Under the pieces are notes generated by a model. The model was given only the letters and a program-made list of their open reading frames with translations, was not told where the DNA came from and did not search any database. A stretch of DNA of 64,000 bases from Erodium maritimum (taxonomy: Eukaryota; Streptophyta; Magnoliopsida; Geraniales; Geraniaceae): NCBI GenBank assembly GCA_963921825.1, contig OY997588.1, positions 156,303,618 to 156,367,617 on the forward strand. The letters run 5' to 3'. This document shows, piece after piece, positions 1 through 64,000 of this stretch. The translations under genes and the position numbers were made by a program. The stretch's first letter is position 1, and the number at the start of each line of letters is the position of its first letter.

Positions 1-117
1 AGAGACGCATGGGAGACGAAGTTTGGAACGGTGAGAGGCAACGTTTTACTAGCTCATCCGATGTATTTCATCGTATCATGGGAGACGAATAAGAGACACG
101 GTATGGGCATGAGGTTT

Positions 118-331
118 CATTTAGTATCCTCCAATATCTTACTAAAGCCACCATAGAGAGAGGTGTATTTTGAACTCCAATCTTGTTACATTTTATGAAA
201 TGTAAATTTGTTTAATAGTAGAAAATCATCACATAGTAGATTTACATTCATCATGAGAAAGAAGCATGACAAAAAAAGAGTACATCTTACATGAAAGATG
301 AAATGCATATTACATGGAAAGATTGTCATCA
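118..331. repeat. Dispersed module R1, copy 1
   Basis: This is the first of at least seven copies of a module of about 215-230 bp found at 118, 1160, 4580, 7147, 8959, 9808 and 15691. Shared blocks are a start like TTAGTTTCCTCCRATATCT, then CAACTCCAATCTT, ATCATGAGAAAGAAG and ACATGAAAGATGAAATGCAT. This copy is internally shortened near its left end. The copies are diverged by point changes and small indels, so they are old. Confidence 0.75.
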
Positions 332-365
332 AAGACTTGATAAAACAACAACGGTTAAGAGTATG

Positions 366-505
366 TAGATCCTAGAAAGCGTTCCCATTAACTTCCAGCG
401 TGTCGAGGAGAAAACGTTGGTTTTAGTTTTGTAGTTAGATCCTAGAAAGCGTTCCCATTAACATCCGGCGTTGGACGGAGGAGAAAACGTTGGTTTTAAT
501 TTTGT
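366..505. repeat. 70-bp tandem duplication
   Basis: Two adjacent copies each begin with TAGATCCTAGAAAGCG and end near GAGAAAACGTTGG, offset by 70 bp. The second copy carries a few base changes. The rest of 332-1159 shows no gene or recognisable element. Confidence 0.7.
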
Positions 506-1159
506 TGTAGGACGTAAGGCGACGCATTTTTGGAAGAGCCACTCAGGCATTCAATAATAAACTGAAACCATCTAAATTTTTGCTTTTACGACAAAGTAAC
601 TAATTATTACACATAATATATATTTTAAACATCTCAGTTCATATTGTATACTATTCCGATTTAATTTGATTTTTGTTGTCGGAATCCTCCACGGAAGCAG
701 ACTGAGATCGAAAGATCAAGTTGGCCTTGAGATATTTTAAAATTTTGAACTCACACAACTAATTTATGTACCAAACTTTTGATAGTTTCCATCTATTTTG
801 AACTGTGGGTGAAAATGTTAAAATGTGTGGATGAGTTGACCACTCAATAACCATATTAATACTTCCGTCTATCAACTTCACTCAATCACTCTTAAATACT
901 CACAAGTTTTATAAACAAGTTTCCCTTGATAAAGATTGTGACCGGACAGTAAAGACTGTTAACGATCAACTAGAGTCAACGCTTTATTCCATGAGAGAAG
1001 TCCAAGACTTTGATTATTCTGTGACTGAAGATCAAGATTTCGATTGAGACCCAAATAATGTCACCTATTATCAGTGAGATGCAAAGCTATGAGGAAGATG
1101 GGTGCGATAATGGGTCGGTGAATAAATCATTCCAGAATTCTGTGTTCTTGGCGATTAAG

Positions 1160-1388
1160 TTTTCAGTTCCCACCAATATCTCAGTCACCATACAACGAAT
1201 TTTCTTTTCAACTCCAATCTTCAGATATTTGCTCAGACTCAATTTAAAGCATTGATGCAAATTTGATTTAATACTAGAGAATCTCCTCATATTATATTTA
1301 CATTTATCATGAGAAAGAAGCATGACAAAGAAGAGTATATTTTACATGAAAGATAAAATGCATACTCCATGGAAAGATAATCAAAGTG
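1160..1388. repeat. Dispersed module R1, copy 2
   Basis: This is a full-length copy of module R1, with the block order described for the copy at 118. On the minus strand its left half reads as a short protein-like stretch (KKIRCMVTEILVGTENL) that recurs in altered form in other copies. The flank 1389-2641 contains no feature I can support. Confidence 0.75.
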
Positions 1389-2641
1389 CTTCTATCGACA
1401 TATGGCTTCGAGCGGGGGAGGAAATATCGACGAGAAGAACTCATATGTCAGTCCACGATTAAGACGGTTCGTATTATGTTTATTAAGAAGAAGAAAACCA
1501 GAGAAGCTTCGCATGTTTACAATGGTGAGGTTTCTCTTTGAAGGTCCTTTAGTCGGTTAATTAATAATTGCAACTAATATGAAACTATTTATAAGATTGA
1601 CTAAATGAAAACAAATCATTTCCATGATAATGAACTCGCTTAATGTCGTTAAGACTAATCTCACTGACATATAAAAAAAATTGAAATAAAAACATAGTTC
1701 ATTTAACTTTGAAATAACATATGATTATACCGTATAATTTATACGTGCATTTATAGCAAAAATGACCCATGATCTTAAGTAAAGTCCAGTTATGCAGGTC
1801 CTTTAAGGCCGAAGTGGTCTAATTCAGTTATAGACAACTATCATGTCGGTTTTTTTATCGACTTCCTGAAAGATCCACTAATAAAAAGGCCTAACTCGCC
1901 ACTGAACCACACATCAAGGGGACCCCGAACCCCGAAGTACCTGCTCCTTGCTCCTGCCCTCCTATCTGCCCCGCTTCGATGTGTCTACTCTTAGGGCTCA
2001 CCATTTCGATCAGAGGCTTAGTTTACTCCAATATCTCAAATAATTTATAAAGATGAAACCAATAAGAAGGGTATATATCTCAAATAAAAAAGAGGGTGTA
2101 ACAATATTGATATTTTCACAAATGTTTCCAATCCTATGTTCACATATAAGATGAAATTTGCATGCAAGTGCTGTGACATTTTGGGGCCCAAGCAAAATGC
2201 ATATACTCTCCTCTGGTTGATCATGCTACTTACCTCCGGTTCAAAGTCACACAAATAAAATTTCAAAATTAAAGTATTTTTTGTGTGATCCTACATAATA
2301 TTTAATTCTATTTTCTAATGAGAAAAAAATAGAATATTTACCTTCTCTTTTTTTACAACAAGATTAGTTGTATAATATCAGAGGTATACAAACATGAAAT
2401 ACAAATATATGCATATAAGAAATTTGATTATGTAGACAATTTCTAAGTTTTACAATCACCCAAAATTTCCTTGGTTAATCAAAATTTGTGACATGGATCA
2501 TACAAGAACACCAAAGCTAACTCCATCCTCCATTGGTCTTGTCTATGAACTCTTCAAATTGTGAGAGCAGTTCTAGAGCCGGGGATTCAGTCGAGGGATT
2601 AATTAGACGGAAAAATGGATTTTGGCCAAATGGAGTTGGGG

Positions 2642-3192
2642 GAACTGCCAAGAGACTTTTTCTTTTATCAGCAAAACAGTATATAAATCTCTTCCATTCT
2701 AAAGATTGAAACGGGATGACAGAAAGCCTCTATCTACAGAGACTTTACATGAAGGAGTACGTCAAACATGAAGGAGGCCAACAACCAAAATGAATGGGTA
2801 CGCAGACCCTGAAGTGGAAGGGTACGCAGACCCTAAGGTGGATAAGTACGCAGACCCTGAAGAGAACAACCACTAACCGAGAATGGGTACGCAGACCCTG
2901 AAAATACCAAACACAAAAACTGAAGGGGTACGCAGACCCTGAAGCTAACAAACACCAAATGAAAGGGTCATCCAAGAAGCCCTGAGATGAAGAGGGTCTA
3001 AACTACCCGGAATCAACCATCAAGAAGCTCGAACGAAAAGGAAGATCCGGGGGCTTACGACAACAACCTTCAAAACTCTTAAACCACGCCAAGCAGGAAA
3101 AGAAACAACTCTCAAACCCAATTGACCTTACTAAACCAAGCGGGTGGCTTCTGAAGAGAGCAGACAATGCCCGATGAACTGCCAAGAGACTT
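2642..3192 (-). mobile_element. LINE 3'-end fragment with 17-bp target duplication
   Basis: The 17-base sequence GAACTGCCAAGAGACTT occurs at 2642-2658 and again at 3176-3192. Between them is a 517-bp insertion in minus orientation. It ends on the + strand left side with a T-rich tail (TTTCTTTTATCAGC), the reverse complement of a plant LINE 3' terminus of the type CTGATAAAAGAAA. A long direct duplication plus an A-rich 3' tail is the normal product of target-primed reverse transcription, so this is a 5'-truncated LINE copy. Its body holds five copies of an 18-bp repeat at 2796-2943. No intact coding region remains. Confidence 0.7.
2796..2943. repeat. Five-copy 18-bp repeat GGGTACGCAGACCCTGAA
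   Basis: The motif GGGTACGCAGACCCTGAA, or a one- to two-base variant, starts at 2796, 2820, 2844, 2885 and 2926. The spacing is 24, 24, 41 and 41 bp. In four of the five copies, complementary GGGT and ACCC bracket ACGCAG, so those units can form a small hairpin. The array lies in the 3' region of the LINE fragment at 2642-3192. Confidence 0.85.
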
Positions 3193-4092
3193 GATAGGAC
3201 AAATTCGATGGGTGATGGTCTCGTCGTCTTGGGCAAATCACCTAATCTCGGGTTATTTCCCAACGGCTTATCTTCGGCCACATAGATTTGGCCACGTGTG
3301 GCTGATTTATATTCAGGGTTAATTATCAAAAACAATTCTAAAATACTTACGCTAAAGTTTTATCTACCATCTTTTGTTAAAAAAAAAATTAACCGAATAT
3401 TATGTTTTGTTACACACGTGACGACACGTGTAAGTTAAGTCGAAAATGAAATAATGATTTTGTCTTTATTCTTAAGAACTTTATGAATTTTAAAGGGGAT
3501 ATTACCATTCTACCATTGTTATGTTTTCTTTCCGAGTATAGTTCAATGATCAAATTTCATTCATCAAATTAGTGAATCTAAGCGTTATTTAGCATCAAAT
3601 ACTTTATCGGAAGGCTTCCATTTCTTGATGTAGCTATCGTCGTGGTCGAGCTACCTACTCTTCTCTCTGACGTTCTCTCAATCATGGCATTGAATCGAAG
3701 TGAATGCTCTTATGCCAATTGTTGATTGAAAAACAGAGCACTACAAGAAACAATGACGCTCCAAATTTCAATTTCAATAACACAAATGACCTCCCATTAT
3801 TGTGGTTTTGATTATCTCAAATCAGTAATACAACAAGTTTCAAAATAATCGTAACTATGACTAGGTTTTATTCAACTCGTTAAAAACAAAAACAATACAA
3901 GATTATCCTATTGTGATAGGTTCTTCTCCGGTACTCCTCCACCAGCACCTCAGTAATCAAAAGTCGCGAGGAGCTCAACAGAATGAAGCACACAAAGAGA
4001 GAGGTTAGCACATGTACAACTAGGACGAAGATTGCTCTGTTTTCAATTATCATGCTTCATAGGGTACACTACACAAGCGCCTTTCCTGGGCC
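3193..4092. other. Intergenic, no gene seen
   Basis: This is AT-rich sequence with no supported reading frame or element. It is plausibly old repeat DNA. Confidence 0.5.
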
Positions 4093-4280
4093 TTTTTTTT
4101 TATCAGCAAGCAAAATATATAAATTTGCTCCCTTCCTAAACAGAAAAAAGGACATGTATCAAAAAATTGATAGTATGGTGGAACTACAGACTCTGATCTA
4201 AAAAACTCACAGTGAAAGCCACCAAGGACCCAAACCCACAAACTATAAGGATTGGATAATCTTTTACAACAAAAACACAA
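4093..4280 (-). mobile_element. Possible second LINE 3' end
   Basis: A T-run followed by ATCAGCAAGCAAAATATATAAAT closely resembles the minus-oriented 3' terminus of the LINE fragment at 2659 (ATCAGCAAAACAGTATATAAAT). I could not find the flanking duplication, and the right boundary is a guess. Confidence 0.4.
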
Positions 4281-4579
4281 CTACCACGACCAAACTTCAC
4301 ATCATATCAATAGCATAAACACAACTTGTTCTCTATACACTTACTATTGTTTCGTACCCTCATTCACTGAACTTTCCAGGTATTGACAAGTTTCTGCTGA
4401 TTCAAAATTCTCTCTTGAAGCCCTTCATCAGCCTTCAACCCTATGTCCACGCCTTGATCACCGTTGTAAATTCATTATTGGCCATCGGGCACACCCTTTG
4501 GTGGCTGAGCTTTTCTAACATACAAGATGTTCTGCGGTGTCTCGGACACTTGTTAGTGTATCTCTAATTCTAATAAACG

Positions 4580-4797
4580 AGTTTAGTATCCTCCGATATC
4601 TTAAATCCATCATAGGGCAAAACTTCCTATTTACCCCAAATCTTCAGAAATTTTCTCGGACTCTACTGCATCACTTGCTAGATTCAAAGCATCGATGGGT
4701 AGTATAATTACATTCATCATGAGGAAGAAGCCTGACAAAAAAGAGTATGTTATACATGAAAGATGAAATGCATGTTGCATGGAAAAGATAAATCAAA
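4580..4797. repeat. Dispersed module R1, copy 3
   Basis: This copy of module R1 has the blocks CCTCCGATATCT, ATCATGAGGAAGAAG and ATGAAAGATGAAATGCAT in order. Parts of its left half are deleted. Confidence 0.7.
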
Positions 4798-4994
4798 GCC
4801 TAGGTAAATAGTATTTAAAAAATTCAAAAATTCAAATCCAAGATGATTGTGCATGTTTTTTTTTTTGGATATTTAAAATATCCAAAATACCTAACATGAT
4901 TGTGCATAATTTCTTTAAATAATCCCAAAACCACCCTCTATTTTTGTGTTTTTATTTTATAAAAACCAACAGTGTTTTTTTTAAATGATCTGTT

Positions 4995-5688
4995 GGACCT
5001 ACTACAGCTCATTCAAGTGAGCTGGGTATTGTCAACCAGCCAGCCCATGTTGTTTCTCCATCTGATCAAGCTGGTGAGAATCAGTGGATCAGATGTTGCA
5101 GTCTGTATTTCCTGAGGATGTATCGGGGGGATTGAAACACAGTTCAACAAGGTAGTCGTTGGAAGGAGGCCCTTCTTAAGAGTCCACAAAATAGTCGTGG
5201 TAGCCCAAGAAAAGGACAGTAAAAAACGCTTGTTCCTCCCACTATTTTGTATCAGACAAGAGCCAGAGCTTCAGCTGATAAAGGAGACACTGGAAGCTTT
5301 ACTGTCAATATTGCTAAGAAAGTCAAGGATGGTAATTGGAGTTAAAGCAAGAGAGTTGGGAAAAGGCTGCTGACCTTGTAGTGTTAAACAACTCTCTAGA
5401 AACTGACGTCCCAAGTGAGGAGGACGTTGAGGATAATGGGAATGAGGTTTATACAGGAAAAGATGTACTCCCTGTTTCGGTTTCTCACCAGTTTAGTCTA
5501 ATCTCGGGTAGACAGTAGACAAGGAGGGCTCTTGTTCTTTTTGTTTTTTTTTTCGATTAGTTTTTGTTTTTTGTTTGCTCTCTGTAGCTGTTTTGGTCTG
5601 GAAAAAGGACATTTTTAAGGATCGTTTTCTTACTATGTTTTACTATTCTTGTAAAACATTTGCGTAATAAATTTTCACTTATCAAAAA
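4995..5688 (+). mobile_element. LINE-like remnant ending in A-tail
   Basis: This non-coding stretch has broken reading frames. It ends in AATAAATTTTCACTTATCAAAAAAA, closely like the 3' end of the LINE remnant that ends near 18250. I infer a decayed non-LTR element in + orientation. The left boundary is uncertain. Confidence 0.4.
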
Positions 5689-5699
5689 AACCCTGAAGG

Positions 5700-6349
5700 T
5701 GTAATGTCATATTGAACAAAAATACTTCAACATCTCAATAAACAATTATCATGATAGTCAATTACTCAAAATTAAACTAAAGAAAATGAATCACATTTCA
5801 ACAACTTGAAAACTACAATATTCATATTAAATCACATTGGAGCACGTTTTATTAGAAATTTTATAATATATGCATCATATCATATGCATTAACGCATGCA
5901 AGAAAATGACTTCAAACTCATAACATCACGAAATGTCTTTTAAAATGTATAAACAAAAACATAAATTATTATTTTTTGTCACATATCCTCAATTTCCCAG
6001 CAAATTACATGGAAATTAAGCCGAAATCGCCTTCATTTTAACATATAAAAAACAAGTTTAAGCAACTCAATTAGCTCAGAGTCGTCTCTATGTATAGGGT
6101 AAACTACAAATACATACCCTGAAGCTGGAACGTTTAACCGATGATTACCATGAAGTTACAACTTGTAACTAGAAACCCTTTCTGTCAGCTAAAATGACGA
6201 AAATACCCTCAATGATTTTTACAAATACCCCTTTCATCACACATCAAATCTCAATCTAATCAAAGATAAAACTGCTTAGCCATTATAAGAAACAAAATTA
6301 TCATCGTATTACTTGCTACTACGTTTTGTGCTGAGACTTGAGAGTTGAT
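5700..6349. other. Upstream region of peptide gene copy 1
   Basis: This is AT-rich sequence without a gene. A clear TATA box at the spacing used by copies 2-4 (108-121 bp before ATG) is not visible here. The leader is also the most diverged of the four. Confidence 0.4.
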
Positions 6350-6433
6350 ATGGCGAGGAGCGGAGCACAGCCTTCTCGTGGCGGCGTGTTGAAGCGGATT
6401 TTGTGTTGTTTTTGTCCCCGAGCTGACGATTGA
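6350..6433 (+). CDS. Cys-containing basic microprotein, family copy 1 (27 aa)
   Basis: A single short exon encodes 27 residues: MARSGAQPS, then RGGVLKRILCCFCP, then RADD and stop. Three related genes lie at 14053, 18702 and 20724. This is the most diverged N-terminus, since the Pro run of the others (GPPPPR) is GAQPSR here, yet the RGGVLKRILCCFCP core is identical to copies 2 and 3. Synonymous changes relative to the other copies (CGT for CGC, TTG for CTG, CGG for CGT, ATT for ATC, TGT for TGC) with an unchanged protein indicate selection on the peptide. There is no signal peptide and no long hydrophobic segment; the core is basic then Cys/Phe/Leu-rich, which could suit membrane association through S-acylation (inference). 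The ATG is followed by G at +4. The function is unknown and I recognise no named family. Confidence 0.75.
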   Translation: MARSGAQPSRGGVLKRILCCFCPRADD

Positions 6434-6447
6434 CTTCTGAGCTATTC

Positions 6448-6470
6448 GCCCGACATTTATATGGTCGGGC
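6448..6470 (+). terminator. Perfect 7-bp hairpin after peptide gene 1
   Basis: GCCCGAC and GTCGGGC form a perfect inverted repeat around a 9-base AT-rich loop, 14 bases after the stop codon of copy 1. It could be a 3' UTR stem. Equivalent hairpins are not evident after the other copies, so a function is uncertain. Confidence 0.35.
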
Positions 6471-7146
6471 CATTTTCGTAGTCACATGAATGGCGTATAT
6501 GTTTTTGCAAATAATTCATATCCATTTGTATTTACCGATTTTTTTCATTTTCGTAGTGCAGCGAAAGTGTGATGATTCATTTTGATAATAAAATTACGAA
6601 ATAACTTAGATTGAATCTTAGTGTCTTAGATTATTTAGATGATTAACGTTAAAAACTGATATATTTTTATATTACATGCATTTGGAAACCCATTGTACCC
6701 AAGATTACTTCCATTTAACTATCTCAAACTGATATGTATAGGTCTTGTTCCGAACATCAATTTTATGCAAACAGATTTTGATCGGGTCTAAAGACTCTCA
6801 CCAATCAGCTAGAAACTGAAGCTCTACCTTGTGACGGTTGAAATCTCACTAGTCAATCTGCAGTTGACATCTCTTCTGGTGAAGATGGGCACGCTACTGG
6901 GTCAATGGTTACTCTGGCCGTCGAAAGTGGACGTGGCGCATCCTCCACGGTACTCCACCAATTAACATGATAGCAGACATAAGGAAGGATACTGAGGAGA
7001 CTATCGCTATCGGCATTTTCTACTCCTATTAACGGAGCCTCTAAGCCGGCAAGAGCACAATGGAATCTCTGCCACCACTCGAGATGCGCGTACGTACCCC
7101 TACCGCAGCAACTTGGGTTCTTCGTTAATGAATCTTTCTCGAAAAG

Positions 7147-7368
7147 CAAGTCTTTAGTTTCCTCCGATATCTCAGCCATCGTACATCGAAATTTCTTTCC
7201 CACTCGAATCTTCGGAAACTTGGTTGGACTTAATATGAAGCATAGATAGAGATTTGGTTTAATAGTAGAAAATCATCCCATAGTAGATTTACATTTATCA
7301 TGAGAAAGAAGTGTGACAAAATAGAGTGTATTTTACATGAAGGACGAAATGCATACTCCATGAAAAGC
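7147..7368. repeat. Dispersed module R1, copy 4
   Basis: This is a full-length copy. Its minus strand has the longest open frame of the family (6853-7203), reading through KKFRCTMAEISEETKDLL and then unique sequence to residue 116. That frame is not known to be a gene. Confidence 0.75.
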
Positions 7369-7767
7369 TTCTCTTACTTTTGTAGTGAATATTTTGTTAA
7401 CAAAGATCTCAATATGTTTATGGTCTGATCTTTGTAGATCAATTATTTTCCAATTTTATTTTAGTAGATGTAAGTCTTTTTTTACATATGTAGATTTACG
7501 CTATTTAGAAAGTCTAACAAACATCTTCAAAAAACAGGACCAATTAGTTTCTTAATTAGGCGTAACAAATTTGGCCCATGACCCATTAACATATTGTGAA
7601 TGGTCGGTCCAAACCGCTAAACCAACCGAAAACCGTCAAGTCGGAATTTTTTAAATTTTTCGATTTCGGTTCCGACAGTGGTGCCGGAATTACGAATCCA
7701 CACATATGCAGTGTGGGGGTCAAAGGGGACTCAAGGTCGGTTTAACCGACCATGCCCACCCCTACTA

Positions 7768-7860
7768 TAGAATAAGAGTTTACCTCTTTAGGTGTGTTTG
7801 ACTTTGACCCACTAACTTTTAGAAAAGCAAAGAATTCGAAAGTTACTAATGAATCACCTT
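7768..7860 (+). promoter_or_regulatory. Orphan copy of peptide-gene promoter segment
   Basis: ACTATAGAATAAGAGTTTACC, followed by a GGTGTGTTTGAC-like stretch and GGCCCACTAGC-like sequence (here GACCCACTAAC), matches the region upstream of peptide copy 2 at about 13790-13860. No peptide frame follows. The match ends where a different repeat begins at about 7900. Immediately to the left, ACCGACCATGCCCACCCCTA resembles the end of a hAT-type MITE, which may have broken the locus. Confidence 0.5.
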
Positions 7861-7899
7861 TCTTTGGTGTATTCTCCGTCTTCATTATTATTATTTTCT

Positions 7900-8160
7900 G
7901 ATCAACCCCTATCGTCTCTGAAGCGGTCATTAGCACATCCATCTCTTTGGCTGGATCAGGCTAATCAATTGAGTCTATTTTACTTTATCTGTTTTCTATT
8001 TTGCAGGATTAATGACTCAGAAATTCATGGACTTTTATTGGGAGAGGACCCTGATTCACGTATATCCTCTTATTACTACTGATGGATTCAAGTTCGGTCG
8101 CACTCCTCACAGCGAAAATAATCCTTGAAAATCAGGGATCAAACAACGTTTAAGCACCAC
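7900..8160 (+). repeat. Repeat R3, copy 1 (partner at 52790)
   Basis: Collinear with 52790-53065. Shared landmarks include GGATCAGGCTAATC, TTTTATTGGGAGAGGACC versus TTTTATCGGGAGGGGACC, ATATCCTC, and CGCACTCCTCAC versus CGTACTCCTCAC. The reading frame is broken here. I cannot assign the parent element. Confidence 0.65.
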
Positions 8161-8958
8161 TTTGAGTGGTTCTCCTCAATTTATTAGCTTAAATTTCTTT
8201 AAGCTTCCTCAAAAAGAGAAACTAATTCTCAAATTTGTTAAAAGAATTGTGAACAACGTTCTTACTTCGTCCTATGTATGTTCTTCAATGGTCCAAAGAT
8301 CTTTTTTTTGTGATGCACTTCCTTCATATTATCTCTTAGATAATTAATAAAATCTATCGCTTATTTTTAAATAAAAAAAAACTAATTAAAGAATAAAAAA
8401 TTCTAACAAGTTCAGATGTTAGAGATAACGAGCAATATAGGAGTGAAAGAGTCGGGCGGGCTAATCAAAATCTTGGGTTCATTTCATATAACTACCTCTA
8501 TGAATTGTCCTCAAACACATGTAAACTCATATCTTGGATCACTCGTTTATTACCAAGCATTACACGTCACCAAAAACAAGTTTCCCTTCTATACTTCTAC
8601 TTGGAAAGACGAAGATTGTGACATGTTGTACCGACTCTCAACTGTCAACTTAGAGTTAGAGCTCTATTCGTGAGGGAGGATCAAGATTTTGATCAACTAA
8701 AGGCAAAGCTCTACTCGGCGACAAAGGTGGGCACGTCAATGAGCCGGTGACTAACCATTTTTGCCTAAAAAAAGGATGTTGTTCTCCCTATGTACGGTTG
8801 ATAGTCGAGACAAACAAAGACATTGAGGGGACAATCGGTAGCCTTTTCTCTTCCGAGCCTCTATCTCTGCATGAACTTTCAAGAATCTCGGTCATCTCAC
8901 CAAAATGATCTCCGCCCTACCATCCCCTATATCTAGGTTCTTGGCCAACGAACGAGCA
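8161..8958. other. Repeat-derived intergenic, no gene seen
   Basis: Short open frames here have no recognisable domain. The segment 8620-8760 shares scattered blocks (ACTCTCAACTGTCAACT, GGGCACG) with sequence just before the R1 copies at 1160 and 7147, so the repeated unit probably extends leftwards of R1. Confidence 0.4.
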
Positions 8959-9185
8959 CGTTTTTAGTTTCCACCAATATCTCAATCATCATACAACGAA
9001 TTTTCTTTACAACTCCAATCTTCAGATATTTGAGTGGATTCGATTCAAAGCATAGATGCAAAATTGGTTTAATACTAGAAAATCATCTCATAGCAGATTT
9101 ACATTTATCATGAGAAAGAAACATAACAAAGGAAAGTATATTTTACATGAAAGATGAAATGCATACTCCATGGAAAGATAATCAA
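8959..9185. repeat. Dispersed module R1, copy 5
   Basis: This full-length copy continues at 9236-9560 into a second module, R2 (GCGCTTTTGTCGACAT, GGCATCGAGCAGAG, TCTTGACACATGGC). R2 is repeated after copy 6. Confidence 0.75.
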
Positions 9186-9235
9186 CATGATGAAATAGTG
9201 TTCGATAGCTCATTCACTAATCCTTGTGCATCTAA

Positions 9236-9560
9236 TACCGAGTTGAATTCCGCCCTTTCCTGCGGAGAAAGCGCTTTTGTCGACATTTGGCATCGAGCAG
9301 AGGAAAAAACATCGATGAGGAGAAAGCATCAGTTTTAATGTTGACGTCGATGTAAGGCGACGTTTTTTTCCAGAACAACCACTTCTGTCTTGACACATGG
9401 CTACCACTTTCCTGATGGCGTGACACAGCGCCACCTCTGACATCGGCTTAACACCCAATAGTCATAGCCGACCACAATGTCAGTGACGTTGAAATCGGAG
9501 CCCAACGCCGAAGCTCGCAACCGGCCTCTACCATGAGGATTTCTCAATCACTACGCGACA
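9236..9560. repeat. Module R2, copy 1
   Basis: This segment matches 10074-10740, with an extra insertion of about 330 bp in the latter. Shared blocks are GTCGACATTTGGCATCGAGC, TTTTAATGTTGACGTC, TCTTGACACATGGC, GGCGTGACACA and GTCGAAATCGGAG-like sequence. Part of it recurs at 15960-16062. Confidence 0.65.
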
Positions 9561-9807
9561 TGTGTCTCTGTTGTTAGGGAAAAAAAGACCCAAGATAAAA
9601 TAGTCGATCTATCTAGAGCGTTCATATTGGTCAACCCCCGATTACGATTGTTTCTGTATATTAGTCATTCTCGTATTTTTGGAACCCTATACTATCAAAT
9701 CAAGAGAGGACAACATATACTGGATCCCCGAAGGAGCGCTTTGACGCCAAGTCGTCAGGAGGGCCTCCACCAATTCTAGGTTCTCGGGTAACAAATATTT
9801 CTCGGCG

Positions 9808-10026
9808 AGCAAGATTTTAGTTCCCACCGATATCTTAGTCATCATACAACGATTTTTTTTTCAACTCCAATCTTTTTAGATATTTGCTCAGACTCAACTT
9901 AAAGCTTTGATGCAAATTTGGTTTCATTTTAAAGCAGATTTACAATTATCCTGAGGAAGAAGCGTGACAAAGAAGAGTATATTTTGCATGAAAAATGAAA
10001 TGCATATTTGCATAGAAAGATAATCA
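9808..10026. repeat. Dispersed module R1, copy 6
   Basis: This full-length R1 copy is followed by module R2 at 10074, in the same order as the copy at 8959. That shows the larger R1-R2 unit was duplicated together. Confidence 0.75.
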
Positions 10027-10073
10027 ACATGATAAAATAATGTTTGATAGCTCAATGACTGATCCTCGTACTT

Positions 10074-10740
10074 ATAGCGAGTAGAATGTGGCCCTTTCGG
10101 GCGGAGGAAGCGCTTCTGTCGACATCTGGCATCGAGCAGAGAAGGGTCATTGTGGGGGACAAAAGAGAATTTAGATAAAGTGAGAACGGATCAACTTGAT
10201 GCTCAATTTTCTATCGGATCGGCTCATCCTAAAACTATGAAAAGATTAGTTTCGTGTTTAGGAAAGTGAGACATTTTCAATGAGATATCACGTGCTTTAA
10301 ACGGACAAGAGGTGAATGATCGTTGAGAAAAATACAAGGGTAAAAATATACATTGTTCATGTAAGGGTAAAAATATACATTGTTCATGTAAGTCCCACGT
10401 AAAAAAATTACCAAGCTTTTCATTAATAATACATGCTTCGTTTATCTATTTCTATTGTTTATGGACTAACCCGTATAACAAAAACATTGAAGAAGAGGAA
10501 ACACCGATTTTAATTTTGACGTCATGCAAGGCGACGTTTTTTGGAGTAGCAACTTCTATCTTGACACATGGCGATCACTTGAAACATACGATGGATCACC
10601 CGATGGCGTGACACATTACTGCCTCTGATATCATTCTGGCACACAACGGTGCCGACTCTTGATAGTCGACGACAATGCTAGCGATGTCGAAATCGGAGGC
10701 CTACACCAATGTCCGCAATCAGCCTCTATTATGTCAATTT
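10074..10740. repeat. Module R2, copy 2, interrupted
   Basis: The left part (to about 10146) and right part (from about 10480) match 9236-9560. The middle of about 330 bp has no counterpart there and looks like a later insertion. It contains a 27-bp tandem duplication at 10338-10391 (GGGTAAAAATATACATTGTT is the start of each unit). Confidence 0.6.
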
Positions 10741-10888
10741 CTCAAAATAGAATTAATGAAAGTTTAAGGTGTTGAGGTGACATAAAAAAGATTTAAGATA
10801 CTCTAAACGAATTAATGAAATATTAGATATTAATGTGACACTAAAAAATTCAAAATACTCTAAATAAGATATGAAAATTTTAAGATAC

Positions 10889-12268
10889 TGAGGTGCAGAT
10901 GAGAAATCTATTGAGAACCACTCTTAACATAGGAACCATGAGAATCAATCCTACCCACACACATTTAAGATCCAACATTCACCATGATGCCACATCATCA
11001 GCCCAATTCAACCCTCATCCACGCCAATTTCATCTCTTCTCAAACAAGCAAGGGCATAATTGTAATAACATGGTGTCATGTGGACAATTGTACATTTTTT
11101 TTCCACCAATTCACTAATTTAATATTTCCCGATTCGTTTGAACTCCGATTAACTTCAAACTTGCGTCAATATTTTTATTTTTTCAAGGGCTTTAAATCAA
11201 GATCAGTCATGAATATATTTTGAAGCATGAAAATAAAAATTTATATCAAGGTGATAAAAATAATGTTGAGCGTTGATAAATCTTCACTAATAAATGTTTT
11301 ATATCGGAGTACCAAACCAGTGCTAAATGTTGATAAAAAACATGTAATGAGGTGATAAGGAACAAATAATGAGGTGATAAAAACTATTTTCAATTTTGAT
11401 AATAAGTGTGATACACTAGAGTTTAACGTTGATAAAAAAAAACTTGTGATGAGGTGATAAAAAACACGTAATTCAATGATAAATCTAGTGTTCAGTGTTG
11501 ATAAAACTGGTGTTCATAAAAAGCACGTGATGAGATGATAAAAATCATGATCAGTTTTAGAGAATGGGGTGATAAAATCAGTGTAAAGTGTTGATAAAAA
11601 CAGGGTAAAGTGTTGATAAACACAGAGCAAAGTGTTGATAAAAATTATCCATATATAATTCCATTAAAAACTAGCCCCGAAATAAATTTTTTTCGTGCTT
11701 CAAAAAAACATGTGATGGGGGTGATAAAATACACGTAATTTGAATGATAAACCTAGTGTTTAGTGTTGATAAAACTAGTGTTCATAAAAAGCACGCGATG
11801 AGGTGATAAAATCATGATCAGCTTTGGAAAATGAGGTGATAAAACCAGGGTAAAGTGTTGATAAAACCAATGTAAAAGTGTTGATAAATCCAAAGCAACA
11901 TGTTGATAAAAACTACCCAGATTTTTTTTTACAAAAAAAAACCCCGAAATAATTTTTTTTCGTGCTTCAAAATATATTCATGACTGATCTTGAATGAAAT
12001 CCCTTAAAAAAACAAAACTAATGGCGCAAGTTTGAAGCCAATCGGAGTTCAAACGAAGCGGGAAAAATTAAATTAGTGAATTGGTTAAAAAAAAAATATG
12101 ATAGTTTTACTAAAAAGCCCTTACCACTTACTAAAAAGTGCTGTTTTTTTGCAGTCAACTACTCAATTGCATCTCATCCATCCATTCCTAAAACGAATGC
12201 CTTAGATTGGTTCTCGCGGTTCCTACGTTAAAACATGGTTCTCACCAGATTTCTCCTCCTGAGGTGCA
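10889..12268. mobile_element. Non-autonomous Mutator-like element (TIR-MULE)
   Basis: The element proper is 10898-12259, flanked by the 9-bp direct repeat TGAGGTGCA at 10889-10897 and 12260-12268. Its ends are long inverted repeats: AGAAATCTATTGAGAACC at the left pairs with the complement of GGTTCTCACCAGATTTCT at the right. The pairing continues inward for about 340 bp; for example TTTGAACTCCGATTAACTTC near 11140 is matched by GAAGCCAATCGGAGTTCAAA near 12040. A 9-bp target duplication with long TIRs is diagnostic of Mutator-like elements. No transposase is present. The centre is an array of GTTGATAAAA-type repeats. Confidence 0.85.
11250..11925 (+). repeat. GTTGATAAAA / GGTGATAAAA array in the MULE core
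   Basis: Some two dozen short units ending in GATAAA occur, alternately preceded by GTT and GGT. On top of this there is a duplication of about 260 bp: 11445-11700 matches 11705-11965, sharing TAGTGTT, GTTCATAAAAAGCACG, ATCATGATCAG and CGAAATAAATTTTTTTCGTG-like blocks. Confidence 0.8.
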
Positions 12269-12629
12269 AATATCCTTTAAATAGTTAAAATATATTAGAT
12301 ACCGTAATGTCATGGTGTCTAGGTTACAAAACATGTAGCGGCAAACTCTAATATGTGATAGGAAACTCTAAGACCAACCGTAGTGGGACCGATTTTGTTC
12401 CGAAAATCTTGTTGATTCTATAAAAAGGTGACGAAAAGTGGCATTTTGTTTCTCATTCCGTTTTTCTATCGACCGTCAACGAATATATCAACGTTGGTTT
12501 TGATGGATTTTGCTATCTCTCCTCTTTCTCTTTGTCCTCATAACCCATACTTTCGGAGGAGTAAGCATAACCGTCTATTTATGAACAATATGGACTAAAC
12601 ATACTGAATACACACATCAATTCATAAGC

Positions 12630-12850
12630 ATTGTGTTGATTGACTCGGGTCTTCCAAATTTGTACTTGACTCTCACTTTCAAGTCAAGTTTCACACTACA
12701 CAATTGCTTCTTTGTTTCATACCATGAGACCGAATATATTGTAAAGCACCGAGAAATAAATAATTTCAATGTTTCTCATAAATGAGTCTAAATGTCTAAT
12801 TCACACTTTTCTCTAGCCACTTGTTCAGACTCGATTCACACCTTTCGCCC
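12630..12850 (+). promoter_or_regulatory. Orphan copy of peptide-gene promoter
   Basis: The segment combines blocks found upstream of copy 2 (GACTCGGGTCTTCCAAATTT, CAAGTCAAGTTTCACACTA) with blocks found upstream of copy 3 (TTTGTTTCATACC, GACCGAATAT, GCACCGAGAAAT, AATGAGTC, TTCACACCTTTC). No peptide frame follows, so this looks like the remains of a lost family member. Confidence 0.6.
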
Positions 12851-12939
12851 AACATTATTTATTTATTGTCATTGGTTTATATATAAATATTTTATAAAGT
12901 AATTTATTGATAAGAATTTGTAATTCAAGTTTTCCAAAA

Positions 12940-13660
12940 AAATAATAATCTGATTCTTAGAAAATCGTCCTGAATCGAGCATTGGCATGGTAGCTCAGCC
13001 TCATGACAATCCCACCACGGGAAGATACCAGATACATGTAAGAGCATTCAAATAGAAGAAACCTCGGCTTCCCAACATGGAAGCGTGTGAAGACAATAAA
13101 AGTCTAACTAACCAGATTTTACAACCATAAAGCGCAAAACAGGTAAAAAGAAGAGAGGTCTAATACCAAACGAAAGAGGGTATAATACGCTAATTTTCCG
13201 ACCATGAAGCTCATAACCAAAAAAGAGGTCTTAGTGTACCTAGATTTTCCGACCATAAAGAGCTAGGAAAACAACGATCCAGGCTGCTGCTGCTCCAAGA
13301 AAAATCCTCCTATTATCTCAAAGAGGTATCATATGTCTTTGTTGGCCTACACAATCAGGTGATGTCTGCTGCGCACTCATTAGGTTCTACGAGGCACCTA
13401 CATGGAAGCTGGACGTTGGGGAGGAGAAGTGTCCCTCCCCCATTACGATTAGCTGCAACTGATCGTCCTTCTCCACTAATTACTGAGATCCCTAGTCTAT
13501 TATCGTACCCCTCACCGAATGCAACATGTGTCCCTATAGCTTCAGGCGACAACCAGACAATCGCATATGTACCAGATCGAGCCAACTCTAATTCTCAAAT
13601 GAGAAACCCTTGCACAATAGAACAAATGGCTTGTTTTCCAAAAATAAACTCGTAGAACAT
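12940..13660 (-). mobile_element. Possible LINE remnant with 3' repeats (minus)
   Basis: The segment 13100-13280 has a loosely repeated unit containing GATTTTCCGACCATAAAG (or ATTTTACAACCATAAAG), three times at spacings of about 60-75 bp. This is reminiscent of the repeat-bearing 3' end of the LINE fragment at 2659. Open frames at 13355-13655 on both strands have no domain I recognise. The assignment is weak. Confidence 0.3.
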
Positions 13661-13724
13661 ATCAGATCGAAGATATCAACCTCCTTAAATCATGACGATA
13701 TATATCTCGATTCGTAGGACTTTA

Positions 13725-13940
13725 TTGTTTGACTCGGGTCTTCCAAATTTGTAGGTTATTTTCGCTTTCAAGTCAAGTTTCACACTATAGAATAAGGGTT
13801 TACCTCTTCGGGTGTGCTTGGCCCACTAGCTTTTCGAAAGAATTTAAATGTTTGTCACGAATCAGTGCAATTCACACCTTTCACGTTTCCACACTATGTG
13901 CTACCAATGATTTTTGAAAGTACAATCTTAATATAAATAG
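13725..13940 (+). promoter_or_regulatory. Promoter of peptide gene copy 2
   Basis: A TATA box TATAAATAG lies at 13932-13940, 121 bp before the ATG at 14053. A CCAAT sits at 13904, 28 bp upstream of it. Upstream blocks are shared with the orphan promoters at 7768 and 12630 and with the copy 3 promoter. The leader after TATA contains TTTGTAGAAAGAAAG and CTTTCTAAATTTGTGTTGAG, shared nearly exactly with copy 3. Confidence 0.6.
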
Positions 13941-14052
13941 AAATTCGAGGGCTAACTTGAATTATTATGCACACCTCCACCTTACCATTTGTAGAAAGAA
14001 AGTACAAAATATTGTATAGCTTTCTAAATTTGTGTTGAGGTCGATCCTTGAT

Positions 14053-14124
14053 ATGGCGAAAGACGGACCACCACCTCCTCGCGGCGGTGTGCTAAAGCGT
14101 ATCTTATGTTGCTTCTGTCCCTGA
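14053..14124 (+). CDS. Cys-containing basic microprotein, family copy 2, shortened (23 aa)
   Basis: This copy encodes MAKDGPPPP, then RGGVLKRILCCFCP, then stop. An in-frame TAG 36 nt upstream of the ATG supports the start. The C-terminal tail of the other copies (R-x-D-D) is cut off because the Arg codon CGA is TGA here. The next three codons would give E-D-D followed by the ancestral stop at 14134-14136, so the loss is a recent single transition. Within the core, codons differ from copies 1, 3 and 4 at synonymous positions (CTA for Leu, TTA for Leu, TTC for Phe). The product may still work if the acidic tail is dispensable, or this may be an early pseudogene; the sequence alone cannot decide. 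Confidence 0.65.
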   Translation: MAKDGPPPPRGGVLKRILCCFCP

Positions 14125-14985
14125 GAAGATGATTGAGTTCGGAGACAGATCGTGTAAACCAGTCAAATCAATATTAAGGAAAAAATATAATGAAGTATTT
14201 GTTTTTTTTTTTTGCAATTTGTAACTTTAAATTTTCATCATAATAAAATGTCATGAATTTATGTTTTTGTTACATTACGCATAAATTCGCTTTAGATTTA
14301 TTTTTGATAAGCAATTAATTTATTTCTTTGAAATGAAGAACATTTACAAAGATGGTGCTGATGAACCGAAAGATCAAACTTAGAACGAAAGTACTCATAC
14401 GATACCTCTACCTCACCACACTTTTAAAATAGTATACAGTAAAGACTCAGTGACCCAAATATTACCTTTACGATTCTAAAATCAAAATTAATAATTCAAG
14501 AATAAAAAAATCCAAACTATATAGAGGTGAAAGGGTCCAGATGGGGGTGAATCAATAGAAAGGTTTATGTGAGCACACGATTACTCTTATGGAGTTTCAA
14601 GTCTCACTGATGTACAAAATAGATTGAAACAATTTAATATTTTTCTTTTCATGTAGCTCATATTTTAATGCAATTTTTCAGAATTATCTAAAAATTAATC
14701 ATGTACCCGTCCAATTTAATTTGATTCCATTCTCGGAATCCTCCACAAAAGCATCCTGAAATGGAAAGGTCAAAGGATGAAAATGAGTGAGCTTTTGGAT
14801 ACAAAGATTTTAAGCTGGATATCATCCCTATATATATAAAGAGGGATGATATTTAATACGAACCATTTTTATTGTCTATATTAAGGACTAATTTAAGTCA
14901 TAAGATACACTCAAGATAATGTGGTTAGAACGCGACACGTGACCTTATCTCCATGCGTCTTTGACAGTGTAGCGCATGTAGCGTG
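14125..14985. other. Downstream of peptide gene 2, no gene seen
   Basis: Sequence to about 14210 aligns with the 3' UTR of copies 3 and 4 (GTTCGGAGACAGATCGTGTA) and runs into the start of a decayed foldback MITE (GAAGTATTTG, TTTGCAATTTGTAAC). The rest is AT-rich and featureless. Confidence 0.45.
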
Positions 14986-15215
14986 CATGATACCAGCACT
15001 CTGTATTTATAAGGTACCAGCACCATGTATGTAAGGTACCAAAAGTGTGCTATGCAAGGCATTAGTAACGTTACATGTAAAGTACCAACATTTTGCATAG
15101 TATCAGCACTCTGTATGTGGGCATCAGCACTCTGTATGTAGGTATCAGCATCGTGTTAGGTAAGGTATCAATACTTGGTACGCGCATCAGCAACGGAGTG
15201 CCCACGTGTCAGCAT
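14986..15215 (+). repeat. Degenerate tandem repeat GGTATCAGCACTCTGTATGTA
   Basis: Units of about 20-35 bp containing GTAYCAGCA or GCATCAGCA, usually followed by CTCTGTATGTA, recur about nine times. The flanks at 14849-14925 and 15251-15325 show weak inverted similarity (TTATTGTCTATATTAAGG-type against CACAATAAAAGATAG), so the array may be the core of a decayed transposon. Confidence 0.6.
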
Positions 15216-15690
15216 CTTGCGTGCTCCGATAACGTTAACGCACGTGCATCTTGTGGCTTAAATTGATTCGTAGTTTACACAATAAAAGATAGTTTATATT
15301 TGATACATATTCTATTTATATCAAAACACGTAATTATATTTTCTCCCTCATTTCAGTCTTCTACATGGCTAGTAGTACCTCAAAAACAATCATGGTTTGT
15401 CCGATTTGAGAATCACAGTCATATACTTGAAGAACGTATCTATGCATAATTTTTTCGGACGTCAAAGGTTCAACAACATGCGAGAATGGAAACTCCAAAG
15501 ACTCTGGGTTCATCCAGTTGGTCTAGCATCAATCAGCTGTTTCGGCCATAGATCAATCCTTCAACATTGACGACAAAGTATTGAGTCGGGGTGAGGACTC
15601 TTTCGGATGAAGAGATCATCAACTATAGAAACCGTATGAATTTGTACACCAATTTTTTGAAGATAATCTTGGTTTCTGGATCTTTCTCGA

Positions 15691-15916
15691 CAAGCAAGTC
15701 TTTAGTTTCCTCCAATAACTTAGTCATTGTACATCCGAAATTTCTTTTCAAATCCAATCTACCAAATTTGGTCGGACTAAAATCATTGACGGAGATATGG
15801 TTTAATACTATAAAATCATCACATGGTAGATTACATTTATCATAAGAATAAGCTTGTCGAAAAGAGAGAGTATATTTTACATGAAAGATGAAATGCATAC
15901 TTGCATTGAAATATAA
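15691..15916. repeat. Dispersed module R1, copy 7
   Basis: This is a full-length copy followed by part of module R2 (to 16062). The minus strand reads KRNFGCTMTKLLEETKDLL, paralleling copy 4. Confidence 0.75.
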
Positions 15917-16497
15917 TCAACATGATAAAATGGTGTCTAATGTCTCACTGACTATGATATTGGGGGCGTCAAGTCGGACGTGTATACCAACGCTCGCAAC
16001 TGACCTCGTTCTCTGGAGATTTCAAAATCACGACGCTACACGTGTTCCCGTTCTTAGAAGAAAAAAATGACCTATCGTCTGCTCACAATGATAAAGTTAC
16101 TCTTTGAAACACCTCTTATCGGTTAATTATGTCAATTACGTAAATATATATTTAATTAATTAAATTTGACTAATGCTAAGATTATACATAAACCAATTAA
16201 ATAAAAACATCATTTCATTGCCATAGCTAATGAACACATTTACTATCATTATGATTAATCTCATTGACTTATAAATTAATTTATTAATTTATAGATGTAT
16301 TTATTGCAATGGCCCATGAACTTAAGTGAAGTCCAGCGATGCAGGTCTTTAAGTCCAGTCAAGTCAACCGTCAATTTTCTATATAAATAATCGCATAGTA
16401 AGAACCAGTTGACCGATTTTGAAACCGATGTTTGACTGTCTATTTACACAATAGATGGTACAAAAATTTACGGAAGACAACTACAAAATAAAAAATA

Positions 16498-16962
16498 AGG
16501 ATAATTCCATTTCAACCTAAATCTTTCATATTTCATTTAGAATACCATAAAAAAAATTTGTGTTACCCCAATTGCCTAAACTTTTATTAATTCATTTAGA
16601 GTACCCTAAATCTTTTTTGTGTCACATTAGTACCCTAAACTTTCATTAATTCTATTTTAGTACCCACCGTTAACTTTACATATGATTTTTCATCCAAAAC
16701 AGGTAAAATGACCATACTACCCCTCACCAACAACTAAAATTATGGTAAAGTTAACGGTGGGTACTAAAATGAAATTAATGAAAGTTTAAGGTACTAAAAT
16801 GGAATTAATAAAAGTTTAGGGTACTGAGGTGACACAAAAAAGGTTTAGGGTACTCTAATTGAAAATGAAAGATTTAGAATACTGAGATGACACAAAAAAG
16901 ATTTAGGGTACTCCAATTGGAAAATGAAACTTTTAGGGTACTGATCCGGAATTTTCCCTTAA
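16498..16962. mobile_element. Foldback MITE, ATTTCATTTAGRGTACCCTAAA type
   Basis: The two halves are inverted copies: blocks such as TTTAGAGTACCCTAAATC and GTACCCACCGTTAACTTTAC on the left return as their complements on the right (GTAAAGTTAACGGTGGGTAC, GATTTAGGGTACT). The ends are AGGATAATTCC and GGAATTTTCCCTT. Part of the same family precedes the MULE at about 10750-10890. Confidence 0.75.
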
Positions 16963-16979
16963 AAATAAATTAAGAGATA

Positions 16980-18250
16980 TTTAAAAAAAAATTGAGGAGG
17001 ACACGTGCCCCTTAGGCCCCATGTAGCTCCGCTAAACATATTCAATACATACATCAATAATCATTTAAGTCAACTTTTACACTGAAGGAGAAACTATAAA
17101 GGAGATCTTTTTGTGTGAAGTAGTTCAGTTGTCAATTCGTTGTTTGGGTCTTCAATTGGAATCAGATCCTCGTCATGCTAAAATTTGGGATTCAAGCTTC
17201 AAATCTTTTTTGGCTATTTGGAAGACTAAATTGTTGAATATGGCTAGTAGCCTGGTATTGATTAACTCTACGCTCTCAGCTCTTCCGATATTTTCTATGA
17301 CCTTTTTCTAAAACTCCTAAAGCGGTGATCTTGGAGTTGGAATCTTGGCGGGGTCGCTTTCTCCAGTTTTGAAGCGTAGCTCGTCGAGTATTAAACATAG
17401 TTGCTTGGGGATCAGTTTGTAGGCCTCGTTCTCTGGTGGTTTAGGCATAAGGCGTACGGAACAAGTTAATGACAGTCTCCTTGCCAAATGGATAGAGATG
17501 CTCAAATCCTTCTCCAATTGTTGAGCTTGGTTCCTATTCCGGTTGGGGAGAGTGATTCTCTATTATGGTCTAAGGCGTTTCATTTTAAGTACATCATTGT
17601 CTATTCTCTTCTGGAAGACACCGACCCTCCTCTTCCTCTTCCTTTGTTAGGCTTTCTGTGGATTAAAGGATGGCCTCCAAAGTAAGCTATGTTGGTCTGG
17701 TTGATAGTGAATTAAACAATTTCGTCCATAGTTTTTCTGGAAAGAAGGGGATGTCATATCTCTTTGTCAGAAATGCTCTGCAAATCATGCAAGTCTATTT
17801 TTGAAGACACATATCATATTTTTTTGCACTGTAGTTTTTTTTCGAGCTTCTGATCTCAGATTTATCGTTGGTGCGGTGTTATGTGTATTCACTCGTTTTC
17901 TTTTGCTTCGGTTTTGCTCAGTTAGGAAGGTTTATGGCCTCGAATGTGGTGGTAGAATTGGCTTCGTGTTGCATACTTGTCCTGTTGGGTCTTGTGGTTG
18001 ATCAGAGTAGGGCTCTGCTTCGTGGATCGACAAAGTTGTCCGACAGTTTGTTTGGAATGATGGCTCCATGTTTTCTGAGCTTACAAGCTCATTTTATCTT
18101 GTTTTGTTGTTTCTTGTGATGCAAGCAAGTTTTATCTTAAATTTCTTGTTTTTGTTTTCTTCAAAATCGGCTTCTCTAGCTTCGTATTTTGCTTTTCATT
18201 GTATCTTTCTTTAGTATAATGAAATTTTCCCTTCGTTTATCAGAAAAAAT
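16980..18250 (+). mobile_element. LINE remnant: reverse transcriptase C-terminus to 3' end
   Basis: Frame pieces from 17111 read LGLQLESDPRHAKIWDS, then FLAIWKTKLLNMAS and LVLINSTLSALPIF. This matches the plant LINE pattern of LGLPLG, W-K-x-K-x-LS and L-I-KS-L-SSLP at the C-terminal side of reverse transcriptase. Further fragments near 17780-17830 (LQIMQ, THIIFFCT) resemble the zinc-binding segment with the H-IFLHC motif. Many stops and frameshifts are present. The 3' end is TTTTCCCTTCGTTTATCAGA plus A-rich. The first about 50 bp (GGCCCCATGTAGCTCCGC) look like the end of a hAT-type MITE instead. Confidence 0.65.
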
Positions 18251-18348
18251 CGACCAACTGACGTCGACCTCTACAACATCCTACCGTTGGATCGACGTTC
18301 AGCTTTAGTCAAACACACCCTACAGGATCGACCCTCCGCATCAGATTT

Positions 18349-18602
18349 TGTTAGAGTTTACCTCTTTGTGTGTGATTGACTCATTTAGTCATTTGCTTCT
18401 TAGTTTCATACCCATATCTGACCGAATATTATATGGCAAGGCACCGAGAAATGAATTTTTCTCACAAATGAGTCCTATTCACACCTTTCTCGAGCCACGT
18501 GTCGAGACTCCATTCATTCAATGGTGGGGTCTAAAGACTTCTCGTATCGTATCCACACTACGTGGAACCAATGACTTCAAAGTGCAATTCTTCTATAAAT
18601 AG
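18349..18602 (+). promoter_or_regulatory. Promoter of peptide gene copy 3
   Basis: A TATA box TATAAATAG lies at 18594-18602, 108 bp before the ATG. CCAAT is at 18568, and a perfect G-box CACGTG at 18496-18501 sits in GCCACGTGTCG, the kind of site bound by bZIP and bHLH factors and used in ABA and light responses. The block order matches the fused blocks of the copy 2 promoter and the orphan at 12630. Copy 2 has lost the G-box. Confidence 0.6.
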
Positions 18603-18701
18603 AATTCGATGTCGAGCTTCAATCCATAGTTACCATTTGTAGAAAGAAGAGCACACCACATTGTATAACTTTCTAAATTTTTGTTGAGGTTGATACTTGA
18701 T

Positions 18702-18788
18702 ATGGCCAGAGACGGACCTCCACCGCCTCCTCGCGGCGGCGTTCTGAAGCGTATCTTGTGTTGCTTTTGTCCCCGAACTGACGATTGA
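18702..18788 (+). CDS. Cys-containing basic microprotein, family copy 3 (28 aa)
   Basis: This copy encodes MARDGPPPPP, then RGGVLKRILCCFCP, then RTDD and stop. An in-frame TAA lies 36 nt upstream of the ATG, so translation cannot start earlier without splicing. It has one more Pro than copies 2 and 4, an in-frame 3-nt indel as expected for a protein-coding repeat. It has the most complete control region of the four (G-box, CCAAT, TATA, conserved leader) and probably represents the intact family type. The peptide is too short for a fold of its own. The CCFC cluster could bind metal or be S-acylated, and the Pro-rich N-terminus could bind a partner; both are inferences. I know no named family with this sequence. 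Confidence 0.8.
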   Translation: MARDGPPPPPRGGVLKRILCCFCPRTDD

Positions 18789-18839
18789 GCTCGGGGATAG
18801 ATTGTATAATTGATCGTCAATAATGGGATAAAAGATAGC

Positions 18840-19160
18840 ATGAGGTATTTAATTTTTTGTATTTGGTGAACTTGTCTTTTTGTCGCGCTTTACGTCAATT
18901 TATTTCAAAATGATGATTTTATCCCTAAAAATTTTAATTTTAAAAATAAAAAACTAAAGTATAAAATATATAACTTTCATATTTTTTTTTTAAATGAGAG
19001 ATGAAAATTGGATTTTTATTTTTTACTTATCGTTTAAAAAAAATTCAATTACATTAAAAAAATACAAGTTTATGATATGTTTCTACAATTATAAAAAATG
19101 AGAGCTACAAATTGCAAAAGATTAGTACCTCGAGATATCTTTTAACAATTATCCCTAAAA
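18840..19160. mobile_element. Decayed foldback MITE after peptide gene 3
   Basis: The left side has GAGGTATTTAATTTTTTG and ACGTCAATTTATTTCAAAATG. The right side has CTACAAATTGCAAAAGA and TTAGTACCTCGAGATATC. These are the ends and core of the [17 protein letters not shown] family seen in the introns of the 14-3-3 and COX6B genes. A matching element follows copy 4. Confidence 0.55.
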
Positions 19161-20640
19161 TTGATATGCTGATTCTTAATTAGTACTTTTTTTTGTTTAT
19201 GCATTTCATTAGTAGTATGCTAGTCTCTAATTAGTACCTCTTTTCATTTATGTATTTTACGAGTCTTTTGTTATTGAAGTGTACCGTGAAGCCATGATAT
19301 GTTCATTGGCTTATGATTCAATAATAAAAGAACGATGTTTGTATCATTTTTATTTCAAAGTGTTTTATTGTTATCGGATTTGATGAACGTTGATTGTTGA
19401 TCTTATTCGTAACAACAATATATATTAGCTGATTCCTTGTCGTTGTAGTGTAATGTGGAAGTTTGATTGTTCATCAGATTTATATCTCATTTCGATTCGA
19501 CAATAAAATTGTTAGACGACTTGATCTAATCTTAAAAAAAATCGGATGAGGTTAATCAGTCACCCTAAAGAAAGAAAAACGGCTAAGTAGAAAGGAAAAA
19601 AACGTTACACTTCCTCATTTTTCAGCTGAATCGTCCTTCACTACGTATATTCTTATACAATTAAGATATTCATCCTTAAAGTTATGCGAGAACTCACCCC
19701 CCCCCCCCCCCCCCCCAAATCCTAGTTGTTGTATGGAGGCTGTCGATGGAGCTCTCTCTTCCTCATTTTTTTCATACTGGGTAGTCATCTTCGCCTGCAC
19801 AATAACTACAACCTTCCCCCCTCGAGCATTGTCGTCGCCGTCCTTGTCATGTCTCTCCACCGTTGTCAGATCTACGCTTCAGCCAAGCGAGCCGTTGGGG
19901 TTATTCTCCTCATCGTCGTTGATCGAGGTAACATAGAGTCGAAAAGACTATAATGAACCTTCTGGGTTATTCACGAACCGACCTCCACAGTTTATCGCTT
20001 TGATTTGTCGAGGCTTGTTTTTGTTAAATTGTTGCCCACCGAACACCCGCACGAGCCGCTTGGAGAAGGTTTTGGAGCGATGCAGTCGGTGGAGTCGAGA
20101 TCCGGGACCTACCCATATTGACCCGGGACCGACGTTGCTTGGCCGCCCCAGGAGGAGCAAGGAAGCAGATCGTTTTTCCTGTTTTAGGTTGGATTCAGTT
20201 TTAGTTTCAATTCCGAATTGCGAGTCTATTTTTAGTTTGGATTACTTTTGTTGTTTTTGTAGGTGTTTTTTTCGTTTACTTGAAATGTCGGTAAGAGAAT
20301 TAATTACGATTAGTCCGAACGATATTCTAAAACTCAATGCTTTTTAACCTTACTATGTATGTTTTATTTTATTTTATAATAATGCACTTCCTTAATTACT
20401 TGTTTCAAAAAAAGATAATCTATCCTTTTATGGCAACATATTCAGGTATCAATAAATGAGGGATCCAACAACGAACTTTCCGACAAACAAAACGGAAGTT
20501 GAGAAGTAGTTGCTTGAAATTCGATTTCGACCGAGCTCTATTTTTATTTCTCTAAACTTGCAATGCGTGTTGTAGACGTGTAGTGGTTTAGGTCAGTGCC
20601 GCCTCTATATAAATCACCAATATTCGGACAATCAACGACA
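19161..20640. other. Downstream of copy 3 and upstream of copy 4
   Basis: The region near 19290-19345 (ATTGGCTTATGATTCAATAA, then TAAAAGAACGATG) matches 21285-21340 after copy 4 and includes an AATAAA poly(A)-type signal. A 20-base C run lies at 19697-19716. The segment 20000-20110 resembles 44985-45115 (GATTTGTCGAGG, CCGAACAC). No further gene is supported. Confidence 0.5.
20606..20614 (+). promoter_or_regulatory. TATA box of peptide gene copy 4
   Basis: TATATAAAT lies 118 bp upstream of the ATG, the same spacing as in copies 2 and 3. The leader contains TTTGTAGAAAGAAAAA and CTTTCTAAATTCGT as in those copies. The sequence upstream of TATA is not shared with the copy 2 and 3 promoters. Confidence 0.55.
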
Positions 20641-20723
20641 AAGCAGCTCAGCTATTTGTAGAAAGAAAAAAACATACAAATATTCTTTACCTTTCTAAAT
20701 TCGTCTCGACGTTGATACTTGGT

Positions 20724-20807
20724 ATGGCCAGGGCCGGACCACCACCACCTCGCGGCGGCGTGCTGAAGCGTATCTTGTGTTGCTTTTTTCCGAGGGCTGA
20801 CGACTAA
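20724..20807 (+). CDS. Cys-containing basic microprotein, family copy 4 (27 aa)
   Basis: This copy encodes MARAGPPPP, then RGGVLKRILCCFFP, then RADD and stop (TAA rather than TGA). The third core Cys is Phe here (TGT to TTT), leaving only the CC pair. Pro and Arg are encoded CCG AGG where the other copies have CCC CGA. Preserving both residues despite changes in both codons supports purifying selection. No upstream in-frame ATG exists back to the TATA box. The gene is 1.9 kb from copy 3 and shares downstream sequence with it, including a foldback MITE, so the two came from a tandem duplication. Confidence 0.75.
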   Translation: MARAGPPPPRGGVLKRILCCFFPRADD

Positions 20808-20849
20808 GTTCGGGGAAAATCGTGTGATCGGCTGTCTGGGGAAAAAGTA

Positions 20850-21215
20850 TCTCGAGGTATCTGTTTTTACAACTTACGGTCTTTTTTCATAATTGTACAA
20901 AAAAAATATATTTTTCACTCCATTTTGTATAAATTTGTTTTAAAATGATAATTTTATCCTTCAAAATTTAAAATTTAAAAAATAATAAAAGAACAGAAAT
21001 AGCCAAATCTTTATATCTATTTAATTTCTATACAATTAAGAGATATGAAAATTTGATTTTTTTTTTAGTTTTTTTACAGTTTTTTAAAATCTAAATAACA
21101 ATGATAAAATCATCATTTTTATACGAATTATATCCATGTACAAAAGTTCAAAATACTTTTTCCTATGATTATATAAAAAAGATTATAATTTGTAAAAAAT
21201 AAATACCTCGCGATA
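20850..21215. mobile_element. Decayed foldback MITE after peptide gene 4
   Basis: The ends CGAGGTATCTGTTTTTACAA and TTTGTAAAAAATAAATACCT-CGCGATAT are inverted relative to each other. The core TAAATTTGTTTTAAAATGAT matches the MITE after copy 3 at the same distance from the stop codon. Confidence 0.55.
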
Positions 21216-21849
21216 TTTTTCTTTTCTTCACATTTCTGTATTTTATGATGTTTTTTTCTTGTAATGTAACTTGAAGATATGATTTGTTATTGGCTTTTGA
21301 TTGAATAATAAAAGAACGAGATGACATCATTATGATTGTGTCATTCTTAATTAGACGGGTATTGTAAGGCTATCTAGAATGACGTCGAATCGATTAGATC
21401 TGATGGATAGAAAAATTTAAAAAGAGGTGGGCCCAATTCGTCTATAAAAATAAGTCGAAATTATTTTTTATTTCTTTAGACCACGTGGCCTTCGACTCTT
21501 CTCGATGGTCTACAACTCTATCAATTTTCATGGGATCGAATCGACCCAATTCGTGAATTTTGAGCTTTTCTCCCCAGAAAAATACGAATCGACGCCCCTG
21601 TTCAACGCCCAGTAAACGTCAATGTGGTTAGTCTAAAGATAATCCAATTTAACTTATAGGTTATATTTTCCAAATTACCCCGCTCAATCTCGATATTGAC
21701 GGTTGTACCCTCTCTCCCAAAAGTTCAGAAATCAGTCCTCTTCACTCTCTCTCCTCCGAGCATCAGATCTGATCGGATTAGGTCAAGCTCTCTCTCTCTC
21801 TCTAGCTTCTTCCTCCTTCGCTACTCTCTGCTAAGACTGAGAATCGTCC
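21216..21849 (+). promoter_or_regulatory. Upstream region of the 14-3-3 gene
   Basis: This is a 5' flank and leader without other genes. It includes a CT microsatellite at about 21788-21803 in the presumed 5' UTR, common in plant leaders. No unique TATA box was chosen. Confidence 0.4.
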
Positions 21850-24489
21850 ATGGCGGCTGCGTCATCGCCACGCGAAGAGTTCGTGTACATGGCCAAGCTC
21901 GCGGAGCAGGCCGAGCGCTACGAGGAGATGGTGGAGTTCATGGAGAAGGTCTCCGCCACTCTCGACTCCGACGAGCTCACCGTCGAGGAGAGGAACCTCC
22001 TCTCCGTCGCCTACAAGAACGTCATCGGCGCCAGGCGCGCCTCGTGGCGGATCATCTCCTCCATCGAGCAGAAGGAGGAGAGCAGGGGCAACGAGGACCA
22101 CGTCTCCACGATCCGCGACTACAGGTCGAAGATCGAGACCGAGCTCTCGAAGATCTGCGACGGAATCCTTAACCTCCTCGACTCCAGGCTCGTCCCCTCC
22201 GCCGCCTCCGGCGACTCCAAGGTGTTTTACCTCAAGATGAAGGGCGATTATCACCGTTACCTCGCCGAGTTCAAGTCCGGCGCCGAGCGTAAGGAGGCCG
22301 CCGAGAGCACCCTCACAGCTTACAAGGCTGCTCAGGTACCGTATCCCTTTCTCTTCGTTTTCTGTTCATTTCTCAGCTTAGATCTTGCGTTGACTAACAT
22401 TTTTCCTTCTGATTAGTCATGATCCATACATATTTTTAGCTCATTAGATTGATTTATATTTAATTTTGATGTTTGGATACTAGTTTATAGGGATAATTGC
22501 AAAAACTTGCGGTGAACTATGGGCATTTTGCAAATACTATAGGTGAACTACTTTTTTTATTAAAAAAAACATCTCCCAACTATTGTTGCTCTGCAAATCC
22601 ACCAACTGGTTAATTTCGTTGCAAAAATTGAAGGTAACCATGCAAAAGTGTATACATTGAGGGTTACAAATTGAAAAACACGTTTACATGAGGGTTACAA
22701 ATTTCAAAGCACTTGTAATATAAAGGGCAAAACATTTATTTCCAAAAAAAATGAAGTCACATGGCTAATTGCCATTAAAGATAGCGAATTTGCATATGGA
22801 AAATAGTTGGACGATGTTTTTTGCAAAAAAAAAAATAGTTCTCCGATGGTATTTACAAAATGGCCATAGTTCACTGCAAGTTTTTGCACGTAACCCTAGT
22901 TTATACTTGGCATTTTTTATTTAATATTTCTATTTGAGTTGTTAATTACACGATTTATGATATTTATGAGCTTTTCCATTTCTGCAAATTTTCCATGAAT
23001 GTGTTCTGAATTTTGTTACTTGTGGATTTATAGGATATTGCTAACGCGGAGCTTGCTCCCACGCACCCCATCCGTCTTGGATTGGCTCTTAACTTCTCTG
23101 TTTTCTACTACGAGATCTTGAACTCTCCTGACCGCGCTTGCAACCTTGCCAAACAGGTTTGTGGATTATTTGCCTCAAGCTTATGTCGATATCCTGAATC
23201 ATTTCCTTGTGATGATGTATATGTCGTGAACATAAATCCGATAGTCCACCTCAAAATGTCAATTCTCTAGAACATTTGTTTGAAAATCATTACACTTTGT
23301 TTGTTTTCAAGTTAGTTATACATGAAGAATCATTTAGGGGCATATGGGGAATAGTTCATCACTAAGTAATGTACCTTAATTTTCATAAAATTAGGAAAGT
23401 AGACACTTTTTTTTATCAGGGGTAACCACAAGTATGAGGATTGTAATTAGCGACCTCATACTTACTACGTCTCTGCCACTTCACCCACAACCCTTGGTAT
23501 AGGTAAGTAGGAACCTGTTTTGGAGCGGAAGGAGTGATTTGGATAGTCGCTGAATTTGCTTTGAACCATGTTTATTTTCCTTTTAAGGCTGCATGATTGT
23601 TTGAAGATCATCTATATTTTCCTAGATAGTATGTGAAGTGTTGCTCTTGGTTTTCTGTAATTCTGAAATCCATATTGAAAAGGAAATTATGCTCGTTATT
23701 CATACACTTGTTTGTGTTAGGTTGTTAACGACACATTAATTTTCATGGTGTTTTTGGAAAATTTGCCAATCCAGGCTTTTGATGAAGCAATAGCGGAGTT
23801 GGATACTCTAGGCGAGGAATCCTACAAGGATAGCACTTTGATCATGCAACTTCTCCGTGACAACTTGACCCTATGGACCTCCGACATGCAGGTCTTTTGA
23901 ATCAATCCCGCCATATTTTGCTTTTGTTTCCTAACCGCTTTGCTTTGCATATAGAATAAGTATAGTTTCAAAAAATACCATAAGGTATTCACTTTTTGCG
24001 AGTTGTAGCCCTCGTCTTTGCTTATGATAAAAAAAAGTACCATGAACTTGCCCTTTTGTTGTCCTTAATGTAACTTAGTTAAATTGATAGTTTACCTTTT
24101 AAATTTTGTAAATTAAAAAATAACAAGTAAAAAAAAAATCAGAAATTTCACTCCATTAATTTTATTCCTCTTTCATGTAAGAGTAGAAGAAATTTTTGGG
24201 TTTTTATTTTTACTTATTATTTTTAAAGGGTAAAATCGTCAGTTTAAACAAATTTGTGCGAAGTGCAACAAAAAGGCAAGCTCAATGCATTTTTTTTGCA
24301 ATTATCAAAGAAGAGGGTTACTTACAACATGTGAAAAGTGAATATCGCAGAGTACCTTTTTGCAATTATCCTTATAGAATATGTATGTCACTAGTAGTCA
24401 TTTTGGTATTTGTTTTGGTTCTTTTCCAGGACGAAGGGGCCGATGAGATTAAAGAATCGGCACCCAAGGGTGACGAAGATCAACATTGA
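21850..24489 (+). CDS. 14-3-3 protein, non-epsilon type (261 aa, 4 exons)
   Basis: Exons are 21850-22335, 23034-23156, 23775-23891 and 24430-24489, all with GT-AG introns in phase 0. The protein is a phosphoserine/phosphothreonine-binding dimeric adaptor. Family signature 1 ([13 protein letters not shown]) is at residues 48-60 and signature 2 ([18 protein letters not shown]) is in exon 3. The phosphopeptide pocket residues K56, R63, R136 and Y137 are present. Length is normal. The start [20 protein letters not shown] and the four-exon structure fit the plant non-epsilon group, close to GRF-type isoforms; I do not assign an isoform. Exon 1 is very GC-rich at third positions, unlike the flanks. 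Introns 1 and 3 each carry a foldback MITE with a 9-bp target duplication. The C-terminal tail is short and acidic ([19 protein letters not shown]), as usual. Confidence 0.96.
22481..22905. mobile_element. MULE-type MITE in 14-3-3 intron 1
   Basis: The element 22490-22896 has ends GGGATAATTGCAAAAACTTG and CAAGTTTTTGCACGTAACCC, flanked by the perfect 9-bp repeat TAGTTTATA (22481-22489, 22897-22905). Its halves fold back on each other. Relatives lie at 36404-36742 and 51379-51752. Confidence 0.85.
23950..24381. mobile_element. MULE-type MITE in 14-3-3 intron 3
   Basis: The element 23959-24372 is flanked by the 9-bp repeat TATAGAATA at 23950 and 24373. It belongs to the GCAAAAAAGTACC family, whose right end reads GTACCTTTTTGCAATTATCC. 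Relatives lie at 34435, 35216 and 41187 and, decayed, after peptide genes 3 and 4. Confidence 0.8.
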
Positions 24490-26304
24490 GGGTACTATTC
24501 TCAGAACCGGTGTTGAACTTGTCTCCGCGATGTGATTTTAATGGGGGGGATTATGTTTGTCACCATTGTTGCTTCTATTCAGAATTTAGGCATTCTTGCC
24601 CCTACTTAATCGGGTCGTGGATGAACTATGTATTTGTTCCTTTTCTGTCTTCCTTATATTCAGTGTATGTGAACCTCCTTTGTTTCTTTGATGATGTTTA
24701 AGCCTTTTTAACATCTGTAGTGGGATTAATGTAGTGATGTTTGTAGTACTTATCATTTGCTTCTTGACTCGAGTTTAGGGGTGTTAAAAAATCCGTTACA
24801 CTCGATCCACACATTATTATAACACTTATTTGCATAAAATCGGATGAATTGTGGATCGGGTTTTATGAATTCATCTCATTGTGGGTGGATGGCGGATTCT
24901 GGGAAAGAAATAGGTGGATCACCCATTCAATTATTTTTCTTAATTTTGTTTTCTTAATTAACCTTCTATTTTTTCATAAGTTTAAAGTATCGGCGGTTAA
25001 GAGATTAAATTTTCATTTCAGTCTGGCTAATTGACCCTTATCTGTAGGCAAGAGACTTGGAAGAAAAAACAATAGCTTTTTGTTTTATTTTTCATATTTT
25101 TCGTATCTGTTGGGTAAAAACGTCGACGGTTAGTTAAATACCTAGTGAAGTTGAAAGCTATTTTTTCTATTATTTCTGCTCCAACAAATTGTTTTCAGCC
25201 TCGTTTCAGCATTGGACTACAATTACTCTAACTCATGAACCTTACATGATAATTTCATTGTAAGCTTTATGGGTCTCTTGACAAGTCCACTACTTCCTCT
25301 CATTTGTATTCTCTTTTGACAAATTCTTCGTAAACCTGATTGTGCATGAAAAATGCGGATATGATAATCATCAATACGCATTCGCTCGAATAGGTAAACA
25401 TCTATCCTCAGACGGATCACCTGTCCTATGGACTCCCCTATTTGAGTGAGTCATTAACATTGCATATCAGTATCACTTTAGTTTTTAGTTTTGAAAGGTT
25501 CAGATGAACATGCTCAATTCAACCGAGTTTTGATGATCATAAATCCATATTAAACCCTACCAACGTGGGATACAGTTTAATAGAGGTTTTAAGGTTTATG
25601 CTGCTAACTGTAACATAAATCTTAAACTTTACTTTCTGAACTTTAAACCTCTACCATATATATATGCTCAAGTGACATTTATGTTATAGGCCTTATCCCT
25701 TTTGTATATCAACTATAATAAGGCTGAACCTTGAATTCAAATAGAGGTCCAAAAGCAAAGACTCAATTTAGCTGACCTATGAGAATGAGTCGATCTTATT
25801 TCAAACAAATCATTTATATCGACACGAACTTCCATTACTAATAGATTGATCTAATTAATCTCCAACACTATCCAACTTACATGTACTTGGGAATTAGTTT
25901 GGTTCCTAGAAATGGGCCGGGCCCTTAATAAGTTAAATGGGCCGGTCCCAGTACTTAAATCATGGTTGGTGGACTTTAATTGACGTATTTAAAGTTCTAA
26001 AAATTGTTTGACGTTAGTCGGACGGTTAAGATTTTTGAGAGTTAATCGAAGACTAAATGAGGTTTAATCAAAGATAAGTTGAATCGAATCGCTCAACAAA
26101 ACAATGAGGCTTAGGCGGACTCTTAAACGGAGATTAATCGGGATTTTTAGAACACTTTGGTATGTAATTTTGGCCTTTTGGGAGCTAACGAGTACTACGA
26201 AAGAGAAAGCCAACGGAAGTTGAATCTCAACCTTCTCTTCCCCAAAATTTCCCGCCAGAATTTCACAACCTCATCGAGCTCGAATCAGAGATCCAGAGCG
26301 AGAA
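24490..26304. other. Intergenic between the 14-3-3 gene and DPB2
   Basis: This contains the 14-3-3 3' UTR and the DPB2 upstream region. No additional gene or complete element is supported. Confidence 0.5.
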
Positions 26305-29300
26305 ATGGGTCGCGACACGAGGAAGAAAGTGCAGAGGAAGTTCAAAATCAGAGGCTACACCGTGAAAATCGATGCCCTAGAGGAGGTCCTCTCCTTCGTC
26401 GCGCACTTCCAGGACCCAGACGACGATTCCGTCGAAGACCAGGCCATCGATCTCCTCCTCGACCAGCTCGAACTCGAATCCAGTAACTATTTTCTTCTTT
26501 GCTCCATTTTGATTTTCGATTTCTCAAATGTTCATTGGATAGGTCGTGATTTGGTTTTGGGATTGTCAGGGAAAACCTCGGTGCTGGACCGCGATGCAGT
26601 GCATCGAGTAGTCAGCCTATTGTTAGAGGCAGATGCTGCCGTCGATGAAGCTTCTACCTCGGCTCCTTCTGCTCACTCCGGTCTTCGTGTCATTGATGCC
26701 TTTTTAGTCCCCAAGTTCCGCTACGATCCCATTAGGAAGCTGTTCTATGAGTAAGTTCTTCATTATTTTAGCTTGTCTAGTTGTGGAGTTGAATGGTAAG
26801 AGTGTATAGAAGTTGGTTTTAGAGGAGTATTGGAATCAATTTGGTAATATCTTTTGTTAAAGTATAGTTCAGTGTACTGTATAAAGATTTAATTGAGGAG
26901 GTACTGTAACAGTGTAACATGGTATCAGTAGGAGGGCTTGTTCCCGAGTAGTATGCAAAACCACGATGTTCTTGTACATCAGGTGGCATGTTAGAGAATT
27001 AAGCTATACAACCTATACTTGGGTTAAAGAGAGAGTGAGGAATAGGTCTCGATGCTAGGAAGATCAATCTGTCATGGGCAAGTTCGGATTTAGTTAAAGT
27101 TATATTTTTGTTTCGTCCCAATTCGTTTGTTGCATCTGGGAGGCCATTTTGTTCTGAATTTGATAGATTTGATCGAACCCTTGACTGCAATCCTGGTGGC
27201 GCTGCTGCTGTTGTTAAGCATTAGGGTTCTTGTAATGGTGAAATGTTGTATAATGCTGCAGTTGGCAACACTTTTGCTTGTCTTGACATGGAAAAAGCTT
27301 TTAGTTGTGGAGTTGAACTGTAAGAGTGTATTGAAGTTGCTTTTACAGGATTATTAGAATCAGTTTAATTGAGGAGTATAATTCTATGTACTATATAAAG
27401 ATTTAATTGAGGAGTTACTATAACATGGTACCAGTAGGAGGGCTTGTTCCCAAGCGCATTGCAAAACAGCAACGTTCTTGTACATCAGGAGGCATGTTAG
27501 AGAATTAAGCTATACTTGGGCCATAGATTATTAGTTTATGCTATGAGTTGAATTACTCCTCTATTATCTTACCAATAGGAGTACCTGTACTTCAGCCACC
27601 AACCATTTAAAAGCCATAGAATTATTGTACCAGGTGCTATGTCACAGGATAAAGCAATAGTTGAGCCATCAACTATTGCCTTTAGCTTTTTGTTGAACCT
27701 GGTCATCTATATTTATGATATGTTTGTAGAGTTCAAAGAAATTGGTTCTTTCACTATGTTTTGGTATTGCATTCTGTACACATTTGAATGGTAGATGAAA
27801 TCATTTATGTTTGTCGATAATTGTGCAAGTTTTAAGGTGGCTTCATGCTTATAAATTCAAATGCAATAATGATTATTTCAAATATTTGTGTTGTGCTGTC
27901 TTGGGTCATAGATTGTTTTTTGTTTATGTTGCTCTTTTTGATCCAGGGATACATTGCGTCTGGCTATTCATGGCGATGCTTCTGCAAAGGCAGCATTGTA
28001 CAGGGATAGGTTTCTTTTTCTGTTTCAGAGGCTCTCCCGTGACCCACTTTTCTCCAAACCTGCATTTGACTCTGAAAGGTCACACTTCGGAAGCTGTGAG
28101 GTTTGTGAATACACGCCACCTATATTTTTTTTGTGTATACGTATACCATTTTTGGACTTATACTTTCAATGTCTTGGGCAGATATCTCCAATCCAATCTC
28201 TGGTTGGGCAAACTGGGAGAAAATGGGTCATGGGTTTGATATCCCAGTTGGAGGATGGCCACTTCTACTTAGAAGATCTTACTGCTTCGGTGGAGATCAA
28301 TTTATCAAAAGCAATATCCTTTACTCAATTCACTTATTAAGTTACATGAGTCATTTCACAATTTTAAGCTTCAAGCGTTAATGGACTTTTTATTTATGGG
28401 CCTTGGTGTTATTTTTTTCCTGTTTGGTAATAGTTTTAGTTTGTTGCTGATACACCAAATAAAGCCAATTTCTGAATTGTCTAAATAAGTTTTCCTTTTT
28501 TTTAATTTAATTTGAAGCATTTTGGTGCCTTTTATTGCCTTAAAAGTATAGGAGTTTGGGTACTAAACTATTGAATGTTGGATGTGATTTCCTAGTGCTT
28601 AATATTGCCGTTTTGGCAGGAACTTTAGTATCTTCCTTGAAATCCTTATTATATTGCTTTTCCAATCTTTTCCAATTTTATTCATAAGTGAAACAGATGG
28701 AATTGTAGAATACTGTAGCATAACATAGTTCCATATCTTATTGAAGAATACACAAGGAATTATGATTTCTTTGACGAGAAACACAAAGTAACAACAGGAT
28801 ATTTTTCTGAAAACACAATAGTTGTTGCAGAAGGTGAGATGCTCTTGGAGGGTATTTTCCAGGTTAGTCTTACATATCATTTTCCTTAATTTTATGTACA
28901 TAATGTTGTAAAGTCAGTGAAGCGGTAGTGATGATTTAAATATATTGCCAAGTTTTTAAACTCTAGTTGCCAGTTTAGAATGAAAACATGAACATAGATT
29001 TCAGTTATATGCTGATGAGCAAGTGCAATTAACAGTGAATTCAACTCTGGCAGTAGAACTTTGAACCCGTTACTCTGAAAATGATAATGCTTCTGGTTTC
29101 TAGCGCTTGCTATTGATAAAGTGTATACACTTGTTAGTCATAATTTACTGAACAACGATTGGGTTTTGAATGCAACTTCAGTACAAAAAACACAAGCTAT
29201 GTTTCATACTCAGTATTGCTGATATTTCACATGACAAGCACCACAAATGCCACATATTCATCTCCCACATTTTGTTTCCTTACACAAATTGTTAGGTAAT

Positions 29301-31901
29301 AATTAACCAAGTAATTGGTGTATCTTGTAGGTCAGTACTTGCGGGTTTCCTCCATTAGAGGACAGAGAGAAGTCATTCAGCTTACTTGCGGGACATGACT
29401 TCTTCGGTGGTGGTACACTCACGAAGGAGGAAACTGTATCCTTCATCATGCCTAGCTTAATGTTCTTGTTCAATTTCTAATGTTCCTACCAGTAGACGAA
29501 TGCATGTCCATGAGCTATTATTAATTTTTGAAATCTCCTATACATTATTCATAGCTTAGACTTGGAGAATTGGAAAAGAAAGCAGTAAATGACATGTTTG
29601 TAGTACTATCTGACATTTGGCTAGACAATGAAGAGGTAAGTCATAAGCTGTGTTATTGATCCTCTTTATTTTGTTTTAGCCACCATGTTTGCTTACTCAT
29701 GGTACTCTCTTGTCGGCATAAAAGGTTATGGGAAAGTTAGAGACAGTCCTCAAAGGTTATGAAAGCGTAGAGGTGGTTCCTTCTTTATTTGTTTTCATGG
29801 GGAACTTTTGCTCCCACCCATGCAATCTCTCCTTCAATTCTTTCTCAAGTCTAAGGTGAGGAGCTTTTGTCTAACATATCTCTACGCTTACATATTCGCA
29901 TATTCATTACAACTTCAAAGTTATGTTTAGTTGAAAAAAGGGAAATCGTTATTTACATATCAAAAACACCCCCTAAAGATGAGGGGTTGTCAGTAACACA
30001 GTATCATATTTTGTATTAATCAAAAACACCCTGATTTACACAGAAAATGTGATGGCTTTATCAGGAACACACTGTCTCCTTTCTCATTTATCAGTGTTTT
30101 TTTGGAACAAAATGATCCAAATCCGGTGTTTTTGATGACAAATGAAAGATGACCGTGTGTGTTACTGACAGCTCCTCACCTTTACCGTGTGTATGTTAGA
30201 AATAAAGGTCAAATGGGAGGTGTTAGTAAAGTTATCCCTTGAAAAAAAACATCAATACTAAGGAGCTAGTAAACAGATTGCAGTTTGGCAAGCTAGGGCA
30301 AATGATTGCAGCCCATCCGCGACTTATAGAGCATAGCCGATTTTTGTTTATTCCAGGTCCAAATGATGCAGGTATACCAAATTGTCTGTTGCAAGGTGTT
30401 CTTGTACATATATAACTGTATGGTATGTGCCGTACTGTTTTCTGGCTGTTTCAGGTCCTTCAACCGTTCTACCCAGACCGGCTTTACCAAAATATTTAAC
30501 TGAAGAACTCCAGAAATATATTCCGAATGCCATATTTTCGAGTAATCCTTGCAGGTTTGTATGTTTAATCACTTGTTGGTGATAACGTTGATGAGATTTA
30601 TTGTATCCTAGCTTGAAACAACTGCTGCTATTTTGCATTATCCAGTCATTTTCAGTAGTGAAAACCTTATTTACATTCCCACTTTGACCTTTCGCTATCA
30701 AAAATACCCTTTAAAGGTGAGTGGTTATCCGTAACACACTGTCACCTTTCGTATTAATCAAAAACACCCGGATTTACACAGAAAAGGTGTCACCTTTCTT
30801 ATTTATCGGTAGTTTTTTGGGGACTAAATGACCCAAATCTGGGTGTTTTTGATGATAAACGAAAGGTGACATTGGGTTAATGGTAACCTTTACAGTGTGT
30901 ATTTGAGAAACAAAGGTCAAAGGGGGGAGTTAATGGAGTTACCATTTTTTTAATAATACTGATATCTCATTACAGAATCAAGTTCTACACCCAAGAAATT
31001 GTATTTTTCCGCCAGGATCTACTTTACAGAATGCGCCGCTCTTGTTTGATGCCTCCTTCTACAGAAGAAACCAGTGATCCTTTTGAACATGTAATCTCCT
31101 TATTTCCATCAATCTTATTGTCCTTTACTGCATTCAAATTGACTAATAAAAGGTATTGGGTTTGATTATTGCAGCTAGTCGCTACGATAACACATCAAAG
31201 TCACCTTTGTCCACTCCCTCTGATTGTGCAACCTATTATTTGGAATTATGATCACAGTCTCCATCTTTATCCAACTCCACATACAGTATTACTCGTATCT
31301 CATTCTCGTCTCTTTTCAAACGCGTGACAATATTTCATAAAAAATTAAGGTGCTATATGTTCTAAACTAAAATGGGATGCAATTCATATTTGAAATGGTG
31401 CCTAGACATATTTTCCTTTGGTCGAACATACATGAGTAGGGAATAATCAATACATGTATTTCTTGTTTTTGATATGAGGTTGTGGTCTGTTTGAGGGGTT
31501 ATCAGTAACACACTCTCACCTTTCACTTATCATCAAAAAACACCTAGAGTTTGGTCATTTTATCCCAAAAAACCGCTGATAAATGTGGAAGGTGGCAGTG
31601 TATTCCCGATAAAACCAACACCTTTTCTATGCAATTCCGGGTGTGTTACTGATAACCCTTCACCTTTAGGGGGTGTTTTTGATAACGAAAGGTCGAACTG
31701 GGTAGTTAACGTTTTTTCAATGATCTAACTATGATGTTCATCGTGCCCTTTGCCCTACAGATAGTTTTGGCGGACAGAAGTGAGCAGAAGGCTTTCAAAT
31801 ACACAGGGATAACCTGTTTTAATCCCGGTTCCTTCTCAGATGAAAGCACGTTCGTGGCATATCGTCCATGCACACAGGAAGTTGAATTGTCAGCCTTGTA
31901 A
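26305..31901 (+). CDS. DPB2: DNA polymerase epsilon subunit B (533 aa, 13 exons)
   Basis: Exons: 26305-26482, 26570-26750, 27947-28100, 28182-28313, 28785-28862, 29331-29435, 29555-29635, 29725-29855, 30277-30371, 30455-30554, 30976-31090, 31175-31285, 31761-31901. They join in frame. This is the non-catalytic second subunit of the leading-strand replicative polymerase, acting in the nucleus. The N-terminal domain ([19 protein letters not shown], residues 6-24) is followed by an OB-fold region ([20 protein letters not shown]) and an inactivated calcineurin-like phosphoesterase domain ([52 protein letters not shown]). The end [15 protein letters not shown] is typical. Length matches plant DPB2. 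Two introns have U12-type 5' sites: 28314-28784 (AT-AC) and 29436-29554 (GT-AG). Introns also hold three foldback MITEs of one family. Confidence 0.96.
26769..27530 (+). repeat. Diverged direct duplication in DPB2 intron 2
   Basis: The segment 26775-27010 (TTGTGGAGTTGAATGGTAAG to GCATGTTAGAGAATTAAGC) is repeated at 27300-27510 with about 15-20 percent differences and some deletions. It lies wholly inside the intron. Confidence 0.65.
28314..28784 (+). other. AT-AC U12-type intron in DPB2
   Basis: The intron begins ATATCCTTTAC, an exact U12 5' splice site, and ends AAACAC before AAAGTAACAACAGG. The only join that keeps the frame and the conserved [14 protein letters not shown] sequence uses this AT...AC pair. 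A branch-site match TTCTTTGAC (consensus TTCCTTRAC) lies about 10 nt before the end. Confidence 0.88.
29436..29554 (+). other. Probable GT-AG U12-type intron in DPB2
   Basis: The 5' site GTATCCTTC matches the U12 consensus RTATCCTTT at eight of nine positions. The frame is kept by joining ...LTKEET to [20 protein letters not shown] about 12 nt before the AG is a weak branch-site candidate. Confidence 0.65.
29931..30247. mobile_element. MULE-type MITE in DPB2 intron 8
   Basis: The element 29940-30238 is flanked by the 9-bp repeat TTGAAAAAA (29931-29939, 30239-30247). Its ends are GGGAAATCGTTATTTAC and GTAAAGTTATCCC. The core has GGGGTTGTCAGTAACACA and its complement. Related copies are at 30660-30945, 31485-31715 and 50215-50510. 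Confidence 0.8.
30660..30945. mobile_element. Foldback MITE in DPB2 intron 10
   Basis: This element is related to that at 29940: CTTATTTACATTCCCACTTT and its inverted end, AAAGGTCAAAGGGGGGAGTT, enclose GTAACACACTGTCACCTTTC and its complement-like half. Exact ends were not resolved. Confidence 0.65.
31485..31715. mobile_element. Foldback MITE in DPB2 intron 12, left end lost
   Basis: It contains GAGGGGTTATCAGTAACACA and the inverted GTGTGTTACTGATAACCCTTC, as in the family at 29940. The outer left arm is missing. Confidence 0.65.
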
Positions 31902-33473
31902 CTTGTAAGAACTCACTAAATCAGTAACTCGGTTAGGCTACAGAGCTGGAATCACCGTACAGATATTTACCAGGTTGTCACAATTACCATTTGGAGCAGT
32001 TCCTAACACAACTGGCCACAAGAAAATATGAGAGGTAAAACACTACAATTGTTTGATCATTTTTGGTGTAGCACATCCTATTGATAGAGAATGTTGATTC
32101 TAGTTCTATTTTTACTACTACATTAGTTGTATTTTTCAATCTACCGCGTCGGGATTACTGTTTTGTAATTATTCTTTGTTCATTGAATCCAGTCATTGGA
32201 GTTGGAAATTCTTGTTTGTAATTACTCTAGTTCCTATAAATAGTTCTCCTCTCTTGTTTATCCAATATGGTTTTATATATCTGGAACATTCTCTGTATAT
32301 GTGCTGAAATTATTATTCATTTGGGCTGTTAGAGCATCTGTAGTCCAAGGCTGAAAATAATTTGATGAGAAAGAAATAACAAGAATATAGTTTTCAGTTG
32401 ATGTTTAGTTAACCGTTGGTGTTTTTGGTCGATTGATACGAAAAAAATATGAGAGAAATGAAGCAAAAAGCTCTTGTTTGTTCTTTTTAGCCTTGACAGT
32501 ATAAAATACGTTCTTAGTTTAAATTTATTTTTTCAGTCTTTTGCTTGCGGATGCTCTTAGCTCAATCTAAATTAAAGACATCTGTAGTATGAGGCAAAAT
32601 GGACATATGGTACATAGATTATTCGGTCGTGGCCCTCTTCGAGAAGGTAGGATCTTTTGTTCCATAAGGCAGCCGATTTGTCGCAACTCGTAAGCTCTCA
32701 TTTTTATCAATTCGTTTGCTCATTTCGTTTCCAATTTGCCTTTTGTTACAAGAGCATCAACAATGGGGTAGGATTTTGTAGGGTCGTATGGGTCACGTGG
32801 TCGATATGTAGTTGTCTTGCAATAGATGTTGATTTTAGCGAGTCGATTTGGACCAGAATCGCCAAACGTCAGGACGAGAGAAGTTGAAGAGAGAAGAAAA
32901 TGCGTCGAATTCATGGGACAACATATTCATTAACGTTAAAGAGAGTATCACATAATCAGAAGACAACATCATCCTCCTCATCACTTTTTGACCGAATTGA
33001 CAGCAGATTGGACGCTCTAGTACCACATTGTGCGATAGTTCCTAATAAACCAATTTTTTCTAATTTGTTTCACTCATCCCAAATCATAATTTACATAAAC
33101 TATTAGTCTAGGCTATACTAGTATTATTAAAGATGTATTAACACGATTAATCCGTGTTTAAGCCACAAATATTTGGTGATTCATATTTAGTCACCAAAAC
33201 TATCCAATTATTCAATATTTTTCCGTTCTAACATGCAATTAAGACACGTGCCATTTCCCGGGGAACGGGCCCACAGATAACACCACGTGGCAAATATTCT
33301 AAACCTGGTAAATTAAAGTCAATTTGTTTTTACCACGAACAGTTACTGTTACTGACTTACTGTTTCACTGCTTCTGAGCTAAACCTAGCTTAAGAACATC
33401 CGAAGAACCATTTCAGCACCTCTCTCTCTCTCGTAGCTGAAGCGCATCGCAGAGATCGCTTCCTCATCCATCA
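31902..33473. other. Intergenic between DPB2 and COX6B
   Basis: This holds the DPB2 3' UTR, a Tourist-like MITE at 32329-32559 and the COX6B promoter and leader (CT-rich TCTCTCTCTCTCTCGTAG at 33420). No other gene is seen. Confidence 0.5.
32329..32559. mobile_element. Tourist-like MITE (PIF/Harbinger type)
   Basis: The element 32332-32556 begins GAGCATCTGTAG and ends CTTGCGGATGCTC, imperfect inverted ends. It is flanked by TTA on both sides (32329-32331, 32557-32559). A 3-bp TTA duplication with GAGCATC ends is typical of Harbinger-derived MITEs. Confidence 0.75.
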
Positions 33474-36400
33474 ATGGCGGAAGCACAAACCGACAAGGCA
33501 CCGTCTCTATCGGAGGTACTACCACTCTCCTCTTCTTCCTCTTCCCTCAATTTTCAATCTATTCGAACTATTCTCAATTTTCCTGAATGTGCTTTGCTTT
33601 TTGGTCGGTGTATCTGGCTTTGGACGGATCTACTGTGAGGGATTTTGAAGTTTAATGGTGAAATTTGTATGCGTCGTTGCTTGATTGTAACCCGAAAAAT
33701 GATTGAAATGTTGTGATTGATTTGCTAAGTCTTTGGGTATTGTTTTCATCGATTGATTTTCAAGGTGATTTCAATTTAACGATCTGGAGATTGAACTTCT
33801 TGCGCTGTCAATTTGGTTCGAAGAAATGAAACATGAGGAACTGTGTTTGTGAGATGAGATTTGATAATGTGATATGTGAATTGCTGGTGTGATCAGTTGT
33901 TTCAAACTCTTTCCCTTTTGCCTTAGTCTAGATCTCTTCACCATAAGTTTATTTTTTTTATGCTTGAATTGTTACCTTCAATATGAGAGATTCTGAATCT
34001 ACAAGGTTTAGAGCTGTAATTTAGATGGGTAAGTGATGATTCAGTTGGGTTTGAAAGTGGGGGAGGTACTTGAAGTGATCATTTAGATATCTTATCTATA
34101 GTTCAAAATGTTGGACAATTTGAAGGCGGTGGTGGGAATAGAAGAATTAGTGTAGGTGGTTGAAGGATCTAGGAGTTCTTTATGATAAAAGTAAAGTTTT
34201 AAAGATCAGCTATAGCCTATATGACTAGTTTTGCTACCGCATTCAGGTAGTTGGTCTGAATATTGTTCAAGCTTGTGGGAAGTGGGAACGTCGTTTTCTT
34301 TCATATTTCGTATGCCATACTAGTGTTTTGGTCTCACACAACTGATGCATTGGTTTTGCTTCATCTTTGAAGCTTTGGTTTTGCAGCATAATAAATAAGA
34401 TTGCTTCATAATAGGATTTGGGTGTAGTTTTAAGTGATAACTGCAAAAAAAAAAGTACGTTGAGGCATTCAATTTTTGCAACTTGTATCCCTATTCTTAA
34501 ATAATTACAAAAATACCCTGAACTTGTACTTCTGTTGCAATTTGTTTAAAAATTGATGATTTTACTCTCACAATTTAGATTTAAAAGATATTATGAAAAA
34601 CAAAACTTACAAATTTTCTTCCTCTTTGCACCGTACAAAGAGTAAGTAATTTAAGTGATATGAAAATATGGTGAAAACTCAATTATATAATGTACATCCT
34701 TCTTATGCAGCAATACTCTTTGAAAAAAGATGAGAAGCCAATCATGGACTCAAAACCTGAGGAAGTAAAGGAGGTTGAGAGCCCAGTGAAGGGTGGTGAT
34801 GAGAAAGTGGTAGAAACACCTGTTTCCACTGAAGAAAGCGTTGAAGCCAACTCTGCTCCTGTTGAAGAAAACACCGAGGCCAAATCTGCTGCTGTTAAGG
34901 ATAGCAGTGAAGCTGCTCCAGCCACTACTGAAGAAAATAGTGAAGCTGTGGAGGATAACTCAGCTGATCAGGATGTTGCTGAAGAGACCCGAGAGATAAA
35001 GGTTATTTAAGTTATCCAATGATTAACGATTAAGTCTACATTGTATCCTATGATCTGAAATTCACTCATGTTTGGGTTCTTTTAGCTTGAGACTGCTCCT
35101 GCAGATTTCCGTTTCCCAACTACAAATCAGACAAGGCATTGCTTTACCCGATATATCGAGTACCATCGGTAGGTCAAAATCTTCCAATACTTCATGTTTT
35201 GGTTGATTTATGCTAGGGATACTTGCAAAAAAGTACCTTAGGTATTCATTTTTGCAATATGTAGCTCTCTTCATTGATAATTGTAAAAAAGTACCCAGAA
35301 CTTGTCTTTTTTATTGTAATTTGTATAAAAATGATGATTTTACCCTTACAATTTGGATCCAAAAAATAACAAGTAAAAAATAGAAATCCAAATTTTCATA
35401 TCCTTTAATTTTATTTCTCTTTGTACCATTCAATAGTAAAGAAACTTATGGGATCTGGAAATTTGAATTTTATGTTTAATTAATATTTTTTACATTTTTA
35501 AGTGTAAAATCGTCATTTTGAAATAAATTTATACGAAGTGCAACAAAAAGACAAATTCAGGACGTTTATTTGCAGTTACCAAAGAAGAGGGCTACAAGTT
35601 GCAAAAAGTGAATACCTCAGGGTACTTTTTTGCAGTCATCCCTTTATGCTATTTATTTCATTGATGATATTTTTGTATTCGTGGTGTTAATGTCTGGGTT
35701 TCTTCAGCTGTGTTGCTGCCAAAGGGGAAGATGCTAAAGAATGTGACAAGTTTGCAAAATATTATCGTTCTCTCTGCCCTACGGAATGGGTATGTACTTG
35801 GATGTTTTTGCAAGTTCAGAAATTTTGATTTTGACTTGATTGCTCATACTCATATGTTCAATATATCATGCCCACTATTTTTTTTCATAGTTGTCCTGGT
35901 TTAGTAACCTATGTTTACGTGCATTGACATAGAAACATTGGTGCTACCTGTCCTGGTTTAGTAACCTATGTTTACGTGCATTGACAAAGAAACATTGGTG
36001 CTACCTGAAGGTAGTGTCAAGAAGGAGATGACATGTAGGATGTACATGAATGAATTAGAATGGAATTGCCTTAACAATGTCTCAACTCGCAATGTTGAAG
36101 TTATCATAACCCACATCAAGAATTGGTTGATATATGATATTTCATATATATCTATAATGATCTTCATAGGGGAACTTTGTTACCAATATGCAAATAATGG
36201 AAGTGACAATGTTCCCATATGCAAATATTACTGCTATAATGATCTTCATCAGGGGTCTTTTTATATAGAATACTGAAGGAAAATGGTAACACATTGTGCT
36301 CATTGGCAATAGTGATGAGGATTAAACTCAATTGTTCTAGTTTTTATTTTTCAATTGGCCTATCCAGTGAAAGTATGAAGGGATGATCACATAAACATGT

Positions 36401-36865
36401 GTTGAATGACGCGTTTTGCAAATACTATCGTTGAACCTTTTTTTCCAGAAAACATTCCCAACTATTTTTTGTATGCAAATCCGTTCTCTTTAGCGGAAAT
36501 TAGTCACGTGACTTCAATTTTCTTTGGAAATGACAGTCTGCCCTTTACATTGTACATCTTTTGCAATTTGTAACCCTCTTGTATACAATTTTGCATGGTT
36601 ACTTTCAGCTAGCAAAAAAATTACCCGTTGGTGGATTTGCAGACGGAAAATAGTTGGGGGATGGTTTTTTCAAAAAAAAAAATCGTTCACTGATAGTATG
36701 TGCAGAACGCTCATAGTGCACTGCAAGTTTTTGCATTAGTGCTAGTATGAATTTTGCTCGTTGACAGTGGATAAAACTAACTATTTTTTATTTCTTTCTG
36801 ATGTGTGATAGGTGGAGAGGTGGAACGAGCAAAGAGAGAACGGTACCTTCCCAGGTCCACTGTAG
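33474..36865 (+). CDS. COX6B: Cytochrome c oxidase subunit 6b (183 aa, 5 exons)
   Basis: Exons: 33474-33515, 34711-35001, 35086-35168, 35708-35789, 36812-36865. This is a subunit of respiratory complex IV on the intermembrane-space side of the inner mitochondrial membrane. The C-terminal CHCH domain has C130-x9-C140 and C151-x10-C162, the CX9C/CX10C pair characteristic of COX6B, followed by PTEWVERWNEQRENGTFPGPL-type sequence. Residues 15-111 are the long acidic, low-complexity extension (VETPVSTEESVEANSAPVEE) found in plant COX6b-1-type proteins and absent in animals. There is no mitochondrial presequence, as expected for a Cys-relay import substrate. All introns are GT-AG. Introns 1, 3 and 4 contain foldback MITEs. 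A 57-bp tandem duplication sits in intron 4. Confidence 0.95.
34435..34645. mobile_element. Half foldback MITE in COX6B intron 1
   Basis: Only the left arm and part of the core of the GCAAAAAAGTACC family remain (ATAACTGCAAAAAAAAAAGT, then CAATTTTTGCAACTTGTA). The right arm is missing. Confidence 0.6.
35207..35651. mobile_element. MULE-type MITE in COX6B intron 3
   Basis: The element 35216-35642 begins GGGATACTTGCAAAAAAGTA and ends TACTTTTTTGCAGTCATCCC. It is flanked by the perfect 9-bp repeat TTTATGCTA (35207-35215, 35643-35651). Confidence 0.88.
35894..36007 (+). repeat. 57-bp tandem duplication
   Basis: TCCTGGTTTAGTAACCTATG starts both 35894-35950 and 35951-36007. The copies differ at one base, so the duplication is recent. 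It lies in COX6B intron 4. Confidence 0.9.
36404..36742. mobile_element. Foldback MITE in COX6B intron 4
   Basis: Inverted arms (GCGTTTTGCAAATACTATCG against GATAGTATGTGCAGAACGCT) and the right end CACTGCAAGTTTTTGCA match the family in 14-3-3 intron 1. The outer left end is lost. Confidence 0.7.
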
Positions 36866-38441
36866 ACAATGCTTGATTTTGTTGCCTCTGTTACATTAAA
36901 GACGATACCGAAATCTTTAGATACTTCTGGATAGGGAAATGAACTCATAGCCAGTCATGGTCTATCCAAACTAATGAGCTAATAAATTTTTGTGGATCAG
37001 TTGTTAGAACCAGTTCAACTCTGGGTACAGAAAAATTTGCCGATAAATAGGTGTTATTGCAATGTAACCGTTCCATACATTTTGTCTGCCCATTTTATCT
37101 TGTTGAAAATTCACAGCATTTCTGCTGGGTTGTTACAGGTCTGTGTCAAAACTTCATCATTTCAGGAATGAAGTTGTTTTCGAAGTCCTGAAAAATGAAA
37201 GTGATGTTTACATAAAGGGATTATTACAAAACAAAAAAAAACATTGTTAGGCGGATTCATTCTCGGAGAAATACATAGATGTGCTTAAACTTGTCTTTTT
37301 GTTATGCTTTTATTTCTAAATAATGATTTTACTTTTGTTTGTCAGGAATAAAATTAAACAATATAAACTTTGGGGATTTTTAGTTTATTTGTTATCTTTG
37401 AGTAGTTTATTTGGTTAATTGTCAAAAAATACACTGAAGTTTTGTCCACAAATGAAAACATTTAGTGTACCCACAAAACATTAATAGAAGTTTATGTAAG
37501 TTTTCGTTTGTGAACAAAACTTCAGTGTATTTTTTAACAACTAACCCTAGTCTATTTGTTACTTTTAGAATTTTGAACTAAAATAATCATTTTGAAATAA
37601 ATTTAAACAAATCTACGGCGTATATAGTAGGGTAAATTACGTTGACATACCTCGTATTATACGCATTAACGGATAAATACCCTAAAATTATTTTGTAACG
37701 AAAACATACCCCGACTAACGCTTAGTAACAACATCCCCTACCATCCATTTTCCAATCCATTTTTATGGTTGGATTTAGGGTTGAAGTTGGTTTTAGCATT
37801 GTAACACTACTGATAGTTTCGGGATTTCTGAAAAACTGAACAATAAATGAATGGAAAAATGGATGAAATGGGGGTTGTTGTTACTGAATGTTAATTTGGG
37901 GTATGTCTTCATTACGAAATAATTTTAGGGTATTTATCCGTTAAATGCGTATAATACGAGGTATGTCAACGTAATTTATGCTCTATAGTATAATTGCAAT
38001 TTTCAAAGAAAATGGTTACCATTATCAAAAGTGCATTGATATGAAATTGTTCTTTCTAATCCACATTGGCCGTTTGGTCAGCTGCTAACTACTTGATTTG
38101 GAGATCTGTATCTTGTTTGACTCACTTTGAAGATATAAATCTTAATATTCTGGGCAAAAAATGGCAATACAAAACTTAACAAACACTAGAAAACAGAAGA
38201 AAATTATGAAAGAGAAAAATACATGCTCACATTGATATTGGAATTACAGGGACCAAAATACAACACCTACAATTACATATGGAAACAATTTCAAAAACCA
38301 AACCTCAGCTGAAGCCTGTCTGTCTCAGTCAATCTCTCTTCTTTCATCTACAAATCTGTATATTTTTACAAACTCCGATAAGTGGCAGTGGCAGTGGCAG
38401 TGTGGCACCGTATCAGGATAGGGAAAGTACCCAAATAATCG
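36866..38441. other. Intergenic with two foldback elements
   Basis: Small foldback at 37416-37551: AAAAAATACACTGAAGTTTT and its complement AAAACTTCAGTGTATTTTTT. Larger foldback at 37629-37981: GGGTAAATTACGTTGACATA and its complement-like end TATGTCAACGTAATTTATGC, with TACCTCGTATTATACGCATT returning inverted. No gene is seen. Confidence 0.65.
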
Positions 38442-41400
38442 TTATGCACTCGTGCTGAACGACTTATTTGTGTTTGGCACTTCACTCCGACATAAACAAT
38501 CTGGCAGAGGATTCACATAAAATGCTTCCTCTGATCGAAACCTATCCGTGCCCTTTGTTCCCGAGATGGGGCCTTTTCTCTTGCGCGGTGACCCTATTCT
38601 GTTCAATCACCCGATCAAATAAATGAAAGCGAGTTCCTTACATTTTATCAGAGAAAAGTTATCAAGAAACCATTTTATCGGAGAAATGTTATCAAAGAAG
38701 TACTACATCCTTAATCATACCATGATTTAATTGGAATTCATGTCTACTTGTACCCTTGACCAGCTTCTTGGGTCATTTGCTATGTACCCTAAGTGGTAGG
38801 GTGTGCATATTTCATTCTTTATAGTTAAAATGAAATTGTCACCTTTTTGCCCTTTCGAGGAAGTGGAAGTCACAGCCCACGTGTCCTGATTTTAACGAAA
38901 ATACTAACGACACTGCTATTCCATGTGGGGATCGACCGGTACTTCACCGAAATCTATAGTGCTTGATGACCCTTATACAAGTAAAAGAAGGATTTGACAA
39001 CTCATCCCCAATCATCAAGATAGCACCGTTGCCGAGGAGTCGGCGTCAATAGTAATTTTACACCTTTTTAGCTAGCTTAATTGAGTAACATTGTCCATAG
39101 CACATGCAATCAAGAGCTTATCGATTTTGAAGTCAATGGAAAAAAGGACTCCAAAAAATACCTCCTTTTGTGAATCTCAATGACTCGATTCGCAAAACTT
39201 TTGCCTTCTTTCATTGTGCCTGACTCGATTTTGTTGAACTGACGTACAAGGAATTTCCTGATTATTGCAGGGGAAAAACTATGTGAGCTAATTACAGTAT
39301 AAAACCAATAAGAAAACATATTTTAAAGATGTGTTTATCGAGGAACTTGCCTGTCGGGAGAAATCGTTCTTCTATGTCCTAGAAAGCGCCGATGACCTTC
39401 GACCGCTCTTGCCATGTTCCCGGAATACGATGGAATGAATACATCACTCTCGACAGACACAATGTAGTCAAGAGCAGCCAATTGAGAAGCATGGTTGGCA
39501 AAAGGCTCGAGCTCCTCAACGGATGCTAATTTTTCCTGCACAATTTTTCCAGTAACTTCAACACTAATTTTCAACAAGGAACGAGTTAAGTGATTCAGAA
39601 AGTCAATACCTTGCTCATTAACATCGGATATCGAGAATGGAAATCCTCCATACGAGTATCACCACCATATATCTCTCCCGCAGCAATATATATCGGGGTG
39701 CTTGATGGGTAGCCAAGTGCAGTGAGAAACATCCCCACTTCTTTTGGAGTTAAGGGGCAAAGTCCTTTGGATCTCTTTTCCTCCGGAGCAATGTCTTCTT
39801 CTTTCCACTGTGTAGTGTTAGCTCTGAAGTCGAACAAATCATTATTAGATTTCCCAGATTATACATAAAATAAGGGGTTAATTACACTCAGCTACACCTA
39901 TACTTTAGTTCTAAATTTATTGTTGCTGCAGCTACCTTAGGTTTCAAAAAATAACCATGTAACTCTTTTTTGCAAGAAATGACAAAATGCCCTTGACCCT
40001 GATCTCAGATAATTTCATTTTTCCGTCTTTTTCATAGTTTAATCTTTTAAGGAGTCTTTTTGCATCAATTCAACCGTTTTTAGTCTGATCAAATGTTTTG
40101 GGTAGTTTATGGGGTCGTTTTTGAGATTAGAATCAAGGATATTCGACAATTTTTGGCAAAAAAAAGAGCTATGTGATTTATTTATTTTGAAACCTAAGGT
40201 AGCTTCAAAATGAATTAGAAACTAAGGTGTAATCAACCCTAACACAAGAGGTCCATCAAATGACAAAAAAGCAATAAGTTTCAGGGAAATTTGCAAAAAA
40301 CGACCCTCGTGTATGTGTTTTTGGCACAGCTTGTGACCCTGAAGAAAATACTCTTGCAACTTGTGCCCCTGAACTTTCATATTTTTGCACCGTTTATCAG
40401 AGTTAAAAAGCCTCCAAAAAGACTTATATACCCCTCATTCCTTCGATTAGTTCTGGTCACATAATGTCATACTTGAGGGGCATTTTTTTGCAAACTTCCT
40501 TTTTAATATAAGGCTATAAGTGGTGGTTTCAAATACTTTGAAGATCATGTGCATGGCACATGATCCATTTTGGATGAAATCGTTACTTTTCTCTAACGGT
40601 GCAGAAAAAATGAAACTTCGGGGATCCAAGTTTCAAGAGTTTTTTTTCTTCACGGACACAAGTTGCCAAAATCTCAAACTTGAGGGTCATTTTCTGCAAT
40701 TTTCCTAAATTTGACATGTCATGGCATATTCAAAAAAAATATCACACCTGATTATTCTAAGTTCATCTGCTTCATCGGGAGATAAATCGTGCGTGCATCC
40801 TGTAAAAGCAAGCATGTCTTTCTCAAACCGTAAGTGCAGAGCAATGTAAGGGCCATAGCTCCTCATCCGTTCCACCAGCAACTACAACATTATATCGAAC
40901 ATTCAGCAACTACAATTCTTATGCAGAGCGAATGTTTTTAGGTAATTATTTACCTTCCCCATTTCTTCAATTCGAGGTGCAAAACGGAGGGCATGATAAC
41001 AAGCACGGCAGCGCAACTTCTGAATATCTGGAGGGAGATTGTTATTTGCTAAGCGGGAGTCAGACTTGGCAGCTCGAACAACCTATCAAATATGTTGATA
41101 ATACAATGACTAGCATAAGACTATGGTATGGAACAGTAGATAACATGTAGGGATGTGCAAACAACTAGTCAATCAAACTAAAAACTGCGATGAGATATTG
41201 TCTTTTTGCATGTTGAAGCCCTCTTCCATGATAATTTCAAAAAAGTGCCCTAGAATAACGATTTTGCCCTTGAAACTTTATATTTAAAAATAAAAGTAAA
41301 AAACAAAAAAAAACTAGAATTGTTATCTCATTTAATTTTGTTCCTCTTTGTACCCTACAAAGATGAAGAAAATAAGGGATGAAAAAAAATTCTAATTATT

Positions 41401-44199
41401 TTTCGATTTCAAATTACAAGGGTAAAATTGTCATTTTGGAACAAATTTACATAAAGTGCAACAAGAAGACAAGTTCAGGCACTTTTTAGCAATCATCATA
41501 GAAGAGGGCTACAACTTGCAAAAAGTCTATACCTATGGGTATTTTTTTGCAATTATTCCAATAAATAAAGTCATTGTACAAAAATTAATATAATTCATGC
41601 ACAAAAATAAATAATAAGTCACATACTAGTAAGGTATGGATGGATCAAGCCTCGAGGTATAATATTTATACTAATAGTGTATTTGTTTATTTAATTATAA
41701 ATGTATATATACATATTCATACATTTAAAATGAATACCACAATATATCGATTAGTTTGATTGTCTAATTTTCATAATCAAAGTCGAATCACGTTATAAAA
41801 CTAATCGAAGTAATCAAATTGTTTATTTCGATTCGGTTTTTTATTATAACCAAATCTTGCACACCCTTAGTGACATGGATGCATTCAATATAATATACCT
41901 GAAAATCTTTCCACATGCTGGCTATGTCGTCTTGATAATATTCCATACCAGACCAGCTTCTGAAATGTTTGACGGCTCTGGTAGCCATAGCCAAATGCTG
42001 TGGGAGCTTTTTTATGATGTTTACATCATTAGCTAGAGCACTAATGAAATCATCTTCATCAAAAACATCTGAGAAGTTGCTGCAGAAAATAAATAAAATA
42101 AAATAAGCTAACATGTTAAGCACATGCGATTTCAAGAAGAGTGAATATTAGTAACTTAATGGCGGAGAAGACCGACCTGGAATCATTCCAAAACGAATGT
42201 TTATCGAGTTCTGGAATCACGAGTGTGGCATTTACGATTCGTGCTACGGCTACCATGTCACATATCTGTAGTTCAAGGATCATTGCCTTTATAAGCCACA
42301 TATATATTGTAATTTATAAGTCTATCGAAAACTACGCAAGGCATGTGACGAAGGCATCTGAATCGTCAATTTACCCCAGTTCCGTCAACTTTGAGGTGTG
42401 AAATGACGAAAATACCTTCATTTATTTACATTAGGGTAATTTTGTCATTTCACGCTCAAGAGTTGATGAAGATGGGGTTAATTGAGACTAAAAAGACTTG
42501 CGGGGTTGTCAGAAACTAAGGGCAGTTAGTTGAGAATGATGCATTCCAATTCAGATCATAACTTAACCCTACTTTCAATAGGAGCACTGATATCGAAGTT
42601 CGAAGACAGTTAGCAAAATACATAGCAAGAGTATTAAACGCTATCGAGTTTAAACATTACAGAGAACAAGAGCAAGTACAGACCCCAGCACGCATCTGGT
42701 TGAGCCCACCATTTGTATGAACTAAAAGGTATCTTTCTGAATCCACTGGAGCTGAATCAAAATTAAATTTTCGGGTCACCATCACTTCATGATTGCATAA
42801 GAAAGTTAAAGGAAAAAAAATTAAAACAATACAAAAAAGTGTATTATTACCCGTATAGTTAGGAGTAGGCTCTACACAGGGCACAAAATCACGATTCGAT
42901 GGAGCCTTCCACAGCTTGTCATAATCCGAACTCCTACTCAACTGTCAAATTTAAAGGAGTGAAAACATGAAAGATGCATGACTACTTGCATCAACATAAA
43001 CACCTAATTCGAGTGACCCTTCATGACAAGGGTCTCAACTCTCAAAAGGGTTCGGAACATTCATCCTACCCTTTTCCCTACATTTTCTCGGGAACCAAAC
43101 ACCGCTCACATGGAAAGTTACTAGAGTGACAATACCAAACCTCACTCAACTGTCAAATCTAGAGTGAAACATGAAAGATGCATGACTACTTGCATAAACA
43201 TAAACACCTAATTCGAGTAACCCTCTACGACAAAGGGCCTCAACTCTCAAAAGGGTTTGGAACATTCATCCTCCCCCTTTTCCTACATTTTCTCAGGAAC
43301 CAAACACAGCTCACAGGGAAAGTTACTAGAGTAGTAGAGTTACAACACCAGACCTTACTCAACTGTAAAATCTAAAGGAGTGAAGCATGAAAGATGCATG
43401 ACTACTTGCATCAACATAAACACCTAATTCGAGCGACCCTTTACGACAAGGGTCTCAACTCTCAAACTCAAAAGGTTAGGAACATTCATCCTCCCCTTTT
43501 CCCTACATTTTCTCAGGAACCAAACACACCTCACAGGGAAAGTTAACAGTGACAACACCATACCTTGGGAGATCTCAAAGGCGCTTTCGGCAAATTGGGC
43601 GGAACAAGCTCTTGCATCCAGCTTTGCTCAGTGTTACTGACAGTATATTGCTACAAAACCCAAAACCTAACTGATCAGTGAGCATAAAAATATAATGAAA
43701 AATATTACCAAACCATCCCAAAAACCCAATCACAATCACCAAAAAATCCAAAACCAGCAATAAACTAGAAGAAAATCTGAGAACCCATGTAAATTTGTTG
43801 ATCCAGTCAATGAATAAACCAATACCTAACCCTAAATTAAAATAATACCCCTCTTATATACCACCAATTCAAAGTGCACGAAACATTCAAAACCAAAACA
43901 TTTCAAAACAAACCCACCACCAAAAACACAAAACTGACAAAACCCAGAAACGAATCGAAACAAATAACCAAAACCCACAAATAAAAATGACATTTTTACC
44001 AAAATCTTCCACAAACCCAGAGATTGAAGAAAAGGGTCCTCACCGTCGGGAGCCTATAGCGATCGGTGAACTTGAGGACCTTAGAGGAAGGCAATACATG
44101 GACATAAAGGAGAGCCACCAGTGATATTGAGCATATGGCGCAAGTTAGCACCCTCCGCAGCGCCGTCGCCGCCGTCTTCCGCCACCGACACTTCGGCAT
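38442..44199 (-). CDS. Plant O-fucosyltransferase family protein (528 aa, 12 exons)
   Basis: Exons (complement): 44044-44199, 43564-43650, 42851-42941, 42684-42751, 42177-42265, 41899-42079, 40954-41082, 40748-40881, 39610-39823, 39351-39535, 39162-39257, 38442-38598. This is a type II Golgi membrane protein: a basic N-terminus, then a membrane segment at about residues 17-36. The GDP-fucose protein O-fucosyltransferase-like domain shows [15 protein letters not shown] (119-134), [50 protein letters not shown] and [20 protein letters not shown]. The C-terminus has the [27 protein letters not shown] tail typical of the plant family. The acceptor is unknown; some family members glycosylate pectin. 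The intron after exon 10 is GC-AG. An upstream ATG at 44251 opens a short out-of-frame uORF. Introns are full of MITEs. Confidence 0.93.
39258..39350 (-). other. GC-AG intron of the O-fucosyltransferase gene
   Basis: On the minus strand the junction is CCCGACAG, then GCAAGTTCC. Without splicing, translation stops after five more codons. Splicing at the GC joins ...RTISPDR to [15 protein letters not shown], restoring the conserved C-terminus. AG-GCAAGT is the standard context for GC donors. Confidence 0.85.
39870..40245. mobile_element. Foldback MITE in O-fucosyltransferase intron 8
   Basis: The ends are GGGGTTAATTACACTCAG and GGTGTAATCAACCC. The inner arms are GCTACCTTAGGTTTCAAAA and its complement TTTTGAAACCTAAGGTAGC. 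Confidence 0.75.
40287..40708. mobile_element. Second foldback MITE in O-fucosyltransferase intron 8
   Basis: The ends GGGAAATTTGCAAAAAACGA and TCATTTTCTGCAATTTTCCT are inverted. The inner arm CTTGTGCCCCTGAA is matched in the other half by diverged complement. It lies adjacent to the element at 39870. Confidence 0.7.
41187..41556. mobile_element. Foldback MITE in O-fucosyltransferase intron 6
   Basis: The core and right end (CTACAACTTGCAAAAAGTCT, TATTTTTTTGCAATTATTCC) match the family at 23959 and 35216. The left outer end is diverged. Confidence 0.65.
42340..42510. mobile_element. Small foldback in O-fucosyltransferase intron 4
   Basis: CTTTGAGGTGTGAAATGACGAAAATACC is a 28-base arm (described by its parts GTGTGAAATGACGAAAA) returning as TTTTGTCATTTCACGCTC. 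CAATTTACCCC is matched by GGGGTTAATTG. Confidence 0.55.
42936..43563 (-). repeat. Three-copy 208-213 bp tandem repeat in O-fucosyltransferase intron 2
   Basis: Units start at 42936, 43144 and 43357, each with ACTCAACTGTMAAATCTA-like, ATGAAAGATGCATGACTACT and CACCTAATTCGAG. The first unit overlaps the 3' splice site of exon 3 by a few bases, so units 2 and 3 carry copies of that splice acceptor (TTGACAG/TTGAGT). Confidence 0.85.
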
Positions 44200-45515
44200 A
44201 GCAATTTTCCGATTCAAAGATGGGTTCGTCGGGGATTTGAAAGAGAAAGCATTGGAGAGGAGGGTTTGGGTTTCGTGAAGGTGAAGCTTTGATGTTGTTG
44301 GGATGAGTGTGAGAGCTATTTGGTCGTGTTATGGAGATTGGTATTGGTTTATGGAAGGAGCAACCTGGTACAGGAGCTATGGTTGTTTTGAGAAATTAAA
44401 ACCAGAATGATACAAAACATAGTAAATTGGTAAGTGGGAACAATTAAATATTTGTCTTATTTGAGTTTAATATACATTGATAAATGATAATTGCAACAAC
44501 AAAAAAGTTGGTTTTTTTCAAACAATTAAAGTTATTTTTTGTAATTTCTACAAATATATCATTTTTATGATTTATATTTAAAAAAAGCATAAAAAATCAA
44601 ACTTTTATATGTAGAATTCGATTTTTAACTATTATTTTTTATATTTAAACTTATAGGAGAAAAACAATTATTTTGAAATAAATTTATATAGAAGGAAAAA
44701 ATAAAACTTAATGGGGAGTGTGTTCGTTGGCGGGTATGTATTGTTGGCGGGTCTGTGTTATGGCTCTATTCCTTCTGATCATAACATCAACGATGTTGGG
44801 GGATGAAGTCCTCAATCACATAATTGTCTGGCGGGGCGGCAGCGACAACCGTTCGATGGGGGCGCTGAGAGGCGAGTCTGACAATGATCTTTCTTCTTTG
44901 TCCGAGCATAGCCACGATAATTTTCTATTTAGTCTAAGAGACTATGAAGAGCTTTCAGGACTAATCCGAAATCGATCCCATCAACTAATGGTTTCGATTT
45001 GTCGAGGTTTGGTTTTGGTACCACTCTACCAGCCGAACACCTATACGGACCGTTTGGGAAAGGTCCCGGAGTAATACAAACGATGGATTTGGGATCCAGG
45101 ATGAGGGACGATAGGTTAGGGTTTGTCTCTACGGCACCCACGACCGGAAGAATCGAGTTTAGATAGACCCTTTTAGGATATGTTTGTTTTGGGAAGGCCC
45201 TATCGGGTTACGTCAAGGTGGATCAATCCGATGATGATCTACGAAGGCCAGAGTGATGTTTCTACGAGAAGTATCGGTGAAGTCACAGCCGGAGCATGCT
45301 CCGTTGTCCTTATCGCATCTAAACCAAGACTCGTCTCAGAGAAGGACATCTCAAGTGATCCCGGCGAATCAAGACGATAGGTTGACAATACCATATCGCC
45401 CCACTACGCAAATTACGGGCTCCAGAAGAACTGGCATCGCAGGCTCTATCATTTTTTATGTTCGTCCTTGTGTTTATGTGTTGTCTTTATTGTCTACGAT
45501 ACAAAGTAGGCTACT
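44200..45515. other. Upstream of the O-fucosyltransferase gene; repeat-derived
   Basis: The promoter side of the O-fucosyltransferase gene. From about 44700 an open + frame (to 45074) has no domain I recognise. Its part at 44985-45115 is related to 20000-20110 and reads SICRGLVLVPLYQPNTYTDR against LICRGLFLLNCCPPNTRTSR. That suggests a shared dispersed element rather than a gene. Confidence 0.4.
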
Positions 45516-45742
45516 AATATGGGCAGTGACGGAGCTAGCTTTTTCAGTGAGGTGCCACCAAAAAATTTCAATGTCAATATGTGACTGTAAAAAAATTTGA
45601 GGGGAGGAACAACTACGAAATTAGAAGAAATTAAGGGGGGTTTTGAAAAAAAAATCGAAAAACAAACAAAAAAAATTCAAAAAAAAATGAGGTGGGGCAC
45701 GTGCCCCCTTGGACATCATGTGGCTCCGCCGTTGAATATGGG
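45516..45742. mobile_element. hAT-type MITE with 8-bp target duplication
   Basis: The element 45524-45734 begins CAGTGACGGAGC and ends GGCTCCGCCGTTG, imperfect inverted ends. It is flanked by AATATGGG at 45516-45523 and 45735-45742. An 8-bp duplication fits hAT. The inner GGGGCACGTGCCCC is a perfect palindrome. A fragment of the same family is at 16985-17035. Confidence 0.85.
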
Positions 45743-46740
45743 TCCAAGTACATATAGATTCTAGAGTTCAGGGTCAAAGACTCAGTTTATATCTATAATT
45801 GATTATCATGATTATTAAAATACCTATATTCACGTTTCACAAAAAAAGAGTAATGTATTTAACTATATTGTTCACATTTCAAAAACAACCTGTTTTGGTC
45901 GCTATTTATTTTTCAAAATAAATATATGTCCAGTCATGATTTGTCCCGAAATTGAGGAAATATCGTCTATTTCATCCTTTTCCCTTTTTGTCTGTAAATT
46001 AATAATATTAGTTATTTTGCTTTTTTTAAATAATTAGTTATTGAAATCTCTTTTGTGATAGTGACTGTCACTGATAATCCAGAAAGGGGTATAATTGGCA
46101 AAAATATGCATGTGAATTAAATTTGTCTTACCTACCCACAATGTTGCCATCAGAATTTTCTAACAAAGTGGACACATTGAATAAGGGTTACATACAAAAA
46201 ACAATTATAAAATATTGATTATGTAAATTTAGTTATTGTGTGGTATTGATCACGTACGGGATAAAATTTAGAATCAAATTTACGTTATTTTTTATAGAAA
46301 TAATTTGTGATATGTGATCATTTCGTAAAGTATGTAAATAATTTATAACTGATTTATAAAAACATGTAAATGACATACGACTAGAACTTATGATATCTAG
46401 TTTTAATTTTTGAATTTTATATTTATTATTCATAATCAATATTTTAAATTGGTTTTTTATATTTAACTTGTGAATTAATTAAAATATTTTTAAAAGAAAA
46501 TATAAAATGATTAGATATAAATTATTGTTAGTGGATAAACTAAAATAATATAGATACCAACCCCACTTTAGTGGATACAACAAATTCTAACCTTATAGCT
46601 TTTGTCTTAACACAAAACTAATGTATTCCCAGACAACATAATTATAAATAAAAAAGGAATAAGGATAATAGTATAAATATACTGTTTAGGTAATTATTTT
46701 TTAATTTTTAATTATATCGTTAGTTTTTATTTTTTGAAAG
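45743..46740. other. AT-rich intergenic, nothing seen
   Basis: There are no supported reading frames, repeats with visible boundaries, or signals. Confidence 0.5.
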
Positions 46741-48960
46741 TGCAACGAGACTAGATTACATTACAAACTTTGGTTACAAAAGGACCAATAGTCCTGGGCT
46801 CCATAATATGTTTGGATTCCCCGTAAAGTATCTAGTGCTCTTGGACCCATAAAAAAGCCTATTTCGTATTTTAGACAAATATAATCAGAAACCTCGTTCT
46901 ACCATCCCAACAACATAAAAACCAACAACTAAAAAGATTCAGCAAACCAAAAAAACCATAGTATTAAAATGACATAAGTATAAATAAACTTCCAATGCTT
47001 CTAAGATCTTCCCGAGACGACCAAGCACCACCCATCCCGGGGTTTGGGGAATAGGCCCACAATAGCCCCTTCCTAGAGTCCACTCATTGGTCCTAGTGGG
47101 GCAGTTTCAGAACCCTCGCTTGCTGATCATCACTTTCTTCCTCATCCACCAGCTGACAGATAGGAATTCCTGAAAGGTCCGGGTCCCTCTTCAGTTGGGT
47201 GGTCCGGGTATAGCATTTCCCTGTCTTCCCCTTGTCCTTGGCCTTCAACGCATTTGTTCTCATCGGTCTCGGACCCTCCAAATGTGCGCGAGGTTCTTTT
47301 TGCTTCCCCGTGTTAGGCAGCGTCCCGTCACTAGTCCTGCAAAAAAAAAAGTGAATGCCTTCATCCTTGGAGACGTTATCTAGGGCACAGGTCTTTGTGA
47401 TCCTTGAGAGCCCGTCTAACGATCTTGGATGCACCCACTGGGTTTTTGGAACTGCCCCCTCGGAAAATTCCTTAGCCAAGTCACAGGTCTCTCAATTGTC
47501 TTTCCTTCCTTATTCGAGCACTGAAAATCCTGAGGTGGAATTAGAGGGATCGTATTTCCACCCTGGATATCCTCAACCGGGTCCAAAGATAAAGAGGTAA
47601 GGAATTCATCAACCAGGAGCACCCGCGGTTCCCTAGGTGCCCCTCACTTCGTTCGGAGCAACCGGTCCACATTGAATCCCATCTGAACTCACATCGAGCA
47701 TCAAATCGGGCCTCTCCTTGGCCAACACCCTAGATACGTGCCTGACATGTCTCTATCCGGTGATTAAGTCAACCACATCAAGAACAAAGCACCGGGAGTC
47801 GCTCATACTACAGAAACACCGTGGTGGAGTCCATGTGACCCAGGAACCGGAGTCGGATATTTTAGAGTAACGGTCTGTCCATATCAAGACTCACCCGAAA
47901 CCACAGAAAATCATCAAGTCTATGTGGAGTCAAGATAGGGCATATGTTACCTAGGTGCTTAGGGCATCTGCTAGAATGGATCTGATCAGAGCGTTCCTCA
48001 CATCACTTGGGACGTTGAAAACTAAGGCTCCTATCTCCATGAATTATAAATGGATAATGCTCAGTTGCATGCATGACAAGAGAGCCACGAGCAACACCGG
48101 GTATCCACTAAAGTTCCACGGTCCTCGATGAAGGATATCTTCCATGGTCGAGCTTGACGGGAAATGTAAGGCCATGACTTCCTTTGTAAGGCATTCCAAT
48201 ACTAATCCTTGGACCTTTCAGTTCTAGATCATGAGACCGTAGAGAGTATTGATGTTGCAGTTAGCATCTCCCACTATCCGGCCGACTAGAAAGTGACAAT
48301 AACGACCTTCTGTCGCTGCCGAAATAGCCTCAATTGGGACAACAACTACGTTGACTTCATCATCCGGATCTTCCTCGACAAGTAGCAGCGCTCGGTTCTG
48401 GTGAATCTCTCTCGACTTCGACGGGATAATGGCCGAAGAGGACGTCTCAGTGAAACGTGATCTGGTGGTGGTCAGTTGTGACCTCGATGAAGTAGGATTG
48501 GTCCTTAGGGTTTGCATGTTGTTCCTTCCCAGCGACCCGTATCCCCAGGGCATCTCATCTGTTTCTTCTCATAGCTCGCTTGACTTTACGTGTTAATAAA
48601 GACACCTGATACCGAATATTGATGGTCCTTTACGGTGAGGACCTGTGGTCCAGTTATAACGTCAGTCGTGCATTCGCTCCTGACCACGGCCATGACGAGG
48701 CGAAGCTGGTACAAGGAGTAGAAGACAAACCGCAACAGGAAGCCGAAGATCGCCTCTGGAGATGCAGCGACATTGAGAACTAGAAACACGGAGAGAGAAC
48801 CACAAGGGTTTCGAGGTGGAAGATGTTGAAGTGGACGAAGATAGCGTGTAACAGAATGTCTCTGTGCAACGGTAGCTTCGAAGCGACATGGCCATATGTG
48901 GGGACTTGGGTTGAGAGCTCTCAACCCTAACCGAGGATTACAATTATTTATGTCATGATA
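46741..48960 (-). mobile_element. Decayed LINE ORF1 region (DUF4283-like), minus strand
   Basis: Minus-strand frames 48224-48553 and 47093-47479 are open. Between them the broken frame reads MEDILHRGPWNFSGYPVLLV, the pattern of the DUF4283 domain found in ORF1 of plant non-LTR retroelements (V/I-L-x-x-GPW-x-F-x-x-x-L/V-L-L). The sequence is GC-richer than its surroundings and has several stops and shifts. No reverse transcriptase part was recognised, so this is a partial copy. Confidence 0.55.
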
Positions 48961-49361
48961 ATAACTCCCAAACAATTTATTTGATATTGACTAATTTTTA
49001 TGGAGAATGATAGCGAGTAGAGTAACTAATGCATCCATACAGTGAAAATTGGATGAATCCAATCGAGTGGAGCCTAATTTGAACCGAACTATATAAACTC
49101 GTTTAAGTTCAAATCAAATCATGACAGATTTAAACTCGAATCAACTCTAAGAAGTCATCTGTTACAAGTACGTGTTTCTTAGGAGAATCTATAAACTTAT
49201 TGCACGCCCTAAAATACCAAACACTAATCAAAATATAATCTCATATGCTTAAAAATCAACAAAAAGTTAGAGATCCAAACAGGCAATAAGATCCTTTTCT
49301 AACATCTTGTTTCAACGGCATGGTCATCAAAGCAAACCAGGACTCAAAACGAACATCTGAA

Positions 49362-51122
49362 TCAAGGTTGGGCAGTTTCGGCTTTTGTCGGGCACTGTGA
49401 CACATATGGCTTCAGCTGCAAGCAATAAGCAACAATGTAAATAGAGTGTCTGATTGATAACAGATACTAAGACTCGGTAAAGACATGCAAAGGAAGTAAG
49501 TTCAGAAGCTTGATTAGATCAGAAGCAAGTTCAGCAACACTTGCAGCAAAACCGATACCCTAACATCATATTGAATACACGTGCATGTATGAAACCCATT
49601 TGAAAGAAATAGTCTACTTCCACAACTATGAACTGAAGTAGCTGAACCCGTGCCCACTTGGGTTGACCTGGTGATCAGAGAGCTCTCTCACCTCCTTGAG
49701 GTTAAAGGTTCGAACCCCAATGGGCACATCTGCTTGAGAGCATGTGTGAGTGGAGATTAGACTAGGAATAAGACTAGGCTAGAATAGGATTTCCCCGCTC
49801 TCTTATTGATAAAAAGAGTAGCTGAACCGGTTTTGAAATCGGGGCTAGAATAGGATTTCCCTGCTTTCTTGCTGATAAAAAGAGTAGCTGAACCCGTTTT
49901 GAAATCGAAGCTAAGTATCAATCACAATCACTTATCGATAACGACATCTTTGTTTGTTCCTAACTGCATAACATGAATACTTCTAGTCTCATAGCATCAG
50001 TTTGTTTTTAGGGCTGGCGGTGTTGGTCAAGGCGATCACCGCCTCTTGTGAGGTCTAGTGTTCGAGTCTTAGTGGGCCATCTGCTTAGGGACATATGTGG
50101 GAAGGAGATTTGGGGATTACGTTAGGATTTATTGCTTTCAATTAACTAACCCGCTATGACCCAACAGTCGCTCAATTTGAATTGCATTATAGAAATTTTC
50201 TTTAAAGTTCAGTTAACAACCTTTGATCCTCAAATATACACCCTAAAGGTGAGGGGTTATCAGTAACACATTGTCACCTTTTGTTGTTCATCAAAATAAC
50301 CATAAATTCCGTCCACTTTGTTCCACAAAAAAATCCCTGATAAAAGAGAAATGTGACAGTATGTTCATGATAAAACCATCACCTGTTTAGTGTGAATCCG
50401 GAGTTTTTGATTGGTAATGAAAGGTGACAATGGGTTACTGATAATCCCTCACCTTTAGTTTTTTTTTTTGAGAATCAAAGGTTGTCGAGGGGATGTAAAT
50501 AACGTTTTCCCTTGTTCCTATAAAAATATACATAAAAGGGGGATTGAGCTCAGATACCTTAAAGCCAGTCAAATCAGGGACAACATAGTTTGGCAATTTC
50601 TCTTTCTCCACAACATAACCTGCAACAAATAGTATTTACATCACAAACAGCACTATGTTATCATTTAAACACTCCCATGTACAGTTTATCTTTTATAATC
50701 ATATATGGTTTACACTTTGGGGAATGAATATGAAAGCTTTCATGGCCTCATACAATTATCCCTACATAAGATACTAATACTCATTTTTCTTTGAATTCCC
50801 ATATAAGTTCCTAAGTTTTTCATGTTGAGGAGTAGTTCTTACAAACTAAAGATCCCCAATCAGACCTAAATATTTCGACAACGAAACACAATACTATTCA
50901 GCAATACAATATAATTACACTTCCTGAGGATACAAGAGAAAAATGGCATGCATTATTGAAGAGGCAAGTGAATAGACCTTTGCTGGTGTGAAAGCCGGTA
51001 TTCTTGCAGTTATTTCCCTTATAGAAATTTCGCGGGGCACGTTTTGGTTTAAGAATGTCAAGAGATGATGTACGCTTTCTTCGAAACATCCTGGCTAACC
51101 CAGTGACCAGTCCCAACGGCAT
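49362..51122 (-). CDS. Mitochondrial large-ribosomal-subunit protein L41 type (86 aa, 3 exons)
   Basis: Exons (complement): 50978-51122, 50558-50619, 49362-49415; GT-AG introns; frame consistent. The sequence MPLGLVTGLARMFRRKRTSS, LDILKPKRAPRNFYKGNNCK, NTGFHTSKGGYVVEKEKLPN, YVVPDLTGFKLKPYVSQCP matches the small plant and eukaryotic mitochondrial ribosomal protein mL41 (annotated in some plants as L27/L41). It is a structural component of the mitoribosome. There is no separate cleavable presequence; the basic N-terminus probably serves for import. Length is normal. The start is the only Met preceding the conserved N-terminus. A likely 5' UTR intron runs from about 52186 (CTCGAG, then GTAATC) to about 51138 (TTGTATAG); the upstream exon is not in frame with coding sequence. 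Intron 2 contains a SINE and intron 1 is clean. Confidence 0.92.
49637..49896 (+). mobile_element. tRNA-derived SINE with duplicated end
   Basis: A direct repeat AGTAGCTGAACC(C/G)G occurs at 49637-49650, 49817-49830 and 49883-49896. The first two bracket a 166-bp insertion containing a perfect polymerase III B-box type motif (GGTTCGAACCCC) and a degenerate A-box region (GGTTGACCTGGTGATC), ending TTATTGATAAAAAG. The 3' end and flank were then tandemly duplicated. Confidence 0.7.
50008..50140 (+). mobile_element. Second, diverged SINE copy
   Basis: TGTTGGTCAAGGCGATCACC, then GTGTTCGAGTCTTAGTGGGC and CCATCTGCTTAGGGACATAT parallel the SINE at 49651 (GGTTGACCTGGTGATCAG, GGTTCGAACCCCAATGGGC, CATCTGCTTGAGAGCAT). 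No flanking duplication was found. Confidence 0.6.
50215..50510. mobile_element. Foldback MITE in L41-type gene intron 2
   Basis: AACAACCTTTGAT and ATCAAAGGTTGT form the arms. The core GAGGGGTTATCAGTAACACA is that of the DPB2 intron MITEs. Confidence 0.7.
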
Positions 51123-51378
51123 CTTGTAGTTTTTCTATACAATATGAATTAAAGAGGGACAATGTTAATCAAGTCATGGTTTGTCTTGGGGCTCGATTGT
51201 ATGCTATAAAATGTACATTCGGAAACCCACATGCACAAATAGATATAAACAGGAAATCAGTTGACTATTCTGGCATCAGTTGTGATTCACCAAAGCAAAC
51301 TATTTCAAGATCAACACAAAGTAACAAATGTTTCTTCTTCTTCTTTTCTATATTTTGATAGTATGTAAAGTAATAATC

Positions 51379-51752
51379 AAGGATCATTGTAAAAACTAGT
51401 TGCGAACTATGCGTGTTTTGCAAATACTATGAATGAACTGTTTTTTTTTTGCAAATGACATCCTCCAACTATTTTCCGTTTGCAAATCCACTAACGGGGT
51501 TATTTTTTTTACAAAAAGCCGAAAGTAACAACGTAAAAGTGTATACATAAAGGTTCCAAATTGCAAAACACATATAATGTAAAGGGAAAAGGCTGTCATT
51601 TCCAAAAAATTGAAGTCACATGACTATTACATGACTAATTTCCGTTAAAAATAACGGATTTGCAGACGGAGAATAGTTGGGGACTTCATTTGCAATAAAA
51701 TAGTTCACTAATAGTATTTGCAAAACGAGCATAGTTTCACGATCATCCCTGA
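51379..51752. mobile_element. Foldback MITE in the 5' UTR intron of the L41-type gene
   Basis: GCGTGTTTTGCAAATACTAT and the inverted ATAGTATTTGCAAAACGAGC, with ends GGATCATTGTAAAAACTAGT and CACGATCATCCC, match the family in 14-3-3 intron 1. Confidence 0.7.
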
Positions 51753-52189
51753 TTATAAATTTTCACATTTCCTCAAAGGTAAAACTATAAAATCTCTGGT
51801 TTTTAATCAGAATAAGATCGTGCAAGAAACTTTGTGGAGGCAAACTCATGAACCCAATTGCAGGTTCCATAAACAAAAGAGAATACACTCTTGAACAGCC
51901 TAGCCTACATCTATGAAACTAATTTTTCTTTCACTTTCTGCCATTTTCTAATGAACCAAACATACCAGGAAGAATTTACTAATCTGAACAGGAATATCCA
52001 TGAAATCAATACCACTACCTTCCTTTAACTAATTTTGTTTCAGTTTCGTCCATGAAAATTGTGAATCAAGGTATGTTCGGAATCAATTTTTCCCAAAGAT
52101 CCCATCAATGTAAATCATCGAAGCCACAGACAAGAGAGTTCAAAAGTGAAACGAGTACAGTTGAGTGAGCAAAACTGGAGATTACCTCG

Positions 52190-54506
52190 AGAGGAAGCAG
52201 AACCAGATATGGCGGCGGCGGAGACGGCGGCGGAGAGGGTTTTTAGTCTCGGTGAAGAAGCACTGTGGGTATCGATCGAACGGAGAAGGTAGGGAAAGGA
52301 CTGAGCGATCTAAGGACCAAGTTTGATACTCTACGTCGATTTTGGGCCATATTGGGCCTATAAGGGTTTTCTTATTTGAGCCCAAAAGCATGTAATTGGG
52401 CCCTGCATTTCATTCTAGTAAGAAAGTGAAATGTCATATTCTATAGGTATATTCCTTCAAATAAATTTGACCGTGGAAATGTTCTCTGCTAGGGTTTCGT
52501 TTTCGACAACTAGCGGGACCTATAGCAAGATTTCTACGGTGTAGTCGTTGTATTTCTCGGTCTTCATCCGATCGTTTTTCTCCACCTCTATGGCGTGCTC
52601 CCTCCTCCTCCGATGACCTCATGTCCTCTACCCCGTTCCACGGCTCGAATTCATCCCAATCGCCACCATCCGAGGCATCGCTGTCAGGGTTTCTCTCCTC
52701 GGCACAGGTTGATCCCTTTGCAATCGTCGCCATCGTCACCCCGAATCTCTACCCCGGATCGTCCTCCACCCCCCATGATTCCGTCATTGGTGCATCCACC
52801 TTCTTGGCCGCAACTGATGCATCCTACTCGATATCGCTCTCGATTGTGGATCAGGCTAATCGTTTGGGTTTGTTTTATTTTTTCTGGTTTCCTTTTTGCA
52901 AGGTCACATAGTACTGAGCGGAGATTCAAACTCTTTTATCGGGAGGGGACCATGAATCACATATATCCTCCCATTGGTACTGTTGAGATCACGTTCGATC
53001 GTACTCCTCACGATGAAAAAAGTCTCCCCCTTATACGATCAAACGGCGTTTGGACCTATTAAAAAAAGTAAAGTTCTTAATATTTTTTAGAAGTTTTACT
53101 AATAATATAAATATACGATATCGAAAGATCAAATTATTTAATAGTTCAAACGGATAATTATCGAATTGAAGTTTAGATCATTTTGAAACCAAGGAAAGGC
53201 CATCCCAATTAATATCATGAAATGGACAAGTATGTTGCTGGGTCAGCATCCACATTCATCCCTACCCATAGCTTTCGTCCTCTACAAATGTCACGCGTTG
53301 TCCAACAAAATTGACAAGAGATATTATCTTGTTTATCTAAAGTTATATTTTCTTACAAATTATCACTAATAAGTAATAACCCAACTGCATTATATTATTT
53401 TTAGGAGTCCGTTTGATCGGTTTTTTACGATTCGAAAATCTGAAGTTTGGTTCTTAATCTGAAAATCCGTACATCATTGGGAGTAAAGTCATACAAACGC
53501 TCAGTTTGATTGATTTGTTATCGTCACAAAATATGAATTTTAATCTTTAATCTAAATTCTCAAGTGTGCATCGAAAAATCCACGCGAAACGTCTTTTTTT
53601 TCCGACAAACTCCGCGTAACTTGGTAGCCCTGCAAATTGATGGGTAGATCCCACATAATCACAGGGAGTGAAGGTCGAGCCATTGTGTTATGTCATTTTC
53701 AAGCCAAAAGTGGAATTGGAAGAAACCCTTGATAGGGACTTGTGTGTAATGCACCTCCATATCTTCTCCAATCCCTCCCTCTCTCTTCTATGTTTCTTAT
53801 TTACATGTTTTGTGTCCAATCAAGTTGCTTTCAATTCGTCTCCGGTCAATTGATTCTTATTTGATTACGCTCGAAATAAGAACAGATCCATGCCTTCGAG
53901 TTTATTCACAAATGAGTATTCTGAAAAGTTCTTTAATGATTTTTCTACTACGGACGGAGTTGGAAAAATCTATTAGGGACCAAATGTGGTTGAACTAGTG
54001 AAATTGGAAATGTTTTTTTTTTTGCTTGGATGGAGCACTTGTAGGTTTTGTGGTCCAAAAGATGATGAAAAGAGATTGCATGGATATTGACTTGAGTTTT
54101 GGCTCCAGGGGTTACGACATTTTTCTATCGGTTACAATCATAAATACGACAACTGAAATTAATTTTGTTCGATCTTCACCATTACATAACTATACATGTC
54201 GGATTAATTAGTATAAAAAAACAAACGATATTAAAATGTGTGATTTATATCCCGATATTAGGACAAGAATCAGACCAAAGTAAACAAAATCATGAAATAA
54301 ATAAATAAACATAATCATGCCAATAAAACGAACGCCCATTTTTAACTTTACAAAAAGAATATTACCTTTCTAATTATAATTACAATTGTTTTCAATCAAT
54401 CATACATGTCGAATTAACTAGTACACAAAATTAAATGATATTGGCGTGATTTATATGCAGATGTCGGAACAAGATTTGGATCAAGATAGACCGAATCATT
54501 TTAATA
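52190..54506. other. Intergenic with repeat R3
   Basis: This contains the L41-type gene promoter side (about 52190-52400), GC-richer sequence at 52480-52800 that is open in several frames without a known domain, repeat R3 copy 2 at 52790-53065, and AT-rich DNA from 53070 on. No gene is supported. Confidence 0.45.
52790..53065 (+). repeat. Repeat R3, copy 2 (partner at 7900)
   Basis: This copy is more open than its partner: one frame reads RRFKLFYREGTMNHIYPPIG and then TVEITFDRTPHDEKSLPLIR. I do not recognise the protein. A stretch rich in T followed by GCAAG before this frame looks like a splice acceptor, so the repeat may derive from a captured exon. Confidence 0.6.
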
Positions 54507-55680
54507 TTTTTAAAGGGAAATTTCATAAAATATGCCTCATAATGATACAAATTTGTTTTCTATCCTAGTATAGTTCATAATTTGAAAAATATGCTTTTCA
54601 ATTGTTTTAGGACAACAATACCCTCATTTTATTTTAAACAAGATAATTCATAGTTTATTAATTCATTTAAATATATTTTCAAAATAAATATTCAGTTTTT
54701 AAATAAAATATTTTTAATATTTTTAAATTGTTAAAATTATATTTTATTTTCTTAAATATCAAATTATTTTTATAAATATTTTAAAAAATATATATAATTC
54801 AACGAATTTTTCAAAAAAATATATTATACTTCATTATTTTTTTAGTTTTATTAATTATTAAATTCCTATTTTAATTTATATTTTTTAAATCGGATTATTT
54901 TGACAAATATAATTTGAAAGATAATTCAATTTTATAAAAATCAAATTTATTAGTTACTACTTCATATTTTACTTTTAATATAATTTAAAAAATAAATTAA
55001 AATCTGATTTTCATAATTAATAAAATATGAATGTAGTAACTAATAAAATTGAACAAAATATTAAAATCAGATCTGAATTTATTTTTATATAAAAAACAGA
55101 TTACTTTGAAAAATAATTTTTAAAGATAAATAAATTTATAATATATTTTATTAATTACGAAAATAATAATTTAATATTTAATTTATTTTTCAAATTAAAA
55201 TTTAAAAAATAAAATATGAATTTGATTACTAATAAAATTGTATAAAAAATATTTTATTATAAAATCGAAATTATTTTTCAAAAGTTACCATTATAAAAGT
55301 GAATTATCCTTGAAAATATATTTATCAAAATAATCCGATTTTAAAAAATAGATTTAAAAGTATAATATTTTTGTCTGAAATATTATCGTTGAATTATCTT
55401 TTTAAAAATATTTATCAAAATAATTTGATTTTTAAGAAAATAATATATAATTTTAATAATTTATAAAACTTAAAAAATATTTTATTTAAAAACTGAAAAT
55501 TTATTTTGAAAATAGATTTAAATGAATTAATAACCATGAATTATCTTGTTTAAAATAAAATGAGGGTATTATTGTCCTAAAACAATTGAAAAGCATATTT
55601 TTTAAATTTTGAACTATACTAGCATACAAAACAAATTTATATCATTATGAGGCATATTTTGTAAAATTTCCCTTTTTAAA
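54507..55680. mobile_element. 1.16 kb AT-rich foldback element
   Basis: The element 54515-55672 begins GGGAAATTTCATAAAATATG and ends CATATTTTGTAAAATTTCCC. It is flanked by TTTTTAAA at 54507-54514 and 55673-55680. The two halves are largely complementary from the ends to the centre, with extremely AT-rich arms and no coding capacity. Confidence 0.85.
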
Positions 55681-55858
55681 TCACGAAATAAATAAATAAA
55701 CATATTCTTGTTAATAATGGACATTCGTGCTTACTAATTTAATTCCCATTTTAAATTTACAAAAAGAATAATACCTTCTAAAAATATTATAAATAATTTT
55801 ATTTAATTAATCACTCACTCCTATCATTTTTAACAAAGTGCTCTGTTTCTCACTTATA

Positions 55859-57116
55859 CTATCCAAGGAAGTGCCAGTGAAGCGCCGGTGACTGATCAAC
55901 GGAGTAAACATTACAGAACTCGCCGGAATTAAACAAAACCTCCTCCTCCATCTTCACGATACGATGCTCCGCCGCCGGAACCAGCATCATATCCGGCAAC
56001 TGAAACCAATCCGCCACCGCCTCTTGCTGGCCGGCGAAATTCAGAAAACCCATCTCAGGCGGCGGCGACATTGACAGTACATGTAGTTGGGAGTTATATA
56101 CGACGTCGTTTGCTAACACCCCATTGGAGTCGCTCTCCGGCGATCCATTACCTCTGAAACCGCCGTCACAGGCGGAGTCCGGCACCAGCCGCAACTTCTT
56201 TTTCAGCTCGTCAAGCTTCGAATTCAAAATCAATTATCAGTAATCATGTTCTCGAATAAACTAAAGGGATAACGTTGAATTATAACGGTCATAGAAAAAT
56301 TGTTCCATCTTCTGTCACAGATCCTAACATAAAGATGGTACAAGTTTACAAAATACCATTTTTATGTTACTTTCTGTAATACTACATCTGTGTTGGGATC
56401 TGTGACAAAAAGATAGAACGCAATTAAAATCTGCAAATGACATTTTTGAGATAGTTAGGATTCAGCGATTTCCTGACATTAAAATTGAATCGGAAATGAG
56501 TAACTGCAACGTACCTCTTGGGACAGAGATTTGTTCTCCTGCTGCAGAGCACCGAAATCGAGGTTGAGAGAGTCGTAATCGGCTTTGAGGAGCCGGAAGT
56601 CTTTCTCGAGCTGCTTGGTCCGCCGCCGTGCACGGCGGTTCTGGAACCAGATAGCGACCTGCCGCGGCTGCAACCCGAGCTCCGCCGCCAGTTTCGCCTT
56701 CCTGTCGGGCTCCAGCTTGTTATCGAGCTCGAAGTACCTCTCCAATCCCCTGACCTGCTCGGTGCTCAGCCGCCGCTTCCTCGCCGGACCGGTACCGGTC
56801 TCTCCGGCGCAGTCCTCGCTCTCTAAGCTGTCCAGCATTGCCTGGAACTCCTCGCTGTACCCGCCGCCGCCGCCGCCGCTGCTCCTCCGGCTCCGCCGCT
56901 CCTCTGCATCGGAAAAGTTGTCATTTCTGATACCCTTTTGAGAATCGAGAGAAACCCAGAAAGAAAATCCGAGAATTGTTCATGATTGGTTCAAAATTTT
57001 CAAAATTGAGTGTTTTAAAAGTTTGTGTTTTGGTGTTGTTTGTTTTTACCTTTGGATGAGGAAATGGAGACGAGAGCTTCCAGAGAATCTGAGCCGTTGA
57101 ACTGTTGCTGCTGCAT
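55859..57116 (-). CDS. Class I HD-Zip transcription factor (270 aa, 3 exons)
   Basis: Exons (complement): 57050-57116, 56515-56903, 55859-56215; GT-AG; frame consistent. The order is a short N-terminus ([11 protein letters not shown]), an acidic stretch, the homeodomain from [11 protein letters not shown] through [16 protein letters not shown], a directly adjacent leucine zipper ([20 protein letters not shown], then [20 protein letters not shown]), and a C-terminal end with the short aromatic motif SPALHWHF that resembles the AHA-type activation end. It should bind CAATNATTG-type sites as a dimer in the nucleus. The N-terminus (SSDSLGALISI-like) and end place it nearest the ATHB5/6/16 clade, whose members act in ABA and light responses (family knowledge). 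It is odd in having Arg-Arg where nearly all class I proteins have Trp-Lys in RRARWK. Confidence 0.95.
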
Positions 57117-57261
57117 AATTGCAGGATAGATCTCGTTCGTTGGTTTTTTTTCTTCTTGTGCTGTTCTTCCCCAAAATCTGAAAACTAGGGTTTTTATTTG
57201 TGTGAGGGTTCAGAGTTGTGGAGGAAGAAGATGAAGTAAGAACTGGATGGGTATTGAACAC
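57046..57261 (-). other. Upstream ORF overlapping the HD-Zip start
   Basis: A 71-codon frame starts at 57261 and runs past the HD-Zip ATG (57116) in another frame. A TATA-like TATAAAAAT on the minus strand at 57333-57341 would place transcription start near 57305, so the uORF would be inside the leader. Whether it is translated is unknown. Confidence 0.45.
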
Positions 57262-57332
57262 GTAGAGGAGAGAGAAAGATTTGTCTGTTGACTATAATGC
57301 GAGAGAAGGTGTTAAAGTGAACAGAGACATGG

Positions 57333-57341
57333 ATTTTTATA
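57333..57341 (-). promoter_or_regulatory. TATA box of the HD-Zip gene
   Basis: TATAAAAAT on the minus strand lies about 217 bp upstream of the coding start, at a reasonable distance for the CT-rich leader that follows. Confidence 0.5.
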
Positions 57342-57344
57342 CGC

Positions 57345-57949
57345 TAAACGTTGCTTCCCCAACTTGTTATTTTGGGAGGCTAGTCGGTTCGAGCGTTAAA
57401 TTTTCATCGTATTTATCTGATTGTTCATGTTCGTCTATTTCGGTATCTTTCTTATATGTTCGTTTATTTAGTCAGAAACATTAACCAAAATCAAGTTAAA
57501 AAACACTGCTACACCCGAACACACGTATTGTTAAATGAATCAGTGGGTTCAATCCTGCTCCATTCAGTTTCGAAAACAATCGACAACGTGAATGGTTTCA
57601 CGATCAATCAGCTCTGCAATGTAGAATCATGATTCATGAGTGATCACTTATCGATTGACTTGTATTAAGTAGACAATCGACTCTTGTTGTGACTACTATA
57701 AATTCGATCCATATATTAATTTACAATATGTATTTATATCACTTTTATCTTTCATAATCTCGTATTTTAAAGTGCATATAATAGGAGTTAATTATTAGAA
57801 AGTACATAAGGTATTGTTCACTTGTGAAAAACTACATTATGTATTATTCATGCTTTAAACTATTTTTATGCAATGTCCACGTCCCTAATTTTAACATAAT
57901 ATTGGATTTGGCTTGAGTCCAATTACCAATCCAGTTGTGATCGTTGACG
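57345..57949. other. Intergenic, nothing seen
   Basis: AT-rich sequence upstream of the HD-Zip gene without a supported gene or element. Confidence 0.45.
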
Positions 57950-58645
57950 TGATTGCAAAGCGCGGTGATGGAATTCAGACAAGGCTGGTGCATCTGCGTG
58001 TGGTCAAGACGTGATTCCTTATGTTATTGGGTCCGGGCTGGCTTGTGTGGGCCGGCTGAGTACAATCCTAAAGGTTGGTCAAAGTCCAGTTTTAGACTCA
58101 GCTTTTGTTTTAGGTACCAAAGTCGTTGGGCCTTTAAAGCCATCTATTGGGGGTGGGTCGTTAAAGTCTCTTGAGTTAGGTGGTCGTTCGGGGGACAAAG
58201 GTAGTCTTTAGAAGGATGCCCTCCTCAATCCCCCGAATTTTAAGGGTCGACAGTCGAAACGTCAAAATCGGCCTCTCAAGTTTTTAGCAGATTATTTTAC
58301 TGATGAAATCAAGCCAAGAGCTCGTTCTTTGAGGCATGAGAGAATTATAAATTATGTGTAAGCTTGGAAGCAGATTGCACTAGCTCGAAAAGCTCATTTA
58401 TCTCATTTTGTTCAGCCAGCTCCTGCAAAGGTTTTCAACGATCTGAACTTGACTTCGGATGGTGAATAGTGGGTCACTGATGAGGGTTGATCTTTTCATC
58501 TGTGATCGCCTTTTCGTTTATTGTTCCGGGTTTTGTTCCAGCAACTTCTTTTGAGAGCTTCTTTGTAATGGTTGTTTTTGGGTTCGATCATTCTTGGATC
58601 TTATCTTTTTCTAATAAAAAAATCCGAGCTTATAAAAAAAACGAT
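57950..58645 (+). mobile_element. LINE-like remnant
   Basis: Broken frames read RPLKFLADYFTDEIKPRARS with stops, then a G/T-rich 3' region, then CTAATAAAAAAATCCGAGCT and an A-run. The structure parallels the LINE-like remnant at 4995-5688. No domain was identified with certainty. Confidence 0.35.
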
Positions 58646-59289
58646 TATGATAAAAAGACAATATAGTCCAAAAACATAGACGGCACATGATGTATCGCAA
58701 ATAAAAATACACACTAGTTTTTAACACTTAATTAACCCATTTTATAAATAAATTTCAATATAAAACACTCATTTCGTATGATACATTCCAATGCTCCATA
58801 TGTGGCACCATCAACACTAACAATTTATTTTATTATGAGCAGTGTTGTTTCGGTAAATTAGGCACCAAGTTGTCATAGCTAGCCCAACATTGTGATTTGT
58901 GACAATACAATGTCACATAAAACTTTATGTTATAACAAATATAACGTGAGATATTTAAAAACATGCAACAAAATATCCATGTGTGCATGCATGTACGCAA
59001 AAACGTTGTCAAAGTAAATGCTCCCCTACGTGGTGGTGCACTGTATGTTGACTACGTACTCAACCGAGGTTTCGAATACGAAATGATTGTACACTCCTTT
59101 TTCTATATATGTGCTTTGCCTTGTCGTCTCCGACATGTCTTTGCGTGTCCGAACATACTAAATAATATTGCTACAATAATTTGATATACACACCCGTAAT
59201 GTACATATTATTTAGAATGAAGTTTCTGTTATCATTGGTCTCAGGTTATTCGATCTATGATATCCATGATTCATTTTGATGATATTAAC
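58646..59289. other. Intergenic, nothing seen
   Basis: AT-rich sequence. The frame 58963-59184 has no recognisable domain. Confidence 0.45.
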
Positions 59290-60499
59290 GGTTGAGGCGT
59301 GTATTTACATCGAAAGTGTATGAATAAATTGACCTATTAATATGTATTTCGGTGCCTCCACTCATTGGAGCAGACGTTGCTAACGATGTACGTCTTGAAT
59401 CACGAATCACGATTCGCGAACCACTAAATCGCGTATCGATATTTGGTACACGAACCGAGACTCACAATTGTGACTCGTTGGTTTGTGAATCACGGTTCGA
59501 GCCCAGCCAATCACACGTTGACACCTGGCCATGTAGGGAAAAAAATTCGGACCGTTTCTCCAACGGTCCGAAACGACTATTTTTTTAATTAAACTAAATA
59601 CCAAATAAATAAATTTTCCCACCTATAAATACCCCTTAATTACCTCATTCATCAAACCACCAATATTTTTCTCCACCAGATTAGACACCACCTGAACGAT
59701 GGCATCAAGGAGGGCCCATGTCCTACCGACAACGCTTGAACCTTCGACTCAGTGTCACAAATGATCTGACTCACCGGCAACTCCAAGATGACCTTGTTGA
59801 GCACATATGAGATCGGTTTGAAGCGACTTACCACTCAAACGACGAGTGAGATGATCCATCTATGCACCAATTGTCATGTCAATTAAATTTAGTTATGTAT
59901 TATTCGGGGAGTAATAAAAGTTCAAGTTTAATTTCATTTTCATTCATTTATTTTTTATTAATTCATTTTTCATTTTATTTTAAAAAATATCAATTAATTC
60001 TATCAATTTTATTTAGTATTTACTGTTTTAAATTGAAATTTAATAAATTTAGCAAAAAAATAATTAATTATCCACTCAACATCCACTCAGCATCCCTGCA
60101 AATCATGAGTCTCACACTGTGGAACACAACTCAGTTTAAGAGGCGCACATCACAAGTCAGTACAATTACCACATGATCCCTAAATCATAATCCTCGCATG
60201 TGAGTCCCTCACTGTACATGCTCTTAGTTCGAGCTTTTGAGTTGGATTGAACTTTTATATGGTATCAGAGCTAGTTCGGCTTAAGACATGTTTGTCACCT
60301 CCACCCTGTGGTCACCGATCCATATGCAGATATCCAGTCCTGCTGTGGTCGACATGTAGATGTCCAGTCTTACATGTGAGGGGGAGTGTTGAAGTGTGTA
60401 TCCCACATCGAAAGTGTGTGCATAATATTGACCACTTAATATACATCTTAGTGTCTCCACTTATTAGTTCGAGCTTTTGGGTTGGATTGAGCGTTTGCA
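59290..60499 (+). mobile_element. TRIM-type LTR element, left LTR interrupted
   Basis: The right LTR (60387-60499, 113 bp) begins TGTTGAAGTGTGTATCCCAC and ends TTTGCA. The left LTR is split: 59290-59367 plus 60224-60259. A primer-binding site TGGTATCAGAGC, complementary to the 3' end of initiator tRNA-Met, follows the left LTR at 60260-60271. A purine tract GGGGGAG precedes the right LTR. Flanks are TTAAC (59285) and TTGAC (60500), a near-match 5-bp duplication. The internal region is only about 115 bp and non-coding, as in terminal-repeat retrotransposons in miniature. Confidence 0.8.
59368..60223. mobile_element. Harbinger-like insertion inside the TRIM left LTR
   Basis: Comparison with the right LTR shows that 856 bp interrupt the left LTR exactly. 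The ends are GAGCAGACGTTGC and CACTGTACATGCTC, flanked by TTG and TTA (expected TTA duplication). A broken + frame near 59755-59830 reads NDLTHRQLQDDLVEHI, then a stop, then DRFEA, resembling the C-terminus of plant PIF/Harbinger transposases. Confidence 0.6.
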
Positions 60500-62560
60500 T
60501 TGACCTCCATTACTTTCGACATTAGGGGTTTATCGACGTCCGACCTCCGCTCCAGAGTCTAGTCACATAGAAACTACATACGGAAATGTTATTATACCTT
60601 GGAACCACCTAAGTCTGTTTATCTAGAAAAAATATTTATAAATGTACTTTTTATTTCAATTTTTAAAATCATTATACATTCATTTTCTATATTATTTGAT
60701 TTAATTAATTAATTAATTAAATACAGATTCATGCATAAACAAAATTGATAAACAACCGAGAAAATATGCTCGAAACAAAACTCTATTATACAAGTTCTTA
60801 GAATTAATATGATTGGCAAAGATATTGAATTTTAATGTGTTATTTGTTTTTTTAGCATAATCGAATTGTTTGTTGATAATTTAATTTAATAATATACTGA
60901 AAGTGTATCCGACAAAGATAAATTGGCCACAAGTAGAGAACGAATGTTCATGATAAGCCAGTGAGCTGTCTTATTTGTTGATTTCATAATAAATACACGT
61001 TTGATATCCTCGTTTAAATGGAGAAGGACTTGGACATCCTGAATGATATAAGTGCACTGTGTGACAATATCCATGGTTTGACATGTATTGTACTAGAACG
61101 CCTATCAGAGCATTAGCCTTACAGGAGGGTCCGAAAAAGTATTTAGAGGAGTACGTTAAGCATGCAAAAACTCGGTGGTGGTGGAGAAGTGACTGGCTGG
61201 AGTCAGCCGTGACGTGGGAAGGACGAGTCTCCTCCCTAGCATCCTACGTCTTCGTAGGGACCTTCTTCAATCTTGAAGAATCACGCGTATCGCCTCAAGG
61301 CTAACCCAAAATGTATTCTAGCCATCATGTTATCACCAAAAACCACATATTAAAGAACAAATCTACATCAACACAGACTTTGATCATCCCAATTAAGATT
61401 TTGTGGGTTCAATCTCAAGACAAGGGAGATTTTATATGTTATATGTTAAAGGTATAATTAGCGAGTGATTCTACCACGGTTGGCTTGGTTTGCAAGTGGT
61501 GAGACAGCAGAAAGATTAGGACAGGATGGTTTAATAATGTAGTTTATGCTTTTGTAGCTGTCTTCGACTCCGATAAGCTGTCCGAAGGATGGTTTCAAAT
61601 TCAAAAAAGGCAATGGAAATGGAATCTCTGTGAAGACTTTTGTTATCGTCTAAATCTACGTCTAATCAATCAATCACATTAAACATGAAATTACACAAAA
61701 TCAGTGTTATTTCATAAACAGTGACATTACTGATTTTGTTTTTTTATGAAGACAAATTCAGAACACAATATCACATGGAGCATGACTAGAAATTGTTTGA
61801 AAGGCAACCTAACTTCATTCATTTATAAAAAGTAATTGAATACACTTGTTCAGGGTAAGTTCTTACGATCGAAAATATAGACCGATTCTATCGGGATTCA
61901 ATCAAAGACAGATGTATTGACATCCTAAGTCATATAAAACCAATTCTATTAGACAATATAGGAAATAAAGTTTAACATAACTGTCGGTTGTCGCACACGA
62001 TAAAACAGACACAAAGAGATAAGAGCTTTACTATGTGGTTGATTTGAACTGACAGGACAATCTGAGTTGTCACTCCTTGTGGAAGGGGACCAGGGGCTGA
62101 CCGGTATTGGTATGTGTAGTTCTCCAACCTACGATTTTATATTATACTAATTCGAATGCCTCTTACTTCCTAGAGAGGTTGTTGAGTAAACCTCGCTTGA
62201 TCATCTGGGATCTCTGTCTTATCTATGTGCGGTGTCAGGACACATGTCGAGATGGTAGTCGTCGCTAGGATCATGGTGATTGTCTACTTCTCTGTGGTCA
62301 AGGAGAAGGCGACCAAAGGCTTAGAAGAGTTTCCATACCCGACTCAGTTGTGTCTATCGCGTTGCACTGGTGGGCTACGATTGCATCACTCGCTCCCCCA
62401 TGAAAGCTAAGGTTGGAGCATAATATCGCGAGGGATAATCTGAAAGATACGTCTCGGGGAGGAGGAGGAGAACAATTGACTAGAACCGCTAGATGAGGGA
62501 TTTCAATTGTCGTTTGTGTGTGTTATCGCCTATACCCTAACAGTTCCACACAAGGATCTA
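60500..62560. other. Intergenic, no gene supported
   Basis: AT-rich to mixed sequence. The frames 61083-61304 and 62225-62410 have no domain I can name. It is probably fragmented repeat DNA. Confidence 0.4.
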
Positions 62561-64000
62561 CATATCAGGTAAGGGAGGGAGAGGCGACAAGGAGACGATG
62601 AGATCAGTAGAGAACCACCAAAAAGAAGAGGGCCACAAAGAAACCCTAGACGACGACATCATGGCGCAAGGTATGACTAAATCGGTTAATTTTTATATTC
62701 ATCTCAATATCTAATTGAAAATTCAAACCCATACGATATCTTACCAAATCTGGGTAAAAAAATGAAACTTAGTTCATCATGTTTGGGTCGAGATGACCTC
62801 TTGAATCCACTAAAAAATGTTGTTTTAAAAATATACGACCATCAAAACAATAAATATAGATTCATCGGCTAAGTGGAAAAAAATTTCTTATGTCGGATCA
62901 TCTAATTTCTCTTTCTTGTTAGGGTTTCTTTCCAGTTATTTCAGCTTTCCCCCTCCCCCATGACGACGCCATCGTCTCCTTCCACCATATTTTCTCAACC
63001 CACAATTAACTCCGCCGCCTAGCTATGACCCGACTGATGGTCTGGTCCCCATGACCCATCCCTTACGACGATAGGGTTTTCCCCCGATCCATCACCACGG
63101 TGTAGGCCGCTGGCCACACATGCCACCACCACCCACAACCTCTTGCCTACTGCTTGGGTGCTTGTCCCCGGGGGACAATGAACGAGGTGGCCTCGCCACT
63201 GGATGGGGGCTTCCCTGGAGAATCAAAATGGGGTCGACTCGAGCGGACTTTCGAAAATGGTAAACAAGCACGACTTCCCGACCACCAACCCTCTTCATAA
63301 TAGGTACCCTTGATAGCGAACAAATCTTCCCTCCTTGCCTGGATAAGCAATGGACCATGGACGACCATGGGGTCGGGGACCCTCGGGGGTATGAGAGGAT
63401 CAACCCTTAAGAGGATTCTTGCCTTCGTTGATTCAATGGGACTATCGGGAGTTGCCACTCGATCAAGGGCAGTGTAGGTCGACTCATTAGAGGGAATACG
63501 TGGTGGACGCCTTTGTCGACCCTACTCCTCTACGGTATGAGCATCGTCGGGGCACCCGACAACGGGATCTTCTCATTTGGATTCGTCTTCAGGTCGACTT
63601 CAAACCAGTATAGAGGTATCCAGAGCACCCTAATGGCGGTATGGGGATGGTCGTGGCCATGAGAGGGTCCTCCTAATAGCCCATTTAGGTCACATGAGTC
63701 CCGGCCCCCCGATCCCTTCTTTGACCGGGGAAAGAAAGGGGAGATGTTTGCAGGAACATCAACTGAGCCTCGACAAGGGGACTACAGCATGAGAGACGCT
63801 ACCCGAACCCCGACATAGGAATATGGAGCCCTCAACATGCATGAGAGAGGTAGAATGTCCTGGATGGCATGAGGCGAAGTCTGCTCATCGGCCTCGTTGG
63901 GCTTATTAGAAAGCGTAAGGACACACGGGGTGTTCTAGACGAGCCACACACAGTCCTGTTGGGCTCAGATTCTGTCCGACCCTAGTCTCTTTCTTTTTTC
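62561..64000 (-). other. GC-richer, unclassified repeat-like region
   Basis: Overlapping minus-strand frames 63092-63403 and 63147-63458 are open. Base composition resembles the LINE ORF1 region at 47-48.5 kb. I recognise no motif. It could be the 5' part of a retroelement running off the window. Confidence 0.3.

Follow-up and report, generated by a model that had tools for sequence, protein, structure and literature searches.

A tandem cluster of microprotein genes with a conserved cysteine-containing core in Erodium maritimum

A cluster of short reading frames

The window, the whole 64,000-nucleotide stretch of Erodium maritimum DNA analysed here, carries four plus-strand open reading frames of 23–28 codons, each at the position and on the strand given in the original prediction. 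Copy 1 (6350..6433) comprises 27 codons and a TGA stop and encodes MARSGAQPSRGGVLKRILCCFCPRADD, copy 2 (14053..14124) comprises 23 codons and TGA and encodes MAKDGPPPPRGGVLKRILCCFCP, copy 3 (18702..18788) comprises 28 codons and TGA, with one added Pro codon, and encodes MARDGPPPPPRGGVLKRILCCFCPRTDD, and copy 4 (20724..20807) comprises 27 codons and TAA and encodes MARAGPPPPRGGVLKRILCCFFPRADD. The predicted common core RGGVLKRILCCF(C/F)P is present in all four. An R-x-DD tail, initially assigned to every copy, occurs in three of them and is missing from copy 2, which stops with TGA at the codon that specifies Arg in the others. The four-copy range was real but left out a fifth copy at C1:156299870-156299950 on the same contig (window coordinate -3747, 3.7 kb upstream of the window), which encodes the 27-residue peptide MTRSGAPPSRGDVLKRILCCFCPRPDD. 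Differences between copies include the synonymous and in-frame changes described earlier, among them Pro-Arg encoded as CCC CGA versus CCG AGG and a one-codon in-frame indel. A degenerate DNA pattern for GVLKRILCCF, allowing up to two mismatches, matches the window at exactly four places, the four copies, and matches none of 100 dinucleotide shuffles.

Whole-genome protein searches recovered copy 1 as well as copies 2, 3 and 4, the match to copy 2 spanning one TGA, and searches with copies 1, 3 and 4 and the fifth copy returned no further close copy among the matches listed. The cluster consists of five neighbouring copies in 24.6 kb, as expected of the tandem amplification first proposed. Two further plus-strand stretches resemble copy upstream regions and hold no reading frame. 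The first, at 12636..12838, is a likely relic of a lost copy, with positions 12636-12704 matching 13725-13793 (87%) and 12701-12838 matching 18390-18516 (73%), and the second, at 7764..7825, is a possible relic that matches 13784-13839 (79%). The family on contig C1 would have arisen by repeated local duplication and loss, leaving five copies and two likely relics.

Consensus matching predicts plus-strand TATA boxes upstream of copies 2–4, with TATAAATAG at 13932..13940 for copy 2 (-121) and at 18594..18602 for copy 3 (-108), and TATATAAA at 20606..20613 for copy 4 (-118), in keeping with the shared spacing noted at the outset. The same consensus test found no TATA box for the fifth copy or for copy 1 (within 250 bases upstream). 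With the tail missing from copy 2 and no TATA box seen by this test ahead of copy 1 or the fifth copy, not all copies need be active.

Selection, database searches and a second locus

Comparison among the four window copies yields an omega of 0.165, with p values of about 4e-6 to 5e-6 over three trees, and inclusion of the fifth copy yields 0.225-0.232 (p 3e-5 to 6e-5), a signature of purifying selection that bears out the claim of a selected microprotein gene. In the five-copy set, omega for the core is about 0.06, and the sequence outside the core gives 0.41-0.44, which is not significant (p 0.06-0.09). None of 27 neutral simulations matched the observed constraint on the frame, and coding sequences are more alike than their flanks in six of six pairs. 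Selection is measurable on so short a frame because old duplicates are present in one genome. We regard it as nearly certain that the five reading frames on contig C1 are a protein-coding gene family.

The original prediction linked the motif to no named plant family, and the searches agree. Pfam, which we take to include DVL/RTFL and CYSTM models, was searched with the five cluster copies and with a probably related frame on contig C6 described below, and returned no family up to an E value of 10, hence neither an RTF nor a CYSTM domain; NCBIfam likewise returned none at that threshold. A protein database that includes plant proteins (Eucalyptus, Punica and Syzygium, as seen with a window HD-Zip exon as query) gave no candidate sharing three 5-residue words with the last 40 residues of the open copy-4 frame (residues 25-64 of 64), a weak negative since proteins so short are seldom annotated. 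The degenerate core pattern had no match in a collection of genome contigs or in one of viral contigs. In the open-access literature searched, the core strings LKRILCC and GGVLKRIL and their variants led to no paper, and the shorter strings CCFCP, ILCCF and KRILCC to no plant-peptide paper by title.

One weak genome-wide match lies on contig C6, a 30-residue reading frame encoding MGKPNCPRPRKGGVLKGILSCFCLGKPKTD. Its E values (0.36, and 0.65 in the reverse search) are weak taken alone, and it is not among the matches listed for whole-genome queries with copy 4, the fifth copy or copy 1. Its start aligns with those of the cluster peptides and its length is similar, it has the TATA 9-mer TATAAATAG at -118, and its score against each of the five cluster peptides was reached by none of 20000 shuffles. 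A seemingly broken copy lies near it; used as a query, the frame of this broken copy gave a match on C6 (E 1.13). Four window exons (14-3-3, 26301-26500, O-FucT and HD-Zip) have no nucleotide match in the 60 kb around the C6 frame, and we therefore see no shared neighbourhood. In a tree of the window's HD-Zip exons, the window sits on a long branch and falls within none of the marked groups. From these sequence features, the C6 frame is probably a second locus of the family, and one that would be older than the C1 cluster; the objection that the family has no homologues outside its locus is probably answered by it. Other candidates were set aside. A match on contig C9 (E 0.29) lies in a 64-residue frame in which no Met was seen and was treated as chance, and two loci of one Aquidulcibacter MAG matching the 48-residue C6 frame, through a PPRPRKGG stretch within a long bacterial protein, were judged unrelated.

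Peptide features and a proposed mode of action

The six intact copies encode products of 23, 27, 27, 27, 28 and 30 residues with a common layout, in which a Pro-rich start is followed by a core that is short, basic and hydrophobic, (R/K)-G-(G/D)-V-L-K-(R/G)-I-L-(C/S)-C-F. Alignment of the five cluster peptides and the C6 peptide reveals ten invariant residues (M1, P9, G12, V14, L15, K16, I18, L19, C21 and F22). C21 of copy 3 is the sole cysteine kept in all six, since the C6 peptide has Ser in place of C20 and copy 4 has Phe in place of C23. The five cluster peptides have a net charge of +2 to +3, and the helical moment of GGVLKRILCCFC is 0.49. The highest 19-residue mean hydropathy, computed for copy 3, is 0.24, and the other copies look alike by eye, so that we see no membrane-spanning segment. 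Inspection of the peptides likewise found no signal peptide, and the copy 3 hydropathy also argues against one.

We tentatively favor, as plausible though short of probable, a non-secreted microprotein whose invariant cysteine is S-acylated and thereby tethers it to a membrane, and which acts in a manner like Arabidopsis ROT4 while standing outside the RTFL/DVL and CYSTM families. Once transcribed and translated, as we infer it to be, the peptide would stay in the cytosol, with no signal peptide by inspection and no stretch long enough to cross a membrane. C21 is the candidate S-acylation site, and an acyl chain together with the basic patch would hold the core on the membrane, where core and Pro-rich arm would bind a putative partner protein. 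The acylation step is proposed by analogy and from a general rule, and a single invariant cysteine is compatible with other roles as well. The analogy is to ROT4, a non-secreted peptide reported to be S-acylated near its C-terminus, at C42, as required for its plasma-membrane location and BSK5 binding (PMC10897394).

Known plant families share parts of this architecture. RTFL/DVL proteins of land plants, including ROT4 and DVL1/RTFL18, are described as small, multi-gene and non-secreted, as the present peptides would be, and as having cysteines within a conserved segment that is short, hydrophobic and basic, but they are reported to span 40-144 residues in Arabidopsis and to carry a C-terminal RTF domain of ~30 residues (PMC4408365), whereas the C1 and C6 peptides total 23-30. 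CYSTM/PCM proteins are also small, with cysteines toward the C-terminus, and the Arabidopsis PCM genes are reported to form tandem clusters; these tail-anchored proteins differ in having a C-terminal transmembrane CYSTM domain, within 71-82 residues in the Arabidopsis PCM proteins (PMC8049917), and pepper Bs5 is described as a 92-residue protein with a 20-residue transmembrane stretch (PMC10030403). Judged from the hydropathy of copy 3 and by eye in the other copies, no stretch of this ~20-residue type is found at the C-terminus of the C1 and C6 peptides.

Alternative readings and significance

The strongest competing reading, which we consider rather unlikely, is an interaction microprotein that needs no acylation, in which the core folds as a short amphipathic helix, contacts a partner directly and keeps its cysteine for packing. 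Invariance that extends over the entire core, beyond the cysteines, and a helical moment of 0.49 for GGVLKRILCCFC are in its favor, as is the reported use of hydrophobic residues by RTFL18 to bind BSK3/6 (PMC10613268), but docking alone leaves the cluster of cysteines beside a basic and hydrophobic stretch unexplained. A metal-binding or redox cysteine peptide, as proposed for CYSTM or cadmium-tolerance peptides, is more doubtful still. The motif CCFC in three of the four window copies and in the fifth copy fits such a role, and stress tolerance has been linked to small Cys-rich plant proteins (PMC8049917). Against it, the cluster has a single invariant cysteine, and the conserved VLK-IL part would go unexplained. 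Slightly less probable again is a membrane-active or secreted peptide for defence or signalling. Defence peptides are commonly amplified in tandem, and the amphipathic core and net charge of +2 to +3 across the five cluster peptides suit this role, yet the peptides show no signal peptide by inspection and selection on the core is strongly purifying, not diversifying.

It is very improbable that the frames belong to a longer spliced gene or are upstream frames regulating another. This reading draws on the leader, conserved nearly as well as the coding sequence between copies 2 and 3 (80/99 vs 71/84), and on the copy 4 frame, open for 111 bases upstream of its ATG. Copies 1, 2 and 3 have in-frame stops ahead of the ATG, at distances of 15, 33 and 33 bases; these stops, together with the common TATA distance in copies 2–4, leave an internal piece of a larger transcript unsupported at the sequence level, and the excess of coding over flanking similarity in all six pairs likewise weighs against it. 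Least probable of all is a conserved RNA or antisense reading frame, which the conserved leader and a mean pN/pS of 0.30 in antisense frame -1 might suggest; that value arises because frame -1 shares wobble positions with the coding frame, which is lower at 0.16 while the other four frames exceed 1.4, the antisense frames of the five copies have no common start, and Rfam has no match in positions 5000-23000 of the window.

Annotation readily overlooks protein genes with fewer than 30 codons, and frames so short seldom allow selection to be demonstrated. Maize peptides from short reading frames, found by Ribo-seq and mass spectrometry, are reported as a size class often left out of gene annotation (PMC8244733); the predicted peptides here are alike in size and differ in forming a multi-copy family with selection measured among paralogues. 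The broader possibility, which we hold only loosely, is that they represent a family of ultra-small plant signalling proteins, lipid-anchored and built around the core GGVLKxIL(C/S)CF, that is old but unrecognised, present at no fewer than two loci here and in many flowering plants, and missed because each gene falls below annotation limits. The core motif derived from the duplicates can serve as a query against other plant genomes. ROT4 is, according to its authors, the first reported case of S-acylation of a small plant peptide (PMC10897394), and it would have an even smaller counterpart in this family if the S-acylation reading is true.

Reading frames and selection in the C1 cluster

Translation confirmed as real each of four plus-strand ORFs that the original prediction had placed in the window: c1 at 6350 (MARSGAQPSRGGVLKRILCCFCPRADD), c2 at 14053 (MAKDGPPPPRGGVLKRILCCFCP, followed by TGA), c3 at 18702 (MARDGPPPPPRGGVLKRILCCFCPRTDD) and c4 at 20724 (MARAGPPPPRGGVLKRILCCFFPRADD). 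A degenerate DNA pattern for GVLKRILCCF, allowing ≤2 mismatches, matched the window four times, at c1–c4, and gave 0 matches in 100 shuffles. A fifth copy, c0, lies on the forward strand upstream of the window (C1:156299870-156299950, window coordinate -3747) and encodes MTRSGAPPSRGDVLKRILCCFCPRPDD. The R-x-DD tail predicted for all four window copies is present in c1, c3 and c4 and fails in c2, where TGA stands at the Arg codon so that the product terminates at FCP and the downstream EDD is untranslated.

The genes encode a reading frame under selection, as had been proposed. Codon-model analysis of the c1–c4 alignment gave an omega of 0.165 with omega 1 rejected on 3/3 trees (p 4e-6 to 5e-6), and inclusion of c0 gave 0.225-0.232 (p 3e-5 to 6e-5, three trees). 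Across the five copies, omega is about 0.06 in the 14-codon core (p 2e-5) and 0.41-0.44 outside it (not significant, p 0.06-0.09). Of 120 planned neutral simulations, 27 were completed, and none of them attained the test value or the omega seen in the real alignment. Mean pN/pS, for which dS rests on some 20 sites per pair and is approximate, comes to 0.16 for the coding frame and to 1.42 and 1.48 for the other two plus-strand frames; the antisense frames gave 1.46, 0.30 and 2.1, with antisense frame -1 having wobble positions in common with the coding frame, and no common start codon was found in the antisense frames of the five copies. Variable core columns number 1, 2 and 10 at codon positions one, two and three, and this third-position excess persists after dropping any single copy (p 0.001 to 0.03), all of these selection tests being drawn from the same few dozen codons and not independent.

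TATA boxes, flanks and neighbouring sequence

The 108-121 bp TATA spacing described for copies 2–4 was reproduced, with boxes at -121 in c2 and -108 in c3 (both TATAAATAG) and at -118 in c4 (TATATAAA); the same test found none within 250 bases upstream of c0 or c1. All five cluster copies have G at -3 of the ATG and c1–c4 have GC after it, a combination that constitutes a fair start context. Upstream in-frame stops lie 15 (c1), 33 (c2), 33 (c3) and 111 (c4) bases before the ATG and close the frames, so c1–c4 do not have a longer unspliced protein in common. In 6/6 pairs of window copies, including c1–c3 (CDS 70/84 versus 3′ flank 28/81), the coding sequences are more alike than either the 5′ or the 3′ flanks; for c2–c3 the leader (80/99) comes close to the CDS (71/84). 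Counted from the start of the ATG, the nearest AATAAA lies 189-260 bases downstream in c1–c4 and 435 in c0. The sequence GCCCGAC...GTCGGGC, common to c0 and c1 (6453-6475 in c1, same place after c0) and absent from c2–c4, could form a short hairpin directly 3′ of the stop codon.

Interleaved with the microprotein genes is a ~240-base repeat (unit 7119-7373), with copies at 207-327, 1157-1376, 4700-4785, 8955-9177, 9794-10006 and 15667-15901 and upstream to window -12380, amounting to 13 matching stretches in the window plus 20 kb upstream. Its minus strand holds an ORF whose start, MAEISEETKDLLFEKDSLTK, is partly kept in 3 other copies and for which Pfam returned no family. A palindromic transposon-like repeat occupies 20843-21220 in the 3′ region of c4, with related sequence at 18867-19157 in the 3′ region of c3 and further copies at 24195-24284, 35214-35643 and 41396-41559. 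The element at 11095-12095 has 143-base inverted arms (89% complementary) flanking two 267-base tandem units, and 16516-16944, a stretch related to 10744-10895, is self-inverted and repetitive, with GGTACTAAAATG-like units of about 29-59 bases. About 20 consecutive C residues lie between c3 and c4 (19697-19716), and a dispersed repeat is present at 7952-8118 and 52847-53019 (73% identity over 173 bases). The window also contains HD-Zip, 14-3-3 and O-FucT exons, which identify its source as a flowering plant; the first exon of the 14-3-3 protein gene (21850-22335, Pfam E 6.4e-61), about 1 kb after c4, is a landmark for locating the equivalent place in other plants.

Genomic copies and a probable second locus

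Tandem amplification, also part of the original prediction, held in searches of the 763-Mb genome (40 contigs, of which C1 carries the window). A degenerate pattern for KRILCC extended by TT, matched exactly, occurred 5 times, always forward and always within the C1 cluster, compared to 1 forward and 2 reverse matches for the reversed control. tblastn of the five peptides against the window plus 60 kb upstream matched c0–c4, with no sixth match below E 0.05. Whole-genome protein searches with c3, c4, c0 and c1 listed the same five copies among their matches, and divergent copies may be missed since only the best candidates are scored. Judged by sequence identity, the cluster copies differ in age, because c0 and c1 are 84.5% alike over 207 bases versus 74.9% over 331 for c2 and c3. 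Sequence resembling what lies upstream of c2 or c3 also occurs without an ORF at 12636-12838 and at 7764-7825, and these two stretches are likely relics of lost copies.

The c3 query alone added one further listed match, at C6:57484771-57484851 (E 0.36), which was absent from the matches listed for c4, c0 and c1. This ORF runs from ATG to TGA over 30 codons (MGKPNCPRPRKGGVLKGILSCFCLGKPKTD). It is probably a homologue, because its start aligns with those of the cluster copies, it is close to them in length and has the core, and an identical TATA 9-mer (TATAAATAG) stands at the same distance (-118). Residue shuffles of its peptide attained its score in 0/20000 cases against each of the five cluster peptides, and its reverse search listed itself, C6:57478549-57478632 (E 2.4e-4), contig C9 (E 0.29) and c3 (E 0.65). 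The neighbouring copy at C6:57478549-57478632, about 6 kb away, looks broken; it retains GSVLKGILDCTCAGNPKTS and has no ATG in the matching frame, and of the 18 codons compared 6 match exactly, 7 differ synonymously and 5 are changed. Six-peptide alignment reveals invariant M1, P9, G12, V14, L15, K16, I18, L19, C21, F22 and P24 (c3 numbering), with P24 hinging on alignment of the longer C6 tail. In the C6 gene no AATAAA occurs within 700 bases after the ATG start. Downstream of it, C6:57483607-57483658 is a 52-base, 83% copy of its upstream sequence where no ORF was seen, resembling the likely relics on C1.

Proposed mode of action and family placement

The highest 19-residue mean hydropathy of c3 is 0.24, leaving no stretch long enough for membrane crossing; its most hydrophobic 9-mer is VLKRILCCF, the helical moment of GGVLKRILCCFC is 0.49, and the five cluster peptides carry a net charge of +2 to +3. 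S-acylation commonly occurs at cysteines that end a basic and hydrophobic stretch. Beyond the genes and their selection, which are demonstrated, we infer expression, acylation, location, partner and role as follows: the product would be a cytosolic microprotein that an acyl group on C21 may tether to a membrane, where it would act through binding a partner. The nearest precedent is ROT4, an RTFL/DVL peptide similar in this proposed mode of working. ROT4 S-acylation, mainly at C42, is required for plasma-membrane location and strengthens BSK5 binding (PMC10897394), and RTFL18 binds BSK3/6 (PMC10613268). Length and domain place the microproteins outside both RTFL/DVL and the cysteine-rich tail-anchored CYSTM proteins.

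That no named plant family carries this motif agrees with every collection searched: Pfam (E up to 10) returned 0 families for c0–c4, the longer c4 frame and the C6 copy; NCBIfam 0 for the five cluster peptides; the Protein Data Bank 0 matches for c3; Rfam 0 at gathering scores across 5000-23000; a protein database including plant entries no candidate for the c4 frame; and the open-access papers searched no paper on such a peptide for the motif strings. A Protein Data Bank match to the C6 peptide (E 3.7) was taken as chance. The plant protein genes described here are ultra-small and locally amplified and form a genuine family, which probably has a second locus. Small non-secreted plant peptides are already known as a general kind, and within the collections searched this family is unnamed and appears new.
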